The position numbers and the translations under genes were made by a program. Shown here piece after piece: positions 1 to 64,000 of a stretch of 64,000 nucleotides of DNA. The stretch is from assembly GCA_030533085.1 (NCBI GenBank), contig JAUNJZ010000002.1, forward strand, positions 1 to 64,000. The letters run 5' to 3'. The notes below the pieces were generated by a model, which saw only the letters and a list, made by a program, of their open reading frames with translations, was not told the DNA's origin and searched no databases. Positions within the stretch are counted from its first letter, which is position 1. Every line of letters starts with the position of its first letter. The DNA comes from Synergistaceae bacterium. Its GTDB lineage: Bacteria; Synergistota; Synergistia; Synergistales; Synergistaceae.

Positions 1-62
1 GCAAAAACGCGGGGGTCGCGATTACATCTGCATTCTCGCGATTACTTTGGCAAGCAACCCCC

Positions 63-1923
63 ATTAATTGAGAGGCCGTCCTCTCACACCACCGTACGTA
101 CCGTTCGGTATACGGCGGTTCGATAACGAGAGTGCATTGCTTCATATCGCAGGGATATGTCGTCGTATCCTTGTGAGGCAAGGTATTTGTTCGTCAAGGT
201 TGTGGTCAATATCCATGTTCTGGCTACATGCCAACAGCCAAGCCTGCTGTTTGCCCATCGCCACGCGTCTCTGTTCCCTATTCCAAGCCGCTTGAGGTTC
301 TGATATCTGGGCCAGATTCTTTTCCACTGTTTCCAGTATATCTGACGTATCCTGCGCCTTATCCAGCATGTCAGCTCTTTCATTGCGCTTGTCATGCACG
401 CTATGGCATAGTAGCCCAGCCAGCCTGTCGTGTATTTTCTGAGGTTCAGCAGGATGGACGCCATTGAACGCCCCTGATTTCTGGCTGTAAGGATTCGGAT
501 TTTGTCTTTGAAACGCTTTACGCTTTCTTCATGCAGGCTTATTCTGCTTTCTCCTTTGATTCGCTTTATGCAGAAACCAAGGAATTTGAGTTGGGACGGG
601 CTTCCTATGCGGCTTTTCTTGCGGTTCACCCGGAGTTTCAGAGGACCTTCGAGGTATTTTACACAGCTTGACATTACTCTTTGGGCCGCTCTTGTGCTTT
701 TGACGTATATGTTGCAGTCGTCCGCGTATCTCACGAATTTGTGTCCTCTGCTTTCAAGCAGTCTGTCAAATCTCGTGAGGTAGATGTTTGAAAGAAGAGG
801 AGAAAGGTTTCCTCCCTGGGGCGTGCCTTCTGTGGTCGGGCTGATAAGCCCTTTGTCTAACACTCCGCTTTTGAGGTATTTCCTGATGAGCCATATTACT
901 CGCTCGTCTTTTATTTCTTCTCTGAGCATCTTTATGAGAAGGCTGTGGTTGACTGTGTCAAAGTATTTAGACAGGTCTATGTCCACCGCCACTCTGTATC
1001 CCTGGTCGTTGTATTTTCTTGCCTGCTCTATGGCCTGATGAGCGCTTCTCCCTGGCCGGAAACCGTAGCTGTTGTCCGAGAATGTTTTCTCGAATATCGG
1101 CGTCAGAACTTGCAGGATGGCCTGTTGTATCATACGGTCTATTACCGTCGGTATCCCAAGTTTGCGCTTGCTTCCGTCCGCTTTGGGGATTTCCACTCTT
1201 TTGACCGCTGTGGGGGTATAGCTCCCATCGTAGAGGCTTTGGACCAGTTCCGGATAGTGTTCTTTAAGATACCCGTACATCGCTTCGACTGTCATTCCAT
1301 CCGCGCCTGCCGACCCTCCGTTTTTGACTACCCTTCTGTACGCCTCGGCCATGTTCGCTCTGGTGAGGATACGTTCGAGCAGCATTTGCTCTCTTTCTTC
1401 TCTTCCGTTCTCCGTGTGGGCAGTACTCTGCGCTTTCATGTTACCTGCCGCTTCCAGCTTGTTCTCACATGAATAGCCTGTTTGCACAGTTTTCTGCTTT
1501 CTTCGCATTGCCCTACCTTCCCCCTTCTGAGAAGTTTGTTATCGTTCGGCCCTTCCTGAAACTATAAGCTTCAGTACTATGGCTTCTGCTGACTTCTTGC
1601 GGTTCATCCGCCCATCTCTGGGCGAATTGCACTCAGTATAAGCCCCCGCAAGACCTCCCCGAGTAAGTACGTACGCTTTCCCCTCATCTATCCGCCGCAT
1701 TTACACCATGGGGTTTCGTGCAGTGTAGGACTTTGTCTTGGGTCGTAGACTTGTCCGCCTCATGATGCCTCATATGCGATTTCTGTTCGTCGGACCGAGG
1801 TTTTGCCTCCGGCTTCCTTCAGATTCCACCTCACGATGGACACCCTTGCCTTTAGCTAACAGTTCCCACTGCAATGCCTGTAGCGGACTTTCACCGCCTA
1901 GCTTACGTACATGTCGGGCGCAC
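63..1923 (-). mobile_element. Group II intron, complete
   Basis: Self-splicing retroelement of about 1.86 kb read on the minus strand. The 5' end is set at 1923, where the minus strand reads GTGCGCCCGACATG, the usual group II intron opening. Domain V lies at about 86-121: its strands pair as ACCGCCGUA with UACGGUGGU around a CCGAACGG tip. A domain VI-like hairpin (GAGAGG, ACGG loop, CCTCTC) lies at 71-86, and the element ends with ...AATTAAT at 63. Positions 1509-1923 hold the 5' ribozyme domains and no gene. The upstream exon carries a GC-rich inverted repeat at 1935-1952, as expected for introns that insert next to terminator-like hairpins (class C habit). The 5' end could instead be at 1930, where GTGCG also occurs. 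Boundaries are read by eye. Confidence 0.85.
84..1508 (-). CDS. ltrA: Group II intron reverse transcriptase/maturase
   Basis: Intron-encoded protein of up to 474 residues that splices its host intron and copies it into DNA targets. The reverse-transcriptase core is clear: a fingers region with GIPTVIDRMIQQAI and SYGFRPGRSAHQA, an acidic block VDIDLSKYFDTVNH, and the catalytic loop FVRYADDCNIYV. The maturase (X) region follows, with a Trp/Arg-rich basic end. No HNH endonuclease domain is present, as in class C-like introns that insert at single-stranded or hairpin targets. An internal Met at LLERILTRANM would give a more family-like N-terminus. Unusually, the last dozen codons run through domain V of the ribozyme, with the stop just after it. 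No frameshift or internal stop is seen, so the intron may be active. Confidence 0.92.
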   Translation of the reverse strand: MRRKQKTVQTGYSCENKLEAAGNMKAQSTAHTENGREEREQMLLERILTRANMAEAYRRVVKNGGSAGADGMTVEAMYGYLKEHYPELVQSLYDGSYTPTAVKRVEIPKADGSKRKLGIPTVIDRMIQQAILQVLTPIFEKTFSDNSYGFRPGRSAHQAIEQARKYNDQGYRVAVDIDLSKYFDTVNHSLLIKMLREEIKDERVIWLIRKYLKSGVLDKGLISPTTEGTPQGGNLSPLLSNIYLTRFDRLLESRGHKFVRYADDCNIYVKSTRAAQRVMSSCVKYLEGPLKLRVNRKKSRIGSPSQLKFLGFCIKRIKGESRISLHEESVKRFKDKIRILTARNQGRSMASILLNLRKYTTGWLGYYAIACMTSAMKELTCWIRRRIRQIYWKQWKRIWPRYQNLKRLGIGNRDAWRWANSRLGCWHVARTWILTTTLTNKYLASQGYDDISLRYEAMHSRYRTAVYRTVRTVV

Positions 1924-1934
1924 AACGCACAACT

Positions 1935-1952
1935 CGCGGCATGAAAGCCGCG
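1935..1952. repeat. GC-rich hairpin beside the intron insertion site
   Basis: A perfect inverted repeat, CGCGGC, six-base loop, GCCGCG, lies 11 bases outside the intron 5' end. It may be the terminator stem that class C introns recognise as an insertion site. On the far side (1-62) the downstream exon shows only two short CGCGATTAC-type repeats and no gene. Confidence 0.6.
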
Positions 1953-2018
1953 GTAAGGAGAAAGCCGCTGATTTAATAAGCTTTGCACATAATTACGGCC
2001 GCCGCTGCGCAAGAATTC

Positions 2019-2049
2019 ACTTGACGTATGACAAGTAATTAAATAAAAT
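2019..2049 (+). promoter_or_regulatory. Promoter with palindromic operator for the HipA-like operon
   Basis: The -35 box is TTGACG at 2021-2026 and the -10 box is TAAAAT at 2044-2049, with a 17-base spacer. An inverted repeat, ACTTG-N8-CAAGT (2019-2036), covers the -35 box. This is a plausible site for self-repression by the HTH protein of the operon. A strong ribosome-binding site (AAAGGGGG, 2056-2063) follows, so the leader is very short. Confidence 0.65.
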
Positions 2050-2070
2050 ATCTTCAAAGGGGGCGTTTTT

Positions 2071-2895
2071 ATGCGTGAACAGATTATTCATGACAGGCAG
2101 GATCTTACGTGGCTGTCGTGGTCGAAGATTCGCAATTCATCCGGTACGGCAGGTTCATTTCTCAAGGCATATTCGGATTTGGGCGGAGAGAAGACTTATT
2201 ACAAGCTCTCGAATTATGACGCGGTTCGCGGCATTATCGGGCATGAGTGCGTCAACGAGCTGATTGCCGACCGTCTTTTAACGATTCTTGGCATAGAGCA
2301 TCTGAGCTATCAGCTTATCCACGCTGAGATTCTGATTGACGGCAAGCTTCACGAAACGTGGCTGTGCGCGTCGGGAGATTTTAAGCGGCGCGGGGAGAGC
2401 AAGCTGGCGCTGGACGCCTTTTATCAGGCGGAGCGGCTGGAGGGTGAGCTTCCGCTGGATTTCTGCCTTCGTTACGGCTGGGATGAATATATCTGGCGGA
2501 TGCTCGCGGTGGATTATCTGATTTTGAACCGCGACCGTCACGGGGCGAATATTGAGGTTCTTCGCAATTCGCGGAAGAAGACGCTTCGGCTGGCTCCGCT
2601 CTTTGACCACGGTCTGTCGCTTATATTCAACTGTCATGACGAGGCCGCCGCGTCGGCCGCCGATGTCGCGGAGGATAAGCCGGTGCAGTGTTTTGTCGGC
2701 TCCCGCAGCGCGTGGGAGAATTTGAAGCTGATCCCGCCGGGTAAGATGCCGCCGTTTTGCTCCTTTCAGGAGAGGGACAGGGAGAGGCTTTTCGCCGGTC
2801 TTGACATGGCTGTCGCGAAGCTCTGGCTGGATAAAATATGGGAGATGCTTTGGCTGAGGAGGTGCGTGTATGAGGATTTTCGCAATAAAGGATGA
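2071..2895 (+). CDS. HipA-like serine/threonine kinase (C-terminal kinase core)
   Basis: Predicted protein kinase of the HipA/CtkA fold, 274 residues. A glycine-rich loop (SSGTAGSFLKAY, about 23-34) precedes a likely ATP-binding lysine in YYKLSN (K45). The catalytic loop reads NRDRHGAN (153-160), with D155 as base and N160 as metal ligand. PLFDHGLSL (about 176-184) supplies the metal-binding D179. Family HipA toxins are about 440 residues and begin with an N-subdomain missing here; a similar region appears in the next gene. The 3' end overlaps the next gene by 26 bases, so translation is probably coupled. By analogy with HipA and HipT it may phosphorylate a tRNA synthetase and arrest growth; the target is unknown. 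Confidence 0.8.
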   Translation: MREQIIHDRQDLTWLSWSKIRNSSGTAGSFLKAYSDLGGEKTYYKLSNYDAVRGIIGHECVNELIADRLLTILGIEHLSYQLIHAEILIDGKLHETWLCASGDFKRRGESKLALDAFYQAERLEGELPLDFCLRYGWDEYIWRMLAVDYLILNRDRHGANIEVLRNSRKKTLRLAPLFDHGLSLIFNCHDEAAASAADVAEDKPVQCFVGSRSAWENLKLIPPGKMPPFCSFQERDRERLFAGLDMAVAKLWLDKIWEMLWLRRCVYEDFRNKG

Positions 2896-3673
2896 AACTG
2901 ACGCCACAGGTAAAACGCTGGCGTGGCTGCTATATTATGAGGCGGAAAAGCGTTTTTATATCGAGCTGCCGGACGACGCGGATTCATGGGAGACTCCGCT
3001 GCTGTTATCTTCTTTCCTGAAGCGCGGCGAGCGAAGCGTGAACGCCTATTGGAGCATGCTCTGGGTGCAGCAGAGAATCGTACCGCCAGACCGGCAGAAT
3101 CTTGGGCAGATACTTCGCGACAACGGCCTTGACAGCTATGATGAGTTTGAGCTTCTGATGCTGGCGGAGGGGCGCTGCGCGCAGGATGATTATTATCTCG
3201 TACCTGTGGCGCGGAACGAGATTCCTGAAGAGCTGGCGGCACGTTTTCTCAAAAAGGTAGAGGATGTGATACCGCTTGCAGGAAACCGCCTGCTGCTGTT
3301 CTTTCGGGACGGTCTTGTGAAGAAGTGCGCCGTGCCGCCGCTGGCGGCCTTCTCTCCGATATTAAATAATGAAAAGCTTTTCCGCGGCGTCACTATTCAG
3401 GCAGGCGGCTATGGCGTCTGCTGGGGGGAGAATCTGAATCTGTCCGACAGTTTTTTGTATGACAACGGGCAGACTGTGCCGCTCAGCTTCGACGATTTCC
3501 GCAGCTTCATAGAAAACCGCGTTGTAAATACGGCGGAGGCGGCGGAGCTGCTGAACTGCTCACGCCAGAATATCAGCGACCTTGTCCGCCGCGGCAGGCT
3601 GCATCCGGTCAAGGCTGCGCCCAAAAACATGCTGTTTTTGAAGAGCGAGCTGATTCAGCGCGGATGGCGCTGA
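2870..3673 (+). CDS. HipS-like / DUF2442 / HTH fusion, partner of the kinase
   Basis: Likely regulator or antitoxin of the preceding kinase, 267 residues. Three parts can be seen. Residues about 20-112 resemble the N-subdomain of HipA (the part that is the separate HipS protein in HipBST systems), ending in an FELLMLAEGRCAQDDYYLVPV block. Residues about 135-205 look like DUF2442 (LLLFFRDGLVKKCAV, then FRGVTIQAGGYGVCWGENLN). Residues 219-265 form a MerR/excisionase-type helix-turn-helix (NTAEAAELLNCSRQNISDLVRRG). The start has a good GAGGAGG site inside the kinase gene. The HipA-N assignment is by eye and is the weakest part; the HTH is clear. A GC-rich terminator closes the operon. Confidence 0.7.
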   Translation: MRIFAIKDETDATGKTLAWLLYYEAEKRFYIELPDDADSWETPLLLSSFLKRGERSVNAYWSMLWVQQRIVPPDRQNLGQILRDNGLDSYDEFELLMLAEGRCAQDDYYLVPVARNEIPEELAARFLKKVEDVIPLAGNRLLLFFRDGLVKKCAVPPLAAFSPILNNEKLFRGVTIQAGGYGVCWGENLNLSDSFLYDNGQTVPLSFDDFRSFIENRVVNTAEAAELLNCSRQNISDLVRRGRLHPVKAAPKNMLFLKSELIQRGWR

Positions 3674-3680
3674 ACGGCAT

Positions 3681-3706
3681 GGCGGCGCGTATTGGAGCGC
3701 GCCGCC
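3681..3706 (+). terminator. Terminator after the HipA-like operon
   Basis: Nine-pair GC stem (GGCGGCGCG with CGCGCCGCC) followed at a distance by T-rich sequence. It separates two convergent genes and may work in both directions. Confidence 0.6.
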
Positions 3707-3748
3707 GCTGATTGTTTCCGCTTTTTTCGGACGCTTTTTTACAGTCTT

Positions 3749-4618
3749 TTATATGGCCAGACTGCCGTTTTTTCTTTCCTTCGCAACGTTAGCGAAGTAT
3801 TTGTCCAGCGCCTCCGCGGCTTCCGCAAGGCCGAAGAGTCTCAGCCCTTCCGCGTCGCCGTCGTCCCCGCAGATGATACGCCGATTTGCCGCCGCTCCCG
3901 CCAGAATGCGAGCCGCGGATTCACGCGGGCTTTGCGCGGCCGGCGGGGTGAGGTCTTCGCCGTCGCCGCGCCGCCAGATCGATGTCGCCGTCGTTCCGGG
4001 TGTGGCGGGGATAAATCTGATATTCTCCTCCCAGTATTCAGCGCGCAGAGAGAGTGTCAGCGCCATAAGCGCCGCTTTTGTCGCCGCGTACATCGTTTGC
4101 AGCGGCATCGGAGAGAAGGCGACGCCTGATATGATGTTGACGACTTCCCCGCCGCCTGCTTTCAGCATGTAGGGAATGACGGCCCGGCAGCCGTAGAGAG
4201 CGCCGTAAAAGTTAAGGGCGAAGGCATTTTCCCAGTCGTCGTTGCTCTGTATTCTGATGTCCAGCAATCTGCCTGCCCGCTCCATGTCGCAGGAGCTTTC
4301 GGCGAAAAATCCCGCGAAGCCTTTGCCTGCGTTGTTGACGAGCAGCTCTATTCTGCCGCCGAAAAATTCCGCCGCCTCGGCGATCATCGCAGCGACTTCA
4401 TTTTCCTTTGTGACGTCGCAGACGACTCCCCTGACGCGCCCCGGATATTCCTCCGATAGACGCGCGACGGCCTTTTCAAGATTTTCCCTGCTGAAATCGG
4501 CGAGCAGCGTCTTCGCGGCGCCCAGCGAAAGCAGCTCTTCGATAAGCGCCAGCCCTATGCCGGAAGCGGCTCCTGTGACTATCGCGTTTTTTCCGGAGTA
4601 ATGTTCTTTCGTCTTCAT
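3749..4618 (-). CDS. Short-chain dehydrogenase/reductase
   Basis: NAD(P)-dependent oxidoreductase of the classical SDR family, 289 residues, cytoplasmic. The cofactor motif TGAASGIG lies near the N-terminus, followed by a core NNAG motif and the catalytic YAATK, with the serine in IISGVAF upstream. An acidic residue (LLADFS) at the end of the second strand favours NAD over NADP. The substrate cannot be read from the sequence. It is a single gene facing the HipA operon, with no obvious partner. A ribosome-binding site is visible upstream of 4618. Confidence 0.88.
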   Translation of the reverse strand: MKTKEHYSGKNAIVTGAASGIGLALIEELLSLGAAKTLLADFSRENLEKAVARLSEEYPGRVRGVVCDVTKENEVAAMIAEAAEFFGGRIELLVNNAGKGFAGFFAESSCDMERAGRLLDIRIQSNDDWENAFALNFYGALYGCRAVIPYMLKAGGGEVVNIISGVAFSPMPLQTMYAATKAALMALTLSLRAEYWEENIRFIPATPGTTATSIWRRGDGEDLTPPAAQSPRESAARILAGAAANRRIICGDDGDAEGLRLFGLAEAAEALDKYFANVAKERKNGSLAI

Positions 4619-4750
4619 TTATCTTTCCTCCATTCTTTTACGAAAAAGTTTACATTCATAATTCTTCATCTGATAAAATTCTATCATTCTGAAAAAAGAA
4701 AGGTAAAGGCTCTGCCACGCGTATTCCGCGCCGCTTCAATAATAGGGCCT

Positions 4751-5788
4751 CTACTCGCGCAAACCGGCTGTCCGCATGTAATGGGCGACGGCAATGCGCG
4801 CGACCAGCTTGGAAAGCAGGGAAACGAAGATCGCCCTGATAAGAAAAAACTGGAAAAAATTCAGCTCCTCAAAGTTGAAAATGGTCATTACAGACCAGAA
4901 AAAGATAACAGCCAGAGCTATAATCAGCGGCGAAAGTGCAAGCGCGAGCTTCCAGGGGGCAAGCAGCCGGCGGGAGGCGGCCGCGCCGCTCCGGCCGGGA
5001 AGCTCCGCGGCCGTCTCCGCCACCCCGCGCGCCACAGGGTAAGCCATGCAGAGCGTTACTATGAGACCGAGAATGACGGCGGGAATCACGATAGCGTCCC
5101 GCGTCGTCGGCAAAATAACGACAGTGCGACCGCTGATGACGACGCCGCCAAAAAGAAGGCCGACAAGCAAATTCAGCCCGAAATCGCCCGTGACGGCGCC
5201 GAAGCATTCTTTAAAAAGGGAAAGGCGCGGCAGCGGATCTTTGACACTGTCCGCGCCCCGCCGCGCCGCCTCGTTCGGAAGCGCGCAGTCAGGCTGAACG
5301 TAACGCAGGACGGCCAGCTCGACGATTTTCGCGGAGAGCAGGCAGGAATATACAACCTTCCACAGCGCCATCGGCGCGAAGGAGAATCGCGTCATTCCGT
5401 AAAATTTTATAAGCGCGAAATTAGTCAGCGGCGTGACAACGGCAAAGAAGAGCGCGAATAGAATCGAAAGCGCTAGAGGGGAGCGCGGCAGCCGCATCGC
5501 AAAAGCGCTTACAGGCACGGCGGCCGGCAGCCCGCCTTCAAGGCGCAGCGTGCGCACCCGCGAAAAGACCAGGAAAACGTCGATAAACGGCGTTATAACG
5601 CCGCAGAAAAAAGAGTCCGCAAGCAAACCGCCCAGCCTTATTTCTCTTCCGTAATAAAAGAAGAGGAAACAGGCAAGGTTGACGGCGGCGGTCAGCAGGA
5701 TGAGGCGAAAATCATCCACATACGGCAGCCCCTCCCTGAAAAGGCCGCCGCTTCCGCGTTTCTTTGAAGCGTCGTTCTCAAAGGACAA
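4751..5788 (-). CDS. Unknown multi-pass membrane protein
   Basis: Integral membrane protein, 345 residues, with about seven or eight hydrophobic segments, including LILLTAAVNLACFLFFYY, LALSILFALFFAVVTPLTNF, NLLVGLLFGGVVISG and LALALSPLIIALAVIFFW. The N-terminus is short and charged, and a hydrophilic stretch lies at about 165-195. I do not recognise the family and see no transport signature or catalytic motif. It stands alone on the minus strand; the upstream region is shared with the divergent corA gene. Confidence 0.7.
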   Translation of the reverse strand: MSFENDASKKRGSGGLFREGLPYVDDFRLILLTAAVNLACFLFFYYGREIRLGGLLADSFFCGVITPFIDVFLVFSRVRTLRLEGGLPAAVPVSAFAMRLPRSPLALSILFALFFAVVTPLTNFALIKFYGMTRFSFAPMALWKVVYSCLLSAKIVELAVLRYVQPDCALPNEAARRGADSVKDPLPRLSLFKECFGAVTGDFGLNLLVGLLFGGVVISGRTVVILPTTRDAIVIPAVILGLIVTLCMAYPVARGVAETAAELPGRSGAAASRRLLAPWKLALALSPLIIALAVIFFWSVMTIFNFEELNFFQFFLIRAIFVSLLSKLVARIAVAHYMRTAGLRE

Positions 5789-5999
5789 AGCAATCCCTCC
5801 AATTTCAAAACGCCGCGATTGCGGCAGCTATAAGCGATATGCCCATGCCGCGACGATTTTTCCGGCGCCGCCGTATCTATTTTATCTTTAACAGGCTAAA
5901 AAGTTAAGATGCCGACGATTGAAAAGGTCAACGCGGCGGCTCGATATGAACCGCCGCTGACGCCGCCTTTACGGCCGGCGGCGGAGATTTAATTTTTAC

Positions 6000-6028
6000 T
6001 TGACCTCTTCCCTTTGAAAGACTAAACT
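6000..6028 (+). promoter_or_regulatory. Promoter for the corA transcript
   Basis: TTGACC (6000-6005) and TAAACT (6023-6028) are separated by 17 bases. Transcription would begin near 6035, giving a 5' leader of about 170 bases before corA. Upstream, 5789-5999 shows only a GC-rich hairpin around 5938-5960. Confidence 0.55.
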
Positions 6029-6054
6029 TTATTTGTCAGCGTTACCGATATTAT

Positions 6055-6190
6055 CAGGCGCGGAGCCTGGGAAGGGAGAAAAAATTTTTATGGACGCAAG
6101 CGGCCCCAGTCCTGAACCTGCGGGACTATCCAGTTTGATTTACGGCTAACTGTTTCCGGGGGCTGTCCATGCCCGCGGAATGGCGGCGGG
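6055..6190 (+). promoter_or_regulatory. Structured corA leader RNA, family not identified
   Basis: The leader can fold strongly. A small hairpin CAGGC/GCCTG (6055-6069) comes first. A three-way junction follows: TGGAC (6091-6095) pairs with GTCCA (6165-6169), and after an internal loop GGCCCC (6102-6107) pairs with GGGGCT (6159-6164). Inside are two hairpins, AGTCC/GGACT (6108-6127) and CAGTT/AACTG (6131-6152). A further CCCGC/GCGGG hairpin lies just before the start codon. I could not match it to the M-box or another metal riboswitch consensus from memory, so it is a candidate only. Confidence 0.4.
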
Positions 6191-6205
6191 TATGGAGGTA
6201 ATTGA

Positions 6206-7162
6206 ATGTTAAAGATAACAAAGACGACGGAGAGTCAGCTTGTCGAGTTACAGGCTGCTTCTATCGAAACGGGGGCGTGGATCTCCCTTATTCGCCCCAC
6301 GGCGGATGAATTGAATTTCGCGGAGGAGATAACCGGAGCGCCGCAGGACTTTATCCGTTCAGCGCTCGACCCGGAAGAATCCTCGCGTATAGAGATCGAG
6401 GACAATCATATTCTTGTCCTTATCAATGTGCCGGTCAATCATGACAGCAATATTTCAGAGTACGACACCTTGCCTCTCGGCATTATCATCACCCCGGAAT
6501 ATTTTGTAACTATCTGTCAGGAGCATAACAGCGTTATACAGAATTTTTCAGAATCGCGCTTTCGATATTTCAGCACATTTAAGAGAACGAGGCTTTTATT
6601 CCAGATACTCTACCGCTCCGCGATGCTTTTTCTGAAAGATCTGCGCCAGATGACGCGCCGTTCCGACCAGATAGAGCAGGATCTGCGCCGCTCCATGAAG
6701 AACGAGGAGCTTTTTCAGCTGCTCGACCTGCAAAAGGGGCTGACCTATTATTCCATGTCGCTGCGTTCAAACAAGGTCGTTGTGGAGCGCCTTTTGCGCC
6801 TCTGCTCAAACCCGCAGGTCAGCCATATCATCAAATTCCGCGAGGAGGATGAGGAGCTGCTGGACGACGTGCGCGTCGAGTACGATCAGGCTATCGAGAT
6901 GGCGCAGATCCAGACGGACGTTCTCGCCGGCATGATGGACGCCTTCGCCTCCGTTATTTCCAATAATCTCAACATCGTGATGAAATTTCTCGCCTCTATA
7001 ACCATAGTGATGGCGATACCTACTATGATAGCCAGCTTTTTCGGCATGAATGTCCCTGTGCCGTGGACGAACCACCCGATGGGCTTTCTCATCGTCGGCC
7101 TTATCGCGGCGGCGATGACGATGGCGGCGACCTGGTTGCTGTGGAAGAAGCGGCTTTTTTAG
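6206..7162 (+). CDS. corA: CorA-family divalent cation transporter
   Basis: Inner-membrane Mg2+/Co2+ channel, 318 residues, expected to act as a pentamer. A long soluble N-terminal domain and helical stalk (about 150-250) lead to two C-terminal membrane helices. The signature GMN motif is present in FFGMNVPVPW, at the end of the first helix, as in true CorA pores. The last helix ends in WLLWKKRLF, leaving a short cytoplasmic basic tail. It is transcribed alone from the promoter near 6000, behind the structured leader, and ends at a strong terminator. The substrate could be Mg2+, Co2+ or Ni2+. Confidence 0.92.
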   Translation: MLKITKTTESQLVELQAASIETGAWISLIRPTADELNFAEEITGAPQDFIRSALDPEESSRIEIEDNHILVLINVPVNHDSNISEYDTLPLGIIITPEYFVTICQEHNSVIQNFSESRFRYFSTFKRTRLLFQILYRSAMLFLKDLRQMTRRSDQIEQDLRRSMKNEELFQLLDLQKGLTYYSMSLRSNKVVVERLLRLCSNPQVSHIIKFREEDEELLDDVRVEYDQAIEMAQIQTDVLAGMMDAFASVISNNLNIVMKFLASITIVMAIPTMIASFFGMNVPVPWTNHPMGFLIVGLIAAAMTMAATWLLWKKRLF

Positions 7163-7237
7163 CCGCGCCTCCGCGCGATAAAGGGCGGCTTTACCTTTTT
7201 GGCTCGCACCCACAAGGAAATAATTTCATAGTTTTGC

Positions 7238-7267
7238 AGGGCGGCATAGTTTCGGCTATGCCGCCCT
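7238..7267. terminator. Strong terminator after corA
   Basis: Twelve-pair stem AGGGCGGCATAG / CTATGCCGCCCT with a six-base loop, followed by ACTTTT. It lies at the left edge of the AT-rich island, and its right arm overlaps the end of the recombinase remnant on the other strand. Confidence 0.8.
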
Positions 7268-7410
7268 ACTTTTGCGTTCCCGTTTAATGGTCTGCCTGTC
7301 CTCGCCCTGTTCCAGCTGCCAGATGAAGTTCCATATAATCTCTACTTGTTGGCGGCGGTCTCCACCGGACTTGTCCAGCGCGTGGACAATTATCCTTTTT
7401 CACAGAGAGC
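7256..7410 (-). pseudogene. Remnant: C-terminus of a large serine recombinase (DUF4368 region)
   Basis: In the minus frame that reads through 7393-7256 the product is IIVHALDKSGGDRRQQVEI followed by IWNFIWQLEQGEDRQTI and a basic end. This resembles the last segment (DUF4368) of large serine recombinases found in Tn4451-like and clostridial mobilisable elements. Only the tail remains; there is no start, no catalytic domain and no zinc-ribbon region. It is joined directly, in another frame, to the front of a mobC gene, so the DNA between them has been deleted. Confidence 0.6.
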
Positions 7411-7532
7411 ATTTTTCGGGCGTAAGCGGAAAAGTTCTTTGTTCCCATCTGCGTCATCTTCCGTTCAATCAACGCCCGTTCTTCTTCTGTCACCCGGACG
7501 ACGATTTGAACGGGTCTTTTTCTGTTCGCCAT
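7411..7532 (-). pseudogene. Remnant: N-terminus of MobC-like mobilisation protein
   Basis: The first 41 or so residues (MANRKRPVQIVVRV, then TEEERALIERKM and a FSAYARKML block) match the ribbon-helix-helix start of MobC relaxosome proteins. A ribosome-binding site (GAGGAAG) precedes the ATG. After KML the homology stops and the frame runs into the recombinase tail in the wrong frame, giving an 82-residue chimeric reading frame to 7284. MobC normally helps a relaxase nick oriT; no relaxase remains. Confidence 0.7.
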
Positions 7533-7848
7533 GTTTTCTCTTCCTCATTACCTACTCACCCTAAAAATCTGATTTGCCAAAGGTTTTGAAGAAAAAATGC
7601 AAATATCTTTCTTTCACCACTACTACGGTAACAACAGCCCGTTTTGCCAAACTTACACTAAATTTTCTTCTCATTCCTTATCCCGCTACAAGAGGCTCGT
7701 TTGTTGCATAAATCAGTAATTCTTCCTCTACTATCTTCAACACCTGAAAATCCGTTTTTGCCAACATTCCTGGATACTTTTCAAAAATATTTTTTCTAAC
7801 ACATAGAGGTGCTACTGTCCGTTTGGATAAAGATAGACAAAAAAGCAC

Positions 7849-7884
7849 CCGCTTTCTCCTTATCCGGGCGAAAGCGGTTTTTTT
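7849..7884 (+). terminator. Rho-independent terminator in the island
   Basis: CCGCTTTC pairs with GAAAGCGG (7870-7877), followed by seven T. The rest of 7533-7950 is AT-rich and holds no gene I can support. Confidence 0.7.
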
Positions 7885-7950
7885 ATTATAATTGGCGATT
7901 CTATTACCATATAAGATTTGCTTTGTCAAGCATTTTTTCAAAAAACAGGC

Positions 7951-7979
7951 TTGTGTTTTTTGAGCCTTTGAGTTACAAT
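7951..7979 (+). promoter_or_regulatory. Promoter of the restriction-modification gene
   Basis: TTGTGT (7951-7956), 17-base spacer, TACAAT (7974-7979). A consensus ribosome-binding site AAAGGAGG (7988-7995) lies close before the ATG at 8002. Confidence 0.55.
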
Positions 7980-8001
7980 CAGAACAAAGGAGGCGAATAA
8001 G

Positions 8002-10572
8002 ATGGCTTTCAGTACACTCTTTACAATAGATTCATCCCAATTAACCACAGAAGCAGAGGTAGAAACACGCCTGCTTGCAAAAATTTTTGAGGATTTAGGT
8101 TATCCCATTGATGCTGTTGTTCCTAAGCAACATATTAAGGCATTAAAAATCAATGACGGGGTAAAATCCGCAATGAAAGAAGTGGATTTTCTTTTAAAAG
8201 ATAAGAATGGTGTTGCCCGCATAATCGTTGAAGCAAAAGATCCCGCAATCAGTATTCTTGATGCGTGGGGACAAGCTGCGAGTTACGCCTTGAGTTATAA
8301 TCGAGATAAGGATATTGATAAACGCATACAATGGCTATTAATTTCCAATGGCCATTTTACAGGGCTATTCCCACATGATTCAGAAACGCCTATTGTTACA
8401 CTACAGCTGTCCGATTTTGCGAGTGGTATGCCACCGTATGTAACTCTCAGAACATATATCAAATATGGTGCAATTACACCTGCACCGGCAATGGCTTTGC
8501 CATTTAATTCTTTGCCACCTAAAAAGCTTAATCAACTTTTTTCAGAATCACACAATTTAGTTTGGAAAAAGGAAAAACTTGCACCAGCAGATGCTTTTTT
8601 CGAGTTCTGCAAATTTATCTTTATAAAAATACAGGAGGATAAAAAACGAGAAAAACTTGATGAGAACACACCTACTTACGCTATCCCATTAACTGAAAAA
8701 TGGTTAGAAGCACAAGAAAAGACGAGCAATCATCCTGTAAGGGACGTACTGTTCCACAACTTGCACACTCAATTAGAGGATGCTATTAATAAAGACAAAA
8801 AGAAACGCATATTTGAAAAAGACGAAACATTAAAACTCTCTGCGGCAACCTGCAAGGATTTAATTAAGTCTTTTCAAACTGTTAATTTAAGTTCTATTGA
8901 CGAGGACTTAAATGGACGTATGTTTGAAGTTTTTTTGGCAGCCTCTATTCGAGGGAAAGATTTAGGGCAATTTTTCACGCCACGTTCTGTTGTTGACTTT
9001 ATGACGCGTATCGCACTGCGTAATGTTGATATTACTAACCCACCAAAAGTATTAGACGCTTGTTGTGGTACGGCAGGGTTTCTAATAGAGGTAATGGCAT
9101 ATTTGACAGGAAGGTTGCGTGATGATACACGTTTGACTGATACTCAACGTAAAGATTTAAAGACTAAAATTTGTAACGAATGTCTATATGGAGTGGAAGC
9201 TAACGAACGGGTAAGCCGGATTGCTCGCATCAATATGTATTTGCATGGAGATGGGGGTTCTCACATTTTTCATGGCGACGGTCTTGATGTCGACTCGCAA
9301 GAATTGCCAGATATGACAAGCGAACAACGGGACGGCGTGCAAGAATACCGTGAAAAAGTGGCAAAAGAAAGTTTTGATATTATTTTAACTAACCCTCCAT
9401 TCAGCATGAAATATGATTCCAAAAAACCCGATGAACAAAGGATTATTGAACAACACGATTTGACTAAAGGTACTTCAACAGTTAAATCAAGTGTTCTGTT
9501 TTTAGACCGGTATTATGAATTGCTTAAACCCTCTGGTGAAATGCTAATTGTGCTTGATGATACTGTCATCAATGGCAAAAGTTTTGACAACGTACGGAAG
9601 TGGATACTCGAGAAATTCATAATTTTAGGGGTTCACTCATTGCCTTTTAATGCGTTCTTTAAGGCAAACGCAAATATCAAAACATCTATTCTCCATTTAC
9701 GAAAAAAAGTGTCGCCCGAAGAAAATCAAGGTCATATATTCATGTCCGTTTCGAATAATATCGGACATGACAATGCATTAAAAGACACCCCTTTCCGCAA
9801 CAATCTAACCGAAATACTAATTGCCTACTTAGAGTGGCAACGTACAGGGATACTATCTGAAAAAGTTAGAGAAAACACTAATATATCGGAAAATTTAGAG
9901 GGTCCTTTGCAGTATTGGTTGGTATCGCCTGAAAAGTTTACAATCGAACGCTTTGATGCATTTTTCTATTGCCCGGATTTACATAATACTTATGCAAACA
10001 TTCAGCGTGCTGCAAAAGACAAAAAAATCAACCTACTCAGCGCAAGCAGCCTAAATCTTCGCAAAAAATTGACAGGCAAAGAGAAAGATGCGATGCGACG
10101 AGATGAATGTCTATACAAATACATTGAAATCAGTGACGTTACTAAATACGGTTTGATTACAAATTATATTGAAGCTGCATTTAGTAGTTTGCCAACAAGA
10201 GGAGAGTATCAAGTTCATACAGGAGATGTTTTAGTTGCACTGAATAATAGTTCACGTGGAACGGTGGTCTTAGTTCCAAAAGAGTTTGACAATGCCATTT
10301 GTACATCGGGTTTTTTAGTCATTGTCCCTCAAAACGAAACAGATGGACTGCTCCTTTGGTATGCTTTGCGTAGCGAGATATGTAGAAAACAGATATATTA
10401 TCTTGCTCAGACAGCCAGCCAACCGGAATTAAAACTTGATGCATGGGAAAGATATTTTCAAATTCCACTGCCCGTTGGAAAAGAAAAAATGGAGGCAATA
10501 AAAAAAGCGAGTGAATTCTATAGTTATTTAGAAAAGTTGTCTGATATTGATGAATATCGCTTTAGCCTATGA
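8002..10572 (+). CDS. Single-chain restriction-modification enzyme (nuclease, N6-adenine methylase and specificity domain)
   Basis: One 856-residue protein that looks able to recognise, methylate and cut DNA. The N-terminus resembles the HsdR N-terminal nuclease: VDFLL (D62) and IIVEAKD (E77, K79) form a PD-(D/E)xK site. The centre is an HsdM-type methylase with GQFFTPRSVVDFM (about 322), the SAM motif VLDACCGTAGF (about 350) and the catalytic TNPPF (about 463). The last 200 residues resemble a type I specificity/target-recognition domain (YIEISDVTKYG, then RGEYQVHTGDVLVALNNSSRG). There is no helicase motor, so type IIG-like behaviour is more likely than type I. The gene is AT-rich, unlike its neighbours, and sits among mobile-element remains, so it was probably acquired by transfer. 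Confidence 0.85.
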   Translation: MAFSTLFTIDSSQLTTEAEVETRLLAKIFEDLGYPIDAVVPKQHIKALKINDGVKSAMKEVDFLLKDKNGVARIIVEAKDPAISILDAWGQAASYALSYNRDKDIDKRIQWLLISNGHFTGLFPHDSETPIVTLQLSDFASGMPPYVTLRTYIKYGAITPAPAMALPFNSLPPKKLNQLFSESHNLVWKKEKLAPADAFFEFCKFIFIKIQEDKKREKLDENTPTYAIPLTEKWLEAQEKTSNHPVRDVLFHNLHTQLEDAINKDKKKRIFEKDETLKLSAATCKDLIKSFQTVNLSSIDEDLNGRMFEVFLAASIRGKDLGQFFTPRSVVDFMTRIALRNVDITNPPKVLDACCGTAGFLIEVMAYLTGRLRDDTRLTDTQRKDLKTKICNECLYGVEANERVSRIARINMYLHGDGGSHIFHGDGLDVDSQELPDMTSEQRDGVQEYREKVAKESFDIILTNPPFSMKYDSKKPDEQRIIEQHDLTKGTSTVKSSVLFLDRYYELLKPSGEMLIVLDDTVINGKSFDNVRKWILEKFIILGVHSLPFNAFFKANANIKTSILHLRKKVSPEENQGHIFMSVSNNIGHDNALKDTPFRNNLTEILIAYLEWQRTGILSEKVRENTNISENLEGPLQYWLVSPEKFTIERFDAFFYCPDLHNTYANIQRAAKDKKINLLSASSLNLRKKLTGKEKDAMRRDECLYKYIEISDVTKYGLITNYIEAAFSSLPTRGEYQVHTGDVLVALNNSSRGTVVLVPKEFDNAICTSGFLVIVPQNETDGLLLWYALRSEICRKQIYYLAQTASQPELKLDAWERYFQIPLPVGKEKMEAIKKASEFYSYLEKLSDIDEYRFSL

Positions 10573-10604
10573 CTAATTGTTGAAATAGCAAAGTAATGGA
10601 AAAA

Positions 10605-10647
10605 CTGTCAAGGGTAAACTTTGCGCTTCGCGCCCTTGACAGCTTTT
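10605..10647 (+). terminator. Terminator after the restriction-modification gene
   Basis: CTGTCAAGGG pairs with CCCTTGACAG (10633-10642), then CTTTT. A GC-rich loop contains a smaller GCGC hairpin. Confidence 0.75.
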
Positions 10648-10673
10648 CCCGTCTTTGCTTTAAGGGTCATCAA

Positions 10674-10704
10674 GAGGGCGAAAGCACTTGTTGCTTTCGC
10701 CCTC
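10674..10704. repeat. Perfect 13-bp inverted repeat
   Basis: GAGGGCGAAAGCA and TGCTTTCGCCCTC flank a five-base loop. It may be a second terminator or a structured end of the former mobile element. Confidence 0.65.
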
Positions 10705-11110
10705 AAATATGATGTATCTTTGTCACGCATTAGAGATTAAAATAGTCTTGTGCCATGCAGCTTTGCGAACGCATAAACAGTGTAAGTAATGGTTTTATAT
10801 TCTAACTCTCGAAAATGACTTTCTAAGGCGTAACCTTTCGCCCTGTAGAAATGGATATTTAGAGCATGAAAATGTCTGTATTCATGCCGTTTTCAGAATG
10901 CAGGAATGTATAAGGCAATATATTTTCTCTCGGAGGCGACAAAATGCCGTTCTGTCGTTCTATACGGGCATAAGAAAACTGATAAGAAGCAGTTGACTTC
11001 TTACCAGTTTCTTATTGCAGCCTGTTTATCCGCCGTTAAGTTAGTTTGTTTCCGATACTTCCTTATCGGTGTTTGACATTCAGGGCGGCCGCTCTTTTAT
11101 TTTTCGCGGC
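10705..11110. other. AT-rich non-coding end of the island
   Basis: No gene is supported here. The stretch keeps the low GC of the island and contains a near-perfect hairpin of about 19 pairs at 10970-11015 (ATAAGAAAACTG with CAGTTTCTTAT at its base). GC content returns to the genome norm near 11085, inside the spacer before the TetR gene, which suggests the right border of the acquired DNA lies around 11045-11085. Confidence 0.5.
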
Positions 11111-11686
11111 TCATTTCAGCAGCTTTTTTATCAGATCTATGCTTTTCAGCGCCTTCGCCTTTTTGTTACAGGCAAGGTATTGCGTCGATACTCCAAGCTT
11201 CACCGCGACAAGCATGTCGGCAAGCTCTTCCGGGGTGGCTTCGTCTTTGTCGCCTTCGCGCCCGGAGCCGTCTTTGAGGTATTCCGCGATTATCGCGGCT
11301 ATATCTTTTGTCAGCGCGTCGTATTCGCAGCGGAAATCCTCAGACCAGATGGCCAGGTTGGCGAAGTCTATATGCAGCCGGTGTATGTCTGGATTTTCGA
11401 CTATCATTTTTTTCGCGTATTCGCTTAGGAAGTCCACGCGCTCCTCCGCCGTCGCTATCGCTCCGACCTTCGCCCTGATGTCGCCGAGCAGCGCCTCTTT
11501 CACCTCGCGTATGAGCGCGATGAACAGGCCGTCTTTGCTTTTGTAGTGGTAGTTTATCTGGCTCAGCGCGACCCCCGCTTCCCGCGCGACGTCGCGCATC
11601 GAGACGTTAGCGTAGCCTTTTTCCGCAATCAGGCCGCGCGCCGCGTCGAGTATTTTTTTTGACGTTTCTCCATCCTGCCGCCGCAT
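11111..11686 (-). CDS. TetR/AcrR-family repressor of the efflux operon
   Basis: Transcriptional repressor, 191 residues from the preferred start. The N-terminal helix-turn-helix is typical: TSKKILDAARGLIAEKGYANV, then SMRDVAREAGVALSQINYHYKSKDGL. The C-terminal half is the ligand-binding and dimer region, which varies. The start at 11686 (MRRQDGET) has an AGGGGAG site; an upstream frame to 11764 would run back into the operator and is less likely. It is divergent from the HlyD/ABC/TolC operon, with a palindrome over the operon's start point. It probably represses the pump and releases it when an exported compound binds. Confidence 0.88.
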   Translation of the reverse strand: MRRQDGETSKKILDAARGLIAEKGYANVSMRDVAREAGVALSQINYHYKSKDGLFIALIREVKEALLGDIRAKVGAIATAEERVDFLSEYAKKMIVENPDIHRLHIDFANLAIWSEDFRCEYDALTKDIAAIIAEYLKDGSGREGDKDEATPEELADMLVAVKLGVSTQYLACNKKAKALKSIDLIKKLLK

Positions 11687-11731
11687 CGTTCCCGCTCCCC
11701 TCTTTTTTTCGCGCGCATCCAAAAATATTTC

Positions 11732-11774
11732 TTGACATGGCTCTCTCCGATAATTATAATTCAAACGTTCGTTT
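11732..11774 (+). promoter_or_regulatory. Consensus promoter with TetR operator
   Basis: TTGACA (11732-11737), a 17-base spacer and TATAAT (11755-11760) form a perfect sigma-70 promoter for the efflux operon. Immediately downstream, AAACGTTCGTTT (11763-11774) is an inverted repeat covering the expected start point. Such a strong promoter needs a repressor, and the divergent TetR gene supplies one. Confidence 0.8.
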
Positions 11775-11875
11775 CAGAAAAGGGGTCGCGGGCATTTTAG
11801 GTACTTTATCTTTGACAGCAGGCGGCCGGCAGCGGATAATAAAAAATATGAGCCGTATCGAAAGGGGAAAGAAAG

Positions 11876-12871
11876 ATGAAAATTTCGGAATTATTCAGCG
11901 GTAAGGGGCTGCTGATATTTATTATCGTATTTCTGATCGTCGCTTCTTCCGTGGCGATATATTTCAAGGAGAAGCCGAAGGAGCCGTATGTCAAGGCCTC
12001 CGGTATGGTGGAGGTGACGCAGGTGCAGCTTTCGCCGCTCGCCGGCGGGCGCATCGAGGAGCTTACCGTTTCGGAGTCCGACCATGTGAAGAAGGGGCAG
12101 CTGATAGCGCGTCTTTCGATGGACGGCGCGGACGACGACCTTAAAATGGCGGAGGCGGCGCTTGACGCGGCGAGGGCGCAGCTAGCGGAGCTGGAGAGCG
12201 GCTTCCGCAGCGAGGATATCTCCAAAGCCAGGGCGGAGCTTTCGGCGCGTACCGTGCAGTACGAGCAGGCAAAGCGCGACGCGGAGCGTTTCGCCGCGCT
12301 GGCTGAGGAGGGTGTGATCGCGGCGCGCGATTCGGAGCTTTACACGGAAAGGGCGAAGGCCTCCCGCAGCGCCATGCAGGCCGCCGCCGACCAGCTCAGG
12401 CTGCTTGAGAACGGCATGAGGCCGGAGCAGATAGCGGCTGCCCGCGCCAATGTCGCCCGCGCCGAGTCAGCCTTGAAAAAGGCGCGGACGCTCGTCGGCT
12501 ATAAGGAATTTTATTCGCCGGCGGAGGGGGTTGTGCTGACGAAAAATTATGAGGTCGGAGACGTTATAAACGCCGGCGCGGCGCTTGCCACTATCGGCGA
12601 TATGGAGGACTGCTGGGTCAAGCTGTATATCCCGTCGACACAGCTCGGCCTGATAAAGCTGGGGGCAAAGTGCAGCGTCTATGTCGATCCCTTCCCGAAA
12701 CGGGCCTTTGAGGCCACTGTTACGGAGGTGAATCAGCAGGCCGAGTATAATCCGCGCATGTCGCTGACGCAGGACGAGCGGGCGAATATGGTCTTCTGGA
12801 TAAAGGTTTCGATAGAGAACACCGACGGCGTTATCAAGCCGGGAATGCCGGCGGATGTAACTATATTATGA
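11876..12871 (+). CDS. HlyD/EmrA-type periplasmic adaptor of an ABC efflux pump
   Basis: Membrane fusion protein, 331 residues. A single N-terminal anchor (LLIFIIVFLIVASSVAIYF) is followed by a biotinyl-lipoyl-like strand region (VEVTQVQLSPLAGGRIEELTV). A long alpha-helical hairpin rich in Ala/Glu/Arg follows (about 90-200), then the second lipoyl half (FYSPAEGVVLTKNYEVGD) and a beta-barrel. It should bridge the inner-membrane ABC transporter to the TolC-like channel. It is the first gene of a tightly packed operon: its stop overlaps the next start by four bases. It resembles YhiI/YbhG of Escherichia coli in size and neighbours. Confidence 0.9.
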   Translation: MKISELFSGKGLLIFIIVFLIVASSVAIYFKEKPKEPYVKASGMVEVTQVQLSPLAGGRIEELTVSESDHVKKGQLIARLSMDGADDDLKMAEAALDAARAQLAELESGFRSEDISKARAELSARTVQYEQAKRDAERFAALAEEGVIAARDSELYTERAKASRSAMQAAADQLRLLENGMRPEQIAAARANVARAESALKKARTLVGYKEFYSPAEGVVLTKNYEVGDVINAGAALATIGDMEDCWVKLYIPSTQLGLIKLGAKCSVYVDPFPKRAFEATVTEVNQQAEYNPRMSLTQDERANMVFWIKVSIENTDGVIKPGMPADVTIL

Positions 12872-13794
12872 CGGACGGCGGGGCTGATATCGCTCTCTCT
12901 TACGACAAGCTCTCAAAGAGCTTCGGCCGCATCCGCGCGCTTGACGGGGTGGAGCTTTCCATACGGCGCGGCGAGATTTTCGGCTTCATCGGCCCGGACG
13001 GCGCCGGTAAGACGACGATGATGCGCATAGCGATGGGCATTATCAACCCGACGGCGGGAAAATGTTATCTGCTGGGCGACAGCGACAGGAAAAAGACGCG
13101 GGTGCTGGCCGGCTATGTGCCGCAGATGTTCAGCCTTTACGTAAATATGAGCGTCATGGAGAATATCAATCTTTTCGGCTCGCTTTACGGCAAGCCGGAG
13201 CGCGAGGTTCACAGCCGCGCGGAATATATTCTCTCGCGCGTCGGCCTTTGGGGCTTCCGCGAGCGCTACGCCGGCAATCTCTCCGGCGGAATGAAGCAGA
13301 AGCTCGCCCTCGCGATCGGACTGCTGAACACGCCGGAGATCCTGCTGCTCGACGAGCCTACGACCGGCGTAGACCCGGTCGCGCGCCGCGAGTTCTGGGC
13401 GCTTCTCTATCAGTTCAACAACGAGGGGCTGACTATCGTCGTCAGCACTCCTTATATGGACGAGGCGGAGCTTTGCACGCGCAAGATGTTTCTCAACAAG
13501 GGGCGCATTCTCGACGTCGGCACGACAAGCGAACTGCTTTCACGCTATCCCTATAAGCTGCTCTGCGTCGAGTACAACAGCCGCACCGCCTTTAACTGGC
13601 TTACCGGCCTGCCGCATGTCATAGACGCGAATATGTTCGGCTCCAAGTATCATATCGTCACCGACGACATCGACGGCGCGCGCCGTTCCGTGGAGGAAGC
13701 TTTTATATCGAGGAAGCTCGCCGTTCCCGTGATGTATCGCGTGGAGCCGGGGCTGGAGGATCTTTTCGTCGCCTTTGCCGGGAAGGATGGATGA
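12868..13794 (+). CDS. ABC transporter ATP-binding protein, first of two
   Basis: Nucleotide-binding subunit, 308 residues. It has Walker A GPDGAGKTT, a Q-loop in VPQMFSLYVNMSV, the signature LSGGMKQK and Walker B ILLLDEPTTGVD, followed by a switch region where STPYMDEAE replaces the usual H-loop histidine with Pro-Tyr. That loss suggests a weakened or regulatory ATPase site, as happens in asymmetric pairs. With the next gene it corresponds to the two ATPase halves of RbbA/YbhF, here as separate proteins. It overlaps its neighbours on both sides. Confidence 0.9.
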   Translation: MTDGGADIALSYDKLSKSFGRIRALDGVELSIRRGEIFGFIGPDGAGKTTMMRIAMGIINPTAGKCYLLGDSDRKKTRVLAGYVPQMFSLYVNMSVMENINLFGSLYGKPEREVHSRAEYILSRVGLWGFRERYAGNLSGGMKQKLALAIGLLNTPEILLLDEPTTGVDPVARREFWALLYQFNNEGLTIVVSTPYMDEAELCTRKMFLNKGRILDVGTTSELLSRYPYKLLCVEYNSRTAFNWLTGLPHVIDANMFGSKYHIVTDDIDGARRSVEEAFISRKLAVPVMYRVEPGLEDLFVAFAGKDG

Positions 13795-13795
13795 C

Positions 13796-14794
13796 ATGCC
13801 GGAAGCGGTCGTACAGATAGAGCATCTCACAAAAAAATTCGGCAGCTTCACCGCGGTGGACGATATCAATATGTCGATAGAGGCGGGAGAGGTTTACGGC
13901 TTTCTCGGCCCGAACGGGGCGGGGAAATCGACGACTATAAGAATGCTCTGCGGACTGCTCGCCCCGACCTCCGGCAGAGGGCTGGTGCTGGGGCTCGACC
14001 TCGCGACCAACGGGCAGAGGCTGAAGGAAAAAATCGGCTATATGTCGCAGAAATTTTCGCTTTATCCTGAGCTTTCCGTGGTAGAGAATCTGAATCTTTA
14101 CTCAGGGCTGTACGGCCTCAGAGGGGCGGAAAAGAAGAGGCGCATCGACGAGATGGTGGCGCTCGCGGGGCTTGCGGGGCGCGAGAATGAGCTGACCTCG
14201 TCGCTTTCCGGCGGCTGGCGGCAGCGTCTCGCCCTCGGCTGTTCGATTCTGCACAGGCCGGATATACTCTTTCTCGACGAGCCGACAAGCGGAGTCGACC
14301 CAAAGGCGCGCCTGCTTTTCTGGGATATCATCTATGACCTTGCCGCCGGCGGCACTACGGTGATGGTGACGACTCACTTTATGGACGAGGCGGAGCACTG
14401 CAACAAGGTGGCCTTTATCTATTACGGCAAGCTGATAGCCAACGACTCCCCCGACAGGCTGAAAAAGGAGATACCGGGCAGGCTCTACGAGATATCGGCG
14501 CGCAAGCCGATGGAGATGCTCGCGCAGATACAGGCGGGAGAGGCCGGCCCTGTGATAGATTCCTACTTCTTCGGAGACAAGGTCCACGTACTGGTGGCGT
14601 CGGACAGGACAATAAGGGCTGAGGGAATATTCGCCGGCTCGGAGATAGCGCAGATCGAGCAGTCGATGGAGGACGTTTTCGTCTATCTTGTCAAATCGCA
14701 CGCGGGAGACGAGCTCGGCGGCGGCAGAATATCAGGAGTCGGAAATATGACCGCCGCCTCAGCGGCCGGGATGAAAAAAGAGGGGACAAAATGA
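13796..14794 (+). CDS. ABC transporter ATP-binding protein, second of two
   Basis: Second nucleotide-binding subunit, about 332 residues. Walker A GPNGAGKSTT, signature LSGGWRQR, Walker B ILFLDEPTSGVD and the H-loop histidine in TTHFMDEAEH are all intact, so this is likely the active ATPase of the pair. The start was set at 13796 (MPEAVVQIEHL) because the GGGAAGG site at 13780-13786 is nine bases away; 13787 is possible but too close to that site. The C-terminal extension ends in a basic Lys/Gly tail. The stop overlaps the permease start by four bases. Confidence 0.9.
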   Translation: MPEAVVQIEHLTKKFGSFTAVDDINMSIEAGEVYGFLGPNGAGKSTTIRMLCGLLAPTSGRGLVLGLDLATNGQRLKEKIGYMSQKFSLYPELSVVENLNLYSGLYGLRGAEKKRRIDEMVALAGLAGRENELTSSLSGGWRQRLALGCSILHRPDILFLDEPTSGVDPKARLLFWDIIYDLAAGGTTVMVTTHFMDEAEHCNKVAFIYYGKLIANDSPDRLKKEIPGRLYEISARKPMEMLAQIQAGEAGPVIDSYFFGDKVHVLVASDRTIRAEGIFAGSEIAQIEQSMEDVFVYLVKSHAGDELGGGRISGVGNMTAASAAGMKKEGTK

Positions 14795-15924
14795 ACTGGG
14801 AACGTATGCACGCACTGATAGTAAAAGAATTCATACAGGTGATGCGCGACCGCATAACGCTCGCGATAATCCTCTTCATGCCGCTCGCGCAGCTTCTGAT
14901 ATTCGGCTTCGCGATAAACACCGATATAAAGCATCTGCATACCGCCGTTTTCGACCAGTCACGCTCGCAGGAAAGCCGCGAGATGATAAACAGCTTCACC
15001 TACAGCAACTATTTTGACGTCGTCCTCTACGCGAACAGCGTCAAAGAGGTGGACGAGGCCGTGGAATCCGGAAAGGCCAAGGTCGGCGTCATCTTCCCGC
15101 CGGACTACGCCAGCCGGATAAAGGGCGGACGCCAGACGTCGGTCCAGGTGATAATCGACGCGACGGACAACCTCAGCGCCTCGTCGGCTCTGGCCGCGGC
15201 GCAGACTATCGGAATGCTTAAATCTCAGGAGATTCTGGCGGAAAAATTTTCCCGCCTCGGCATCAGGCTGCCCGGGCAGGCGATAGATATGAGAATAAGG
15301 CTCTGGTACAACCCCGATTTTATAACCTCCTGGTACATCGTGCCGGGGATCATGGGGCTGCTGCTGACGCTGACGCTCATATCGATGATGTCCATGGCTA
15401 TCGTGCGCGAAAGCGAGCAGGGGACGCTGGAACAGCTCCTCGTTACGCCGATGAAGGTCTGGGAGCTGTTGCTCTCGAAGATAATCCCCTATATCATCGT
15501 GGGCTACGTGCAGGTCTTTATAGCGCTGGTCGTCGGGATATTCGTCTTTAATATGCCCTTCCTCGGCAGTCTGACGCTCTTTTACTTCCTGACCTTCTTC
15601 TACGTCGTGGCAAATCTCTCGCTTGGCATTATGATATCCTGCTTCGCGCAGAATCAGACGCAGGCCATGCAGATGTCGGTCTTCATCATCCTGCCCTGCG
15701 TGCTGCTCTCAGGCTTCGTCTTTCCGCTTGAGGCAATGCCGGCGGGCTTCCGCTATCTGGGCGAGTGCTTCCCCATCACCTACTACATAAGCCTGACGCG
15801 CCAGATAATACTGAAAGGCGGGGGTATGGAGCATGTATGGGAGGACACGCTGGCTCTCATCGCCTACATAGCGGTGATGTTCACAGCCTCGGTGCTGATG
15901 TTTAAGAAGCGCTTCGTTCCATGA
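14791..15924 (+). CDS. ABC-2 type permease of the efflux pump
   Basis: Inner-membrane permease, 377 residues, YhhJ/YbhS-like. One N-terminal membrane segment (ITLAIILFMPLAQLLIFGFAI) is followed by a large periplasmic domain (about 45-175) and five C-terminal helices. The conserved ABC-2 stretch ERGTLEQLLVTP appears here as ESEQGTLEQLLVTPM. Only one permease gene is present, so it should form a homodimer, as in the YhiI-RbbA-YhhJ arrangement. Substrates of such pumps range from drugs to organic acids and cannot be told from sequence. Confidence 0.9.
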   Translation: MNWERMHALIVKEFIQVMRDRITLAIILFMPLAQLLIFGFAINTDIKHLHTAVFDQSRSQESREMINSFTYSNYFDVVLYANSVKEVDEAVESGKAKVGVIFPPDYASRIKGGRQTSVQVIIDATDNLSASSALAAAQTIGMLKSQEILAEKFSRLGIRLPGQAIDMRIRLWYNPDFITSWYIVPGIMGLLLTLTLISMMSMAIVRESEQGTLEQLLVTPMKVWELLLSKIIPYIIVGYVQVFIALVVGIFVFNMPFLGSLTLFYFLTFFYVVANLSLGIMISCFAQNQTQAMQMSVFIILPCVLLSGFVFPLEAMPAGFRYLGECFPITYYISLTRQIILKGGGMEHVWEDTLALIAYIAVMFTASVLMFKKRFVP

Positions 15925-16010
15925 GCGCCGCCGGACATACGTCCACTCCGCGCCGCCTTTTCGCCGCGCCGGATTTTATGACTATCTGACAGAGCAAAGG
16001 AGATATAAAA

Positions 16011-17336
16011 ATGCTTACTAAAAAAATTATCGCGGCATTGCTGATAACCTTCGCGTCGGCGGGAATGGCGGCGGCCCTCGAGGGCGACGAAGCGCCGCTT
16101 TCGGAGCTGCTGGCAGACGCGCGCGCGAACAGCCCGCAGATCGCGGCGGCGCGCGAGCGCACGGCGGCGGAAAAGCTGAAAATAAATCAGGCTCAGGCAA
16201 AAATGGGGCCTGACCTTTCGGTCGGCATGGGGGCGCTCTGGCAGCGCGACGGGATATCGACGAATATCCCCGTTCCCGCCTTTGGCTCGCTCAGCGTGCC
16301 GATAATCGGCTCTCACGCCTACGCGGCGGCGGTCGGCCTCACGCAGCTGATATATTCCGGCGGCTCGCTGGGGGCGCAGAAGCAGGCGGCGCAGCTTGCG
16401 GGAGAGGCGGCGGCGGCTCAGGAAAGGCGCGTCGCGCAGGGGGTTGACAACGCGGTGCGCCGAGCCTTTTACGCTCTGCGCAGCGCGCAGGCCAAGGAGC
16501 TTGTGGCAAAGGAGGCGCTCTCCCTCTCCAAAAATCACATGGAGCAGGCGGAAAAGCTCTTCAAGGCCGGAGTCGTGGCGAAAAACGACCTGCTTCGCAG
16601 CAAAGTCGCCGTCGCCTCCGCCGAGCTTGACCTGATACGGGCGCAGAACGGCAGCGCCCTCGCGCTCACGGCGCTGCGCCGCGCGGTCGGCGCGGAGCTT
16701 CCCGCCGGGCTTGAGGAGAATCGCCGGCTCGAGCAGATACTCTCCTCCGAGCTTCCCCCAAAACGGGAAGGCGGCGACATAGAGAGCTCCGTTGAAAGCG
16801 CCGTAAGCCGCCGCGAGGAGCTGAAGGTCTATTCCCTGCTCAGCGAACAGGCGGAAAAGCTCGCGCGGGCCGCGCATGGTCAGACGCTTCCGCAGGTGCT
16901 CGGCATGGTGGGCTATATGGCGGCGGACGATAAATTCTTCCCCAGCGAGCAGAGCGAGCCGGTCGCCGCTATAGGGGTATACTGGAATTTATACGACGGC
17001 GGCGAAATGCGCGCCAAAACAAATGAGGCGAAGGCAAAGGCCAGGGAGCTTCTTTACCAGCTTGACGATATGAAAAACGCCGTCCGCATGGAGGTAACGC
17101 AGGCAGAGCTGAATCTGAGGTCGGCAGAGAGCCGCCTTGCCGTCGCGTCGCGGCAGCTCAGCGAAGCGCGCGAGGATTACCGTATCGCCCGCCGCCGCTA
17201 CGCGGAGGGGGTCGGCACAAATCTTGACACGCTGGACGCGCGCCTGGCGCTGACGAACAGCATGACGGAGCTGGCCGCGGCGATTTATGACATAAAGACG
17301 GCCGAAGCGGATCTTGCCTACGCGATGGGAGATTAG
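16011..17336 (+). CDS. TolC-family outer-membrane channel
   Basis: Outer-membrane efflux protein, 441 residues, with a signal peptide (IIAALLITFASAGMAAALEG). It shows the two OEP repeats of the TolC family, each rich in Ala/Glu/Leu coiled coil (for example AAQERRVAQGVDNAVRRAFY and VRMEVTQAELNLRSAESRL). As the last gene of the operon it completes a tripartite pump from cytoplasm to outside, which requires a diderm envelope, as in Synergistota. A ribosome-binding site (AAAGGAG) precedes the start. The 86-base gap after the permease shows no terminator. Confidence 0.92.
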   Translation: MLTKKIIAALLITFASAGMAAALEGDEAPLSELLADARANSPQIAAARERTAAEKLKINQAQAKMGPDLSVGMGALWQRDGISTNIPVPAFGSLSVPIIGSHAYAAAVGLTQLIYSGGSLGAQKQAAQLAGEAAAAQERRVAQGVDNAVRRAFYALRSAQAKELVAKEALSLSKNHMEQAEKLFKAGVVAKNDLLRSKVAVASAELDLIRAQNGSALALTALRRAVGAELPAGLEENRRLEQILSSELPPKREGGDIESSVESAVSRREELKVYSLLSEQAEKLARAAHGQTLPQVLGMVGYMAADDKFFPSEQSEPVAAIGVYWNLYDGGEMRAKTNEAKAKARELLYQLDDMKNAVRMEVTQAELNLRSAESRLAVASRQLSEAREDYRIARRRYAEGVGTNLDTLDARLALTNSMTELAAAIYDIKTAEADLAYAMGD

Positions 17337-17409
17337 CGGCGGGGCGAAATGACCCGATAATCCCGCAAGGGACGATACAGCCTTTGCATATAAATATTGC
17401 GAAAAGAGC

Positions 17410-17455
17410 TTCCGCCGGTTATATGTTACTCCGCAAGGGCATATAACCGGCGGAA
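17410..17455. repeat. REP-like hairpin, copy 1
   Basis: Sixteen-pair perfect stem, TTCCGCCGGTTATATG with CATATAACCGGCGGAA, around a loop containing CCGCAAGGG. A close relative lies at 24058-24106 in the same orientation, including the AGAGC before the stem. It may end the efflux operon or be a dispersed extragenic palindrome. Confidence 0.75.
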
Positions 17456-17681
17456 AGCGTGGCAAACGCGTCAGATATATACTATTAACTTAATGAGATA
17501 AGCGTTATCCCATCCGGCCTAAAAGCGCCTTCCCCTCTCCTTAAAAACCTTCCTCAGCCGCCTCGGAGTCATATTCGGCCCGGCCGCCTCACGACGCGCA
17601 AATTCTTTTCCTGCCGTCCTTATCATATTCTGCCCTTTGGTAATATTATATCAGAATAATAAAACATAAAAAAATCCGTTG

Positions 17682-17710
17682 TTGACAATAATCCGAAATA
17701 ATTATATGAT
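17682..17710 (+). promoter_or_regulatory. Promoter of the giant surface-protein gene
   Basis: TTGACA (17682-17687), 17-base spacer, TATGAT (17705-17710). The expected start near 17717 gives a leader of about 290 bases. Confidence 0.65.
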
Positions 17711-17716
17711 ATGAGG

Positions 17717-18008
17717 GAAAAGTGCAACCTGGTCAAGCGACAATGAAGCAATTGACAGGGTTGACATGACCGACCTCATAACGGCAATAGCGGCAGTAAT
17801 GGCGACGATAACAGTAAAGACCGTGAAGCGCGGCTTCACGGCAAATCGCGTAATCGCGGTATCGTCAGGTTTATTGAACGCCCGCTCGTCCGCCCGGTGG
17901 CAATCGCGTCGCTCGCGCAGCGGGCGGCGCTGTGGAGAAGAAGAAAGGGGATAAGAACATGAGAAGGGAATTAAGGATTGAAGGAAGGAAGGAAGGAAGG
18001 AGAAAAAT
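17717..18008 (+). promoter_or_regulatory. Structured leader with AAGG tetranucleotide tract
   Basis: The leader holds two strong hairpins: CCGTGAAG/CTTCACGG (17821-17841) and CGCCCGCT/AGCGGGCG (17879-17926). It ends with five perfect AAGG units (17981-18000) that merge into the ribosome-binding site AAGGAG (17997-18002), six bases before a TTG start at 18009. An upstream ATG at 17959 has its own AAAGGGG site and is 50 bases from the TTG, so it is out of frame at five units and would be in frame at six. No known riboswitch was recognised. Confidence 0.6.
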
Positions 18009-21000
18009 TTGTATAAAAACTTAGGGAAAGTGTATCTATTTTTAAGCGCGCTGATATCGCTTGCTTTTATCCTCTGCGCCGCTCCGGCGGTCAACGCGGC
18101 AGACCAGGGCGTCCGTTTCAGAACCTCGCTGCATGCGCTTGACGGCGGGAACCTAAGCAGGGATATATACGAGTACGACGGAAACACACGCACAGCCTGT
18201 ATCGAAGGCGTAAAGCGCCTTGCCTCAAATCGCCTGCAAATCTCCTTCACCACCCCTGTGGAGACGGTATCAGAATTACCTCTGAATGATGGCGAGGGTA
18301 TTAGTCAGCACGATAACGTCAAATATAACTTCTGGCTCACCGACGGCACGGGAACTAATATCAACAACAACGTTAGCGGCGTCGAGCTGCCGGCCTACCA
18401 AATTCCCGCCTCCGGCGACCAGCGGCGCAGCTACGCCCTCCTCGACCTGACATTCGACAGCGAAGTGCCCGCGGGGGCGCGTCTTAACTTCGCCGCGGTG
18501 CCGGGCCTCTTGCCCGGCAGCCTTACGCGGGCTTCCTTCGCGATTCCGGGGCAAGCCCTCGTAGACAATTTTTCGCGCGTCGTAGAGGAAGGCGTTCCTC
18601 TTCTGAGCGGACTTAACTTTTATGACGCCGTGACCAACGAACCGATCTCTTTAGTATACAGCAGTTTTGATCCGACAATAACCAACCTGGAGAACCCCAT
18701 CTCAGTGAACCAGGGGCAAAGCGTCAGCATAAAGGCGACGGCCGACGACGGCTGCGCTCTCTATTTCAACGGCTCAAGGGCGGAGAGCGGCAGCTTCACA
18801 CCCCGCCTTTCGGACGGGCAAAACATCGTCGAGCTGAAAATAGAAAAAACAGACGGAAGAAGCCTTACGTACAGAATTTACCTCTGGAGAGATGCGGCCA
18901 GCTTCGCCCTCGCCAGCCTGACGACGCGCGAATGGTCGGATACAGATAACGGCTGGCAAAGCCCTAAGACTGTAGCTATCCCGGAGGGTTACTTTCAGCT
19001 CATACTTGACGACCTTCCCCCAAACGCTAAGACAGACGGCAATTTTGCTGTAAAACCTGACGTTACCGTCAGCCAGACTGTACAAAGCGTTAAATACAGG
19101 AAGGCGAACAGCAGCGCGGCCTGGCAAAACGCTTCGTCAAGCACAAGCCCCGGGGATGGCTATTACCTCGTTTCGCTCAGCGACCCCGGCGAATATTTCA
19201 TCTCGGCTGAGATTGCCGAAAACGGCAATAATAATAAGGTCAGCTACCTCTTCTCAGTCCGCTACAACGACGTTTCCGCCGTGATGACCAAGCTCGAGCT
19301 GTGGCGTAAAAACAGCAACGGCACTCTGGGCGAAAAAATCCCCTTTGACCGTGAATTCCTCGGCGCCCCCCTTTCAGGCCTCATGCCGGGAGAATATATC
19401 TCCTACAACGTCCCCGGCCTTACCAGAAAATGCGTCGAGGACGCCATCGTTCTCCTTGCCGATACCAACAACGGCACAAATATCGAGGTTCAGGGCAGGA
19501 CATATTACTATGCCACGGACAGGAATGTTTCCATCAACAGCTGCGATTACTTCGAAATCCCTGTAAATGTGGCTTATGGCGGAAGCGAAACCGTCGAATT
19601 CCTGCTCAAAAGAGCTGTCGGCGCGTCGGTTAACGCCCAGACGAAAGTATTCCTCAACATGCAGCGCTACGAGCCGCACCTCGAAAAGCTCTCCGTACGG
19701 AATCTGAGCGACGGGGCGGAGCTGCTCTCCGGCTTCGCCGAAGGCATTGGCGACTACACCGTCGTCGTCCCGTACAGCTCCGGCAACTCGGGGCGCGTGA
19801 GCGTATCCTGGCAGGCGCTGCTCCACGAAGAATATAAACGCAGGGGTTATAGCGGCGGCAATCCTAATCTGAAGGTCTACTTGGAGTACAACGGCAACTA
19901 TCGCATAGTGGACAACGCCGCTTCCATCGAGCTGGACGTCGACCGCTTCGCCCCGAAAAAGCTTAAACTCACCGTCCACTCCGACCTATACTCCGCCAGC
20001 GGCCTCTCCCGAGAGAGCAAGCAGTACAGCCTGACGATCAAAAGCGGCTTCACCCCCGTTGAGAAAGTCTACTACGGCATCACCGGAGAGCAGCTTTCCC
20101 GCTCGAGAGACCCGGCCAACGCGAATGTCGGCTTGAACGGCCACTATGAATACACCACCGTGAACAACACTCACGCGATTCAGCTCAACTGCTTCGGCTT
20201 CGACTACGAGTCTTCCACCGGAAAGCCGATCGCCGCCGCAAGCGCGGACAAAATCGTCTATATCAAGGTTCCGTTCGCCTGGTATCCGGCGAACGCGCAC
20301 GACGTCGGCGAGCTGGTTCACGAAAACGTAAGCAATTTCTATGTGGAGTCTGTGGAATATAAAGACGGCGAAGGAACGATCACCCTTTCATACTCCAGCT
20401 TCCCCGAAATCCTGGCCGAGGGCGTGACCCCCTCCGCCTGGGACGAGATCAACAGCCCGAATTTCCTGCGCGCCAAACGGAGCGGCACAGTGCTGGGGGC
20501 CTTGGCGGCCGACTTCCTCATCCCCAGGGATCCCGACAACCACACCGCCTTCTCCATCACCACGCGCGACGAGAAGCTCCTCGACCTCTGGAGACACGCG
20601 GACAAGGCTCTGCCCTTTCTGGATCCCGCCTTCACGTACTGCGGAGGGGATTCTCCGCTTCTCATCCAGCAGGGGCAGAATATCACCGTCTCCTGCTATC
20701 CCTCCATACGCAACTACGGACAATACCTTGAGTTCCGCAAAGCCTGCCCCGGCACGCCGTGGGTAGAGGCGCTCACGCCGGGCGGCTTCCCGGCCGACTC
20801 CTATTACGGCAGCAGCAGCTGGATCTCGGAGTTCCTGCCGACCTTCCGCGACAACGTCTACAAGTCGTACTACGACTGCCCGCTCGGTTTCCCGCACGAT
20901 AGCGTCGAGTTCAAATACGACCTTGAAGCCGACCCCCGCTACGCCGCGATATCTCCTGACGACCCGTCGGAGGAAAAGCAGGCGCTGCGCGCCCTTCTGG

Positions 21001-22658
21001 CCGAGAGCTACGCCAACGCGGCAAAGTACCTGCCCTTTGAAAGCGGCGCCGATTATCTTGGGTATCCAAGGGTGAGCATTCAGGGCTTGAACAAGCTTCC
21101 CAAAGGGGTGGACTATCTTTACCTCAGCGCGACGACGAAGATCAGCGGGCAAAAGGCGCTGATAAAAGTCGCCGCCCTTTCCGCCGACGGGATAAAAAGC
21201 CCATCTCAGCTTAACGGCACGGCGCTCACCGTCAGCCCGAAATACCTCTTCTTCAGCGACAACATAAATGGCGACGAAATGCCTATAGCTTTCGCCGAAG
21301 GACTTGACGACGCCTTCCTTACGATGGGAGCTATGACGCCCCAAACGGCTGCGTTTGCAACCTATACCCGTAGCATCAGCTGCGAGATATCTTGCTTTGG
21401 CATGATGGTTTCGTTCATCGGCGGGGCGATCGCGCAGGGCTTGCAGATGATAACGGAGCTTGTCGAGCAGTTCTACGCGCGCGACGGAAACGTCTGGATC
21501 GCCTGGCGGAACCTTGAGCCGGAACGCTACTCCGTCAACCTGGGCGCGGAGAGGCAGGCCTGGGCCGTTCTCTTTGAACAGGCCGCGGATGGCAATCCAT
21601 ACCACGGCGTCTCATGGAACCTCTACGCTAAGTCCACCTACCTGAGCGCGGAGACCGGAGCCTCGATAGCGAGGGAGTTCGCCCCTCTGCGCTATTCCAG
21701 CGGACGCTCCTACCCCGGGATTATGGGCATCTTTGACAAAAAGAACCTCGCCACGGAGGATAGCGCGAAGAATTTCTTCGCCAGCTATCCAGAGCTGCTG
21801 CCCCTCGTCGGCAACAATCCTGATAATGTAAAGGGCAAATACGGCCCGTACTCCATAGGCGTGCGCGGGACGCTCAAAGGCACCGATATCGAGATACGCA
21901 ACCAGGTCGGCTTCTTCTGCGTCTCCGCCATAAAAGATACCAACAACGACGACGGCACGACGCGGAACGGCGGCTCTTCATCGCGCTCCGCCTTAGGCGG
22001 CGCGCGGGCGGCGGCGCTCTCCGGCTCCTCAGCCGCGGCTCTTTCTTCTAACCCATCCTCCGAAGAGCCGAGCGTCTCCGGCCCGATGCCGTTGGTGCGC
22101 TTCAACAACGTGCGGACGCTGGACGACTATGTCGATGGCGAGGCTCAGACGGTCTTTGCCGCGCGCGGCGCTCGCAGCGTCGTGGCTTTGACCGTGGATC
22201 TGCCGGGCGAGCCTGAAGCGGTCATTCCCACTGTTTTCAACGGAGAGAAGGTCGTCGTGCGCAATCAGAGCGGCGACGTTATTCCTGACGGGACAGCCGC
22301 GCTCTTCAGCTATGAAGAGACGGCGCAGCCGGCGGAATCCTCCGGGCAGTCGGCGGCGCAGTCTACGCGGACGCAGTCGCTTTTCGTTGAATTTGACGTG
22401 CCCGAGGGCGCGATAAACCAGGCGGAGCTTGTGGAGCTGCTGGTAAAATGTAACGGAGACAGCGCCTTCTACTCCGTAGCCCCTAAGGGAGACGGCCAGA
22501 ACGGCGGCTTCCGCGTAGACGGTCTGGATCCTGTGACTGTGAACGCCGAAAGCGGCGGCAGCGGAGGCGGCGGAGGCTGCCGCACAGCCGGCCTCGCCGG
22601 CTGCTACGCCGCCCTCCTGTCGCTGATCCCGCTGCTAAGAAAGCGCAAAGGACTGTAA
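18009..22658 (+). CDS. Giant secreted surface protein with Synerg-CTERM tail
   Basis: Surface protein of 1,549 residues, start TTG. A signal peptide (VYLFLSALISLAFILCAAP to AVNAAD) leads to a long region of beta-rich, Ser/Asn/Tyr-rich sequence with cadherin-like modules (for example DGQNIVELKIEKTDGRSLTY). The tail is typical Synerg-CTERM: a Gly/Ser linker, GGGGGC, a hydrophobic helix and RKRKGL. The Cys after the glycines is a likely processing or lipidation point. No enzyme motif was recognised; adhesion or S-layer-like structure is possible. It is transcribed alone. The AAGG tract at its start makes phase variation possible. Confidence 0.85.
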   Translation: MYKNLGKVYLFLSALISLAFILCAAPAVNAADQGVRFRTSLHALDGGNLSRDIYEYDGNTRTACIEGVKRLASNRLQISFTTPVETVSELPLNDGEGISQHDNVKYNFWLTDGTGTNINNNVSGVELPAYQIPASGDQRRSYALLDLTFDSEVPAGARLNFAAVPGLLPGSLTRASFAIPGQALVDNFSRVVEEGVPLLSGLNFYDAVTNEPISLVYSSFDPTITNLENPISVNQGQSVSIKATADDGCALYFNGSRAESGSFTPRLSDGQNIVELKIEKTDGRSLTYRIYLWRDAASFALASLTTREWSDTDNGWQSPKTVAIPEGYFQLILDDLPPNAKTDGNFAVKPDVTVSQTVQSVKYRKANSSAAWQNASSSTSPGDGYYLVSLSDPGEYFISAEIAENGNNNKVSYLFSVRYNDVSAVMTKLELWRKNSNGTLGEKIPFDREFLGAPLSGLMPGEYISYNVPGLTRKCVEDAIVLLADTNNGTNIEVQGRTYYYATDRNVSINSCDYFEIPVNVAYGGSETVEFLLKRAVGASVNAQTKVFLNMQRYEPHLEKLSVRNLSDGAELLSGFAEGIGDYTVVVPYSSGNSGRVSVSWQALLHEEYKRRGYSGGNPNLKVYLEYNGNYRIVDNAASIELDVDRFAPKKLKLTVHSDLYSASGLSRESKQYSLTIKSGFTPVEKVYYGITGEQLSRSRDPANANVGLNGHYEYTTVNNTHAIQLNCFGFDYESSTGKPIAAASADKIVYIKVPFAWYPANAHDVGELVHENVSNFYVESVEYKDGEGTITLSYSSFPEILAEGVTPSAWDEINSPNFLRAKRSGTVLGALAADFLIPRDPDNHTAFSITTRDEKLLDLWRHADKALPFLDPAFTYCGGDSPLLIQQGQNITVSCYPSIRNYGQYLEFRKACPGTPWVEALTPGGFPADSYYGSSSWISEFLPTFRDNVYKSYYDCPLGFPHDSVEFKYDLEADPRYAAISPDDPSEEKQALRALLAESYANAAKYLPFESGADYLGYPRVSIQGLNKLPKGVDYLYLSATTKISGQKALIKVAALSADGIKSPSQLNGTALTVSPKYLFFSDNINGDEMPIAFAEGLDDAFLTMGAMTPQTAAFATYTRSISCEISCFGMMVSFIGGAIAQGLQMITELVEQFYARDGNVWIAWRNLEPERYSVNLGAERQAWAVLFEQAADGNPYHGVSWNLYAKSTYLSAETGASIAREFAPLRYSSGRSYPGIMGIFDKKNLATEDSAKNFFASYPELLPLVGNNPDNVKGKYGPYSIGVRGTLKGTDIEIRNQVGFFCVSAIKDTNNDDGTTRNGGSSSRSALGGARAAALSGSSAAALSSNPSSEEPSVSGPMPLVRFNNVRTLDDYVDGEAQTVFAARGARSVVALTVDLPGEPEAVIPTVFNGEKVVVRNQSGDVIPDGTAALFSYEETAQPAESSGQSAAQSTRTQSLFVEFDVPEGAINQAELVELLVKCNGDSAFYSVAPKGDGQNGGFRVDGLDPVTVNAESGGSGGGGGCRTAGLAGCYAALLSLIPLLRKRKGL

Positions 22659-22664
22659 AAAAGA

Positions 22665-22701
22665 GCGGCTTCCCATCATGGAAAACCGATAAGGAAGCCG
22701 C
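22665..22701 (+). terminator. Hairpin after the giant surface-protein gene
   Basis: GCGGCTTCC pairs with GGAAGCCGC seven bases after the stop. The T tract is missing. A second hairpin, GGGAAAGAGGCC/GGCCTCTTTCCC, lies at 22749-22796; either may end transcription. Confidence 0.55.
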
Positions 22702-22803
22702 GCAACAAAACCAGCTTAGCGGCAGGCAAACAAGCCGCAGCGAAAAACGGGAAAGAGGCCGAATACTTCCGAGGCCGCAAAAAAGGCCTCTTTCCCAAAC
22801 AAG

Positions 22804-23250
22804 CGGGGCGACAGCGTTTACTTTTTTGGAAGGAACCAAAGGTCAAGCAAAACCTGTATGAAAAGGCGTCGCCTTTGCCCTTCGGCCGCCTCGCCGAGGG
22901 GGCTCCGGCGGAGCCGGTGGGGGAGATCTGCTTTTGACTTTTTATTTTTCTTTTTTTTGTACTTTTTTATTGTCATTTCCCGCTTTTTTGCACTTAACTT
23001 CGGGCAGGGAGGTCAACACTCCCTCAGTCCGCCTGCGGCGGCCAGCTCCCCCAAAGGAGGAGCCGAAAACCAAAGTCAACGGCAGCGCAGCATTTTTATT
23101 ATGCAAGCTTTTTCCCTACCCCCAGCCTAGCCCTAGCCTAGCCCTTCGCCTTTGCCCTTAATCTCTGGCCCCCTCATTGAGGGGGCTCCGGCGGAGCCGG
23201 TGGGGGAGAGTTGACTTTGACTTTTTGTTTTGGTTTTTGTACTATGCTTT
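22804..23250. repeat. Composite intergenic repeat, region 1
   Basis: Non-coding and built from modules also seen at 23690-24057 and 34516-34781. It opens with GGGGCGACAGCGTTTAC, close to the terminal repeat of the element at 34516. It contains two copies of an AGGGGGCTCCGGCGGAGCC-type palindromic module (about 22898-22925 and 23178-23210) and one copy of a GTCAACACTCCCTCAGTCCG module (about 23008). It ends at TTAAGCCGCCTC, where it cuts into a toxin gene. No matching right terminal repeat was found, so it seems rearranged. Confidence 0.7.
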
Positions 23251-23343
23251 TTAAGCCGCCTCCAACTCGTCAAGCGGAGCGCGCTGTTTAGACAGGCGTT
23301 TTAGATCCTTTTTGAATTGTCTCGATAGTTCAAGCTCCCTCAT
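23251..23343 (-). pseudogene. Truncated YafQ/RelE-type toxin
   Basis: Thirty codons remain, starting MRELELSRQFKKDLKRLSKQ, which matches the N-terminus of YafQ/RelE-family mRNA interferases (usually about 90 residues). Its ATG overlaps the antitoxin stop (ATGA), the normal arrangement. The frame then meets a TAA at the edge of the composite repeat, in TTTTAAGCCGCCTC, a sequence also found in the copy near 34660. The catalytic C-terminal residues are gone, so the toxin should be inactive. Confidence 0.8.
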
Positions 23344-23615
23344 CTTTCTATTCCGGCGGCTTTGTACATATCTTCGATAGAGGCGCAGCGCGTTCCCTTT
23401 CCGGCTTCAAGCTCGTCTATCGCGTCACGTACCCGCCTGTTGGGGACGTCGGGAGCGATAAGTTCAAATGGGACCTTGCCCTCCCATGCGAGGCGGGTGA
23501 CAAATGCGTTTATCAGTGTTGAGAGCGGTATTCCGATTCCGGCCGCGACTTCCGAGGCCGCCGCTTTTATTTCGGGGTCTACCCGTACCTGTATTACGGG
23601 ATTTATTGACGGCAT
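23340..23615 (-). CDS. RelB/DinJ-family antitoxin
   Basis: Antitoxin of 91 residues. The N-terminal ribbon-helix-helix region reads PVIQVRVDPEIKAAASEVAA, then GIGIPLSTLINAFVTRLA, as in DinJ. The C-terminal part (EAGKGTRCASIEDMYKAAGI) would wrap the toxin. Its partner is the truncated toxin just downstream, so it is an orphan that can no longer have a toxin to neutralise at this locus. It may still bind its promoter or act against related toxins elsewhere. The start has an AAGGAG site. Confidence 0.85.
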   Translation of the reverse strand: MPSINPVIQVRVDPEIKAAASEVAAGIGIPLSTLINAFVTRLAWEGKVPFELIAPDVPNRRVRDAIDELEAGKGTRCASIEDMYKAAGIER

Positions 23616-23689
23616 TTTTATATGCTCCTTCCTATGCTTTTATATCTATATTATATAGTAAGGTGCATAGCAGGTCAACTTAAAACAGG

Positions 23690-24057
23690 CGGCTGTTATT
23701 CTCCGGCGGCAAAAGAAAATTGCCCTTCGCCTTTGCCTCCGCGCCGCCCTATTTTGCTTTCACGTCTCTGTTCGTCGAAGGTCAACGCTCCCTCAGTCCG
23801 CCTGCGGCGGCCAGCTCTGATGAAGAAACCAGCCGACTCGCACGGAATCAAAGATTCCGGCTCGCTGGCCGCCTCAGCGAGGGAGCCGAAAACCAAAAGT
23901 CAACGGCAACACAGTTTTTTTATCATGCACCGTTTTTTTTTCCTTTGCCTTTGACCTTGCCCTTTGCCTTTCGCCTTTGACCTTAATCCCCGGCCCCCTC
24001 GCCGAGGGGGCTGCCCGAAGGGCTGGGGGAGAGTTGGTTTTGGTTTTGTCCTAAAGA
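23690..24057. repeat. Composite intergenic repeat, region 2
   Basis: Non-coding. It holds a second GTCAACGCTCCCTCAGTCCG module (about 23781) and an AGGGGGCTGCCCGAAGGGCTG version of the palindromic module (about 24005-24030), which matches the copy at 34610-34632 more closely than the copies at 22.9 and 23.2 kb. It also has runs of CCTTTGCC. Reading frames across it are low-complexity and not supported. Confidence 0.65.
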
Positions 24058-24106
24058 GCTTCCGCCGGTTATATATTCGCCGCAAGGGCATATAATCGGC
24101 GGAAGC
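24058..24106. repeat. REP-like hairpin, copy 2
   Basis: GCTTCCGCCGGTTATAT pairs with ATATAATCGGCGGAAGC through one G-U pair, around a loop with CCGCAAGGGC. It is homologous to 17410-17455. It lies just upstream of a probable -10 box, TATAAT at 24140-24145, for the amidohydrolase gene. Confidence 0.75.
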
Positions 24107-24181
24107 TTAATTATTTGTTCCGAATACGCCCTTTTGGTATATAATCTTCTCAATAATTTTATTCAGTCAGGGGTAATGCGA

Positions 24182-25495
24182 ATGGATAAGCAAACATTGA
24201 AGAGGCTGCTTTACGAGGCCGTAGACTCCGCGGCGGAAGAGGTCAGGAGCTTCGCGGAGGATATCGCGGCGCATCCTGAGCTTGGATTTTTTGAAGAGCG
24301 CACCGCGGCAAAGCTGAAAGAGGCGCTTTGCGGCCTCGGACTTGACGTAAAGAGCGGACTCGCCAGGACGGGGCTGCGCGCCGACGTCGAGGGAGGCGCG
24401 GCCGGGCCGAAGGTCGCGATAATCGGCGAGCTTGACGGCATCGTCTGCCGCCGCCATCCCATGGCGGACCCTGACAGCGGCGCATCTCACAGCTGCGGCC
24501 ACAACTTGCAGCTCGCCGCGCTGTACGCCGCCGCGTCGGCGCTGGCGAAGACGGGGCTTGCCAAAGAGCTTTCCGGCACCGTCTCCTTTCTTGGAACGCC
24601 GGCGGAGGAGTTTATCGAGGTCGCGCGCCGCAAGGAGCTGCGCGACAGCGGCGAGCTGGTCTACTATTGCGGCAAGCAGGAGTTTGTGCGCCTCGGCGTC
24701 TTTGACGATATAGACATGTCGATAATGGTACATGCCGGAGACGACGAGCCGAGCCCTGTATTCTCCGTGCCTGACGGCGGGAACGGCTTCCGTATCTTCA
24801 TGCTCCGCTATGAGGGGCGTCAGGCGCACGCAGCCGCCGCGCCGCATCTCGGAGTGAACGCGCTCTATGCCGCCGTGGCCGGTATCAACGCCGTGAACGC
24901 GCTGCGCGAAACCTTCCGCGACGAGGACCATATCCGCGTCCACTACATAATAACCAAGGGCGGCGATTCGGTGAACAGCGTCCCCGACGACGTCCGCATC
25001 GAGGGCTATGTCCGCGCCGGCAGCGCGGCGGTGATCGACGAGACCTTCGACAAGGTGATCAGAGCCTTCAAAGCCGGCGGCGAGGCGCTGGGGGCGAAGT
25101 GCCATGTTACGAGCGTCGCGGGAGATATGCCGCTCAACGCCTGCAAGGAGCTGAATGAGATATTCGCCGAAAACGCCGCTTCTCTCATCGGCGGCGATAA
25201 TGTGAGGCGCGGGACATATTTCGCCGCCTCGACAGACCTCGGCGATATCGCGCACATCATGCCGGCGATACAGCCTCTCGGCGGCGGCGTGATTGGGGCG
25301 CTGCACTCGAAGGAATTTAAGGTCGTCGATTTCGAGGCGGCGGCGCTTACTCCGGCAAAGGCTATGCTGGCGACGGTCGTCGATCTGCTTGGCGACGGCG
25401 CGCGGCGCGCCGACGAGCTGCTGAAGAATTTCAAACCGGTCTATACAAAGGAAGAGTATCTGCGCGCGATGGACCGCAGATTCTATTCCGAGTAA
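24182..25495 (+). CDS. M20-family amidohydrolase / metallopeptidase
   Basis: Zinc-dependent hydrolase of the M20 family, 437 residues from the preferred start (MDKQTLKR, eight bases after AGGGG). The N-terminal AAHPELGFFEERTA block is typical of AbgB/HipO-like amidohydrolases. Metal-binding motifs are seen in GELDGI and in SHSCGHNLQLAAL, with the glutamate pair in GTPAEEFIEV. A dimerisation domain (GRQAHAAAAPHLGVNALYA) follows. It probably cleaves an amide such as an aminoacyl or aminobenzoyl-glutamate-like compound. Two membrane proteins follow at once on the same strand, suggesting uptake plus hydrolysis of one substrate. Confidence 0.88.
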   Translation: MDKQTLKRLLYEAVDSAAEEVRSFAEDIAAHPELGFFEERTAAKLKEALCGLGLDVKSGLARTGLRADVEGGAAGPKVAIIGELDGIVCRRHPMADPDSGASHSCGHNLQLAALYAAASALAKTGLAKELSGTVSFLGTPAEEFIEVARRKELRDSGELVYYCGKQEFVRLGVFDDIDMSIMVHAGDDEPSPVFSVPDGGNGFRIFMLRYEGRQAHAAAAPHLGVNALYAAVAGINAVNALRETFRDEDHIRVHYIITKGGDSVNSVPDDVRIEGYVRAGSAAVIDETFDKVIRAFKAGGEALGAKCHVTSVAGDMPLNACKELNEIFAENAASLIGGDNVRRGTYFAASTDLGDIAHIMPAIQPLGGGVIGALHSKEFKVVDFEAAALTPAKAMLATVVDLLGDGARRADELLKNFKPVYTKEEYLRAMDRRFYSE

Positions 25496-25533
25496 TAGAA
25501 AATCTCATAATTTTTTAAGGAGGCGTTTTTGTT

Positions 25534-26364
25534 ATGGATATTGTCGATAAGGCAATACGGAACTGGAAGCTTCATCTGCTCGCGCTGATTCTTACCATTA
25601 TCGCGGAGCTTATCGGAGCCAAGACCTTCAGGATAGGGCCGGGGATGCTCGTCCTTGTCCCGCTGCTTTATTCCTTCGCGCTGGGGGCGCTCTGCGGGGT
25701 GAAGAAGCTCAACCTGCTCTCGCGGGAGGATATGTTCGAGGCTTCCTCGCTTGTTGGAGTGACCTTTTTCTTCCTTATGGCGCGCTACGGCACGCTCGTC
25801 GGCCCCAACTTCTGGAAGGTCGTCGCTTCTGGGCCGGCTTTGATCCTCCAGGAATTTGGAAATATCGGAACGGTTTTTCTCGGAGTGCCGATCGCGGTGC
25901 TGCTCGGCTTGAAGCGCGAGGCAGTCGGGGCCGCCTTCTCCAACGCGCGCGAGCCTAATATCGCCATCATCGGCGAGAAGTACGGCCTCGACACGCCTGA
26001 GGGGCGCGGCGTCATGGGCGTCTATGTCACAGGGACGGTCTTCGGCGCTATATTTTGCAGTCTGCTGAGCTCCTTTGTGGCCTCTACTATCTCCTTCTTC
26101 AGCCCGCAGGCTCTCGCGATGGCGACGGGCACGGGAAGCGCCGGAATGATGACGGCGGCTGTAGCGCCGCTCGTCGAGATGTACCCGCATATCAAGGACG
26201 AGCTGACCGCTCTGGCGGCGGCGAGCAATATGTTCTCTGGACTCGACGGAGTTTATATGTGCGTATTCCTCAGCCTGCCGCTCGCGAACTGGCTTGTCAG
26301 AAAGATGGGCGTGAAGGACGCGCCCAGCGTTCCGGCGAAGAAAGAACAGGGAGGTCTGAAATAA
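25534..26364 (+). CDS. DUF3100-family membrane protein
   Basis: Multi-pass membrane protein, 276 residues, matching DUF3100 by its opening (WKLHLLALILTIIAELIGA, then KTFRIGPGMLVLVPLLYSFA). About seven hydrophobic segments are seen, including a glycine-rich one with MATGTGSAGMMTAAVAPLVE. It starts 38 bases after the amidohydrolase, with an AAGGAGG site, and its stop overlaps the next start (TAATG). The family has no established function that I know. The context points to transport of the amidohydrolase substrate together with the next protein. Confidence 0.8.
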   Translation: MDIVDKAIRNWKLHLLALILTIIAELIGAKTFRIGPGMLVLVPLLYSFALGALCGVKKLNLLSREDMFEASSLVGVTFFFLMARYGTLVGPNFWKVVASGPALILQEFGNIGTVFLGVPIAVLLGLKREAVGAAFSNAREPNIAIIGEKYGLDTPEGRGVMGVYVTGTVFGAIFCSLLSSFVASTISFFSPQALAMATGTGSAGMMTAAVAPLVEMYPHIKDELTALAAASNMFSGLDGVYMCVFLSLPLANWLVRKMGVKDAPSVPAKKEQGGLK

Positions 26365-26837
26365 TGAATTATCGTCAGATGGCAACATTCCTCGTTATTT
26401 GCGGCGCGCAGATACTGGTGGGCAACTGGGTCGGCGCGAAGGGCTATATGAACGGAGCGGGAGCCGCCGCCGCGGCCTTCCTCGGAGCTGTTCCGGGGCT
26501 GCTCGTGCTTTTCGCGATAATCGCCGGCGGCGTCCTGATAGCGCATCTCATTCCGTGGAAGGGGCTTCCCTCCGTCGCCTATATAGTTACGCTCGGATGT
26601 ATCGTCACCGTGCCCGGCTTTCCGGGGGCGGAGCAGCTGACGGCGTGGGTCTCCAAGGTCAGCTTTATCGGCCTCTGCACGCCTATACTCGCCTACGCGG
26701 GGCTTGCCGTCGGCAAGGACATTGGCGTTCTCAAATCGCAGGGCTGGAAGATAGTCGTCGTCGGCCTTGTCGTCTTCGTCGGGACCTTCATGGGATCGGC
26801 GCTGATAGCTGAATTAGTTCTTCGGATGATGCACTGA
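26364..26837 (+). CDS. Small membrane protein, partner of the DUF3100 protein
   Basis: Membrane protein of 157 residues with four or five hydrophobic segments (MATFLVICGAQILVGNWVGA; VPGLLVLFAIIAGGVLIAHL; VVVGLVVFVGTFMGSALIAE). The start at 26364 shares one base with the preceding stop, which indicates coupled translation. I do not recognise the family. Being about half the size of its neighbour, it may be the second subunit of a two-part transporter. A GC-rich terminator follows. Confidence 0.75.
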   Translation: MNYRQMATFLVICGAQILVGNWVGAKGYMNGAGAAAAAFLGAVPGLLVLFAIIAGGVLIAHLIPWKGLPSVAYIVTLGCIVTVPGFPGAEQLTAWVSKVSFIGLCTPILAYAGLAVGKDIGVLKSQGWKIVVVGLVVFVGTFMGSALIAELVLRMMH

Positions 26838-26871
26838 GCCGCGGAGCTTATAAAAAGTACAGATAGAATCG

Positions 26872-26898
26872 GGGGCGGCGCGTTCTTCGCGCCGCCCC
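26872..26898. terminator. Bidirectional terminator between convergent genes
   Basis: GGGGCGGCGCG pairs with CGCGCCGCCCC around TTCTT, with GACTTTT to the right. It serves the amidohydrolase operon and the convergent EamA gene. Confidence 0.75.
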
Positions 26899-26905
26899 GC
26901 GACTT

Positions 26906-27775
26906 TTATTCCGCCTGCGCCGAGCGTCCCCTTATCGCGGGAATGGCCTCCACCGATATCACTCCGGCGAGGATAAGCGCGGAGGCGATAAAAATTCTGA
27001 CGGTCATCGGCTCGCCTATGAAGATGACGCCTATTACGCTGCCGAAGATGCCGGAGGTGGAAAGCAGTATGGCGACGTGCGTTGGATTGGTGTATTTCTG
27101 CGCGACTGTCTGTAATACGAGCGTCAGCGCGAAACCTGCCGTTCCGGCGTAGATGACGGCAGCCCACGCAGCGCCGCCGATATGCGCCGGTATAGGCTCA
27201 AAGACGAGCGCTGCTGCGGCGGCGAGTATCATGCCGCCAAAGGCCTGCCAGCAGGCGAGGCCGTAAGGGTCGGCGTTTGTGACAAATTTCTGAACCAGCA
27301 GAATGTAGGCCGTGACGAAAAGCATAGCCGCGGCGGAGAGCAGGTCGCCGACATTTACCGAAAGCTCACCGTCAAGGACAAGGCCGGCCATTCCCGCCGT
27401 GCAGAGAGCGACGGCCGCTACGACGTGCCAGCCGGGGAATTTTCTGGTAAACAGCCAGACGGACAGCGGGACGAATACTACTGACATAGATATGATGAAG
27501 GACTGGTTGCCGGCGGTCGTATAGAGCAGCCCGACCGCGCCGGCAAGATAGGCGCAGATAAATACCGTGCCGGTGAATGTACCGGCGGCCTTCGCCCGAA
27601 TATCCATCGCCATCGCCCGCCTGCCGAAGATGAGCATTACCGTTCCCCATGCGATGAAGAAGCGAAGCGCGCAGAACCAGAAAGGCGTTATGCCGTCCAG
27701 CGCGTCGCGAATGACGACATTTGTCGCCCCCCATATAAGGGCGACGAGAAGCACCGCAAGATCCCCGATTATCAT
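26906..27775 (-). CDS. EamA/DMT-family transporter
   Basis: Drug/metabolite transporter with ten predicted membrane helices in two EamA halves, 289 residues. The first half opens with GDLAVLLVALIWGATNVVIRDAL, the second with NVGDLLSAAAMLFVTAYILL. Helix ends such as ALRFFIAW and SVIGVIFIGEPMTV are typical of the family. The start at 27775 (MIIGDL) has an AGAGG site six bases away and gives the normal length; a longer frame to 27850 adds an atypical charged extension. Substrates in this family are often amino acids or other metabolites; the direction is usually export. Confidence 0.85.
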   Translation of the reverse strand: MIIGDLAVLLVALIWGATNVVIRDALDGITPFWFCALRFFIAWGTVMLIFGRRAMAMDIRAKAAGTFTGTVFICAYLAGAVGLLYTTAGNQSFIISMSVVFVPLSVWLFTRKFPGWHVVAAVALCTAGMAGLVLDGELSVNVGDLLSAAAMLFVTAYILLVQKFVTNADPYGLACWQAFGGMILAAAAALVFEPIPAHIGGAAWAAVIYAGTAGFALTLVLQTVAQKYTNPTHVAILLSTSGIFGSVIGVIFIGEPMTVRIFIASALILAGVISVEAIPAIRGRSAQAE

Positions 27776-28092
27776 ATATTTCCTCTTTGCGTCCACAACA
27801 GCCACTCTCCGAACTCCTTTATCTCTTGAAACGCTTATATTGTATAACATCAGCCCAAATAAAGAGAATGGCGGACGGGAAAAAACTTATTCAGTATTTC
27901 TGCCGCGTATTATGCGGGGCGAACGTTTACAGCGGGCGAGCTATTGATTATAATTAGCCAATGTGTATTGACTGTCTTGTCGTATAAAGTAGTCAGAAGT
28001 TTCTTTTGGAGGTTTTTTATCGGAGGCGCGGCATTTTCGCCATGTCGTGCGCGGATTTCATGCCTGTGACCATACCCGAGAGGTATTTGCGA

Positions 28093-30051
28093 ATGAAGAA
28101 TGACGCATTGCGGAATAGGAATTATCTGAATTTATGGCTTGTACCGGTAATAATAGTCTTCATCGCCGGCGCCGCCATGACGCTGTTCAGCTTCCGCCTT
28201 TCGAGCGACCTGAAAAGGCGCAGCTATGACAGGCAGACGGAAGAAACGTTGCAACAGGCGGCAGTTTTTGACATATCTATAACGGAACAGTATAAGACGC
28301 TCAACGCCTTCGCTGAGGGCTACGGGCTGGGGCTCTTTGACAGGCGGCTATCCGCCGCGCGCCTTTCCATAGTGAGGAACGCGATGGGGGCCGGGCTGGC
28401 CGGAATAGCAGACGCGGAGGGCAGTGCCCTTATGGACGACGGCCGGCGGCTCTATATCGGAGAGGGAGCCTTCTTCGCCAGGACGATGCTTTCAAAGAAT
28501 ATGCTCGTCCGCGACGAAGCCTTCACCGACGATGAGGGGCGTCCACTCTTCGTCATCTCCGCCCCTCTCACGGTGGACGGCTCTGTGCGCGGGGTGCTTT
28601 TCGTCTGCTTCAACGGCGAACAGTTCAGAAATCTGACAAAGCTCGCCGCCTTCGACGGCGACAGCTACTCTTTCATCGTCGCGCCTGCGGGGGATTTCAT
28701 TCTTGGCAGCGGCAGCAGGCATCTCATTTTAGGAGATAGCGACGGCGACGCCGAAGATGACAAAAATATATTCAACCTGCTGAAAGAAAACGACTCCTCT
28801 TCCGGCCATGAGGTGCAGACCCTCGCCGCAGATATGAACCAGGAGCGCGGAGGCGTGGCCGGCTTCACATCAGGCGGCGTGCGCAGATATATCGTCTATG
28901 AGCCGCTTGCCGTCAACGACTGGTATCTTATCGACGTGATATCGGCCTCCTCCGTCGAGCAGCACACAGGCAGCATAATAAAGGAAGTATTTCTGCTGCT
29001 GGCCATTATGGTGGCCTGCTCCGCTTCGCTTATGCTCTTCATCTACTGGCTCAACAAATTCAAAAACAGGGAGCTTGTGGAGGAGCAGGAGCGCCTGCGT
29101 CAGGCCGAGGAGATATACCGCTCCGCCTTTGAATTTTCCGATTCCGTGCTCGTCGTTATCGACATTCAGAATGACAGCGTAATCTTCAACAGCAATTTCC
29201 AGAAGATATTCGGCTTCGAGCCGGCGGCGGGTACGTTAAGCGAAATAAAGAGCGAAGTTAATTCCTTTATAAATGAAAATGACCTGAATATGGTAATGGA
29301 GCGCTTCCTGGACTCTGAAAAGGACGCGATCATAGAATGCCGCATCGGCGGGCGCGTCAAAAAAGAGACGTGGGCGGAATTCAGATTCACAAAGATATTT
29401 GACCGTTACGGCAAGGTGCAGCGCATTATCGGCAGGCTGACGAACATCGACGAAAAGAAACGTCATATACAGCGGCTGAAATCGCAGGCGGAGAGCGACC
29501 CGCTCACCGGACTGCTGAACCGCAAGGCAGCCTTTGGATACATGAAGGATTTCCTCTCCGGCAGGGGAAAGGATGGGCTTCACGCCTTCATGGTGATAGA
29601 TGTGGACGATTACAAAAAGGTCAACGACATCTTCGGCCACGTCACGGGAGACGCGGTGCTGACCGTGCTCGCGAAGGAAATGCGCTCTTTCTTCCGAAGC
29701 TCCGATATCGTCGGCAGGCTGGGCGGGGATGAATTTATGGTTCTGATGCGGGATATCCCCTCCGGCGAATTTGCGCTTTCAAGAGCCAACGCCTTCTGCC
29801 GCACAGTGGAGAGGCTTGGGAGAAGCTGCAATCTGAAATGCGCGCTCTCCGTCAGCATCGGCGTCGCCGTCTCTTCTGAGGGGGATATTGACAAGCTGTA
29901 CGAGGAGGCCGACAAGGCGCTTTATCATGTGAAGTCGCAGGGCAAATGCGGCTGCGCCATTTACAAAAAGGGAGAAATGTCCGAGAGGGGCAACGGCCTT
30001 TCCTCTGACAGGCGACCGGAAAAAAACGATAAACAGACTCGCGGAAAATAA
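28093..30051 (+). CDS. Membrane diguanylate cyclase with sensor domain, PAS and GGDEF
   Basis: Makes cyclic di-GMP from two GTP. From the preferred start it has 652 residues. A membrane helix (LWLVPVIIVFIAGAAMTLFSF) is followed by a periplasmic Cache-like sensor (about 45-285). A second helix (IIKEVFLLLAIMVACSASLM) leads to a coiled linker, a PAS domain (from about 335) and the catalytic domain, with GRLGGDEFMVL at about 541. The active-site GGDEF is intact, and RSSD five residues upstream is a canonical inhibitory site. The start at 28093 has GAGAGG nine bases away; 28042 is also possible. Positions 27776-28092 show no other gene. The GEMM-type riboswitch at 55926-56007 is a possible reader of its product. 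Confidence 0.9.
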   Translation: MKNDALRNRNYLNLWLVPVIIVFIAGAAMTLFSFRLSSDLKRRSYDRQTEETLQQAAVFDISITEQYKTLNAFAEGYGLGLFDRRLSAARLSIVRNAMGAGLAGIADAEGSALMDDGRRLYIGEGAFFARTMLSKNMLVRDEAFTDDEGRPLFVISAPLTVDGSVRGVLFVCFNGEQFRNLTKLAAFDGDSYSFIVAPAGDFILGSGSRHLILGDSDGDAEDDKNIFNLLKENDSSSGHEVQTLAADMNQERGGVAGFTSGGVRRYIVYEPLAVNDWYLIDVISASSVEQHTGSIIKEVFLLLAIMVACSASLMLFIYWLNKFKNRELVEEQERLRQAEEIYRSAFEFSDSVLVVIDIQNDSVIFNSNFQKIFGFEPAAGTLSEIKSEVNSFINENDLNMVMERFLDSEKDAIIECRIGGRVKKETWAEFRFTKIFDRYGKVQRIIGRLTNIDEKKRHIQRLKSQAESDPLTGLLNRKAAFGYMKDFLSGRGKDGLHAFMVIDVDDYKKVNDIFGHVTGDAVLTVLAKEMRSFFRSSDIVGRLGGDEFMVLMRDIPSGEFALSRANAFCRTVERLGRSCNLKCALSVSIGVAVSSEGDIDKLYEEADKALYHVKSQGKCGCAIYKKGEMSERGNGLSSDRRPEKNDKQTRGK

Positions 30052-30061
30052 CGGAGGTATT

Positions 30062-30652
30062 ATGATGAGTGAAAAAATAAGCAGGGAGGCGGCGCTCGCG
30101 CTGCTGAAAAAATACAACAGCGAGGAATTTCACCTGCTCCACGCGCTGACTGTGGAGGGGGTCATGAGATGGTACGCCAACGACCTGGGCTTTGCCGGCG
30201 AGGCGGACTACTGGGCTTCGATAGGGCTGCTGCACGACGTTGACTTTGAAAAATTCCCGGAGCAGCACTGCCAGAAAGCGCCGGAGCTGCTGCGCGAGAT
30301 AGGCGCGGACGACGCGATGATAAGATCGATATGCAGCCACGGCTACGGCCTTTGTTCCGACATAAAGCCGGAGCTGCTGATGGAAAAGGTCTTGTTCGCC
30401 GCGGACGAACTGACCGGCCTCATCGGCGCGGCCGCGCTGATGCGCCCCTCCAGGAGCGTGCAGGATATGGAGCTGAAAAGCCTGAAGAAAAAATATAAGG
30501 ATAAGAAATTCGCCGCCGGCTGCTCGCGCGAGGTGATAGCGCAGGGGGCGGAGCTGCTAGGCTGGGAGCTGGACACGCTGATGGACAAGACGCTCGCGGC
30601 GATGCGCTCCTGCGAGACGGAAGTAGCGGCGGAGCTTGAAAGCATAAAATAA
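30062..30652 (+). CDS. HD-domain phosphohydrolase
   Basis: Cytoplasmic HD-superfamily protein, 196 residues. Metal-binding residues appear as H in FHLLHALTVEG, then the HD pair in GLLHDVDFEKFP, and a further H in SICSHGYG. The family hydrolyses phosphate esters of nucleotides or other small molecules; the exact substrate is unknown. It begins 10 bases after the GGDEF gene with a GGAGG site and ends directly before mnmA, so the three genes are likely cotranscribed. A role in c-di-GMP breakdown is not supported: this is not an HD-GYP domain. Confidence 0.82.
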   Translation: MMSEKISREAALALLKKYNSEEFHLLHALTVEGVMRWYANDLGFAGEADYWASIGLLHDVDFEKFPEQHCQKAPELLREIGADDAMIRSICSHGYGLCSDIKPELLMEKVLFAADELTGLIGAAALMRPSRSVQDMELKSLKKKYKDKKFAAGCSREVIAQGAELLGWELDTLMDKTLAAMRSCETEVAAELESIK

Positions 30653-31711
30653 ATGAAAGGTGAAAGGGCGCTTATCGCAATGAGCGGCGGAGTGGACAGC
30701 TCCGTCGCCGCCTTTTTGATGAAAGAAAGCGGCTTTGACTGCGCCGGCGCGACGATGAAGCTCTTTCCTGAGGAGCTGTGCGGCGGCTCCCCGCAGGATG
30801 GCGCGGAAGACGCGCGCCGCGTCGCGGAGCGCCTTGAGCTTCCATTTTTTATATTCGACTTTTCCGATAATTTCAGCAGAGATGTGATAGAGCGATTCGT
30901 CGCCGACTACAAAAAGGGGCTCACCCCCAATCCCTGCATCTGCTGCAACCGCTCGCTGAAATTCGGCAAATTCCTTTCCCGCGCGAAAGAGCTTGATATG
31001 GAGCGTATCGTCACCGGCCATTACGCAGTCGTCTGTTACGACGCTGCCTCAAAGCGCTGGGGGCTGAAAAAGGGAAAAGATGAAAGCAAAGACCAAAGCT
31101 ACGTTCTATATTCGCTCACTCAACAGCAGCTTGCCTGCACGCTGCTGCCGCTCGGCGTCATGACAAAGGGCGAGGTGCGGGAAATAGCGGCGGCCAACGG
31201 CTTCATAAACGCCGGAAAGCGCGAAAGTCAGGATATATGCTTCATTCCGGACGGAGACTACGCGGCCTTTATCGAACGCCGGAGCGGCGAGGCTGCCCGC
31301 CCAGGCCGCTTCGTGGACGCGGAAGGGCGCACCCTCGGCGAGCACCGCGGCCTCGTGCGCTACACGATAGGACAGCGGCGCGGCCTCGGACTGTCGCTGC
31401 GCGAATCGCTCTACGTGCGCGCGAAACGCGCGGCGGACAATACAGTCGTGCTGGGAAAAGATAACGAGCTCTTTTCAAAGAGCCTCACAGCCTCAGATAT
31501 AAATCTCATAGCCTGCGATAAAATCAGCTCGCCGCTTCGCGTCAGCGCAAAAATACGCTACAGACACCGCGAACAGCCGGCGACAGTCGAACAGCTCTCT
31601 GAAAATCGTATTCGCGTTGAATTTGACGAGCCGCAGCGCGCCGTCACCCCCGGACAGGCCGTCGTGCTCTACGACGGAGAGTCCGTAATAGGCGGCGGCA
31701 CGATAGAATAG
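30653..31711 (+). CDS. mnmA: tRNA-specific 2-thiouridylase MnmA
   Basis: Adds sulfur to U34 in the anticodon of tRNAs for Lys, Glu and Gln, using ATP and a sulfur relay. The protein has 352 residues, the normal length. The PP-loop motif SGGVDSS is at residues 11-17. The catalytic cysteines are in NPCICCN (about 102) and QDICFIPDG (about 197). The tRNA-binding block GQRRGLGL and the C-terminal beta-barrel (TPGQAVVLYDGESVIGGG) are present. The start follows the HD gene stop without a gap. Confidence 0.95.
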   Translation: MKGERALIAMSGGVDSSVAAFLMKESGFDCAGATMKLFPEELCGGSPQDGAEDARRVAERLELPFFIFDFSDNFSRDVIERFVADYKKGLTPNPCICCNRSLKFGKFLSRAKELDMERIVTGHYAVVCYDAASKRWGLKKGKDESKDQSYVLYSLTQQQLACTLLPLGVMTKGEVREIAAANGFINAGKRESQDICFIPDGDYAAFIERRSGEAARPGRFVDAEGRTLGEHRGLVRYTIGQRRGLGLSLRESLYVRAKRAADNTVVLGKDNELFSKSLTASDINLIACDKISSPLRVSAKIRYRHREQPATVEQLSENRIRVEFDEPQRAVTPGQAVVLYDGESVIGGGTIE

Positions 31712-31753
31712 CGCAGCCTGTCTGCTGTAAAAATGAGAGCCGCAATATGAAGC

Positions 31754-34261
31754 TCAGCGCAAAATAGCCCCGCGCTCCTTAACCCTCCCCCGCCACTTCA
31801 CCGCCTCCCACCAGAAAGTGGCGCAGGCGGCGGTCAGCAGCGCCAGCGCGAAATCGGCGGCGGAAAGCTGGCTCAGCTTTGTCGCGGCCGCGGCATGAGG
31901 CAGCGTCGACATTACCACGAGGCAGAGCAGCACGCCGATATTGACCAGCCAGGCAATCATATCCGCCGCGGCGCTTCCCTTCTTGAAGGCGAAATCCTTA
32001 TCTGAACGGTTCACATAGACAAGGAAGAGATTCGCAAGCACCAGCACTGTAAGGAAAAAGGTGCGCGCGTGCTCCGCGCCGCCGTGCTGCAAAGCGGCGT
32101 AATAGGAGCCGAAAGCCGCCGCAAAGATGGCAAGTCCCTGCGCAAGAGCCTTGCCGAAGAGTCCGCGCGTGATTATCGGCGCGCTTGCGGAGCGCGGAGG
32201 GCGCTCCATGATGTCCCGTTCCTCCGGCTGGCGCTCAAAGATTATAGAGCAGGTCGGGTCAATTATGAGTTCAAGCAGCACCACATGGACGGGCAGAAGC
32301 AGCGCGGGCAGAGCCAGCAGCGGCGCGGCAAGCGCGGAGAGGGCGATTGGAATGTGGATAACGAGAATATATTCCATCGCCTTTCTGATATTGTCGTAGA
32401 TGCGCCGTCCGTCGCGTATGGTGCTGACAATGGTCGAGAAATCGTCGTCCAGCAGCACCATGTCGGCCGCCTCGCGCGCGACCTCCGTGCCGCGCCCGCC
32501 CATTGCTATTCCTATATCGGCGTATTTCAGCGCCGGCGCGTCATTCACGCCGTCGCCCGTCATGGCGACCACCTCGCCGCGGGAGCGCAGCGCCTTGACT
32601 ATCCGCATCTTTTCGCGCGGCAGTATCCGCGAGAAAATCGTCACATCTCCCAGCCTTTCCGCCAGTTCGCAGTCCGTCATCCGCTCCAGCTCCTCGCCGC
32701 TGATCATCACATGCTCGCCTTCGCCGCAGCCAAGCCCCACCTCATGCGCGAGGCGGTGCGCCGTGACGCTGTTGTCGCCGGTGATCATCACGACGCGCAC
32801 GCCGGCGCTGCCGCAGGCCCTTATGGACTCCGCGACATTCTCCCGCGGCGGGTCGATGAAGGCGGCAAGCCCCGCGAGCTTAAAGGAACAGGCGGATATT
32901 TCACGCGGTATCTCCCTCATATCGTCGTTATAGGCCACCGCGAGGACGCGGCAGCCGGCCTCCGCGAGCCGCCTCTGCGCAAGCTCGGCCTCTTCCAGCT
33001 CCTCTTCGCTGAGGCCGCAGAGCGGGAATACGCTCTCCGGCGAGCCCTTCGCCGCCGCCGCTATCTTCCCCCTGTGCGACCAGACATGACACATCATCCG
33101 CGATTCTGAGGAAAAGGGAAACTCGTGCAGCAGCCGCTGCCCCTGCAAAAGCTTTATTTCAATTCTGTTTTTGGAGGCTTCGTCGAGTATCGCGCGCTCC
33201 ATCGGGTCGTAGGGATTCGTCTCGGAGGCGAGCACTGCGACCTCCGTCAGCTTTCGCGGCGAGCTTCCGCAGAGAGGGGTAAAGCTTTTCAGCGTCATGC
33301 GGTTTTCCGTCAGAGTTCCGGTCTTATCGACGCAGAGAACAGTCACAGCGCCAAGCGTCTCCACGGATGGAATGCGCCTGATAAGCGAATTGCGCTTTGC
33401 GAGCCGCCACGCGCCGAGGGCTAAAAAGACTGTAAGCACGACGGGAAATTCCTCCGGTATCGTCGCCATAGCGATAGTTACGCCGGAAAGAGCCGCTTCG
33501 ATGAAGCCGCCGCCGCGATAGCAGGTGGCCGCGACGACGAAAATCAGCATCAGCATACTGAAGAACGAACAGTCGCGCACGAGGCGGCGTGTCTGCTTTT
33601 CCAGCGGCGTCGGACGGTCAGGGGCCTGGGCCACAGCCGCCCCTATCTTACCGTATTCTGTGCGGCCGCCGGTCTCTGTGACGCGCACGATCGCGCGTCC
33701 CGCGACGGCGTTCGTTCCGGCGTAGCAGCGGTCCGCGCGCCAGCCGCGCCCCGATTCGCAGGCCGTGGCGCAGCGCTTCCAGACGATATCAGCTTCGCCG
33801 GTGAGCGTGGATTCGTCCGCGCCGAAGCCGTCATTCTCCAACAGCTCTCCATCCGCCGATATGCGCTCCCCCTCTGATATGATAACGATATCGCCGGGGA
33901 CAAGCTCCTCCGACGAGACCGCGCGCGCCTCTCCTCCGCGCACGACCGTGACCTTGGGCGAGGAAAGCGACTTGAGCGCCGCGAGCGTCCTGTCAGTTTT
34001 CCACTCCTGATAAATATTTATAGCCCCCATGAAGGCCACAAAGACTAGCATCACCGCGCCGTCGCGCGGCTCCCCCAGGAAAAAGTAGAGGCAGGCCGCG
34101 CCGATGAGCAGAAGAAAGACCGGCTCGGAAAAGGATTTCAGCGCCTTTTTCAGCGCGCTCTCCCGCTTCTCCTCCGCTATCACATTCATTCCGTATCTCT
34201 CGCGCCTCTCTCTGACCTCCGCGTCGCTCAACCCGGAATACTTTTCAGCTATCTCCGTCAC
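31754..34261 (-). CDS. P-type cation-transporting ATPase
   Basis: Inner-membrane ion pump, 835 residues, P2-like. The actuator domain has TLTGEA (152-157). The phosphorylation motif is DKTGTLTEN (D312), and the hinge reads MTGDGVNDAPALKYADIGIAMG. The M4 motif is TIPEEFPVV (268-276), instead of the PEGLP of Ca2+ pumps, and M6 carries DPTCSIIFE, so the ion is not clearly Ca2+. A Mn2+, Mg2+ or other divalent cation is possible. Ten membrane helices are predicted, with four after the catalytic domains. Expression is probably controlled by the terminator-containing leader upstream. Confidence 0.9.
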   Translation of the reverse strand: MTEIAEKYSGLSDAEVRERRERYGMNVIAEEKRESALKKALKSFSEPVFLLLIGAACLYFFLGEPRDGAVMLVFVAFMGAINIYQEWKTDRTLAALKSLSSPKVTVVRGGEARAVSSEELVPGDIVIISEGERISADGELLENDGFGADESTLTGEADIVWKRCATACESGRGWRADRCYAGTNAVAGRAIVRVTETGGRTEYGKIGAAVAQAPDRPTPLEKQTRRLVRDCSFFSMLMLIFVVAATCYRGGGFIEAALSGVTIAMATIPEEFPVVLTVFLALGAWRLAKRNSLIRRIPSVETLGAVTVLCVDKTGTLTENRMTLKSFTPLCGSSPRKLTEVAVLASETNPYDPMERAILDEASKNRIEIKLLQGQRLLHEFPFSSESRMMCHVWSHRGKIAAAAKGSPESVFPLCGLSEEELEEAELAQRRLAEAGCRVLAVAYNDDMREIPREISACSFKLAGLAAFIDPPRENVAESIRACGSAGVRVVMITGDNSVTAHRLAHEVGLGCGEGEHVMISGEELERMTDCELAERLGDVTIFSRILPREKMRIVKALRSRGEVVAMTGDGVNDAPALKYADIGIAMGGRGTEVAREAADMVLLDDDFSTIVSTIRDGRRIYDNIRKAMEYILVIHIPIALSALAAPLLALPALLLPVHVVLLELIIDPTCSIIFERQPEERDIMERPPRSASAPIITRGLFGKALAQGLAIFAAAFGSYYAALQHGGAEHARTFFLTVLVLANLFLVYVNRSDKDFAFKKGSAAADMIAWLVNIGVLLCLVVMSTLPHAAAATKLSQLSAADFALALLTAACATFWWEAVKWRGRVKERGAILR

Positions 34262-34461
34262 AGTAAGAACACTCCCTTTCCTCGCGGCCGTCCGGATACA
34301 AAAAGGCGGCCCGCGGAATCGTTTTTAACGGTCCCGCGAGCCGCCTGAATTTCCCTGCTCGCTGCCGGGTTGTTGTCCCGGCCCAGCCCCACGCCCTTAA
34401 GGATACTCCGCGCGACTGCTTCGCGGCTGCTTAAAGGGCATCGCCTGCTCCTGTTTAATTG
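34262..34461 (-). promoter_or_regulatory. Structured leader RNA of the P-type ATPase (riboswitch candidate)
   Basis: Transcript leader of about 200 bases on the minus strand, ending in an intrinsic terminator before the start codon, as in terminating riboswitches. Reading from 34461, a first arm pairs GCCCTTTAAG with CTTAAGGGC and holds an inner GC-rich stem. A second arm pairs GCTG and CCGGG with CCCGG and CAGC (about 34385-34361), around the loop ACAACAA and with a GG bulge. The terminator follows. I compared it from memory with yybP-ykoY, M-box and NiCo motifs and found no convincing match. Confidence 0.5.
34300..34346 (-). terminator. Intrinsic terminator inside the ATPase leader
   Basis: On the minus strand, AGGCGG and CGCGG pair with CCGCG and CCGCCT around the loop GACCGTTAAAAACGATT, followed by TTTTTG. 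It lies 39 bases before the ATPase start, so it works as an attenuator. Confidence 0.85.
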
Positions 34462-34467
34462 TAAGGT

Positions 34468-34496
34468 ATTCTACGAAAAGCGTCGTCCGTTGTCAA
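34468..34496 (-). promoter_or_regulatory. Promoter of the ATPase transcript
   Basis: On the minus strand TTGACA (34496-34491) and TAGAAT (34473-34468) are 17 bases apart, with the start point near 34461. Confidence 0.65.
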
Positions 34497-34505
34497 GCGA
34501 GCTTA

Positions 34506-34515
34506 ACCGTAAAAC
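34506..34515. repeat. Target-site duplication, left copy
   Basis: ACCGTAAAAC here is repeated exactly at 34782-34791, directly outside the two ends of the inserted element. Confidence 0.85.
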
Positions 34516-34781
34516 CAGGGCGACAGCATTTACTTTTCAAGGTTAAATAGAACGTCAAGCAAAACATGCGAGAAAGGGTGTTGCCTTTGCCCAGGCCCCC
34601 TCTTTGAGGGGGCTGCCCGAAGGGCTGGGGGAGACTTGGTTTTGGTTTTGCCCTATGATTTTAAGCCGCCTCACCGATGGAAGTCAACACTCCTTCCGAC
34701 CCGGCGGAAACCCGCCGCCGGGCCACCTCCCTCAGCGAGGGAGGCTTTAAAGGCACGCAAAAAGCAAATGCTGTCGCCCTG
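34516..34781. mobile_element. MITE-like insertion with 16-bp terminal inverted repeats
   Basis: Element of 266 bp without a gene. Its ends are perfect inverted repeats: CAGGGCGACAGCATTT (34516-34531) and AAATGCTGTCGCCCTG (34766-34781). It is flanked by 10-bp direct copies of ACCGTAAAAC, the expected footprint of transposition. Inside are the AGGGGGCTGCCCGAAGGGCTG palindrome (about 34610-34632) and a GTCAACACTCC module (about 34683), related to the repeats at 22.8-24.1 kb. It probably depends on a transposase encoded elsewhere. It lies just downstream of the subtilase gene. Confidence 0.85.
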
Positions 34782-34793
34782 ACCGTAAAACGG

Positions 34794-36365
34794 CTATTTA
34801 CGCCTCTTCCGTATCCACGCCGCCAGCGGAATCAGAGCCGTCAGCGCGAAAGCCGCAAGACCGGCGGAGCAGCCGCCGGAGCTGCCGGAATCCTCCGAAT
34901 CGCCGCCGCCGCCATCTCCATGATAGGCGTTGTAGACGTTCAGCAGCCCATATTTTGAGTAGCCCTCACGCAGAACGTCCTCGGCTCCATACATCAGCAT
35001 CTCTTTTATCTCCGCCGCCGCTATGTCGGGATAGGCGGCGCATAGCAGCGCGGCCGCCCCGGCAACCATCGGCGTCGCCATCGAAGTGCCGCTCCAGCTG
35101 TCGTATCCGTCTCTATGACAGTTATCGCTGTCCGCGAAGCTGTAGCGCGGCGTCGTGCTCATGATATTATCCCCGGGGGCCATGATGTCCACCCAGCTGC
35201 CGCTTGAGCTGAAATTGGAGCCGGAAGCCCGCCCCAAGCCGTCCTTTTCATTGGAGGCGCCGACTGTGATCGTATTTTCAAAACGGAAACAGGCCGGATA
35301 CGGCAGCTTCCCGGCGCGACCGGAATCAGGCTTGTCTATATCCTGGCTCTCGTTTCCGGCCGCGATGCAGACGATGATCCCCGCGTCGCTCGCGAGTTTG
35401 ATCGACTGCGCGTATGGGTCGGTATTCTGATCTACCCGCGGGGACCAGCCGCCAAGGGAGATGTTCGCAGCACGAATGTTCAGCCCGTAAATTCTTTTCA
35501 GCATGACGATGTAATCAAGAGCGGCTATGACGTCGGAATCATACGCCTCGCTCGTGAATGTGCCCGGCTTTTTTTTATCTTCCATTATGGTGAATACTCC
35601 CACCGGCAGTATTTTTACCCGCCAGTTCACGCCCGCGACCCCTAGAGCGTTGTTGCCGGCCGCGCCGATTATCCCCGCGACATGGGTGCCGTGTCCGGAG
35701 ATATCTCCCCAAGAGGCGTAGTCTACCTCGTCCGTACTTGTAATTGTAATGTCGCGCGACGGAGTGCCGCTTCTTACAACCTGAGTCCTTTTAACTTTGT
35801 CGTGGAAGAAATAGCCGTATGTTCCGTCCGGCAGCAGACCGCTGATATTCGCCGCGAGATCCGGGTGGTCGTAGATTACGCCGGTATCGAGCACGGCGAC
35901 ATATACGTCGTCGGAACCGGTCGAAGCCGCTTCCCACAGCTCCGGAGCCTTTATCCTCCGAGTTCCCCACTGGCTGCTCCATAGGCTGTCGTCCGGCGTC
36001 AGCGCCTGCGCCTTTCTTTTATAATTTTTCGCAGCGCCGAGCACCTCCGGATTTTCTTTCAGCTCCGCAATCAGCTCATCAGCCGTCTTTTCCGACGACG
36101 ATATCACCGCGATCCCCCGTCCGCTTCCGGCTGTCAGCTCCGGGTAGCTGCCGCGCGACGCGGCTCCGACATTTCTGGCGATAGCCGAGGCCTTCGCGGC
36201 GGAGCTTTCTTTGGCGGCCGAGCTCATGGTCGCCGAGGTCATGTTTGAATCCCTGAAAAGCACCAGCACTTCATTCTCCGCGTGATCGGCGGCAGTCGCC
36301 GATACCGGCAGGAGAAGCGTCAGAGACAGGAATATTATCGCGCGCAGCTTCCGCGTCTTTTTCAT
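34794..36365 (-). CDS. Surface subtilisin-like protease (S8) with Synerg-CTERM tail
   Basis: Secreted serine protease, 523 residues from the preferred start (MKKTRK, with GGGAG upstream). A signal peptide (AIIFLSLTLLLPVSATAA) and a propeptide of about 110 residues precede the catalytic domain. The triad is seen as D in AVLDTGVIYDHPDL (about 157), H in GHGTHVAGIIGA (about 226) and S in SGTSMATPMVAGAA (about 426); the oxyanion Asn is in IAAGNES. The end is SSGGCSAGLAAFALTALIP and RKRRK. It probably sits at the cell surface and may trim proteins there, possibly those with the same tail. The promoter lies in 36366-36570, where no other gene is seen. Confidence 0.92.
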   Translation of the reverse strand: MKKTRKLRAIIFLSLTLLLPVSATAADHAENEVLVLFRDSNMTSATMSSAAKESSAAKASAIARNVGAASRGSYPELTAGSGRGIAVISSSEKTADELIAELKENPEVLGAAKNYKRKAQALTPDDSLWSSQWGTRRIKAPELWEAASTGSDDVYVAVLDTGVIYDHPDLAANISGLLPDGTYGYFFHDKVKRTQVVRSGTPSRDITITSTDEVDYASWGDISGHGTHVAGIIGAAGNNALGVAGVNWRVKILPVGVFTIMEDKKKPGTFTSEAYDSDVIAALDYIVMLKRIYGLNIRAANISLGGWSPRVDQNTDPYAQSIKLASDAGIIVCIAAGNESQDIDKPDSGRAGKLPYPACFRFENTITVGASNEKDGLGRASGSNFSSSGSWVDIMAPGDNIMSTTPRYSFADSDNCHRDGYDSWSGTSMATPMVAGAAALLCAAYPDIAAAEIKEMLMYGAEDVLREGYSKYGLLNVYNAYHGDGGGGDSEDSGSSGGCSAGLAAFALTALIPLAAWIRKRRK

Positions 36366-36568
36366 ATGAAAACTCCCTTTCATCACATTTTCAGTCTATT
36401 AGTTATTACGCACAACAGCTCTTTGCCGGCGGCGGGAATCCGGCAAAAGCTCGTCAGCAGTATTATAGCGTAAGATGGCAGTAATGTCAGAAAATTGCCT
36501 CACAATGAAAGCCGCTGCGGATTCTGGAGGCGCTCGCCTTCGGCAATAACGTAAATATCCCGCGCTCA

Positions 36569-36588
36569 TTGTGTGAATTTAATCACAA
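36569..36588 (+). promoter_or_regulatory. Palindrome before the sensory-hydrogenase operon
   Basis: TTGTG-N10-CACAA, an imperfect inverted repeat upstream of a possible -10 box TACAAT (36604-36609). It resembles Rex and CRP/FNR-type sites, but the spacing is two bases longer than either consensus. A redox regulator would fit the operon content. Confidence 0.4.
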
Positions 36589-36650
36589 ATTCTTCTTTTC
36601 TGCTACAATATAGCCGGTAACAATAAGCCGTAGTGCGGGAGGGAAAGGTT

Positions 36651-36902
36651 TTGACGGATGTTGTGATTTGCGTCGGCAGCTCATGCCATCTCAAAGGGGC
36701 GCGCCGCGTCGTTGAGGAGCTGACCAGGCTGGTAACGGAACGCGGCCTTGTGGAAAAGGTGAAGCTTTCCGGCTCTTTCTGTATGGGGCGCTGCGCGGAG
36801 GCCGGCGTATCCGTTAAGGTAAACGGAGAGATCCATTTTGTTGAGCCGGAGAATATAGACGAATTCTTTGAGAATATAATAGCGGGAGGCAGCGGGCAAT
36901 GA
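36651..36902 (+). CDS. [2Fe-2S] thioredoxin-like ferredoxin
   Basis: Small electron carrier of 83 residues from a TTG start with GGGAGGG seven bases upstream. Its Cys pattern (CVGSSCHLKG, then SGSFCMGRCAEAG) is that of NuoE-like [2Fe-2S] proteins that accompany [FeFe]-hydrogenases. A GTG at 36633 would lengthen it by six residues but overlaps the ribosome-binding site. It overlaps the next gene by four bases. It should pass electrons to or from the next protein. Confidence 0.85.
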   Translation: MTDVVICVGSSCHLKGARRVVEELTRLVTERGLVEKVKLSGSFCMGRCAEAGVSVKVNGEIHFVEPENIDEFFENIIAGGSGQ

Positions 36903-38629
36903 AATACATCAACGTCGCGGAGGCGAATTGCAAAAACTGCTACAAATGCCTCAAGGTCTGCCCTGTAAAGTCGATAAAGTACAGCGACAATCACGTCGAG
37001 GTACTTGAAAATGAATGTATCCTATGCGGCCGCTGCATCCGCAACTGTCCGCAGCACGCGAAGTCTCTGCTTCACGATATCAGCGGACTGAAAGAGGCTG
37101 TGCGTGAAGGCGCTCATAAAAAAATCGCGGCGCTCGCCCCCTCTTATATCGCCGCTTTCGGCGCGGAGAATCGCTTCCGCGTCGCAGGCGCGCTGCAAAG
37201 CCTTGGCTTCGACGCCGTAGAGGAGACTTCTGTCGGAGCGCACGCCGTGACTAGGGAGTACGCCGCTATCCTTGAGCGCGGAGCGATGGACATTATGATA
37301 ACTACCTGCTGCCCCTCGGTGGTATTCCTCGTGCAGAAATATTTTCCGGAGCTTACGCCGCAGCTTGCTCCGGTACTCTCCCCCATGGAGGCGCACGGCC
37401 AGCTCCTCCGCAAAAAGTACGGGGAGGAGGCGCTTATCATCTTTTTCGCTCCCTGCATCTCGAAGATAGAGGAAGCCCGCGCTTCTGAGAAGGGCTATAT
37501 AGACGGCGTCGTCACCTTCAACCAGCTTTCGCGCTGGCTCGCTGAGGATGGGGCAGAGATTGAAAAAAGCGCGGAGGGATACTTTGGCAACGACCCAAGC
37601 TCTTCGGCGATTTACCCGATATTTGAAGGCATAGTGAAGGACGTCCGCGCGAATCTGTCCGAGGATTCAGATGCGCTGAGAAAATATACATTCCTCAGCG
37701 CGCAGGGGGCAAAGGACGTCATAGAGCTGCTGGAGGAGATGAGAGAGGGGCGCATACACAGCTGCTTCATCGAGGCGAGCGCCTGCTACGGCAGCTGCAT
37801 CAACGGCCCGGAGAAGCCGGACAGCGAATATCACCCCATCAGCACGGCGATAGATATGACGCGCTATCTGCGCGCCGAGAGAAACATCCGCGAGACGGAG
37901 ACATCCTCGCTCGACCTGAGCCGGCGCATCATGCCGGAGCCGCTGAAAGAAAAGATGCCCGACGAGAAGACGATACGCGGTATCCTGGCGCAGATAGGCA
38001 AGACTAAGCCGGAGCACGAGCTTAACTGCGGCAGCTGCGGCTACCGCAGCTGCCGCGACAAGGCAATCGCCGTCTATCAGAAAAAGGCGGAGTTGTACAT
38101 GTGCCTGCCGTACATGAGCCAGATATCGGAGACACTGGCGAATGTCACACTCTCCGTCAGCCCGGACTACATCATCGCCGTCGACCGCGAGCTGCGCGTG
38201 AAAGAGTGCAATCTGGCGGCGCAGCGGCTGCTGAAACTCACAAAGAATGAGCTGCTGGGACGCCGTATCGACGAATTTCTCGACCCGCTCGACTTCGCCG
38301 TCGCCATCGGCGAGGAGCGCAGCGTGCCGCTCCACAAGGTTAGCTGCGGCGAACGCGGCATCACCGTCAATCAGACCGTCGTCTACATACCGGAACAGGG
38401 GCTTGCGATAGCCTTCCTGCACGACATAACAAAGCAAGAGCGGGAAACGGAAGCCCTCAACAGGCTGAAAATGGAGACGATGGAAATGGCGCAGAATGTC
38501 ATCGACAAGCAGATGACAGTGGCGCAGGAGATAGCGAGCCTGCTCGGCGAAACTACAGCCGAAACAAAGGTAACGCTGACGAAGCTGAAGGATCTGATCG
38601 TCTATGACGGACAAAAGAACAATGGATAG
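36899..38629 (+). CDS. Sensory [FeFe]-hydrogenase-like protein with PAS domain (HydS type)
   Basis: Predicted H2 or redox sensor, 576 residues. Two 4Fe-4S motifs open the protein (CKNCYKCLKVCP and CILCGRCIRNCP). The hydrogenase domain keeps degenerate H-cluster motifs: TTCCPSVVFLVQKYFP (L1), FAPCISKIEEA (L2, where catalytic enzymes have MPCxxK) and EASACYGSCINGPE (L3). A further Fe-S motif, CGSCGYRSC (about 376), is followed by a PAS domain (about 415-520) and a helical tail. These changes match group C sensory hydrogenases. The next gene is a PP2C phosphatase, the usual signalling partner. No catalytic hydrogenase is found in the window. Confidence 0.88.
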   Translation: MKYINVAEANCKNCYKCLKVCPVKSIKYSDNHVEVLENECILCGRCIRNCPQHAKSLLHDISGLKEAVREGAHKKIAALAPSYIAAFGAENRFRVAGALQSLGFDAVEETSVGAHAVTREYAAILERGAMDIMITTCCPSVVFLVQKYFPELTPQLAPVLSPMEAHGQLLRKKYGEEALIIFFAPCISKIEEARASEKGYIDGVVTFNQLSRWLAEDGAEIEKSAEGYFGNDPSSSAIYPIFEGIVKDVRANLSEDSDALRKYTFLSAQGAKDVIELLEEMREGRIHSCFIEASACYGSCINGPEKPDSEYHPISTAIDMTRYLRAERNIRETETSSLDLSRRIMPEPLKEKMPDEKTIRGILAQIGKTKPEHELNCGSCGYRSCRDKAIAVYQKKAELYMCLPYMSQISETLANVTLSVSPDYIIAVDRELRVKECNLAAQRLLKLTKNELLGRRIDEFLDPLDFAVAIGEERSVPLHKVSCGERGITVNQTVVYIPEQGLAIAFLHDITKQERETEALNRLKMETMEMAQNVIDKQMTVAQEIASLLGETTAETKVTLTKLKDLIVYDGQKNNG

Positions 38630-39797
38630 CCTCTGCGTAGACGCCTGCTATAACAGCCTGATAAAGAACAACGAGGAGCTGTGCGGCGACCGCGTACAGC
38701 TTGTAAATTCGCCGGAGGGCACGCTGCTGGTGCTCTCGGACGGGCTGGGCAGCGGCGTCAAGGCAAATATCCTTTCAACGCTGACCTCGAAGATAATCTC
38801 CACGATGATAAGCCGCGGCGCTTCGATAGAGGACACTGTAGACACCATAGCGCACACGCTGCCGGTCTGCAAAGTGCGCGGGATAGCCTATTCCACATTC
38901 ATGATACTCCAGATTCAGAAAGACGGCTCCGGCTACCTTGCGGAGTACGACAATCCCCCGTGTATGCTGATACGCGACGGGCGTCACGTCCCATTTGAAT
39001 ATGAAGAGAAGACTATCGAAGGCAAGCTGGTGCGCGAAAGCCGCTTCACGGCGCGGGAGGGGGACTATTTCGTCATCGTCAGCGACGGCGTGACGCAGGC
39101 CGGAATGGGAGAGACTCTTTCTTTCGGCTGGGGCTGCGACGAGGTTGCCTCATTCCTCTGCGGCCCCTGCGGCGAGAAGCTGTCCGCTCCGCGCGTCATC
39201 AGCCGCGTGCTCGACGTGGCGAAGGATCTGTATCTCGGCAAGCCGGGCGACGACACCACCGTATCCGTAGCGCATATCCTCCCCCGGCAGCAGGTGAATC
39301 TTTTTTCCGGCCCGCCCAAAAATCCCGCTGACGACGCGCGGCTGGTGAACGACTATATGGAGGAGAACGGACTGCACATAGTCAGCGGCGGCACAAGCTC
39401 CGAGATTCTGGCGCGCGAGCTGAAACGCCCGCTGCATGTAAGCATCGACTACACGGACAGCGACCTCCCGCCAACTGCGCTCATTGAGGGGATCGACCTC
39501 GTGACGGAGGGGGTCATGACGCTCAAACGCACAATAGAGATGATCAGGGAATATATCGACAGCCCCGCAGGCCCCGGAATGACGGAGGAGCTGGACGCCG
39601 CTCACGGCGCGGCAAAGCTCGCGAAAATATTGATCGAGCGCTGCACCATTCTGAAGCTCTTCATCGGCAAGGCGGCAAATCCCGCGCACCAGAATCCAGA
39701 TTTTCCCACAGAGCTGCGAGTGAAGTCACGTCTGATGGATGACCTGGCGGAAGTTATGACGATGCTCGGACGGCATGTGGAAAAGAATTATTATTAA
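38604..39797 (+). CDS. SpoIIE/PP2C-family phosphatase of the hydrogenase operon
   Basis: Serine/threonine phosphatase, 397 residues. Metal-binding aspartates are in VLSDGLGSGVKA, VIVSDGVTQAG and GDDTTVSVAHI. The C-terminal part (about 235-397) has no recognised domain and is rich in helix, and may bind a partner. It overlaps the sensory hydrogenase by 26 bases, so the two are translated together. In other fermenters such phosphatases are found with group C hydrogenases and are thought to relay the H2 signal to transcription; the target here is unknown. Confidence 0.85.
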   Translation: MTDKRTMDSLCVDACYNSLIKNNEELCGDRVQLVNSPEGTLLVLSDGLGSGVKANILSTLTSKIISTMISRGASIEDTVDTIAHTLPVCKVRGIAYSTFMILQIQKDGSGYLAEYDNPPCMLIRDGRHVPFEYEEKTIEGKLVRESRFTAREGDYFVIVSDGVTQAGMGETLSFGWGCDEVASFLCGPCGEKLSAPRVISRVLDVAKDLYLGKPGDDTTVSVAHILPRQQVNLFSGPPKNPADDARLVNDYMEENGLHIVSGGTSSEILARELKRPLHVSIDYTDSDLPPTALIEGIDLVTEGVMTLKRTIEMIREYIDSPAGPGMTEELDAAHGAAKLAKILIERCTILKLFIGKAANPAHQNPDFPTELRVKSRLMDDLAEVMTMLGRHVEKNYY

Positions 39798-39820
39798 GAG
39801 CTTCGGAAGAGCGGAAAATC

Positions 39821-39850
39821 AAAGGCTTCGTCTCGCGGCGGAGCCTTTTT
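39821..39850 (+). terminator. Terminator after the sensory-hydrogenase operon
   Basis: AAGGCT pairs with AGCCTT around a GC-rich loop, with a T5 run. Confidence 0.7.
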
Positions 39851-39893
39851 GTATATAATAGGGGGCGGAGTTATTAACGAATGGGCGGGCTTG

Positions 39894-40658
39894 ATGAGAG
39901 AGATTTTTTCATTTTTAGCGGAAGAGATAGAAAAGAATAATGTACGCCTCGCCGCGATAACCGGCGGAGGGGGAAAAACTTCGCTGCTCTACGGGCTTGG
40001 GGGCGAGCTTGCGCGCTCGAATCGCGTGCTGCTCACCACGACGACGAAAATATTCCGCCCGCTGCCGGAGGAATGCGGGGATATCTTCATTGGCCCCGCG
40101 CGCCTCTGCTTTCTCTTTGCGCGCGCGCGGCCTGCTGATTCCATGCTCTGCGCCGCTTCCGGCGAAGAAAATGGCAAGCTGCTCGGCTACGCGCCGGAGG
40201 AGATAACGCAGCTTGCCGCCGGCGGCGCGGCGGATATCCTGCTTTCTGAATGCGACGGTTCGCGCGGCCGGTCGCTGAAATTTTACGAGAGCTGGGAGCC
40301 TCCTGTGCCGCAAAGCTGCGGCCTGCTCCTTGCCGTCGCCGGCATAGACGCGCTGGGAGAGAGGGCGGATGAGGCCGCCGTCTTCCGCGCCGATAAATTT
40401 CGCCTGCTGCACAGGCTGGCGGAGGGAGCGAAGCTGACGGCGGACGATTATCTGAGCTATCTGCGCGGCGCTGATGGGCCGCTGAAAAACGCCCCCGCCT
40501 CAGCAAAAAAAATACTGCTGCTCAACAAATGGGAAAACGGCGGCGAGGAGGCGCGGCGGTCGCTTGCCGGAATAATCCCCGCGCTGCTCGAAAGCTATGA
40601 CGCCGTCGCCTGCGTTTCGCTGCGCGGCAACCGGCTTTACGAATACAGGGAGAGATGA
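39894..40658 (+). CDS. yqeC: Putative selenium-dependent hydroxylase accessory protein YqeC
   Basis: P-loop protein of 254 residues from the preferred start (MREIFSFLAEEIEK). The nucleotide-binding loop reads ITGGGGKTSLL near the N-terminus, followed by TTTTKIFRP and a LLSECDGSRGRSLKFY block, all typical of YqeC. The family is found with selenium-dependent molybdenum hydroxylases and is believed to help mature their cofactor. It overlaps the next gene by four bases, which is a molybdopterin nucleotidyltransferase-like protein, so the two belong to one pathway. No molybdenum hydroxylase itself lies in the window. TATAAT at 39854-39859 may be its -10 box. Confidence 0.85.
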   Translation: MREIFSFLAEEIEKNNVRLAAITGGGGKTSLLYGLGGELARSNRVLLTTTTKIFRPLPEECGDIFIGPARLCFLFARARPADSMLCAASGEENGKLLGYAPEEITQLAAGGAADILLSECDGSRGRSLKFYESWEPPVPQSCGLLLAVAGIDALGERADEAAVFRADKFRLLHRLAEGAKLTADDYLSYLRGADGPLKNAPASAKKILLLNKWENGGEEARRSLAGIIPALLESYDAVACVSLRGNRLYEYRER

Positions 40659-41242
40659 AGATGAATGTGATATTGCTCGGAGCGGGACTTTCAAAACGAA
40701 TGGGGCAGCAAAAGCTGCTGCTGCCCTTCGGCGACAAGAGCGTCATCGAAACAGTGATAGACAACCTGCGCAGCGCCGGCCTCGGCCATATATACGCAGT
40801 GCTGTCGCGCGAAGTCGCCGCGGCGCTCTCCCCCGCCGGCGGACTTGCAGTAGGAGTCAATGAGGAGCCGGAGCGCGGACAATCCAGCTCGCTCAAAATC
40901 GGGCTGGATATGCTGCCGGCTGGGGAAGATTTCTGCATCATGCTGGGCGACCTGCCGCTGGCACGCCCCGCTGACATCACCGCGCTGGCCGCTAGATTCG
41001 CCGCGCTGCCGCCGGAAAAGAGCGTACTCGCCCCATGCCGCGGCGGCGTCTTCGGCCATCCGATATGCTACCGCGCAATCTGGCGGGAGCGCTTCCGCGG
41101 CGCGGAGGGCGACGTCGGCGGTAAAAAAATCCTCATGAAATACGAAGCGGAAATAGAGCGCGTGACCGTCCCAGACAGGCACTTCAAAGACATGGACACG
41201 CCGGAGGAATACAACAAGCTGCTGACTTTTTCAAAGAAATAG
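40655..41242 (+). CDS. MocA/MobA-like molybdenum cofactor nucleotidyltransferase
   Basis: NTP-transferase of 195 residues. The N-terminal signature LLGAGLSKRMGQQKLLLPFG binds the nucleotide, and MLGDLPLARP carries the metal-binding Asp. A further motif, GGVFGHPICYR, matches MocA (molybdopterin cytidylyltransferase, YgfJ-like). MocA makes the cytosine dinucleotide cofactor used by xanthine-dehydrogenase-family enzymes. Coupling with yqeC supports a role in those enzymes. MobA (guanylyl form) is less likely given the context. Confidence 0.85.
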   Translation: MKMNVILLGAGLSKRMGQQKLLLPFGDKSVIETVIDNLRSAGLGHIYAVLSREVAAALSPAGGLAVGVNEEPERGQSSSLKIGLDMLPAGEDFCIMLGDLPLARPADITALAARFAALPPEKSVLAPCRGGVFGHPICYRAIWRERFRGAEGDVGGKKILMKYEAEIERVTVPDRHFKDMDTPEEYNKLLTFSKK

Positions 41243-41303
41243 CCAAAAGGGGCGGCATCCGCTTCAAAGCAGCTGCATAGTTTTCCAGCATCTTCCAAGC
41301 GCA

Positions 41304-41337
41304 GCGCGGGCCGCCAGAAAATCAGGCAGGCCCGCGC
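41304..41337. terminator. Hairpin between convergent genes
   Basis: GCGCGGGCC pairs with GGCCCGCGC; it lies between mocA-like and the surface gene and could serve both strands. Confidence 0.55.
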
Positions 41338-41358
41338 CGCTTTCGGCAGAAAAATATA

Positions 41359-44300
41359 CTATCTTTTACCTTTAATCTTCTTTACGGCGAATGGTATCGC
41401 GCCAAGCAGAGACAGAAGCAGCCAGCCGGCATTGCATCCGCCGGAGGAATCAGAGGCGGAACTTCCTGCGACGCTGTCCGAAAGATTAAGCGCCTCGCCA
41501 AGCGTGCCGTTTCTGTTAGCGGCTGTCAGACTGGCAGTCCGCGTCACAGCCGGTCTCTGTGCCCCGCTTTCGAGAATGTTCTTGCGCAGGATGGCGAAGT
41601 CGTGAATATCTACTCTATCGCTGCTGTTAAAGTCTGCACGGTAGTCAAAATCTGATTCGCCTTTGTTCTTCAGAACTGACCTCCTCAGCAGCGAGAAGTC
41701 AAAGATATTCACTTTGTTTGCGCTAGAGCCTTCCTGATCAGCGTCTCCCCCTTTGAGGTTTTCCGCCAGCTCAACATTCCATACGCCGGAGGTCACAGCT
41801 ACATCGTGCGATTCAAGCGCCGCAAGATATCTCTCGCCTTTTATCCACAGCTGGACTCTATCTCCGTCGTTCAGAATTCCGTTTTCGACTGTGTATTCCA
41901 CTGTGCCTGAAATATCGGCGCTTGCGGCGCCGCTCCAGATAAGGGCATTCGAGGCGTCGTATATTTCAAGCGTGACCTTTTCGATATTCGCTTCCGGTTT
42001 ACCGGAGGCTCCTCCGCTCGGACGGCCTTCAAGCTTTGTCGCGAGTCTCAGCGTGACATTCTGAGCCGCGCCGGGAGTGTAGACGCGGCATGCCGCGGAG
42101 CAATTCTGTTCGTCGCTGTAAGGCGTCTGATATGTCACTGTTATGCTGGCTTCGGTTTCTTTATCCGGCATTGTCACGACGCCTCCATTGACTGTTACGT
42201 CGGGGTTGTCGCTTGACCAGCTCAGATCGTTCTTTGAGGGTTTAAGCGCCATTGACGGAACAATATTAAGGTATTCGTATAAGTCAACAGTTCCGCCCTT
42301 CGCCGCTTCAATTGCGGCAGGGACGACGCTTATCGACGTTACCGGCGGGCGCGTCACAGTCAGCGTTATATCTCCTACTGCCCCGCCGCCGTCCCGCGCG
42401 GAGGCGGTAATCGTCACATCGGCGCGCCTTGCGTCTATCAGCTTAGCCGTGACCAGACCGTTGGCGTCCACCTCGGCGGCGGAAGGATCGGAGCTTTCCC
42501 ACAAGAGGTCTCGCTCCGGCGCGTAAGATGGCGATATCTCCGCCGCAAGCTGCCTGGATTCCCCTGCAAGGATGTAATTGTCTCCGTTGGCATTTATCAG
42601 TATATTTCTGACTTTTGCGCCTATTATCGTACCGCCGTTTTTAAGCTCAACTATGCCTCCAGCGTCGTTGATACTGCCCGTAACAGCAAGCGTTCCTCCA
42701 TTGACTATAAGTGTTCCTCCCGACGCTATTCGTAAATCGTAAACAGTCCGGTCTCCGTTTATTGTCACAACCTCTCCGGCCTGAATCTCCAGATTATCTA
42801 TCGGCGGTGTGACCGTCAATCTGCAGAGCGCGCTTTTACAACCATCCTCCGTAATAACGCCTATCGTAGACATACCCGGCGATATCGCACGCATCAGCCC
42901 TGAGTCTGATACTATCGCAACAGATATATTCCCCGAGCCCCACAGCAGATTGCCATTTGTCGGATTTGGCGGGATCAGTGAAAGCATTGGCCTGAGATCG
43001 TATTCTTCCCCTTGCTTAACCGTCAGCTCCGCGGGGTCAAATACAGCTTCGGCAATCGGCGTTCTGACCATAACGGAACAATGTGCCTTATATCCACCGT
43101 CATTTGTCGCAGCTGTTATGTTCGCAAAACCATCTTTGACAGCCGTTATCTCTCCGGTATCAGAGATCGCAGCTACCGCAGGGTTATCGGATTGCCATGT
43201 AATTGTCTGATCAGTTGCCGTGGATGGGAAAGTATTTGCCGTAAGCTGATGTACGGTTCCTGGCTCAATTATAGCAGCACTCCTGTCAAGAGCCACACCG
43301 TCAACCAGCGTTGTTACATTGACTTTACAGGAATCAGTATATTTACCGTCTTGAGTTGTAACGGTGATATTAGCCGTCCCATTCGCTTTCGGCGTAATAT
43401 CCCCGGCAGAAGATACAGCTGCAACCGCAGGAGCGTCTGATGTCCACAGCAGAGCCTGATTACTGGCATTGGCGGGCGTAATCTCAGCCGTCAGCCGCGC
43501 TTCTTCCCCAACGACCAGATTCATGTCGTCTCTATCAAGAACCACTCCGGCTGCCGGAACGACCCCCGTTTCACTGACGGTCACTGTACAGGAAGAATAA
43601 ATACCTGTACAGTTTCCATATATATCATAATATGGCAGTATGGCGTAAATCGTCGCGGTGCCGCTGCTAACACCGGTAACCTTTCCTCCCGGCGCAGCAA
43701 AGACTTTAGAGATGATATTCCATAGATCGCCGTCATCATCAGATGTCTCGATTGCCTCCCCGCCAAGGGTTATTCTTGCGACGTTATCGTCTGTCGATAC
43801 CCAGAAAAGAGGTTTTTTTGTTATGTTAGACACAATTTCCTTAAAATTTTTGGCATAGGAAGAGCTGCTGAACGCCGCGTCAAGCTGCACGCTGGCGCCA
43901 GGTTTTAAGCTGACGCTCTTGTGATCCAGAACTATCAGGTCTTTTGTGGATAGTGTTCTCCAAGACCCGCTGGAGTAATACATGTTTATGGAATCCTGCA
44001 GCGGCGCTCCCTGAACTTTGCACGCTGCCGTACGTTTATTACTTCCCTGTTTTACGGTAAGGGTTATTGTCGCCTCTCCATACGCATTCATCCTTACAAC
44101 ACCGGAATCAGAGACCGTGGCAACAGCCTCATTGCTGGAGGAGAACGAGACTCTGGTATCTGCGGCAGACTCAGGAGAAAGGCTCCATTCAAGCTGTGCC
44201 TCTGTACCGACACGCATCACTTTTGTCGCCGAGCCGCTGATAGACACACTTTTCAGTGTAAACGGCACATTTTCTATCGCTGTTACGGTGATTTTGCAGC

Positions 44301-45924
44301 TTGCCGTTTTTGTAATATCTCCGTCCGTCACGGCGCTGATTGTCGCGGTTCCAACTCCGGATGCCAGGAATACCGCTTTATTTCCCTTTGTATTTTTCAG
44401 AGAGATTATGCTCTCATCACTTGACCGCCAACTCACAGAATCATACGCTGCGTTTTCGGGCAATACAGCAGCCATTAGCTCCACTGTCGTATTATCCGTC
44501 ATCGTCAGGGCGTTTTTATCGAGGGTTATCCCTGAAACAGGCGTGCTGACGGTAATAGCGCACGCAGCTGTATGTTCGCCTGACTCGGACATGACCGTGA
44601 TTTCCGCTTCTCCATTCCCTACAGCGGTAACAAGACCAGATGACGAAACAGTGGCGGCGTCCGGATTATTTGAACTCCACCATAGTTTTTTATCGTCCGC
44701 ATCCGGTGGTGAAAGAGTGACATTCAGCTGTCTTGTCGAGCCAACATTCATAGATGCCGACGAAATATCGAGGTCTGCTGTCCTCAGCCGCAGCGGCTCA
44801 ACAATGGCGATACATGCTGCCGTGTACCCCCCATCTTCTGTCGTGACCGTGATATCCGCGACTCCTGGAGATACAGCGGTAATAACACCGGCAGGCGAAA
44901 CCGCAGCTACGGAGCTATTGCCTGACAGGTACGTTACTTTTTTATTTGTCGCGTTATCAGGTTTAATCACGACAGTCAGTTCCTTATCCTCTCCCTGGCT
45001 CAACATTACGACCGACTCTCCAAAATTAACGCCGGATACAACCCAAGGTAAAATGGTACAAGCGCACGTCGCTGTGAACCCTCCGTCCCTGGTAATTGCT
45101 GTTATTTCCGCAGATCCCAAAGATAGCGCCCTAACAACGCCCTCATCAGAAACGGAAGCGACAGCCGGGTTGCTCGACTTCCAGCTCACATCTTTGTACG
45201 CGGCGCTGTCGGGAAAGACTGAAGCTTTCAGCTGTTCCGTCTGCCCCAGTTTCAGAGAGAAAGATATCTTATTGATTTCAACACCAGTCACTTCATGCGG
45301 AACAACCTTTACCTCGCAGACCGCAGTGTACCCTCCGTCCTCCGTACTGACGGTAACGCGCGTCGTTCCAGCGCCGACAGCCTCAACAAGCCCCGTATCG
45401 CTAACACGCGCTACCGATGGATTATCAGAGGCCCATGTTACATTTTTATTTTCGGCATACTCCGGCGTTATCGTCGCGGTCAGGCGCGTCTGTTCCCCTT
45501 CAAGCATTTCAAGTGCCGCCTTGTCCAGTTTTACTCCTGTAACAGCCAACGAACCAATGACCCGGATATTGCATTTTGCTTCAAGATCTGACACCTGCGT
45601 ACTTCTTGCTATGACGACCGCATCACCAGGAGCTATCGCCGTCACAGTGAAGGTCGGATAATTAGTCGATGTACGTGAGGTGCTGGAACTTTTGAGATAC
45701 TTTGAGCTGTAAGTCCATTCGACGCTGTTATAACCTGTATCTATTGGGAAAACATAGCCTTGGATAGTCAAAGATTCACCAATGTTTAGTGTGGTATTTT
45801 CCGGCTCAAGGCTTATTTTGTTAGGTAAATATGGTATCAATACCGCCGCCCATGCCGCGCAGACCGTGACAAACAGTACAGCTATAGCGATAACCAACAG
45901 ATATAATTTACGATTTCTCATCAA
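41359..45924 (-). CDS. Ig-repeat (BIG2) surface protein with dockerin-like module and Synerg-CTERM
   Basis: Secreted protein of 1,521 residues. A signal anchor (LYLLVIAIAVLFVTVCAAWA) is followed by about 13 BIG2-type Ig repeats (for example VTGVKLDKAALEMLEGEQ, ending VTVSTEDGGYTAVCEVKV). A domain near 1,270-1,390 (KLEGRPSGG, then VTLEIYDASNALIWSG) is shared with the protein at 49904. A dockerin-like pair of EF-hand-type repeats follows: GDADQEGSSANKVNIFDFSL and ADFNSSDRVDIHDFAILRKN. The end is SSGGCNAGWLLLSLLGAIP with KKIKGKR. It may be an adhesin displayed at the surface and docked to a cohesin-bearing partner. Confidence 0.87.
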   Translation of the reverse strand: MMRNRKLYLLVIAIAVLFVTVCAAWAAVLIPYLPNKISLEPENTTLNIGESLTIQGYVFPIDTGYNSVEWTYSSKYLKSSSTSRTSTNYPTFTVTAIAPGDAVVIARSTQVSDLEAKCNIRVIGSLAVTGVKLDKAALEMLEGEQTRLTATITPEYAENKNVTWASDNPSVARVSDTGLVEAVGAGTTRVTVSTEDGGYTAVCEVKVVPHEVTGVEINKISFSLKLGQTEQLKASVFPDSAAYKDVSWKSSNPAVASVSDEGVVRALSLGSAEITAITRDGGFTATCACTILPWVVSGVNFGESVVMLSQGEDKELTVVIKPDNATNKKVTYLSGNSSVAAVSPAGVITAVSPGVADITVTTEDGGYTAACIAIVEPLRLRTADLDISSASMNVGSTRQLNVTLSPPDADDKKLWWSSNNPDAATVSSSGLVTAVGNGEAEITVMSESGEHTAACAITVSTPVSGITLDKNALTMTDNTTVELMAAVLPENAAYDSVSWRSSDESIISLKNTKGNKAVFLASGVGTATISAVTDGDITKTASCKITVTAIENVPFTLKSVSISGSATKVMRVGTEAQLEWSLSPESAADTRVSFSSSNEAVATVSDSGVVRMNAYGEATITLTVKQGSNKRTAACKVQGAPLQDSINMYYSSGSWRTLSTKDLIVLDHKSVSLKPGASVQLDAAFSSSSYAKNFKEIVSNITKKPLFWVSTDDNVARITLGGEAIETSDDDGDLWNIISKVFAAPGGKVTGVSSGTATIYAILPYYDIYGNCTGIYSSCTVTVSETGVVPAAGVVLDRDDMNLVVGEEARLTAEITPANASNQALLWTSDAPAVAAVSSAGDITPKANGTANITVTTQDGKYTDSCKVNVTTLVDGVALDRSAAIIEPGTVHQLTANTFPSTATDQTITWQSDNPAVAAISDTGEITAVKDGFANITAATNDGGYKAHCSVMVRTPIAEAVFDPAELTVKQGEEYDLRPMLSLIPPNPTNGNLLWGSGNISVAIVSDSGLMRAISPGMSTIGVITEDGCKSALCRLTVTPPIDNLEIQAGEVVTINGDRTVYDLRIASGGTLIVNGGTLAVTGSINDAGGIVELKNGGTIIGAKVRNILINANGDNYILAGESRQLAAEISPSYAPERDLLWESSDPSAAEVDANGLVTAKLIDARRADVTITASARDGGGAVGDITLTVTRPPVTSISVVPAAIEAAKGGTVDLYEYLNIVPSMALKPSKNDLSWSSDNPDVTVNGGVVTMPDKETEASITVTYQTPYSDEQNCSAACRVYTPGAAQNVTLRLATKLEGRPSGGASGKPEANIEKVTLEIYDASNALIWSGAASADISGTVEYTVENGILNDGDRVQLWIKGERYLAALESHDVAVTSGVWNVELAENLKGGDADQEGSSANKVNIFDFSLLRRSVLKNKGESDFDYRADFNSSDRVDIHDFAILRKNILESGAQRPAVTRTASLTAANRNGTLGEALNLSDSVAGSSASDSSGGCNAGWLLLSLLGAIPFAVKKIKGKR

Positions 45925-45975
45925 TATCCCCTCACTTTGGGCGGCTTTGCATTATACGAAACGGCAGCAATGCCA

Positions 45976-46209
45976 TTAATACCTCTTTATGAAAATCATT
46001 GGCACGACAGCCAACAGAAACAGAAGCAGCCAACCGGCATTGCATCCGCCGGAGGAATCAGAGGCGGAACTTCCGGCGAAGCCGTCCGAAAGATCAAGCG
46101 CTTCGCCAAGCGTGCCGTTTCTGTTAGCGGCTGTCAGACTGGCAGTCCGCGTCACAGCCGGTCTCTGCGCTCCGCTTTCGAGAATGTTCTTGCGCAGAAT
46201 GGCGAAATT
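45976..46209 (-). pseudogene. Duplicated 3' end of a dockerin/Synerg-CTERM gene
   Basis: Fragment without a start, nearly identical to 41409-41609 (the end of the preceding protein's gene). In the minus frame it reads LRKNILESGAQRPAVTRTA, then a Ser/Gly linker, SSGGCNAGWLLLFLLAVVP, and ends MIFIKRY. The hydrophobic helix and basic end differ from the full gene, so it is a separate, complete tail and not a simple copy. Homology starts abruptly near 46209. It is either a remnant of a lost paralogue or a silent cassette. Confidence 0.88.
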
Positions 46210-46244
46210 GATTAAGTACCAAGTCTTTCAACCATTAACAACCT

Positions 46245-46278
46245 AATGAACTGGGAGGATATATCCTCCCAGTTCATT
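46245..46278. terminator. Perfect 34-bp palindrome, probable terminator
   Basis: AATGAACTGGGAGGATA is followed immediately by its exact reverse complement, with no loop bases. It lies 12 bases past the stop of the cohesin protein gene on the minus strand. Confidence 0.75.
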
Positions 46279-46290
46279 ACATCTTATTTC

Positions 46291-49134
46291 TTACTTTTTC
46301 CTGCGCAGCACCATCGGCACAAATGCCAGCAGCGCAAGCGCTGCGAGGCCGGCGCTGCATCCGCCGGAACTGCCGTTGTCCGGCGTCGCGGATTTCGTTT
46401 CGATAATCGCAGTTGGATCCGCTACGGTTCCGGCCGTCCTGGCAAGGTCAAAAGCTCCGCCGTCCTTGATGAAGAGCGAGAGAATATACTCTGTCCCCTC
46501 GTTAATGGCTCCGGTGTGTATCGTGCCATCAATATTCTGTATCGTGCAGCATTCGTCCATGTTGGCCGTTATCGCGGAGGCGTACTTGAAGAGCCTGCCG
46601 CTGCCCTCACCGAGTATCTTGATAACCTTCACATCCTCCGGCCTTGCGGCTTTCAGCTCTGCGCCGAGCAGCTGAAAGCTGATCATTGCTGTTTTTCCGC
46701 TCTCAACGTTGTCAGCGGTGAAGACCGGCAGTGGAAGAACCTTATCCGCCGTGATATTTTCCAGCGTGTTGATATTGGCCACTGCGCCGACGACGCTGCC
46801 GGGCTTCACAGCCACCAATCCATTATTGATCTCAAGCATATCCGTCGTGATGGATTCCAGCTTTGCCGCCGCTGCCGTCACGTCATTCTCTGTTTCGCCC
46901 TTTACTGGTTTTACCTCCGCCTTTACGTCGTCCGGAGTGTCCGCCGGCAGCTTGGGTTCAATCGGGCTGGTATGCGCGGCGTATGTCGCCGTCAGAGCCT
47001 CGGCTCCTCCGGCAGCGACTGTTACCTGCATATCGGCGGGGGTATTGTAACCGTTAACCGCTGAAAATTTCACAGTGTGATCGCCTACCGCCACAGTGGC
47101 TGTCTGCCCCGACTGGTAGATGTTTGTATCGCCGTCAACATGCCATCTGGCGTCGGCGGCTACAGCGTCAGGCTGTATAGTAACCGTTATCGTGCCTGTC
47201 TCGATTTTTTTGTATTCTCCAGTCTTATCGACCGAAGTCCCCGCAGGGATGGTAACGGAGATATCAGCCGGTTTCGTGTAGCCGGACACGTCGTTAAAGG
47301 CTATCTTGTGTTCTCCAGGATTAATGGAGAGCGTATACCCGGACTGATACTGCTTTGTGGAGTCCGTCGTCAGATACCACCTCGCGTCGCCGGAGACTTC
47401 GTCAGGAGTGATAGTGACCGTCAGCGTTCCACATTCCGCGTAAATCGGCGACAGTTCATGCGTATTCCTTCCAGGTTCCGCGCTTTCCGATATTGTCACC
47501 GTTTCGTCCTTAGGTGTGGCATAGCCATCAATCGGAATGAAAGAGACCGTGTACGTCCCCGCATCAAGATCCTCGGCAGATGTGCCGCTGCCGCGCCATT
47601 CGTTGGGCTCGTCGATATTGAGCCTCCACCGTCCTGTTATGGGCGTCAGATTCACGGTAATTTTGCCTTTTTCAACGTATTCGACAGTTTCATCTTTGGG
47701 CTTTTCAGCAAGAACCGTCACATTCATTGGAGATGGCGTAAAGAAGTGCGCAACTTCCTTGAAAGATATTGAATATGTTCCTGCATCCACTAATATTCCC
47801 GATCCTGAATCATATTCATTATTATTAAGGATCCATTTTCCTCCGTTAGCGATAACAATATCAGGAGAGAGTGTCACGGTAAGCCTGCTCTGCTCTATGT
47901 ATTTTGCGTTCACAGGAGTATCTTCCGCATCTTTCACTGTTACTTCCCGCGTTTCAGGCGTAGTATAGCCGACGATTTTCGTGAAATGAACGCTGTGGCT
48001 GCCTCCCTGCAGCGAAAGACGGTGTCCAGACTCATAGAGATCGGCGGAGTTCCCGTCCACGTACCACCTGGCGTCATTCGCAGCAATTTCTTCAGGTGTA
48101 ATGGTGACAGTAACAGTTCCCCACGCACCGTAATTTACCGAAACGTCCCATGCGTTATCTGGTATAGCAGGATCTGTCTCAGAGACAGTGACAACTTTGG
48201 GTGACGGCGTCGTGTATCCTGTGATATCTTGGTAAACCGCGGTGTACGTCCCCGCATCAAGGTTTGTATATTCGTAGCCGCTGTCACGCCATACGCTTCC
48301 GCCGTCTGTCGGCTCCAGCCGCCACTTGGCCAGCGCCGGAGTGAGCGTGGCTTTCACGCTGCCTTTTTTGACGTACGTAACGGAAGCGCTGTCGTTCTTG
48401 TTTACTGTTATCGTATAAGTTTTGTCTTCAGGAGTGAAGTATCCGTCAGCATTTTCAAATTTGACGGTTTTCATCACACTCTCGCCGGTGGGAAATTTCT
48501 CCGTGTGCGTTCCCCCTGAAGCGATCCAGTTAGCGCCCTCGTCAACGCTCCACCTGGCGGTACCAGGAGTCAGATTCAGCGTGAGCGAGCCGGAGGGGGC
48601 GTCCACGATGGTTATTGTTGCGTTCTGAATATCAGCGATATATGTTTGGGACGGATTCCCCATAAGCTTAAATTGTGAATTTGTAGCAAGTGTAATATTC
48701 GTCTCTCCAAACGCGGCATCAGGTTTTACAATAAATGTGACTATGAGAGTCGATAGATCTTTACCTTGTTCTACAGTCTCACCAATCTCTGACGTTGTAA
48801 TTATCTTTATTTCATTATTTTCCAGCACCGCTAAGTCGCCCACTCTGCGAAAATCTTTAAACGGGCTGTCCGTCCCAAGTTCCATTTTCGAATATTCGAG
48901 AACACTGTCGTCAAATGTGATTCTGGACGCTATGGAATGAAGCATACCAGCATCTTCCGTCGGCAGATTGTTGAAATTCGTTTTAAACTCAACGGTAACT
49001 GTCTTGCCTCTCATCACAGATGAAGCGGATGGAGCAAGTTTAAAAGTCGCCGAGGATTCCGCGGCCGTGGCAGATGCCGAAAAGATCGTACAAAGCAGCG
49101 CCAGTACCATAAATAAGCTATACAGTCTCTTCAT
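46291..49134 (-). CDS. Cohesin-like surface protein with beta-repeats and Synerg-CTERM
   Basis: Secreted protein, 947 residues from the preferred start (MKRLYSLFMVL, AAAGGGG upstream). A signal peptide precedes a cohesin-like domain (about 25-180): TFKLAPSASSVMRGKTVTVE, RITFDDSVLEYSKMELG and TLIVTFIVKPDAAFGETNI. About eight repeats of a PEGA-like type follow, each with a KWRL/RWYVD core and a GYTTP turn (for example DAGTYTAVYQDITGYTTPSP). A helical region precedes the SSGGCSAGLAALALLAFVP tail with RRKK. The cohesin could bind dockerin modules of the neighbouring proteins and anchor them at the surface. Confidence 0.87.
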   Translation of the reverse strand: MKRLYSLFMVLALLCTIFSASATAAESSATFKLAPSASSVMRGKTVTVEFKTNFNNLPTEDAGMLHSIASRITFDDSVLEYSKMELGTDSPFKDFRRVGDLAVLENNEIKIITTSEIGETVEQGKDLSTLIVTFIVKPDAAFGETNITLATNSQFKLMGNPSQTYIADIQNATITIVDAPSGSLTLNLTPGTARWSVDEGANWIASGGTHTEKFPTGESVMKTVKFENADGYFTPEDKTYTITVNKNDSASVTYVKKGSVKATLTPALAKWRLEPTDGGSVWRDSGYEYTNLDAGTYTAVYQDITGYTTPSPKVVTVSETDPAIPDNAWDVSVNYGAWGTVTVTITPEEIAANDARWYVDGNSADLYESGHRLSLQGGSHSVHFTKIVGYTTPETREVTVKDAEDTPVNAKYIEQSRLTVTLSPDIVIANGGKWILNNNEYDSGSGILVDAGTYSISFKEVAHFFTPSPMNVTVLAEKPKDETVEYVEKGKITVNLTPITGRWRLNIDEPNEWRGSGTSAEDLDAGTYTVSFIPIDGYATPKDETVTISESAEPGRNTHELSPIYAECGTLTVTITPDEVSGDARWYLTTDSTKQYQSGYTLSINPGEHKIAFNDVSGYTKPADISVTIPAGTSVDKTGEYKKIETGTITVTIQPDAVAADARWHVDGDTNIYQSGQTATVAVGDHTVKFSAVNGYNTPADMQVTVAAGGAEALTATYAAHTSPIEPKLPADTPDDVKAEVKPVKGETENDVTAAAAKLESITTDMLEINNGLVAVKPGSVVGAVANINTLENITADKVLPLPVFTADNVESGKTAMISFQLLGAELKAARPEDVKVIKILGEGSGRLFKYASAITANMDECCTIQNIDGTIHTGAINEGTEYILSLFIKDGGAFDLARTAGTVADPTAIIETKSATPDNGSSGGCSAGLAALALLAFVPMVLRRKK

Positions 49135-49248
49135 TGAAACATAACCCCTTTCGTGCTTTACTTTTTGCCAATTGTTTTTTAAGCGCGCCTTTCTTTTTTT
49201 GCCTGTTTTGGGCATCATCTCCCTATAAAAGCTTCCTGCTTTTGTTTT

Positions 49249-49800
49249 TTAATTCACCAGCAGGCTAACGGGAGTGATTATCGCGAAGTTTAAGCCCCCT
49301 GACTCCGTGACAATGTATGTACCGTTAGCGGAGCGGTTTTTATCCGTCGTAAAACCAATCCTCACCTTGCCTGCTTTCAGTGCCGCTTCTTTTACCCTGA
49401 ACTGCTGTTCTGCAAAGAGTACGCCGCCTTTGTCCGCGAATGAGACCGCCGAATCTCCGATAGAAGCCGCGGTTATCTCTGTCAGCCCTTTCACCGCGTC
49501 ACTGCGCGCCGCAAGCGGCTTGCCGAAGAATTCCTCACGCACAACCGGATCTCCCACAGGCTCAAGCAGTTCTGCGTCCCAAACCAGCGTCGCCGCAATA
49601 CCGGTTAATTTCTGATTCGCAGGCGCCTCAACCATGATTTCAGCTGTGATCACACTCCCCGCAGCGGCAGACGCTGGCGCAGAAAGGCGGATTGCCGGAG
49701 TATTGGCAGTCCCGGCAAAGACAGACTGTGCAAATATCAGCACGATTATCGCCAGGAGAAGAATTATATTCCTGATATTTTTAAGTGAATTCAGTGTCAT
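49249..49800 (-). CDS. Secreted single cohesin-domain protein
   Basis: Protein of 183 residues from the preferred start (MTLNSLKN, AAAGGAAG upstream). The signal peptide is NIILLLAIIVLIFAQSVFAG. The rest is one cohesin-like fold (PAIRLSAPASAAAGSVITAE, GIAATLVWDAELLEPVGDP, then LFAEQQFRVKEAAL). There is no Synerg-CTERM tail and no membrane anchor, so it should be released or held only by binding partners. It lies between the cohesin surface protein and the giant dockerin gene. A free cohesin could link or cap dockerin-bearing proteins. Confidence 0.82.
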   Translation of the reverse strand: MTLNSLKNIRNIILLLAIIVLIFAQSVFAGTANTPAIRLSAPASAAAGSVITAEIMVEAPANQKLTGIAATLVWDAELLEPVGDPVVREEFFGKPLAARSDAVKGLTEITAASIGDSAVSFADKGGVLFAEQQFRVKEAALKAGKVRIGFTTDKNRSANGTYIVTESGGLNFAIITPVSLLVN

Positions 49801-49861
49801 GATGATCTTCCTTTCATTATTATAAAGTTTTATCAAAGACTGGCTATTCTTTGCTTATGCC

Positions 49862-49899
49862 ATGTTGGCTGTATGGGGTAGACCCCATACAGCCAACAT
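49862..49899. terminator. 18-bp-arm hairpin after the giant dockerin gene
   Basis: ATGTTGGCTGTATGGGGT and its exact complement are separated by two bases. On the minus strand it directly follows the stop at 49904. Confidence 0.8.
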
Positions 49900-49903
49900 A
49901 ATT

Positions 49904-52891
49904 TTATTTTCTTCTGCGTGCGGCGATGAATGGAAGCGCCAACAGCAGGATCAGCGCGCCCGCGCCGGTTGAACAGCCGCCGGAAGCATCGCCGTTCGCG
50001 GTGCTTCTTTGTTCGGTCGATGTTTCAGCGTTCAGTTCCTCAAGCGTTTTTTTCAGATTTCCGGCGCTGTTGGCAGCAAGCAGAAGAGCCGTCCGCGCAC
50101 CCACCGGTTTTTGCGCTCCGCTATCAAGGATATTCCGGCGCAGAATCACAAAATCGTCAAGGTCTACCGTATCACTGCTATCAAAGTCTGCTCGGTAGTC
50201 AAAATCCGGATCGCCTTTGCTGTCGAGTATGGAACTCCGTAGGATGAGGAAGTCGTCAAGAGCCACTTCGTTGCTGCCATCGGCGTCTCCCCCCTTGAGG
50301 TTTTCCGTCATCGTCACATTCCAGATACCATCCACAATATGGACATCAGCCGACAGCAGCACCGCAAGGCAGCGTTCGCCTTTGACCCAGAGCTGTACTC
50401 TGTCACCTTCATTGACGTATTCCGGCGCAATGTCGAATGAGACTATTCCATCCGCGTCTGTCGAAGCAACTCCGCCCCAGAGTCTGACGTTATCAGAGTC
50501 ATATATCTCAACTTCCATCTTTTCGATGTTGCTGCCCGTGCCGCCGCCGCTCTCTCTGCCCTCCAGTCTGGTATGAATGGACAGCGTGGTCTTCAATGCC
50601 TTCAGACGAAGCACTGCCACCGGATCGATGACCACTCCGTTCGCTGCGCCGTCAAGATCAAATTCACCGCCGTCTTTTATGAAAGTAACCAGCGTGTAGC
50701 TGTCGCCGGAGACAATTTCTCCTGTGTGGATGTCGCCGCCTTTCATAAGAGTGACGCACTTATCCTTGAACTGGCTCTTGTCTTTTACCACAGTAAAGAG
50801 CTGGCCGGCCCCAGTCGGGAAGGTCTTGAGCACTTTTATCTCATCTATGCTCTTAGCGCTGCCAAATACTTCGCCGGTCACCTCATATCCAATGGCCGCC
50901 ACTTCGCCGTTATTATTAAGGTCCTCGCTGACTATAGCGAAGGAAACGATATCAACCTGCTCGATCGATTTGTCACGCGAGATAGCATTCGCAACAGACT
51001 GTTTCACTGTTGACTCATTCAATCCGAGCTTGTCCTCGCCGGTGCTCATGAGATCCCAGTAACCAATACCAATAGCCTCCGAGACTTCCTGTTGTTTTGT
51101 GCTATCAGGATATTTCGCGGCTATGGGGCTGATGGCCAGGCCGTCCGCCGTCTCACTCGGAAGGCCTGACGGCGCCCTGCCGGATGGGGCGGAGGTCTCC
51201 GTTTTTTCGCCGCCGCCGGCTATAACAAGATCTACATTCATAGCGGCGCCAGACGGCCAGCCAGAGCTGTCGGTATAGTTAGCCGCCGCGATGCCGCTAG
51301 AATCGTATCCAAGCGCAGTTATCACGCCATTTTCAATGCTGGCAAGGGGCGGATCCATTAGAGGAAAGAAGTGCCACTCTATTTCTCCCCTTTCCGGCTT
51401 GCGCGCCAGCTCAGGCGACACTTGCAGCAGTTCATAGATGTCTGCGCTCTGTCCGTAGCGGAGAGTGCTGCTTCCCGGAATGAATTTCATCTCTGTTATT
51501 GGAGGAAGCACAACTTCCATCGTGATGCTTCCCTTCACGCCGTCGTCATGCACCGAAGCCGCCGTGATAACGACCGTTCCAGCCTTCAGCGCCGCGGTGA
51601 TAAGTCCGTTTGAGTCCACGGATGCAAGCTCTGTGTTGCTGCTGGACCATGTGACGTCACCGTCGGCGGCTGCCGGGTAAACATCTGCGTAAAGCTGCCG
51701 CGAAGCACCGACGAGAATGTAGTTGTCGCCATTAGCAGTAACGTCGATAGAGACAGGCTTTATCACTTCCTGTCTGATGGAACCGCCGCCAGTTACCGTT
51801 CCTGAACCTGTATTCGTCCCTTTGACGTAAAGTTCTACGCCAGCCGGCAGTTCAAGCGTCCCGTTGTTTACGAGGTTATTAACAGAGGCGCTCTGTGTGA
51901 TGGATATTCTGCTGCCGGCTTCTACTTCCAGATCAGTCTCATAGTTCGGGCGCACAGTGCCGCCGAAGGTGAAGTTGGAATTGTTTTTGACAAGCAATTT
52001 CTTCACGCCTCTGACGTTACCGTTAAATTCGCCGGTTTTGCCGTCGAATATCACTGAGGTCAGCCCTTCTACCTTTGTTATATCTTCGTCCGAAGCGCCG
52101 TAGACAAAGCCGTCGAAGGCCGTGTCGTCCGAACGGCGCGGAGCTGATCCTTTGAAAGTTACTGTAACATCGCCCTTTACGGTATTTGACGGGAATTTCC
52201 ATCCGCTGAAATCTTCCGGGAAAACCAGACCGCCGCCATATATGTTGCCGTCTATAACGGCATTTCCGCCGACTGTAATGTCAACGTCGCCGTTTATTAC
52301 GGAAGAGGCCGTTCCGTTGAGCTGAGACGCTCCGCTATCATAATTCGTACCTATGATGGAACCGCCGTAGACGTTTCTCACGCTGGAGTTTCCCTGAATA
52401 TTTATCGAGACGCCCCCCGCGTCGGTATAGTTTACATTCGCATCAGATGTATCGTTGCCAAGCCAAATTCTTGAACCGCCTATGAGCCGGCGGATTATAC
52501 CGCTGTTGCCGTTCACATCGATACGCGTCGAGCCAACGGAACCCGCAGCGTCATACGTCAGCCGGCTGCCCTCCGGCATATATCCTCCAACCGCGAGGCA
52601 GCCGCCTGCCGCGATATCACGATCGTTGAAATAGCCGCCGTCAACAACAACGCGAACCTCTCCGCCGGCCGATATGACGTTGCGCCCCTTATTCGTTCCG
52701 ATAGTAAGTGAAGAATACTCGCTATAAGCAGTGTAATCGTTTACGTCGATGGCTCCGAGCGCGTTGATGTCTTTGGAAAGAACCCCGCCTTTTATGTATA
52801 CGTCAACGCCGTTATTGATATGTATCGTTTTCGCCGCCTTGCTGTACGAACCGTTAATGTAACCGCCGCCGTTTATCCTGTAGACGCTGCC
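49904..52891 (-). pseudogene. C-terminal part of a giant dockerin surface protein (after the frameshift)
   Basis: These 995 codons continue the gene at 52873-55677 in the -1 frame. From 52891 the frame reads GSVYRINGGGYINGSYSKAA and runs on without a stop. It contains more glycine-rich repeat sequence, a BIG2-like segment and the shared domain with RLEGRESGGG and EVEIYDSDN. A dockerin-like pair follows (GDADGSNEVALDDFLILRSS and ADFDSSDTVDLDDFVILRRN). The tail is DASGGCSTGAGALILLLALP with RRRK. On its own it has no signal peptide; the first internal ATG (52579) cuts through a repeat domain, so separate translation is unlikely to be useful. Confidence 0.8.
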
Positions 52892-55677
52892 TTTTCGAGC
52901 GTCACACTCACGCTGTCTGTTATAACGGATGTATCATCAGCGTCGTCGCCATTCCCCATGTCGTTGATAAGTGCGCCGCCGCTCAGCATCCGCACCATTC
53001 CTTCGCCGGAATTATTGACCAGGGCGGAGGAACTTCCGTATACGATGCTTTGTTCCTCTGCCGGCGAGGAGCCGAATACCTCAACGTTGCTTCCTGATAT
53101 GGAACTTACATTCAGCTCAACGGAAGAATATCCGGAGACGCCGCTGTATCTGCCGCCGCCAAAGTAAGATCCGCTTCCGCCTATGCCGCCCTCCACAACA
53201 AGCCGTGTGTCTCCGGTAGTATTGGCGCGCCCGCCGCCGTGGAACCAGCCGCCGCTCCATTCGCTCTGGCGGCCGGAGAATATCAGCTTCAGCGACGAGC
53301 CGTCAGAGGGTTCATTGCGGTCGCTGCCGCCCATAATACTACCCCAGATGTAATTGTAAGTACCAGTCAGAAGATTTCCGTCACAGAGGCCCTCTTTTAC
53401 CTTATAGTACTCCACTCCCGAGAGCAATATTCTGGTGCTTGATGAAGAGGCGGTCGCAGCCCAGTAGTTGCCTCTTACGCTGCCGCTGATAACATAAGAG
53501 TCCAGAAGGTTTCCGTTCGAAACGTCTCCTGAATAGATCTCCGTATCGAAGATGATACGCCTGCCTTTAAAGCCAAAGCGCTCCATAAGCATACCAGGAA
53601 CAGCCGTTTTAAGTTTAGCACGGCCGGAGGAATCGCCTTTCACGTTCAGCTGCATGTTCTCATTATTGACAATGATACAGGCCTGGTCGCCGCTGGCTAT
53701 AAAGTCGCCTGAGACGGTCATGCGCCTATAATCCCCCAGTAAAGAACCAGCGTTAAGCGTGCCCGCCAGTATCACTTTGTTGCATTCGATGTTATTTACA
53801 AAGTTGAAGACCGTTCCGGCTGGTATTTCCAGCACGTCGTATACCTTCGGTTCGTAACCGCCAACCTCGACTTCCCCTTTACGAGTGCCATTGACATAAA
53901 GGTCAAACTTTACCGTTCCATTACCGCTGTTGCTAACTATATAAGAGTTGAAATTTTCCGGTACGTCGAGCCGTACCGTGCCGTTGACATCGCCTGTTAT
54001 GTCCAGATGGCAATCGCTGCTGGTGATAACTATTCTCGCCTCATCAGACTTCTTGTTGATGTCGCCAAGCCGTACAAATCCGCCTTCGATGCTTAAAGTA
54101 CCGGCCAGATCAAGGCTGGATACGCTGATGCTGCCCCAGCTCTGGTCATAACCTACCCTTAAAGTACTCCCGGAAGCGATGGAAAGCTTTGCATTGTTGT
54201 ACAGACTGGTAACGGAAACGTCGCTCGCATCGCCTATGGTTATCTCGTCAAAGCCGCTGATATACGGATAATAAATATCGGACGGAGCGAAGGTCGCTTT
54301 CACGTTGGAAAATACGAGATACGATTTCCCCAACACGGAACGCCAGGCTTCGTTGTAATATCCTTGGCTTTGACCATAAAAGGATATATGAGAAACGGGA
54401 GAGCCTGTGACATTTTTCACCGTAATTACAGCGTCTCCTGAGACTACGGGATACTTTGTGGATCCATATTCCTCTTCTCCTCCCGCATTTACGCCATATC
54501 TGATCGCGCTCAGCCCTGCATCGCCGTTAATCGTGATATCAACTGCACCGACACTGTTTTCAAATGTAGCGTTGTCACCACCGCCGCCGCCATAAATATA
54601 GTCAACTGCTCCGCTGTTTATGGTTATCCGTGCCGTCCCTTTCACGACGCTTTTCACTGTGCCCTCAGACAGCCCATTGGTATATCCGCCCCCATAAATG
54701 GAACAGAAATTATCGTTAAGCATGCCGTTTTCCAACACTGCGCCGTTAAGCGTGATATTGCTGTCTCCCTCTATTTCGGAAATGGAAACGCGGCCGCTGC
54801 CCCCAGAAACATCGCCGCCGCCGTAGACGCCTCCATAAACGCCCCCAATAATCCCTCCATTCAGGAATATATTGCTCTCACCAATTGAAATGCGGCCGCT
54901 GTCCAGTATCTGTCCGCCGCCATAAATGGCATCGGCTATTTTCTGCCCGTCAGATCCGTCGCCATTAACATTGATAATACTTTTGCCAGTTATTTGTATC
55001 TTTGAATCGTTGTGTGGGTAGACGTCACCGCTCATATAACTCCCGTCAATAAGTCCCCCGCCGTATATGATAACTATACCAGAACCCGATGACGGCGCCG
55101 TAAGGTCGTCAATGTTGATCGTGCTGTCGCCATTGACAGTCGTTCTCTTAGCACCCAGAGAATTCCATCTCCAGTCGTCCGTCCCAATCGAGGAAACGCC
55201 TGTTATATCTAAATAAGAACTGAGGTTTTCTGCCAGTCTTAACTTCTTAATGTTAAGGAGTACGTTGCCGGTAATGCTTCCCTCTGCGGAGCCTCCATTT
55301 ATGCGCGAAGCGTAATGATCATCATCATAGTTGTATTCAACCGCGCCGCTGACATTAATTTCCGTCTCTACGCTGCCTTTTACGTCGCCGCTCTCCGCGC
55401 CGCCGTAGTATGTCAGCCCACTAATCCTGTCCGACTCGCCGTTCGCGGTAAACGAAACCTTATAGTCGCCTTCCATTCCATCAGCTCCCGGCGCTCCGTA
55501 AACGGTGACATTACTGACGTCGCCGCTTATTACCGGGCTGATCCCATAGTAGGTCTGACCGCTTTCGACTACCGCCGCGGGCCTGACAGTGGTATCGGCA
55601 CGGCTGAAGAGTGCGCCGAAGACAATAAGCATAAAAATCATGCATAACAAAATGCTGTCACGATATTTTAACTTCAC
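52873..55677 (-). CDS. N-terminal part of a giant dockerin surface protein (before the frameshift)
   Basis: Starts with GTG at 55677 (GGAGGAA upstream) and a signal peptide (ILLCMIFMLIVFGALFSRADT). The remainder is Gly/Asn/Ser-rich, beta-helix-like repeat sequence (for example IYGGGYTNGLSEGTVKSVVK and GGSAEGSITGNVLLNIKKL), as in autotransporter-like adhesins. As it stands the frame ends at 52873, five codons after the last sensible residues (SVTLEK), and lacks dockerin and tail. One extra A in the run at 52892-52895, or a -1 shift on GAA AAG G, would join it to the next part as a protein of about 1,924 residues. Without that the product would be secreted but not anchored. Confidence 0.82.
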   Translation of the reverse strand: MKLKYRDSILLCMIFMLIVFGALFSRADTTVRPAAVVESGQTYYGISPVISGDVSNVTVYGAPGADGMEGDYKVSFTANGESDRISGLTYYGGAESGDVKGSVETEINVSGAVEYNYDDDHYASRINGGSAEGSITGNVLLNIKKLRLAENLSSYLDITGVSSIGTDDWRWNSLGAKRTTVNGDSTINIDDLTAPSSGSGIVIIYGGGLIDGSYMSGDVYPHNDSKIQITGKSIINVNGDGSDGQKIADAIYGGGQILDSGRISIGESNIFLNGGIIGGVYGGVYGGGDVSGGSGRVSISEIEGDSNITLNGAVLENGMLNDNFCSIYGGGYTNGLSEGTVKSVVKGTARITINSGAVDYIYGGGGGDNATFENSVGAVDITINGDAGLSAIRYGVNAGGEEEYGSTKYPVVSGDAVITVKNVTGSPVSHISFYGQSQGYYNEAWRSVLGKSYLVFSNVKATFAPSDIYYPYISGFDEITIGDASDVSVTSLYNNAKLSIASGSTLRVGYDQSWGSISVSSLDLAGTLSIEGGFVRLGDINKKSDEARIVITSSDCHLDITGDVNGTVRLDVPENFNSYIVSNSGNGTVKFDLYVNGTRKGEVEVGGYEPKVYDVLEIPAGTVFNFVNNIECNKVILAGTLNAGSLLGDYRRMTVSGDFIASGDQACIIVNNENMQLNVKGDSSGRAKLKTAVPGMLMERFGFKGRRIIFDTEIYSGDVSNGNLLDSYVISGSVRGNYWAATASSSSTRILLSGVEYYKVKEGLCDGNLLTGTYNYIWGSIMGGSDRNEPSDGSSLKLIFSGRQSEWSGGWFHGGGRANTTGDTRLVVEGGIGGSGSYFGGGRYSGVSGYSSVELNVSSISGSNVEVFGSSPAEEQSIVYGSSSALVNNSGEGMVRMLSGGALINDMGNGDDADDTSVITDSVSVTLEKAASTG

Positions 55678-55925
55678 AGAACTTCCTCCCCATACAGGTT
55701 ATAGTCCGGTTACAACCGCATATACATGGCGCACGGAACGCGGTTGAACAAATCGACCGACAACGAAAATCCAGCTTACACTTTTCTCAGAATGCCCCCT
55801 TCCAGTCCGGCAGGTATAAAAAAGCCCTGCGTCTTATCGCTATGCGTACAAAAAACTATCTCTACCAGTACTCGTTTTATACAGGGGATTTCTGGTGCTG
55901 TCTTTGGATAGACTGAGAGCCTGCG

Positions 55926-56007
55926 TAAAAGGTAACTGGCTGACATGTCCTCCGCGGATGAAGCCCCTGTAGTTTTGCGCCGCCGTCTTTCAACGGTTTT
56001 GCCTTTA
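55926..56007 (-). ncRNA. Cyclic-di-GMP-I (GEMM) riboswitch
   Basis: On the minus strand this leader follows the GEMM-I consensus. It starts with TAAAGGCAAAACCG, continues with a GAAA-loop hairpin (CCGT, TGAAAG, ACGG) and CGCAAA, then GGGGCTT, a P3 stem (GGCT with AGCC) and CAGCCAGTTACC, and closes by pairing TAAAGG with CCTTTTA. This aligns with the GGCAAACC, GACGCAAAGCC and GUUACC landmarks of the family. It lies about 250 bases upstream of the GTG of the giant dockerin gene, on the same strand. The expression platform is not clear; T-rich stretches lie at about 55852 and 55818. Whether c-di-GMP turns the gene on or off cannot be told. Confidence 0.85.
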
Positions 56008-56091
56008 TCTTCTTCTTTTCTTGCTGTGATAAGTGTAAATAATCGTATGAAAAAATTATTTACGTGAAATCATTCTACATCAATAGCATAC

Positions 56092-56149
56092 TTTTGTCTA
56101 CTACAGGATTATACATTTTGTCTATAAAAATCCAACGCCATCCTGTAGT
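56092..56149 (+). promoter_or_regulatory. Putative operator upstream of the XRE regulator
   Basis: Two direct copies of TTTTGTCTA (56092-56100 and 56116-56124) and a 10-bp inverted repeat, ACTACAGGAT (56100-56109) with ATCCTGTAGT (56140-56149). This cluster lies just before the XRE start and may be its own binding site. The rest of 55678-56174 holds the riboswitch leader and no other gene. Confidence 0.5.
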
Positions 56150-56174
56150 CTTTCAAAAATGGCAGGTGAAACGA

Positions 56175-56576
56175 ATGGCAATTGGCGACAGGTTGAAGAT
56201 AAGCAGGGAGCGGATGGGATGGAGTCAGTATCGCATGGAGGAAGAATCGGGCTATTCCCGCAATTCGATCATTAACTGGGAGACCGGCGTAAGGGTGCCG
56301 AGGGCGGATATTCTGGCAGAGCTGGCAAAGCTGCTCAACACCACCGTAGCCTATCTCGCGGGCGAGAGCGACGAGCATTCCCCAGCCGAAGCGCCGGCGG
56401 AAAAGCGCGATGAAGGCGATACCGCTGAAAAAAATTCCCCTCTGTTGAATCTTGTTTTTGTCTTTGAGGCGTTGAAGCGCAGTTCGAGCAAAATGAGCGC
56501 GGAAGAAAAGAACGCCGTCACGTCGCTTCTAAAAGCATGTCTGCATGAGGTCGAAAAGAATAATTTTTCTGCTTAA
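56175..56576 (+). CDS. XRE-family (Cro/CI-like) transcriptional regulator
   Basis: DNA-binding regulator, 133 residues from the preferred start (MAIGDRLK). The helix-turn-helix (RLKISRERMGWSQYRMEEES, then GYSRNSIINWETGVRVP) covers residues 6-45. A conserved NTTVAYLAGESDE segment follows, then a charged linker and a helical C-terminus (about 90-133). A longer frame to 56064 covers the repeats of the putative operator and is unlikely. It is divergent from the c-di-GMP-riboswitch surface gene, so it could control that gene as well as itself. Confidence 0.85.
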   Translation: MAIGDRLKISRERMGWSQYRMEEESGYSRNSIINWETGVRVPRADILAELAKLLNTTVAYLAGESDEHSPAEAPAEKRDEGDTAEKNSPLLNLVFVFEALKRSSSKMSAEEKNAVTSLLKACLHEVEKNNFSA

Positions 56577-56639
56577 TTATAATGACAGCAAACGATTGTT
56601 GGCTATACTGAAAAGATGCTTTTTTGCAAATATACGCCT

Positions 56640-57221
56640 CTAATCCCTTATCATAACGATCATCGAGATTTTTACATATTTTTCCTTCAGCTCTTCAAGC
56701 TCTTCGTTTCGCAGGCGGATACAGCCTTCGGTGGCGTTTTTGCCTATTGAATCGGGGTCGTGCGTTCCGTGTATGCCGATGCCGCGCCAGGGGGTTTTGA
56801 GGCGGATGAACCATGGGCCGTAAGCCCCTTTGATTTCGCCTTTTCCGTCTTTGAAGTCGTGCGTCCAGCCGGAGGCTTTCTGTATCTGCGACACGCTGAA
56901 TATCCCTGTCGGCGTTCGGCAGTCGCCCGCTTTTTCTTTTTGTCCGGGGTTGCGACCGGTGGCGACGGCGCAGCTTTTGACAATTTTTCCATTTCGGACG
57001 ACGAATAGCCGTTTCTCACCTTTTCTTATCAGCAGCCATTCTTCATCTACGCCGCCGAGAAGGGACTCGACGGCGGCGGATTCCTCTTCCGAAACAGCTT
57101 CAAGCGGCTGCGGCCAGGCGGCGCAGGCCGGAAAGGATATGATGAGGAGCAGAATAAGCAAAAGGCGCGCGCACTTTTTTACAGCTCTCTTTTTTGTCAT
57201 TTTCCAGAACTGCAATTTCAT
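56640..57221 (-). CDS. L,D-transpeptidase (YkuD family)
   Basis: Cell-wall cross-linking enzyme, 193 residues. An N-terminal hydrophobic segment (LLLILLLIISFPACAAW) is a signal peptide or, given the Cys, possibly a lipoprotein signal with an atypical box. The YkuD domain starts at EEWLLIRKGEKRLFVV. The catalytic motif is IHGTHDPDSIGKNATEGCIR with the Cys nucleophile, and GIGIHG supplies the histidine. It forms 3-3 links in peptidoglycan or attaches proteins to it. It lies 33 bases after the FAA-family gene, perhaps in one transcript. Confidence 0.92.
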   Translation of the reverse strand: MKLQFWKMTKKRAVKKCARLLLILLLIISFPACAAWPQPLEAVSEEESAAVESLLGGVDEEWLLIRKGEKRLFVVRNGKIVKSCAVATGRNPGQKEKAGDCRTPTGIFSVSQIQKASGWTHDFKDGKGEIKGAYGPWFIRLKTPWRGIGIHGTHDPDSIGKNATEGCIRLRNEELEELKEKYVKISMIVMIRD

Positions 57222-57254
57222 GCCTCGCGCCTCCTGTCTATTTTAAGCGGCGGC

Positions 57255-58052
57255 TTATTCGCCGCAGATGTTTTTCAGCACGCCGATCTGCGTTACCTCA
57301 ACCTCTATCAGGTCGCCGGCTTTTATCTCGCCTACCCCCTGCGGAGTGCCGGTGGATATCACGTCGCCCTCTTCCAGCGTTGCGAAGCGGCTGATGTGCG
57401 ATATGAGCCGCGGTATCGGGAATATCATCTGTTCTATCGCGGCGTCCTGCACGACTTTGCCGTTCAGCCGCGTCGTCACGCGCGTCTCCGGCGGCAGCTG
57501 CTTCGTCACAAGTATGGCGGGGCCTATTGGGGCAAAGCTGTCGAAGCTTTTCGAGCGCATCCACTGGCCGTCTTTGTTTTGCAGCGCGCGCGCCGTCACG
57601 TCGTTCATTATGGTGTAGCCCAGTATGTGGTCGTAGGCTTCTTCCTCGCTGATGTTTTTGCCGCCTTTGCCTATCACGACAGCCAGCTCTCCCTCGTAGT
57701 GGATGACGCCGGCCCAGGCGGGTATGCGGATGAATTCTCCCGCTCCTATTATCGCCGAGGTTGATTTAAGGAACACCATCGGCTCCTCCGGTATGTCATG
57801 TTCAAGCTCTTTCACATGCCCTACGTAGTTGCGCCCTATGCACCAGAGCTTTTTCGGCGTCAGCGGGGGCAGGAATTTTACTCTGTCCACCGGGTAGCTG
57901 AGCCGTATCTGCGAGGTTATTCCGGTAAAGGGATCTCCCTCTACTATGTCCACGGAGCTTCCGCGTATCTGTCCGCTGTAGCTGCGGCCGTCCACCATGA
58001 AGCGGCAATATTGTACGGGCGTCTCTTTTCTGACCACTGTTATTTCCCCCAT
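57255..58052 (-). CDS. Fumarylacetoacetate hydrolase family protein
   Basis: Hydrolase or isomerase/decarboxylase of the FAH superfamily, 265 residues. The hallmark stretch is present: LWCIGRNYVGHVKELEHD, VHYEGELAVVIGKG-like IHYEGELAVVIGKG (metal ligands Glu/Glu) and DVTARALQNKDGQW. A STGTPQGVGEIKAGD motif lies near the end. The family acts on 2-keto-3-deoxy acids or beta-diketones in catabolic routes. Its start overlaps the stop of the aminotransferase gene by one base, so they are coupled, but no common pathway is evident. Confidence 0.88.
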   Translation of the reverse strand: MGEITVVRKETPVQYCRFMVDGRSYSGQIRGSSVDIVEGDPFTGITSQIRLSYPVDRVKFLPPLTPKKLWCIGRNYVGHVKELEHDIPEEPMVFLKSTSAIIGAGEFIRIPAWAGVIHYEGELAVVIGKGGKNISEEEAYDHILGYTIMNDVTARALQNKDGQWMRSKSFDSFAPIGPAILVTKQLPPETRVTTRLNGKVVQDAAIEQMIFPIPRLISHISRFATLEEGDVISTGTPQGVGEIKAGDLIEVEVTQIGVLKNICGE

Positions 58053-59233
58053 TATCCTTTATTTTCTCTTTTGTCGAGCGCGTCCGCTATGCGTTCGAGC
58101 CCCTCTTTGAGCTGCGCGCGCGTCGTACCGATGTTGATCCGCGCAAAGCCGTCGCCCGCCTCTCCGAACCATGAGCCGGGGTCGAGCGCCACCTTCGCTT
58201 CGTTGACAAGGAAGTCCGTCAGCGATTTATCGTCGAAGCCGTAGCCGCGGAAGTCTATCCAGAATATGTATGTCCCCTCCGGATGATCCATGTGAGCTTT
58301 GGGCATTCTCTCTTTGATAAAGGCTTCCGTGTAATCGCGGTTGGCTTCCAGATACTTCATCAGCTCTTTGTGCCATTCGCCGCCTTTGCCGTAGGCCGCC
58401 TCCATGGCCGCGATGCCCAGTATGTTTATTGAATTGAGGTGGAATCTTTCTATGACCGATATGTATATTCCGCGCAGCAGTTCGTCGGGAATGATCGCGA
58501 CGGAGGCTTTCATTCCGGCGATGTTGAAGGTTTTGCTCGGGGCTATGAAGGTCACCGTGCGTTTTTCCATGCCGGGAAGCGAGCCTATGCAGATATGTTT
58601 CGCGTCGCTGAATACAAGGTCCTGATGTATTTCGTCGGAGATTATTATCATATTCTTCCGCACGGCGATATCAGCCAGCTTTTCAAGCTCTTCGCGGCTC
58701 CATACGCGCGCCACAGGGTTGTGCGGGCTGCACAGTATCAGCGTCCGGCAGGTCGGCGTGACGAGCTTTTCCAGCCCCTCAAAGTCCATCGTGTAGCGTC
58801 CGTTCTCATATATGAGCGGATTTTCAGCGATGATGCGTCCGGCTTCGCGCACAGTGCGGTAGAACGGCTTATATACCGGCGTCTGGATGATTATATGGTC
58901 TCCAGGTTTCGTCAGCCCCATCACCGCGAAGGAAAGCCCCGCCACCACTCCGGGAGCCCAGCTTATCGCCTCCGGCGCAAATTCCCAGCCGTAATGCTCC
59001 TTTTCCCAGGCGCATATTGCCGCGCGAAGAGAATCGGGCATTATGGGATAGCCAAGCGCCCCCTCGTCGACCTTTTTATGTATCGCTTCCAGTATCTCAG
59101 GCGCGGCGGGGAAATCCATATCCGCCACCCACATGGCAAGCAGGTCGTCGCGCCCGAAGTCGTCTTTCAGGCCGTCCCACTTCTCGCAGTCCGTGCCGCG
59201 CCTCTCCATATATTTATCGAAATCATATTTCAT
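58052..59233 (-). CDS. MalY/PatB-type PLP aminotransferase (cystathionine beta-lyase like)
   Basis: Pyridoxal-phosphate enzyme of 393 residues. It opens with FDKYMERRGTDCEKWD and WVADMDFPAAPEI, both hallmarks of the MalY/PatB group. The lysine that binds PLP is in APSKTFNIAGMKAS, with the cofactor Asp/Tyr in ISDEIHQDLVF. PatB-like proteins split cystathionine or cysteine to give pyruvate and ammonia; transamination is also possible. It is first in an operon with the FAH-family gene. Confidence 0.9.
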   Translation of the reverse strand: MKYDFDKYMERRGTDCEKWDGLKDDFGRDDLLAMWVADMDFPAAPEILEAIHKKVDEGALGYPIMPDSLRAAICAWEKEHYGWEFAPEAISWAPGVVAGLSFAVMGLTKPGDHIIIQTPVYKPFYRTVREAGRIIAENPLIYENGRYTMDFEGLEKLVTPTCRTLILCSPHNPVARVWSREELEKLADIAVRKNMIIISDEIHQDLVFSDAKHICIGSLPGMEKRTVTFIAPSKTFNIAGMKASVAIIPDELLRGIYISVIERFHLNSINILGIAAMEAAYGKGGEWHKELMKYLEANRDYTEAFIKERMPKAHMDHPEGTYIFWIDFRGYGFDDKSLTDFLVNEAKVALDPGSWFGEAGDGFARINIGTTRAQLKEGLERIADALDKRENKG

Positions 59234-59442
59234 AACAAGCCTCCCGCAATCATGGCATTTGCCGTATTTTTATAATCTATTTTCCGCTTTATTTTATCTA
59301 TATGCAAGCGGAAAATTAAGGTAGAATAGAAAAAACAGAGTCCGGACGGCGCGGCCGGAAGTTACCGGCGCGGCCTTTTCCTTTTGCCGCCGCTTTTATG
59401 CCGCTCTTCCGGCCGGATATCAAGATTCAGGAGGAGTTTTCA

Positions 59443-61275
59443 ATGAAGTCCGAGATAGAAAGAGAAATTGAACTGGGGCGCGGCTCCGTGCTGCCGGAAC
59501 GGGCGGATATCCCGCAGTCCTACAAGTGGAGGCTTGAGGATATCTATCCCTCGCAGGAGGAATGGGAGGCGGCGTTCGCATCGATCAAGGGGAGGCTGCC
59601 GGAGCTTGCGGCTTTCAAGGGTACGCTGGCGCGTTCGCCGGAGCGGCTGGCCGAGCTTTTCAAGCTGCGCGACGAGATAGCGCAGGAGCTGGGAAAGCTC
59701 TTCGTCTACGCGAATATGAAGAGCCACGAAGATACGGGGGATTCAAAATATCAGGGGCCCGCGAACCGCATATCAGCCCTTTCGGTGGAGTTTTCGGCGC
59801 AGGCCAGCTACATAACGCCGGAGATCCTTGAAATGGATGATGAAAGCTTGAATGCCTTCGCCGCCGCTCCGGCGCTGGCGGAATATTCCTTTCCGCTGAA
59901 GGAGCTGCTGCGTCAGAAGGCTCATGTCCTCTCCGAGAAGGAGGAGCTGATACTGGCCCGTTCAGTAGATATGGCGCAGACGGCCGACAACGCCTTTTCC
60001 ATGCTCACCAACGCCGATATGGAATTTCCATCCATACACAACGAAGAGGGACGCAAGGTTGACATGTCGGAAGAACGCGCCGTCTCCTATCTGCGTTCGC
60101 CGAAGCGCTCCGTGCGGAAAGCTGCCTTCGCGTCGCTCTACAAGCCGTACGGAAAGATGAAGAACACACTCGGCGCGACCTTCGACGGAATGCTCAGAAC
60201 GTCGCGCTTTTACGCGGAGTGCCGCGGATACGAATCGCCGCTCGCGGCGGCCCTCGACGCCGACAATATACCGCAATCCGTCTATGACAATCTGGTGGAG
60301 ACGCTGGAGAAGAATCTCGCCCCGATGTACCGCTATATGGAGCTGCGCAAAAAGATGCTCGGGTTCAGGTCGCTGCACATGTACGACCTTTATGTGCCGC
60401 TTGTCGACGACCCCTACGGAGAGATAGCCTGGAGCGAGGCGAAGGAGATGATGTACAAATATCTCGCCCCTCTGGGCGGCGAATATATCGCGCGGATAAG
60501 CGCCGGCATCGGCGAGGGCTGGGCCGACGTCTTCCCAAGCCGCGGCAAACGCAGCGGAGCTTACTCATGGGGAAGCTACGGCACGCATCCATATATTTTC
60601 ATGAATTACACAAATAATCTCAACGACGTGATGACGCTCGTGCATGAAATGGGACACTCGATGCACAGCCTTTACTCGCGTGAAAATCAGCCCTTCGCGA
60701 CGGCGGATTACTGCATATTCACCGCCGAGGTGGCATCCACGACGAACGAGGTGCTTTTCCTCTCCGGGCTGCTCAACGAAACGAAGGGAAGAAAAAAGCG
60801 TCTCTATCTGCTTAACCGACGTCTGGAAAACATCCGCACCACAGTCTACCGTCAGACGATGTTCGCCTCCTTCGAGCGCGAGGTTCACAGCCGCGCGGCG
60901 TCGGGGGGAGACACAACGCCGGATGGGCTGAAAAAGCTGTGGTACGAGCTGAATCGCAAATATTACGGCGCCATGATACTGATAGACGAGCCTCTGAAAA
61001 TGGAATGGGCGCGCATTCCGCATTTTTACAGCCCTTTCTACGTCTATCAGTACGCCACGGGCTTCTCCGCCGCGACGGCGCTCGCCTCGGCCATTCTCAA
61101 AGAGGGAAAGCCGGCGACGGAGAGATATCTGAACTTCCTCACAAAGGGCGGCTCTGACTACCCGATAGAGTTGCTGAAAGGGGCGGGTGTGGACATGAGC
61201 GCGCCGGAGCCGGTCGCCGCCGTCGTCAGGCAGTTTGAAGAGACCTTGGACGAAATGGAAGAGCTTATAAAATAA
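59443..61275 (+). CDS. pepF: Oligoendopeptidase F (M3 family)
   Basis: Zinc metallopeptidase, 610 residues from the preferred start (MKSEIERE, with AGGAGGAG upstream). The catalytic site is LVHEMGHSMHSLY (HExxH), with the third ligand in TAEVASTTNEVLF. The N-terminal PepF domain opens with DIPQSYKWRLEDIYPSQEEW. It acts in the cytoplasm on peptides of about 7-17 residues. Peptide use fits an amino-acid-fermenting organism, which many Synergistota are. It is transcribed alone and followed by a terminator. Confidence 0.94.
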   Translation: MKSEIEREIELGRGSVLPERADIPQSYKWRLEDIYPSQEEWEAAFASIKGRLPELAAFKGTLARSPERLAELFKLRDEIAQELGKLFVYANMKSHEDTGDSKYQGPANRISALSVEFSAQASYITPEILEMDDESLNAFAAAPALAEYSFPLKELLRQKAHVLSEKEELILARSVDMAQTADNAFSMLTNADMEFPSIHNEEGRKVDMSEERAVSYLRSPKRSVRKAAFASLYKPYGKMKNTLGATFDGMLRTSRFYAECRGYESPLAAALDADNIPQSVYDNLVETLEKNLAPMYRYMELRKKMLGFRSLHMYDLYVPLVDDPYGEIAWSEAKEMMYKYLAPLGGEYIARISAGIGEGWADVFPSRGKRSGAYSWGSYGTHPYIFMNYTNNLNDVMTLVHEMGHSMHSLYSRENQPFATADYCIFTAEVASTTNEVLFLSGLLNETKGRKKRLYLLNRRLENIRTTVYRQTMFASFEREVHSRAASGGDTTPDGLKKLWYELNRKYYGAMILIDEPLKMEWARIPHFYSPFYVYQYATGFSAATALASAILKEGKPATERYLNFLTKGGSDYPIELLKGAGVDMSAPEPVAAVVRQFEETLDEMEELIK

Positions 61276-61290
61276 GAGAGCCAGAGAGAG

Positions 61291-61336
61291 AAAACGCCTT
61301 CCTCACCTGAATCGCATCGGCGCGGAGGGCGTTTTT
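61291..61336 (+). terminator. Terminator after pepF
   Basis: AAAACGCCTTCC pairs loosely with GGAGGGCGTTTT, followed by T. Confidence 0.75.
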
Positions 61337-61359
61337 TATATCCGGCGAAAGAGCGGGGA

Positions 61360-62136
61360 TCAGCGGCCTTTAAATTCAGCCGCGCGCTTTTCAAAGAAGG
61401 CGCGCACCCCCTCCCTGCAATCTTCGCTCATCAGCAGCTCCGACTGTATCTCTTCCTCCTCGCACAGCGTCCTTTCAAACTCCTCGCCGCGGTTCATCAT
61501 CTTCTTTATACGAGCCAGCGCGAGCGGAGGCTGTACGGCAAGACGGCCGGCAAGCGCCTCCGCGGCCGCGCGCGGATCTTCCTCTTCCGTCAGCTCCGTC
61601 GCTATGCCAAGCGCCAGAGCCTCCCGCGCGGATAATTTTTCCGGCAGCATCATCAGGCGCTTCGCCGTCCGGGGCCCCACAAGAGCCGGAAGCAGCATAT
61701 TGCCTCCGCAATCCGATATCAGCCCTATCGAGGAAAAGGCCTGGGTAAACTTCGCGCTCTGCGCGGCGCAGAGGAAATCGCAGGCCAGAGCTATGTTGAA
61801 GCCCGCTCCCGCCGCCGCCCCGGCGACCGCCGCGATATACGGCTTCACGGAATTTATTATCGCGGCGCTTACACGGCCGGCCAGCCGCACATACTCCCGC
61901 GCCGCTTCGCGGTCAGGGAGCGACGCTATCGTGCAAAGGTCGCCTCCGGCGCAAAAGGCCTTTCCTGTTCCGCAAAGCACTACGACGTGCGTCTCCGTAT
62001 CTTCTTCGCATTTCGCGAAAGTTGACAAAAGCCCCTCGCACATCTCCGGGGTCAGCGAGTTAAGCGTATTCGGCCTATTCATCGTCACCCATGCTATTTT
62101 CCCGCGCCTTTCCAGAATTACCGTTTCATCACTCAT
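61360..62136 (-). CDS. Enoyl-CoA hydratase/isomerase family protein
   Basis: Crotonase-fold enzyme, 258 residues from the preferred start (MSDETVILER, AAGGAG upstream). The usual blocks are seen: AWVTMNRPNTLNSLTPEM, GTGKAFCAGGDL (oxyanion hole), and FNIALACDFLCAAQSAKFTQAFSSIGL cut here to its key parts IALACDF and AQSAKFTQAFSSIGL. The residue pair that varies with activity is in SIGLISDCGGNMLLP. The reaction may be hydration or isomerisation of an acyl-CoA. No other fatty-acid gene is next to it. A longer frame to 62760 runs antisense to the next gene and is not used. Confidence 0.88.
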   Translation of the reverse strand: MSDETVILERRGKIAWVTMNRPNTLNSLTPEMCEGLLSTFAKCEEDTETHVVVLCGTGKAFCAGGDLCTIASLPDREAAREYVRLAGRVSAAIINSVKPYIAAVAGAAAGAGFNIALACDFLCAAQSAKFTQAFSSIGLISDCGGNMLLPALVGPRTAKRLMMLPEKLSAREALALGIATELTEEEDPRAAAEALAGRLAVQPPLALARIKKMMNRGEEFERTLCEEEEIQSELLMSEDCREGVRAFFEKRAAEFKGR

Positions 62137-62277
62137 TATTTCAGCTCCTTTATCCATACGACGCCTGTAATTATAAATCACGGCGACTCGCCGCGCGGCG
62201 GTTTCCGCAAAATCATTTTTTGATATATACTGAACGGGCCGCGTTGCGGCGAGATAAATCTTTACGGAGGTACTCTG

Positions 62278-63210
62278 ATGATATACGATTACGGAAATGG
62301 CATATATGGCGTGGATTCGTACTATGAGGGCAGGGAATTCGCCGAGATCTTCATACTGCGCGGCGGCGGGCGGGCCGCCGTCGTCGAAAGCGCTCACAAC
62401 GCTTCGCTTCCGCGGCTGCTCTCCGCGCTGGATGAGCTGGGAATAGCCCGCGGCGAAATAGACTATCTCTGCCTGACGCATGTACATCTCGACCACGCCG
62501 GCGGCGCGGGCAGCTATATGCGGGAATTTCCAAATGCGCGGCTGCTGCTGCATCCGCGCGGCGCGCGGCACATGATAGATCCGGCAAAGCTGGTGGAGGG
62601 CGTTCGGGCCGTCTACGGCGCGGCGGAGACAGAGCGCATGTACGGAGAGATAATCCCTGTTCCTGAAGCCCGCGTCACAGCCCCTCGCGACGGGGAAGAA
62701 TTCAGCGTAGGGGAATTTACGCTGGCCTGCTATGACGCGCCGGGACATGCGCGGCACCACATGATATTTTTTGAGAAAAAGACAAAATCACTCTTCGCAG
62801 GAGACGCCTTCGGCATATCCTTCCCGTGGATGGAGGGGGCCGCGGGGCGATGGGCCTTCCCCTCGACCTCGCCGGTGCAGTTCGACCCGGAGGCTATGAT
62901 CGCCACCACCGAGCGCATACTCTCTCTCCGCCCCGATTCAGTCTACATCACACATTTCGGGAGAATAGCGGGGGCGCAGGCAGAAAGAGTTGCCGCCAGC
63001 CTTATCGAAAGCGTAAAAAAATATACGCGGCTCGCCGAGGAAAAGGGCGGCGACAAGGACAAAATAAAATCCGGGCTGCTTAGCCTCTACCGGAGGATGG
63101 CCGAGGAAAACGGAATCAAAGCCGCCGAAGCTCCAAAAGAGCCCTTCCTTATAGACAGCGAGCTGAACGCGCAGGGAATAGCCTTCTGGTACAAATCGGC
63201 TAACAAATAA
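62278..63210 (+). CDS. Metallo-beta-lactamase fold hydrolase
   Basis: MBL-fold protein, 310 residues, start with ACGGAGG upstream. The metal site reads THVHLDHAGGAGSYM (HxHxDH), with further ligands in PGHARHHMIFF, AGDAFGI and the late THFGRIAG. This is the general hydrolase type (glyoxalase II/RNase Z-like groups), not a true antibiotic resistance enzyme. A charged helical tail of about 60 residues follows. It is divergent from the enoyl-CoA hydratase; 62137-62277 holds their promoters. Confidence 0.88.
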   Translation: MIYDYGNGIYGVDSYYEGREFAEIFILRGGGRAAVVESAHNASLPRLLSALDELGIARGEIDYLCLTHVHLDHAGGAGSYMREFPNARLLLHPRGARHMIDPAKLVEGVRAVYGAAETERMYGEIIPVPEARVTAPRDGEEFSVGEFTLACYDAPGHARHHMIFFEKKTKSLFAGDAFGISFPWMEGAAGRWAFPSTSPVQFDPEAMIATTERILSLRPDSVYITHFGRIAGAQAERVAASLIESVKKYTRLAEEKGGDKDKIKSGLLSLYRRMAEENGIKAAEAPKEPFLIDSELNAQGIAFWYKSANK

Positions 63211-63366
63211 CGCCGCACGCATTATACGGGGATATGCCTCCGCTGTATGCGGCAGAAAATACCGGCCTTATGGAGTAACGCGCAAACCGTATATTTTACC
63301 TGTCGCTCCCGGCGCTTCACGATATACTCAAACCAAATCACAGCGTCATAATATTGTGGAATTGGA

Positions 63367-63975
63367 GTGAATATCATGAATGAAAAAACAGCAGAGACAG
63401 CCTTCCCGGTGGCGGAGATTATCGCCGCGCGCTGGAGCCCGCGGGCCTTTTCGGGCAGACCGATAGAGGGGGATAAGGTACAGTCGCTCTTCGAGGCGGC
63501 GCGCTGGGCGCCGTCGGCCTTCAACGAACAGCCGTGGCGCTTCATCGCGGCGACGAAGAACGACAGGGCGGACTTTGACAGACTGCTCTCATGCCTCGAC
63601 GAGAGCAACCGGCTGTGGGCCAAAAGGGCGCAGCTGCTGATAATACTGGTGGTCAAGGAGAGATTCGACCACAAGAACAGGCCAAACAGATGGGCGATGC
63701 ATGACGGCGGGCTGGCGCTGGAAAACCTTCTGCTTGAAGCGGCGGCGCAGGGCTTGCAGGGGCATCCGATGGCCGGCTTCTCTGTTGAGGCAGTGCGCGA
63801 GAATTACAGCGTCCCCGACGGTTACGAGCCGCTGGTAGCTGTCGCCGTCGGTTACGTCGGTTCCCCGGAGATGCTGAACGACGAGCTTAAAGAGCGCGAG
63901 AAAGAGCCTCGCGAACGGCTGCCGCTCTCCTCGCTGGTATTCGGCGGCCTCTGGAACAAACCTTTCAAAAAATAG
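63367..63975 (+). CDS. Nitroreductase-family protein
   Basis: Flavin-dependent oxidoreductase, 202 residues. The FMN-binding signatures are seen as ARWSPRAFSGRPI at the N-terminus, ARWAPSAFNEQPWRFI, and the late AVGYVG. It uses NAD(P)H to reduce nitro compounds, quinones or similar acceptors; the true substrate is unknown. The start follows an intergenic gap of about 156 bases without another gene, and the sequence after the stop runs to the window end with no further feature. Confidence 0.9.
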   Translation: MNIMNEKTAETAFPVAEIIAARWSPRAFSGRPIEGDKVQSLFEAARWAPSAFNEQPWRFIAATKNDRADFDRLLSCLDESNRLWAKRAQLLIILVVKERFDHKNRPNRWAMHDGGLALENLLLEAAAQGLQGHPMAGFSVEAVRENYSVPDGYEPLVAVAVGYVGSPEMLNDELKEREKEPRERLPLSSLVFGGLWNKPFKK

Positions 63976-64000
63976 CGGCAGGCGCAAAGCCGCGCGGGAG

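Follow-up and report, generated by a model that had tools for sequence, protein, structure and literature searches.

The minus strand of a 64,000-nucleotide stretch of Synergistota DNA (the whole stretch analysed, hereafter the window) carries a row of genes, running from 55677 to 41359, in which dockerin-like ends and cohesin-like domains, the two partners known from cellulosomes, were noticed side by side. The question raised by this locus is whether these modules are genuine and, if they are, which kind of assembly they could form. In the order of transcription, the cluster encodes P5, P4, P3, P2 and P1, with the following features:

41359-45924, minus: P1, 1521 aa; signal peptide (by eye), 11 Big_2, X module plus dockerin, sorting tail
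41380-41448, minus: Synerg-CTERM-like tail of P1, under the curated cut-off
41557-42057, minus: X module plus dockerin of P1, two F-hands; the dockerin part matches solved dockerins
About 45982-46206, minus: remnant end of another dockerin gene (second F-hand onwards, linker, CTERM tail)
46015-46206, minus: 192-nt direct repeat, 95% identical to 41407-41598 inside P1
46244-46279: perfect 16-bp hairpin after P2, candidate terminator
46291-49134, minus: P2, 947 aa; signal peptide (by eye), N-terminal cohesin, seven PEGA-like repeats, domain in common with P4, Synerg-CTERM
46294-46371, minus: Synerg-CTERM tail of P2
46990-48597, minus: stalk of P2, seven repeats, each with a GYxTP-like motif
48598-49056, minus: cohesin module of P2 (external cohesin profile, AlphaFold model)
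49249-49800, minus: P3; signal peptide (by eye) and a single cohesin, without anchor
49252-49704, minus: cohesin module of P3 (Pfam, external cohesin profile, AlphaFold model)
49862-49899: perfect 17-bp hairpin after P4, between P4 and P3
49904-52579, minus: P4, C-terminal frame of a split gene; Big_2, domain in common with P2, X module plus dockerin, Synerg-CTERM
49907-49984, minus: Synerg-CTERM tail of P4
50111-50590, minus: X module plus dockerin of P4
52873-52900, minus: frameshift site between P5 and P4
52873-55677, minus: P5, N-terminal frame of the split gene; signal peptide (by eye), glycine-rich repeats

Genes and modules of the cluster

The initial annotation described four genes, three of which (41359-45924, 46291-49134 and 49249-49800) were confirmed, the reading frames of P1, P2 and P3 being open across their full length. 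The fourth, 49904-55677, is instead composed of two frames (52873-55677 and 49904-52579), between which the frame moves by one base near 52890, within CTCGAAAAGGCAGCG. The site is an AAAAGG run, where either an error of sequencing or a genuine break may account for the shift. A signal peptide, judged by eye, is found at the start of P1, P2, P3 and P5, and a family search with P5 gave no convincing match. The repeats attributed to these proteins were correct in part: Big_2 was found in P1 and P4, and PEGA, unmatched in P2, was matched in its orthologue from a second genome (G139, described below), while the beta-helix-like repeats were not confirmed. The domain that P2 and P4 have in common is 29% identical between them. 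The GC content of the cluster is 0.51-0.54, compared with 0.57-0.62 in the measured neighbours, so that a recent acquisition is possible. An XRE-type regulator gene (56064-56576, plus strand) diverges from the cluster, and a P-type cation ATPase, a candidate calcium pump, is encoded about 7 kb downstream (31754-34261, minus strand).

By profile matches and, for P4, through its relatives, P1 and P4 end in dockerins, as had been proposed. In particular, P1 scores 23.3 bits against the Pfam dockerin profile (PF00404), above the cut-off of 22.9; P4, with a weak 15.2 bits in the genome scan, is homologous to P1, its X-dockerin end being 51-52% identical to the C-terminal region of that protein, and the G139 dockerin scores 32.8 bits. 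Both calcium loops of the F-hand type are present, at the sequence level, in the P1, P4 and G139 dockerins, the first loop of P1 being altered by a four-residue insertion. The two F-hands are near copies of each other in P4 and most clearly so in the G139 protein, and in type I dockerins near-identical F-hands go with two binding modes. A profile of the three X-dockerins matches solved dockerins (5nrm, E=3.6e-6; 2y3n, 5.5e-6; 1ohz, 4.8e-5), with matches confined to the dockerin half; for the X module, no solved relative, solved X modules included, was found by sequence search.

Taking sequence profiles and predicted structures together, P2 and P3 carry cohesins, in agreement with the first proposal. 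Against the Pfam cohesin profile (PF00963), P3 stays just under the cut-off (E=1.3e-4, 22.7 bits; cut-off 24.1) and P2 gives no match; the G139 cohesin orthologues are above the same cut-off (46.5 and 35.5 bits), with E=5.6e-12 for the orthologue of P2. Furthermore, a cohesin profile from other phyla, built without P2 and P3, picks these two among nine proteins, and P1, P4 and P5 fall below its inclusion threshold. The jelly-roll fold of cohesins is found in the AlphaFold models of both modules, whose best PDB matches are cohesins. For P3 (pLDDT 86.5), Foldseek matches are cohesins at ranks 1-34, with TM-scores to the query of 0.74 (2vo8) and 0.79 (5nrm_A); for P2 (pLDDT 81.3), they are cohesins at ranks 1-36, with 0.66 for 4ums. 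The alignments given to the models held known cohesin relatives, and this fold test is thus not fully independent and possibly biased. Both cohesins are remote, with 10-24% identity to the other alignment rows, and a sequence search of the PDB with two cohesin profiles returned nothing useful.

As to the sorting tails, the initial statement that three proteins are tailed and one is free holds for P2 and P4, which are above the NCBI cut-off for Synerg-CTERM (TIGR04564), and for P3, which has no tail. P1 remains under the cut-off (13 bits when proteins were scanned, 19.9 bits when the genome was), even though its SSGGC-hydrophobic-basic layout fits. The whole genome encodes 25 Synerg-CTERM tails above cut-off, together with a single Rce1-like protein and a pair of secretins, of which at least one possibly belongs to type II secretion. 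Elsewhere in the window, a subtilase bears a Synerg-CTERM tail (34794-36386, minus strand), and a secreted-looking protein of 1549 aa (18009-22658, plus strand), with no match in Pfam or NCBIfam, has a CTERM-like tail (GGSGGGGGCRTAG...LLRKRKGL). Our literature search found no paper naming Synerg-CTERM, and the cluster offers a natural context for studying this tail.

At about 45982-46206 there is a fifth dockerin end, truncated but tailed, which the initial annotation does not list. It contains the outer of two 192-nt repeat copies (41407-41598 and 46015-46206) that bracket P1, and this copy is the terminal remnant of a third, now lost dockerin gene that had a tail of its own. The repeat pair is a possible site of excision or exchange, and, if dockerin ends recombine with each other, adhesin bodies could be replaced or lost.

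In the source genome (2.63 Mb, 95% complete), profile scans located all detected dockerins and cohesins in this one cluster, with dockerins detectable in P1 and P4 only and no cohesin found beyond P2 and P3. Thus, no enzyme of this genome is a detectable dockerin cargo, and the absence of glycoside hydrolases from the cluster, pointed out from the beginning, was borne out.

Occurrence in Synergistota and in other phyla

Among 188 Synergistota genomes, the dockerin family is present in two and the cohesin family in six, and both dockerin-bearing genomes have cohesins in the same cluster (Fisher p=8.5e-4), a distribution that makes chance unlikely. The X-dockerin, P3-type and P2-type profiles each match the same two genomes, and no further genome of the 188 contains the cluster. 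The proposed survey for this linkage turned up a second genus: G139, of another genus in the same family, has three diverged genes of this kind, arranged as P3, P2, P1, with proteins 33-42% identical to those of the source cluster. Its gCohB is P3-like (37% identity) and cohesin-only; gCohA is P2-like, with cohesin, PEGA, CBM_X2 and CTERM; gDoc contains Big_2, GLUG, X-dockerin and CTERM. Both tailed G139 proteins are above the Synerg-CTERM cut-off, and the tail follows the dockerin in all three Synergistota dockerin proteins. One unrelated low-GC gene separates gCohA from gDoc. An XRE-type regulator diverges from the G139 cluster as well (locus L011, 14015-14689, plus strand); the two regulators are of different subtypes, a peptidase S24 domain being present in the G139 one only.

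A cohesin match with no detected dockerin occurs in four Synergistota genomes, under the Pfam cut-off in two of them. In G017 (locus L012, 5651-7804, minus strand), and also in G018, the cohesin-like domain is the N-terminus of an NhaC-type antiporter (by eye), and no dockerin was detected there. The matches of G167, in or near outer-membrane biogenesis genes (BamA-like frame), and of G086, weak and partial, were taken as chance.

In a wider scan, which took one genome from each of 84,980 species, 39 loci with related dockerins were found, mostly in Chloroflexota and also in Bacteroidota, Caldisericota and others; some of their dockerin proteins are peptidases. Cohesins are present in 21 of the 23 genomes reached via these dockerins. 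Three loci of the same phylum (L025, L026 and L030) show 31-33% identity across nearly the whole X-dockerin dyad. A separate cohesin gene lies directly behind the X-dockerin gene in 11 of the 39 loci (L032-L034, L036, L040, L041, L048-L050, L054 and L055), three of which are from close Chloroploca relatives; P3, about 100 bases behind P4, has the same arrangement. In L034, L040, L041, L032, L042, L050 and L055 (Chloroflexota and similar), cohesin and X-dockerin are also found in a single polypeptide, and such proteins could in principle self-polymerise. The anchors recognized on the cohesin partners are LysM (L048) and a Por secretion tail (L049, L054). The dockerin is within 20 aa of the protein end in 28 of the 36 complete relatives and is followed by a cohesin in the other eight; a CTERM-type tail was found by inspection in none of the 36 relatives outside Synergistota. 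The membrane-sorting tail on dockerin proteins is the real difference between Synergistota and these relatives.

Possible roles of the cluster

The cluster probably encodes a non-cellulosomal system in which surface-anchored adhesins pair, in a calcium-dependent way, with an anchored cohesin at the tip of a stalk and with a free cohesin. This reading builds on the identity of the modules, their tails, gene linkage, conservation in two genera and the X-dockerin/cohesin pairs of other phyla, from which we infer calcium binding, physical pairing, partner choice, surface location and adhesion. Proteins would be exported via Sec, and the CTERM tail would then place them at the surface; if this tail is handled like MYXO-CTERM, its Cys could be lipidated and an Rce1-family intramembrane protease could take part. 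P2 would serve as the anchored receptor, displaying its only cohesin on top of the repeat stalk; P1 and the product of P5/P4 would be large adhesins with the X-dockerin just above their own membrane tail, and P3 would be a free secreted cohesin. Calcium-loaded dockerins would then pair with P2, P3 or both, and this pairing may hold the adhesins at the surface of one cell or join neighbouring cells. Since each cohesin protein has a single cohesin, only pairwise complexes are expected; the non-enzymatic scaffold initially envisaged is not supported, and no multi-enzyme scaffold would result. The remote cohesins, the altered first loop of P1, the P5/P4 frameshift, the cohesin genomes with no detected dockerin and the tails on both partners, with which a plain scheme of anchor and cargo becomes redundant, count against the preferred reading.

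A simpler scheme, possible if doubtful, is that the dockerin proteins dock on the P2 cohesin and that the CTERM tail only routes them for export and is then cleaved, releasing them. The usual arrangement elsewhere agrees with it, the dockerin being mostly the last module and the anchor (LysM, Por tail) being on the partner gene; however, the tail is kept after the dockerin throughout the Synergistota dockerin proteins, and P2 has the same kind of tail, so that nothing marks it as the one retained. Two anchored partners, with a distal cohesin, a membrane-proximal dockerin and one free cohesin, in a layout kept in two genera, may also suggest that the tip cohesin of P2 grips the P1 or P4 dockerin of a sister cell, while P3 competes as a cap and so adjusts aggregation. 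One article (PMC5244752) proposes roles in cell contact for the cohesins and dockerins of ANME archaea, but a membrane-proximal dockerin under a long Ig array would be awkward to reach from another cell, and we regard this version as rather unlikely. The most far-reaching reading, a calcium-switched self-recognition adhesion in which one cell type bears lock and key, each with a membrane tail, the free cohesin as soluble cap and adhesin bodies exchanged by recombination at the dockerin-tail ends (the repeat flanking P1), is speculative, and we would not expect it to hold.

The modules might instead have kept their folds only, the cohesin-like ones as stalk tips or glycan binders and the dockerin-like ones as calcium-stabilised caps, with no mutual binding. 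The remoteness of the sequences and the occurrence of a cohesin-fold domain without dockerin, as in the G017 antiporter, are in line with this view, which is nevertheless improbable, given that the two modules occur together and next to each other in Synergistota as well as in other phyla. Even harder to accept is a degrading adhesin island: the frameshift and the truncated third dockerin end could be signs of decay, but P1, P2 and P3 are fully open and a shift in an AAAAGG run could be an assembly error. The preferred, pairwise reading suggests a calcium-dependent system of attachment to surfaces or between cells, in which sticky surface repeats replace digestive enzymes. With two dockerin proteins, two cohesins and a simpler version in the second genus, the cluster makes a small, self-contained set, so that the question is testable with four modules.

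Comparison with known systems

The initial annotation regarded such a system as not described, a statement that remains valid in a restricted sense. At the level of titles and abstracts, we found no paper linking Synergistota or Synerg-CTERM with such a dockerin system; non-cellulosomal cohesins and dockerins, on the other hand, are published, and the gene pairs exist in other phyla. PMC6030884 ranks the contact between cohesin and dockerin with the strongest reported for a receptor and its ligand, and PMC5244752 recorded in 2017 that the role of such pairs outside cellulosomes was unknown.

A cellulosome was rejected, with one cohesin per protein and no dockerin-bearing enzyme detected. In fact, there is no multi-cohesin scaffoldin, P2 and P3 having one cohesin each and no other being detected in the genome, and no dockerin-bearing glycoside hydrolase, the genome scan detecting dockerins in P1 and P4 only. 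The closest cellulosomal counterparts are the anchoring scaffoldins with type II cohesins (ScaF/ScaC2 with CipB/ScaA). Clostridium thermocellum has single-cohesin surface anchoring proteins, ScaF and ScaH, and its CipB combines four modules of unknown function with an X-dockerin at the end (PMC5141474). The likeness lies in the X module fused to the dockerin and in the anchored protein with a single cohesin; here, in contrast, enzymes and a multi-cohesin scaffoldin are lacking, the anchor is a Synerg-CTERM tail, the dockerin proteins are tailed too and the X module has no sequence match to solved ones.

Regarding the tail, MYXO-CTERM/myxosortase sorting is similar in its Cys-containing motif, hydrophobic stretch and basic end, and involves lipidation at the Cys and an Rce1-family intramembrane protease (PMC11980579). 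Non-cellulosomal cohesins and dockerins occur across life (Peer et al., 2009, as cited in PMC5244752 and PMC6030884); judging from these papers, they and the ANME proteins (PMC5244752) are the same modules outside cellulose degradation, for which adhesion was proposed, whereas the system described here is a compact conserved cluster with membrane tails on both partners. The pairs of Chloroflexota and Bacteroidota share with it the X-dockerin and the cohesin gene directly behind the dockerin gene; theirs, however, include peptidases, the dockerin is C-terminal or followed by a cohesin, and an anchor is recognized on the cohesin partner only. The Synergistota locus is thus a rare, conserved non-cellulosomal cohesin–dockerin cluster, a variant, with an anchor tail on both partners, of a kind already known.
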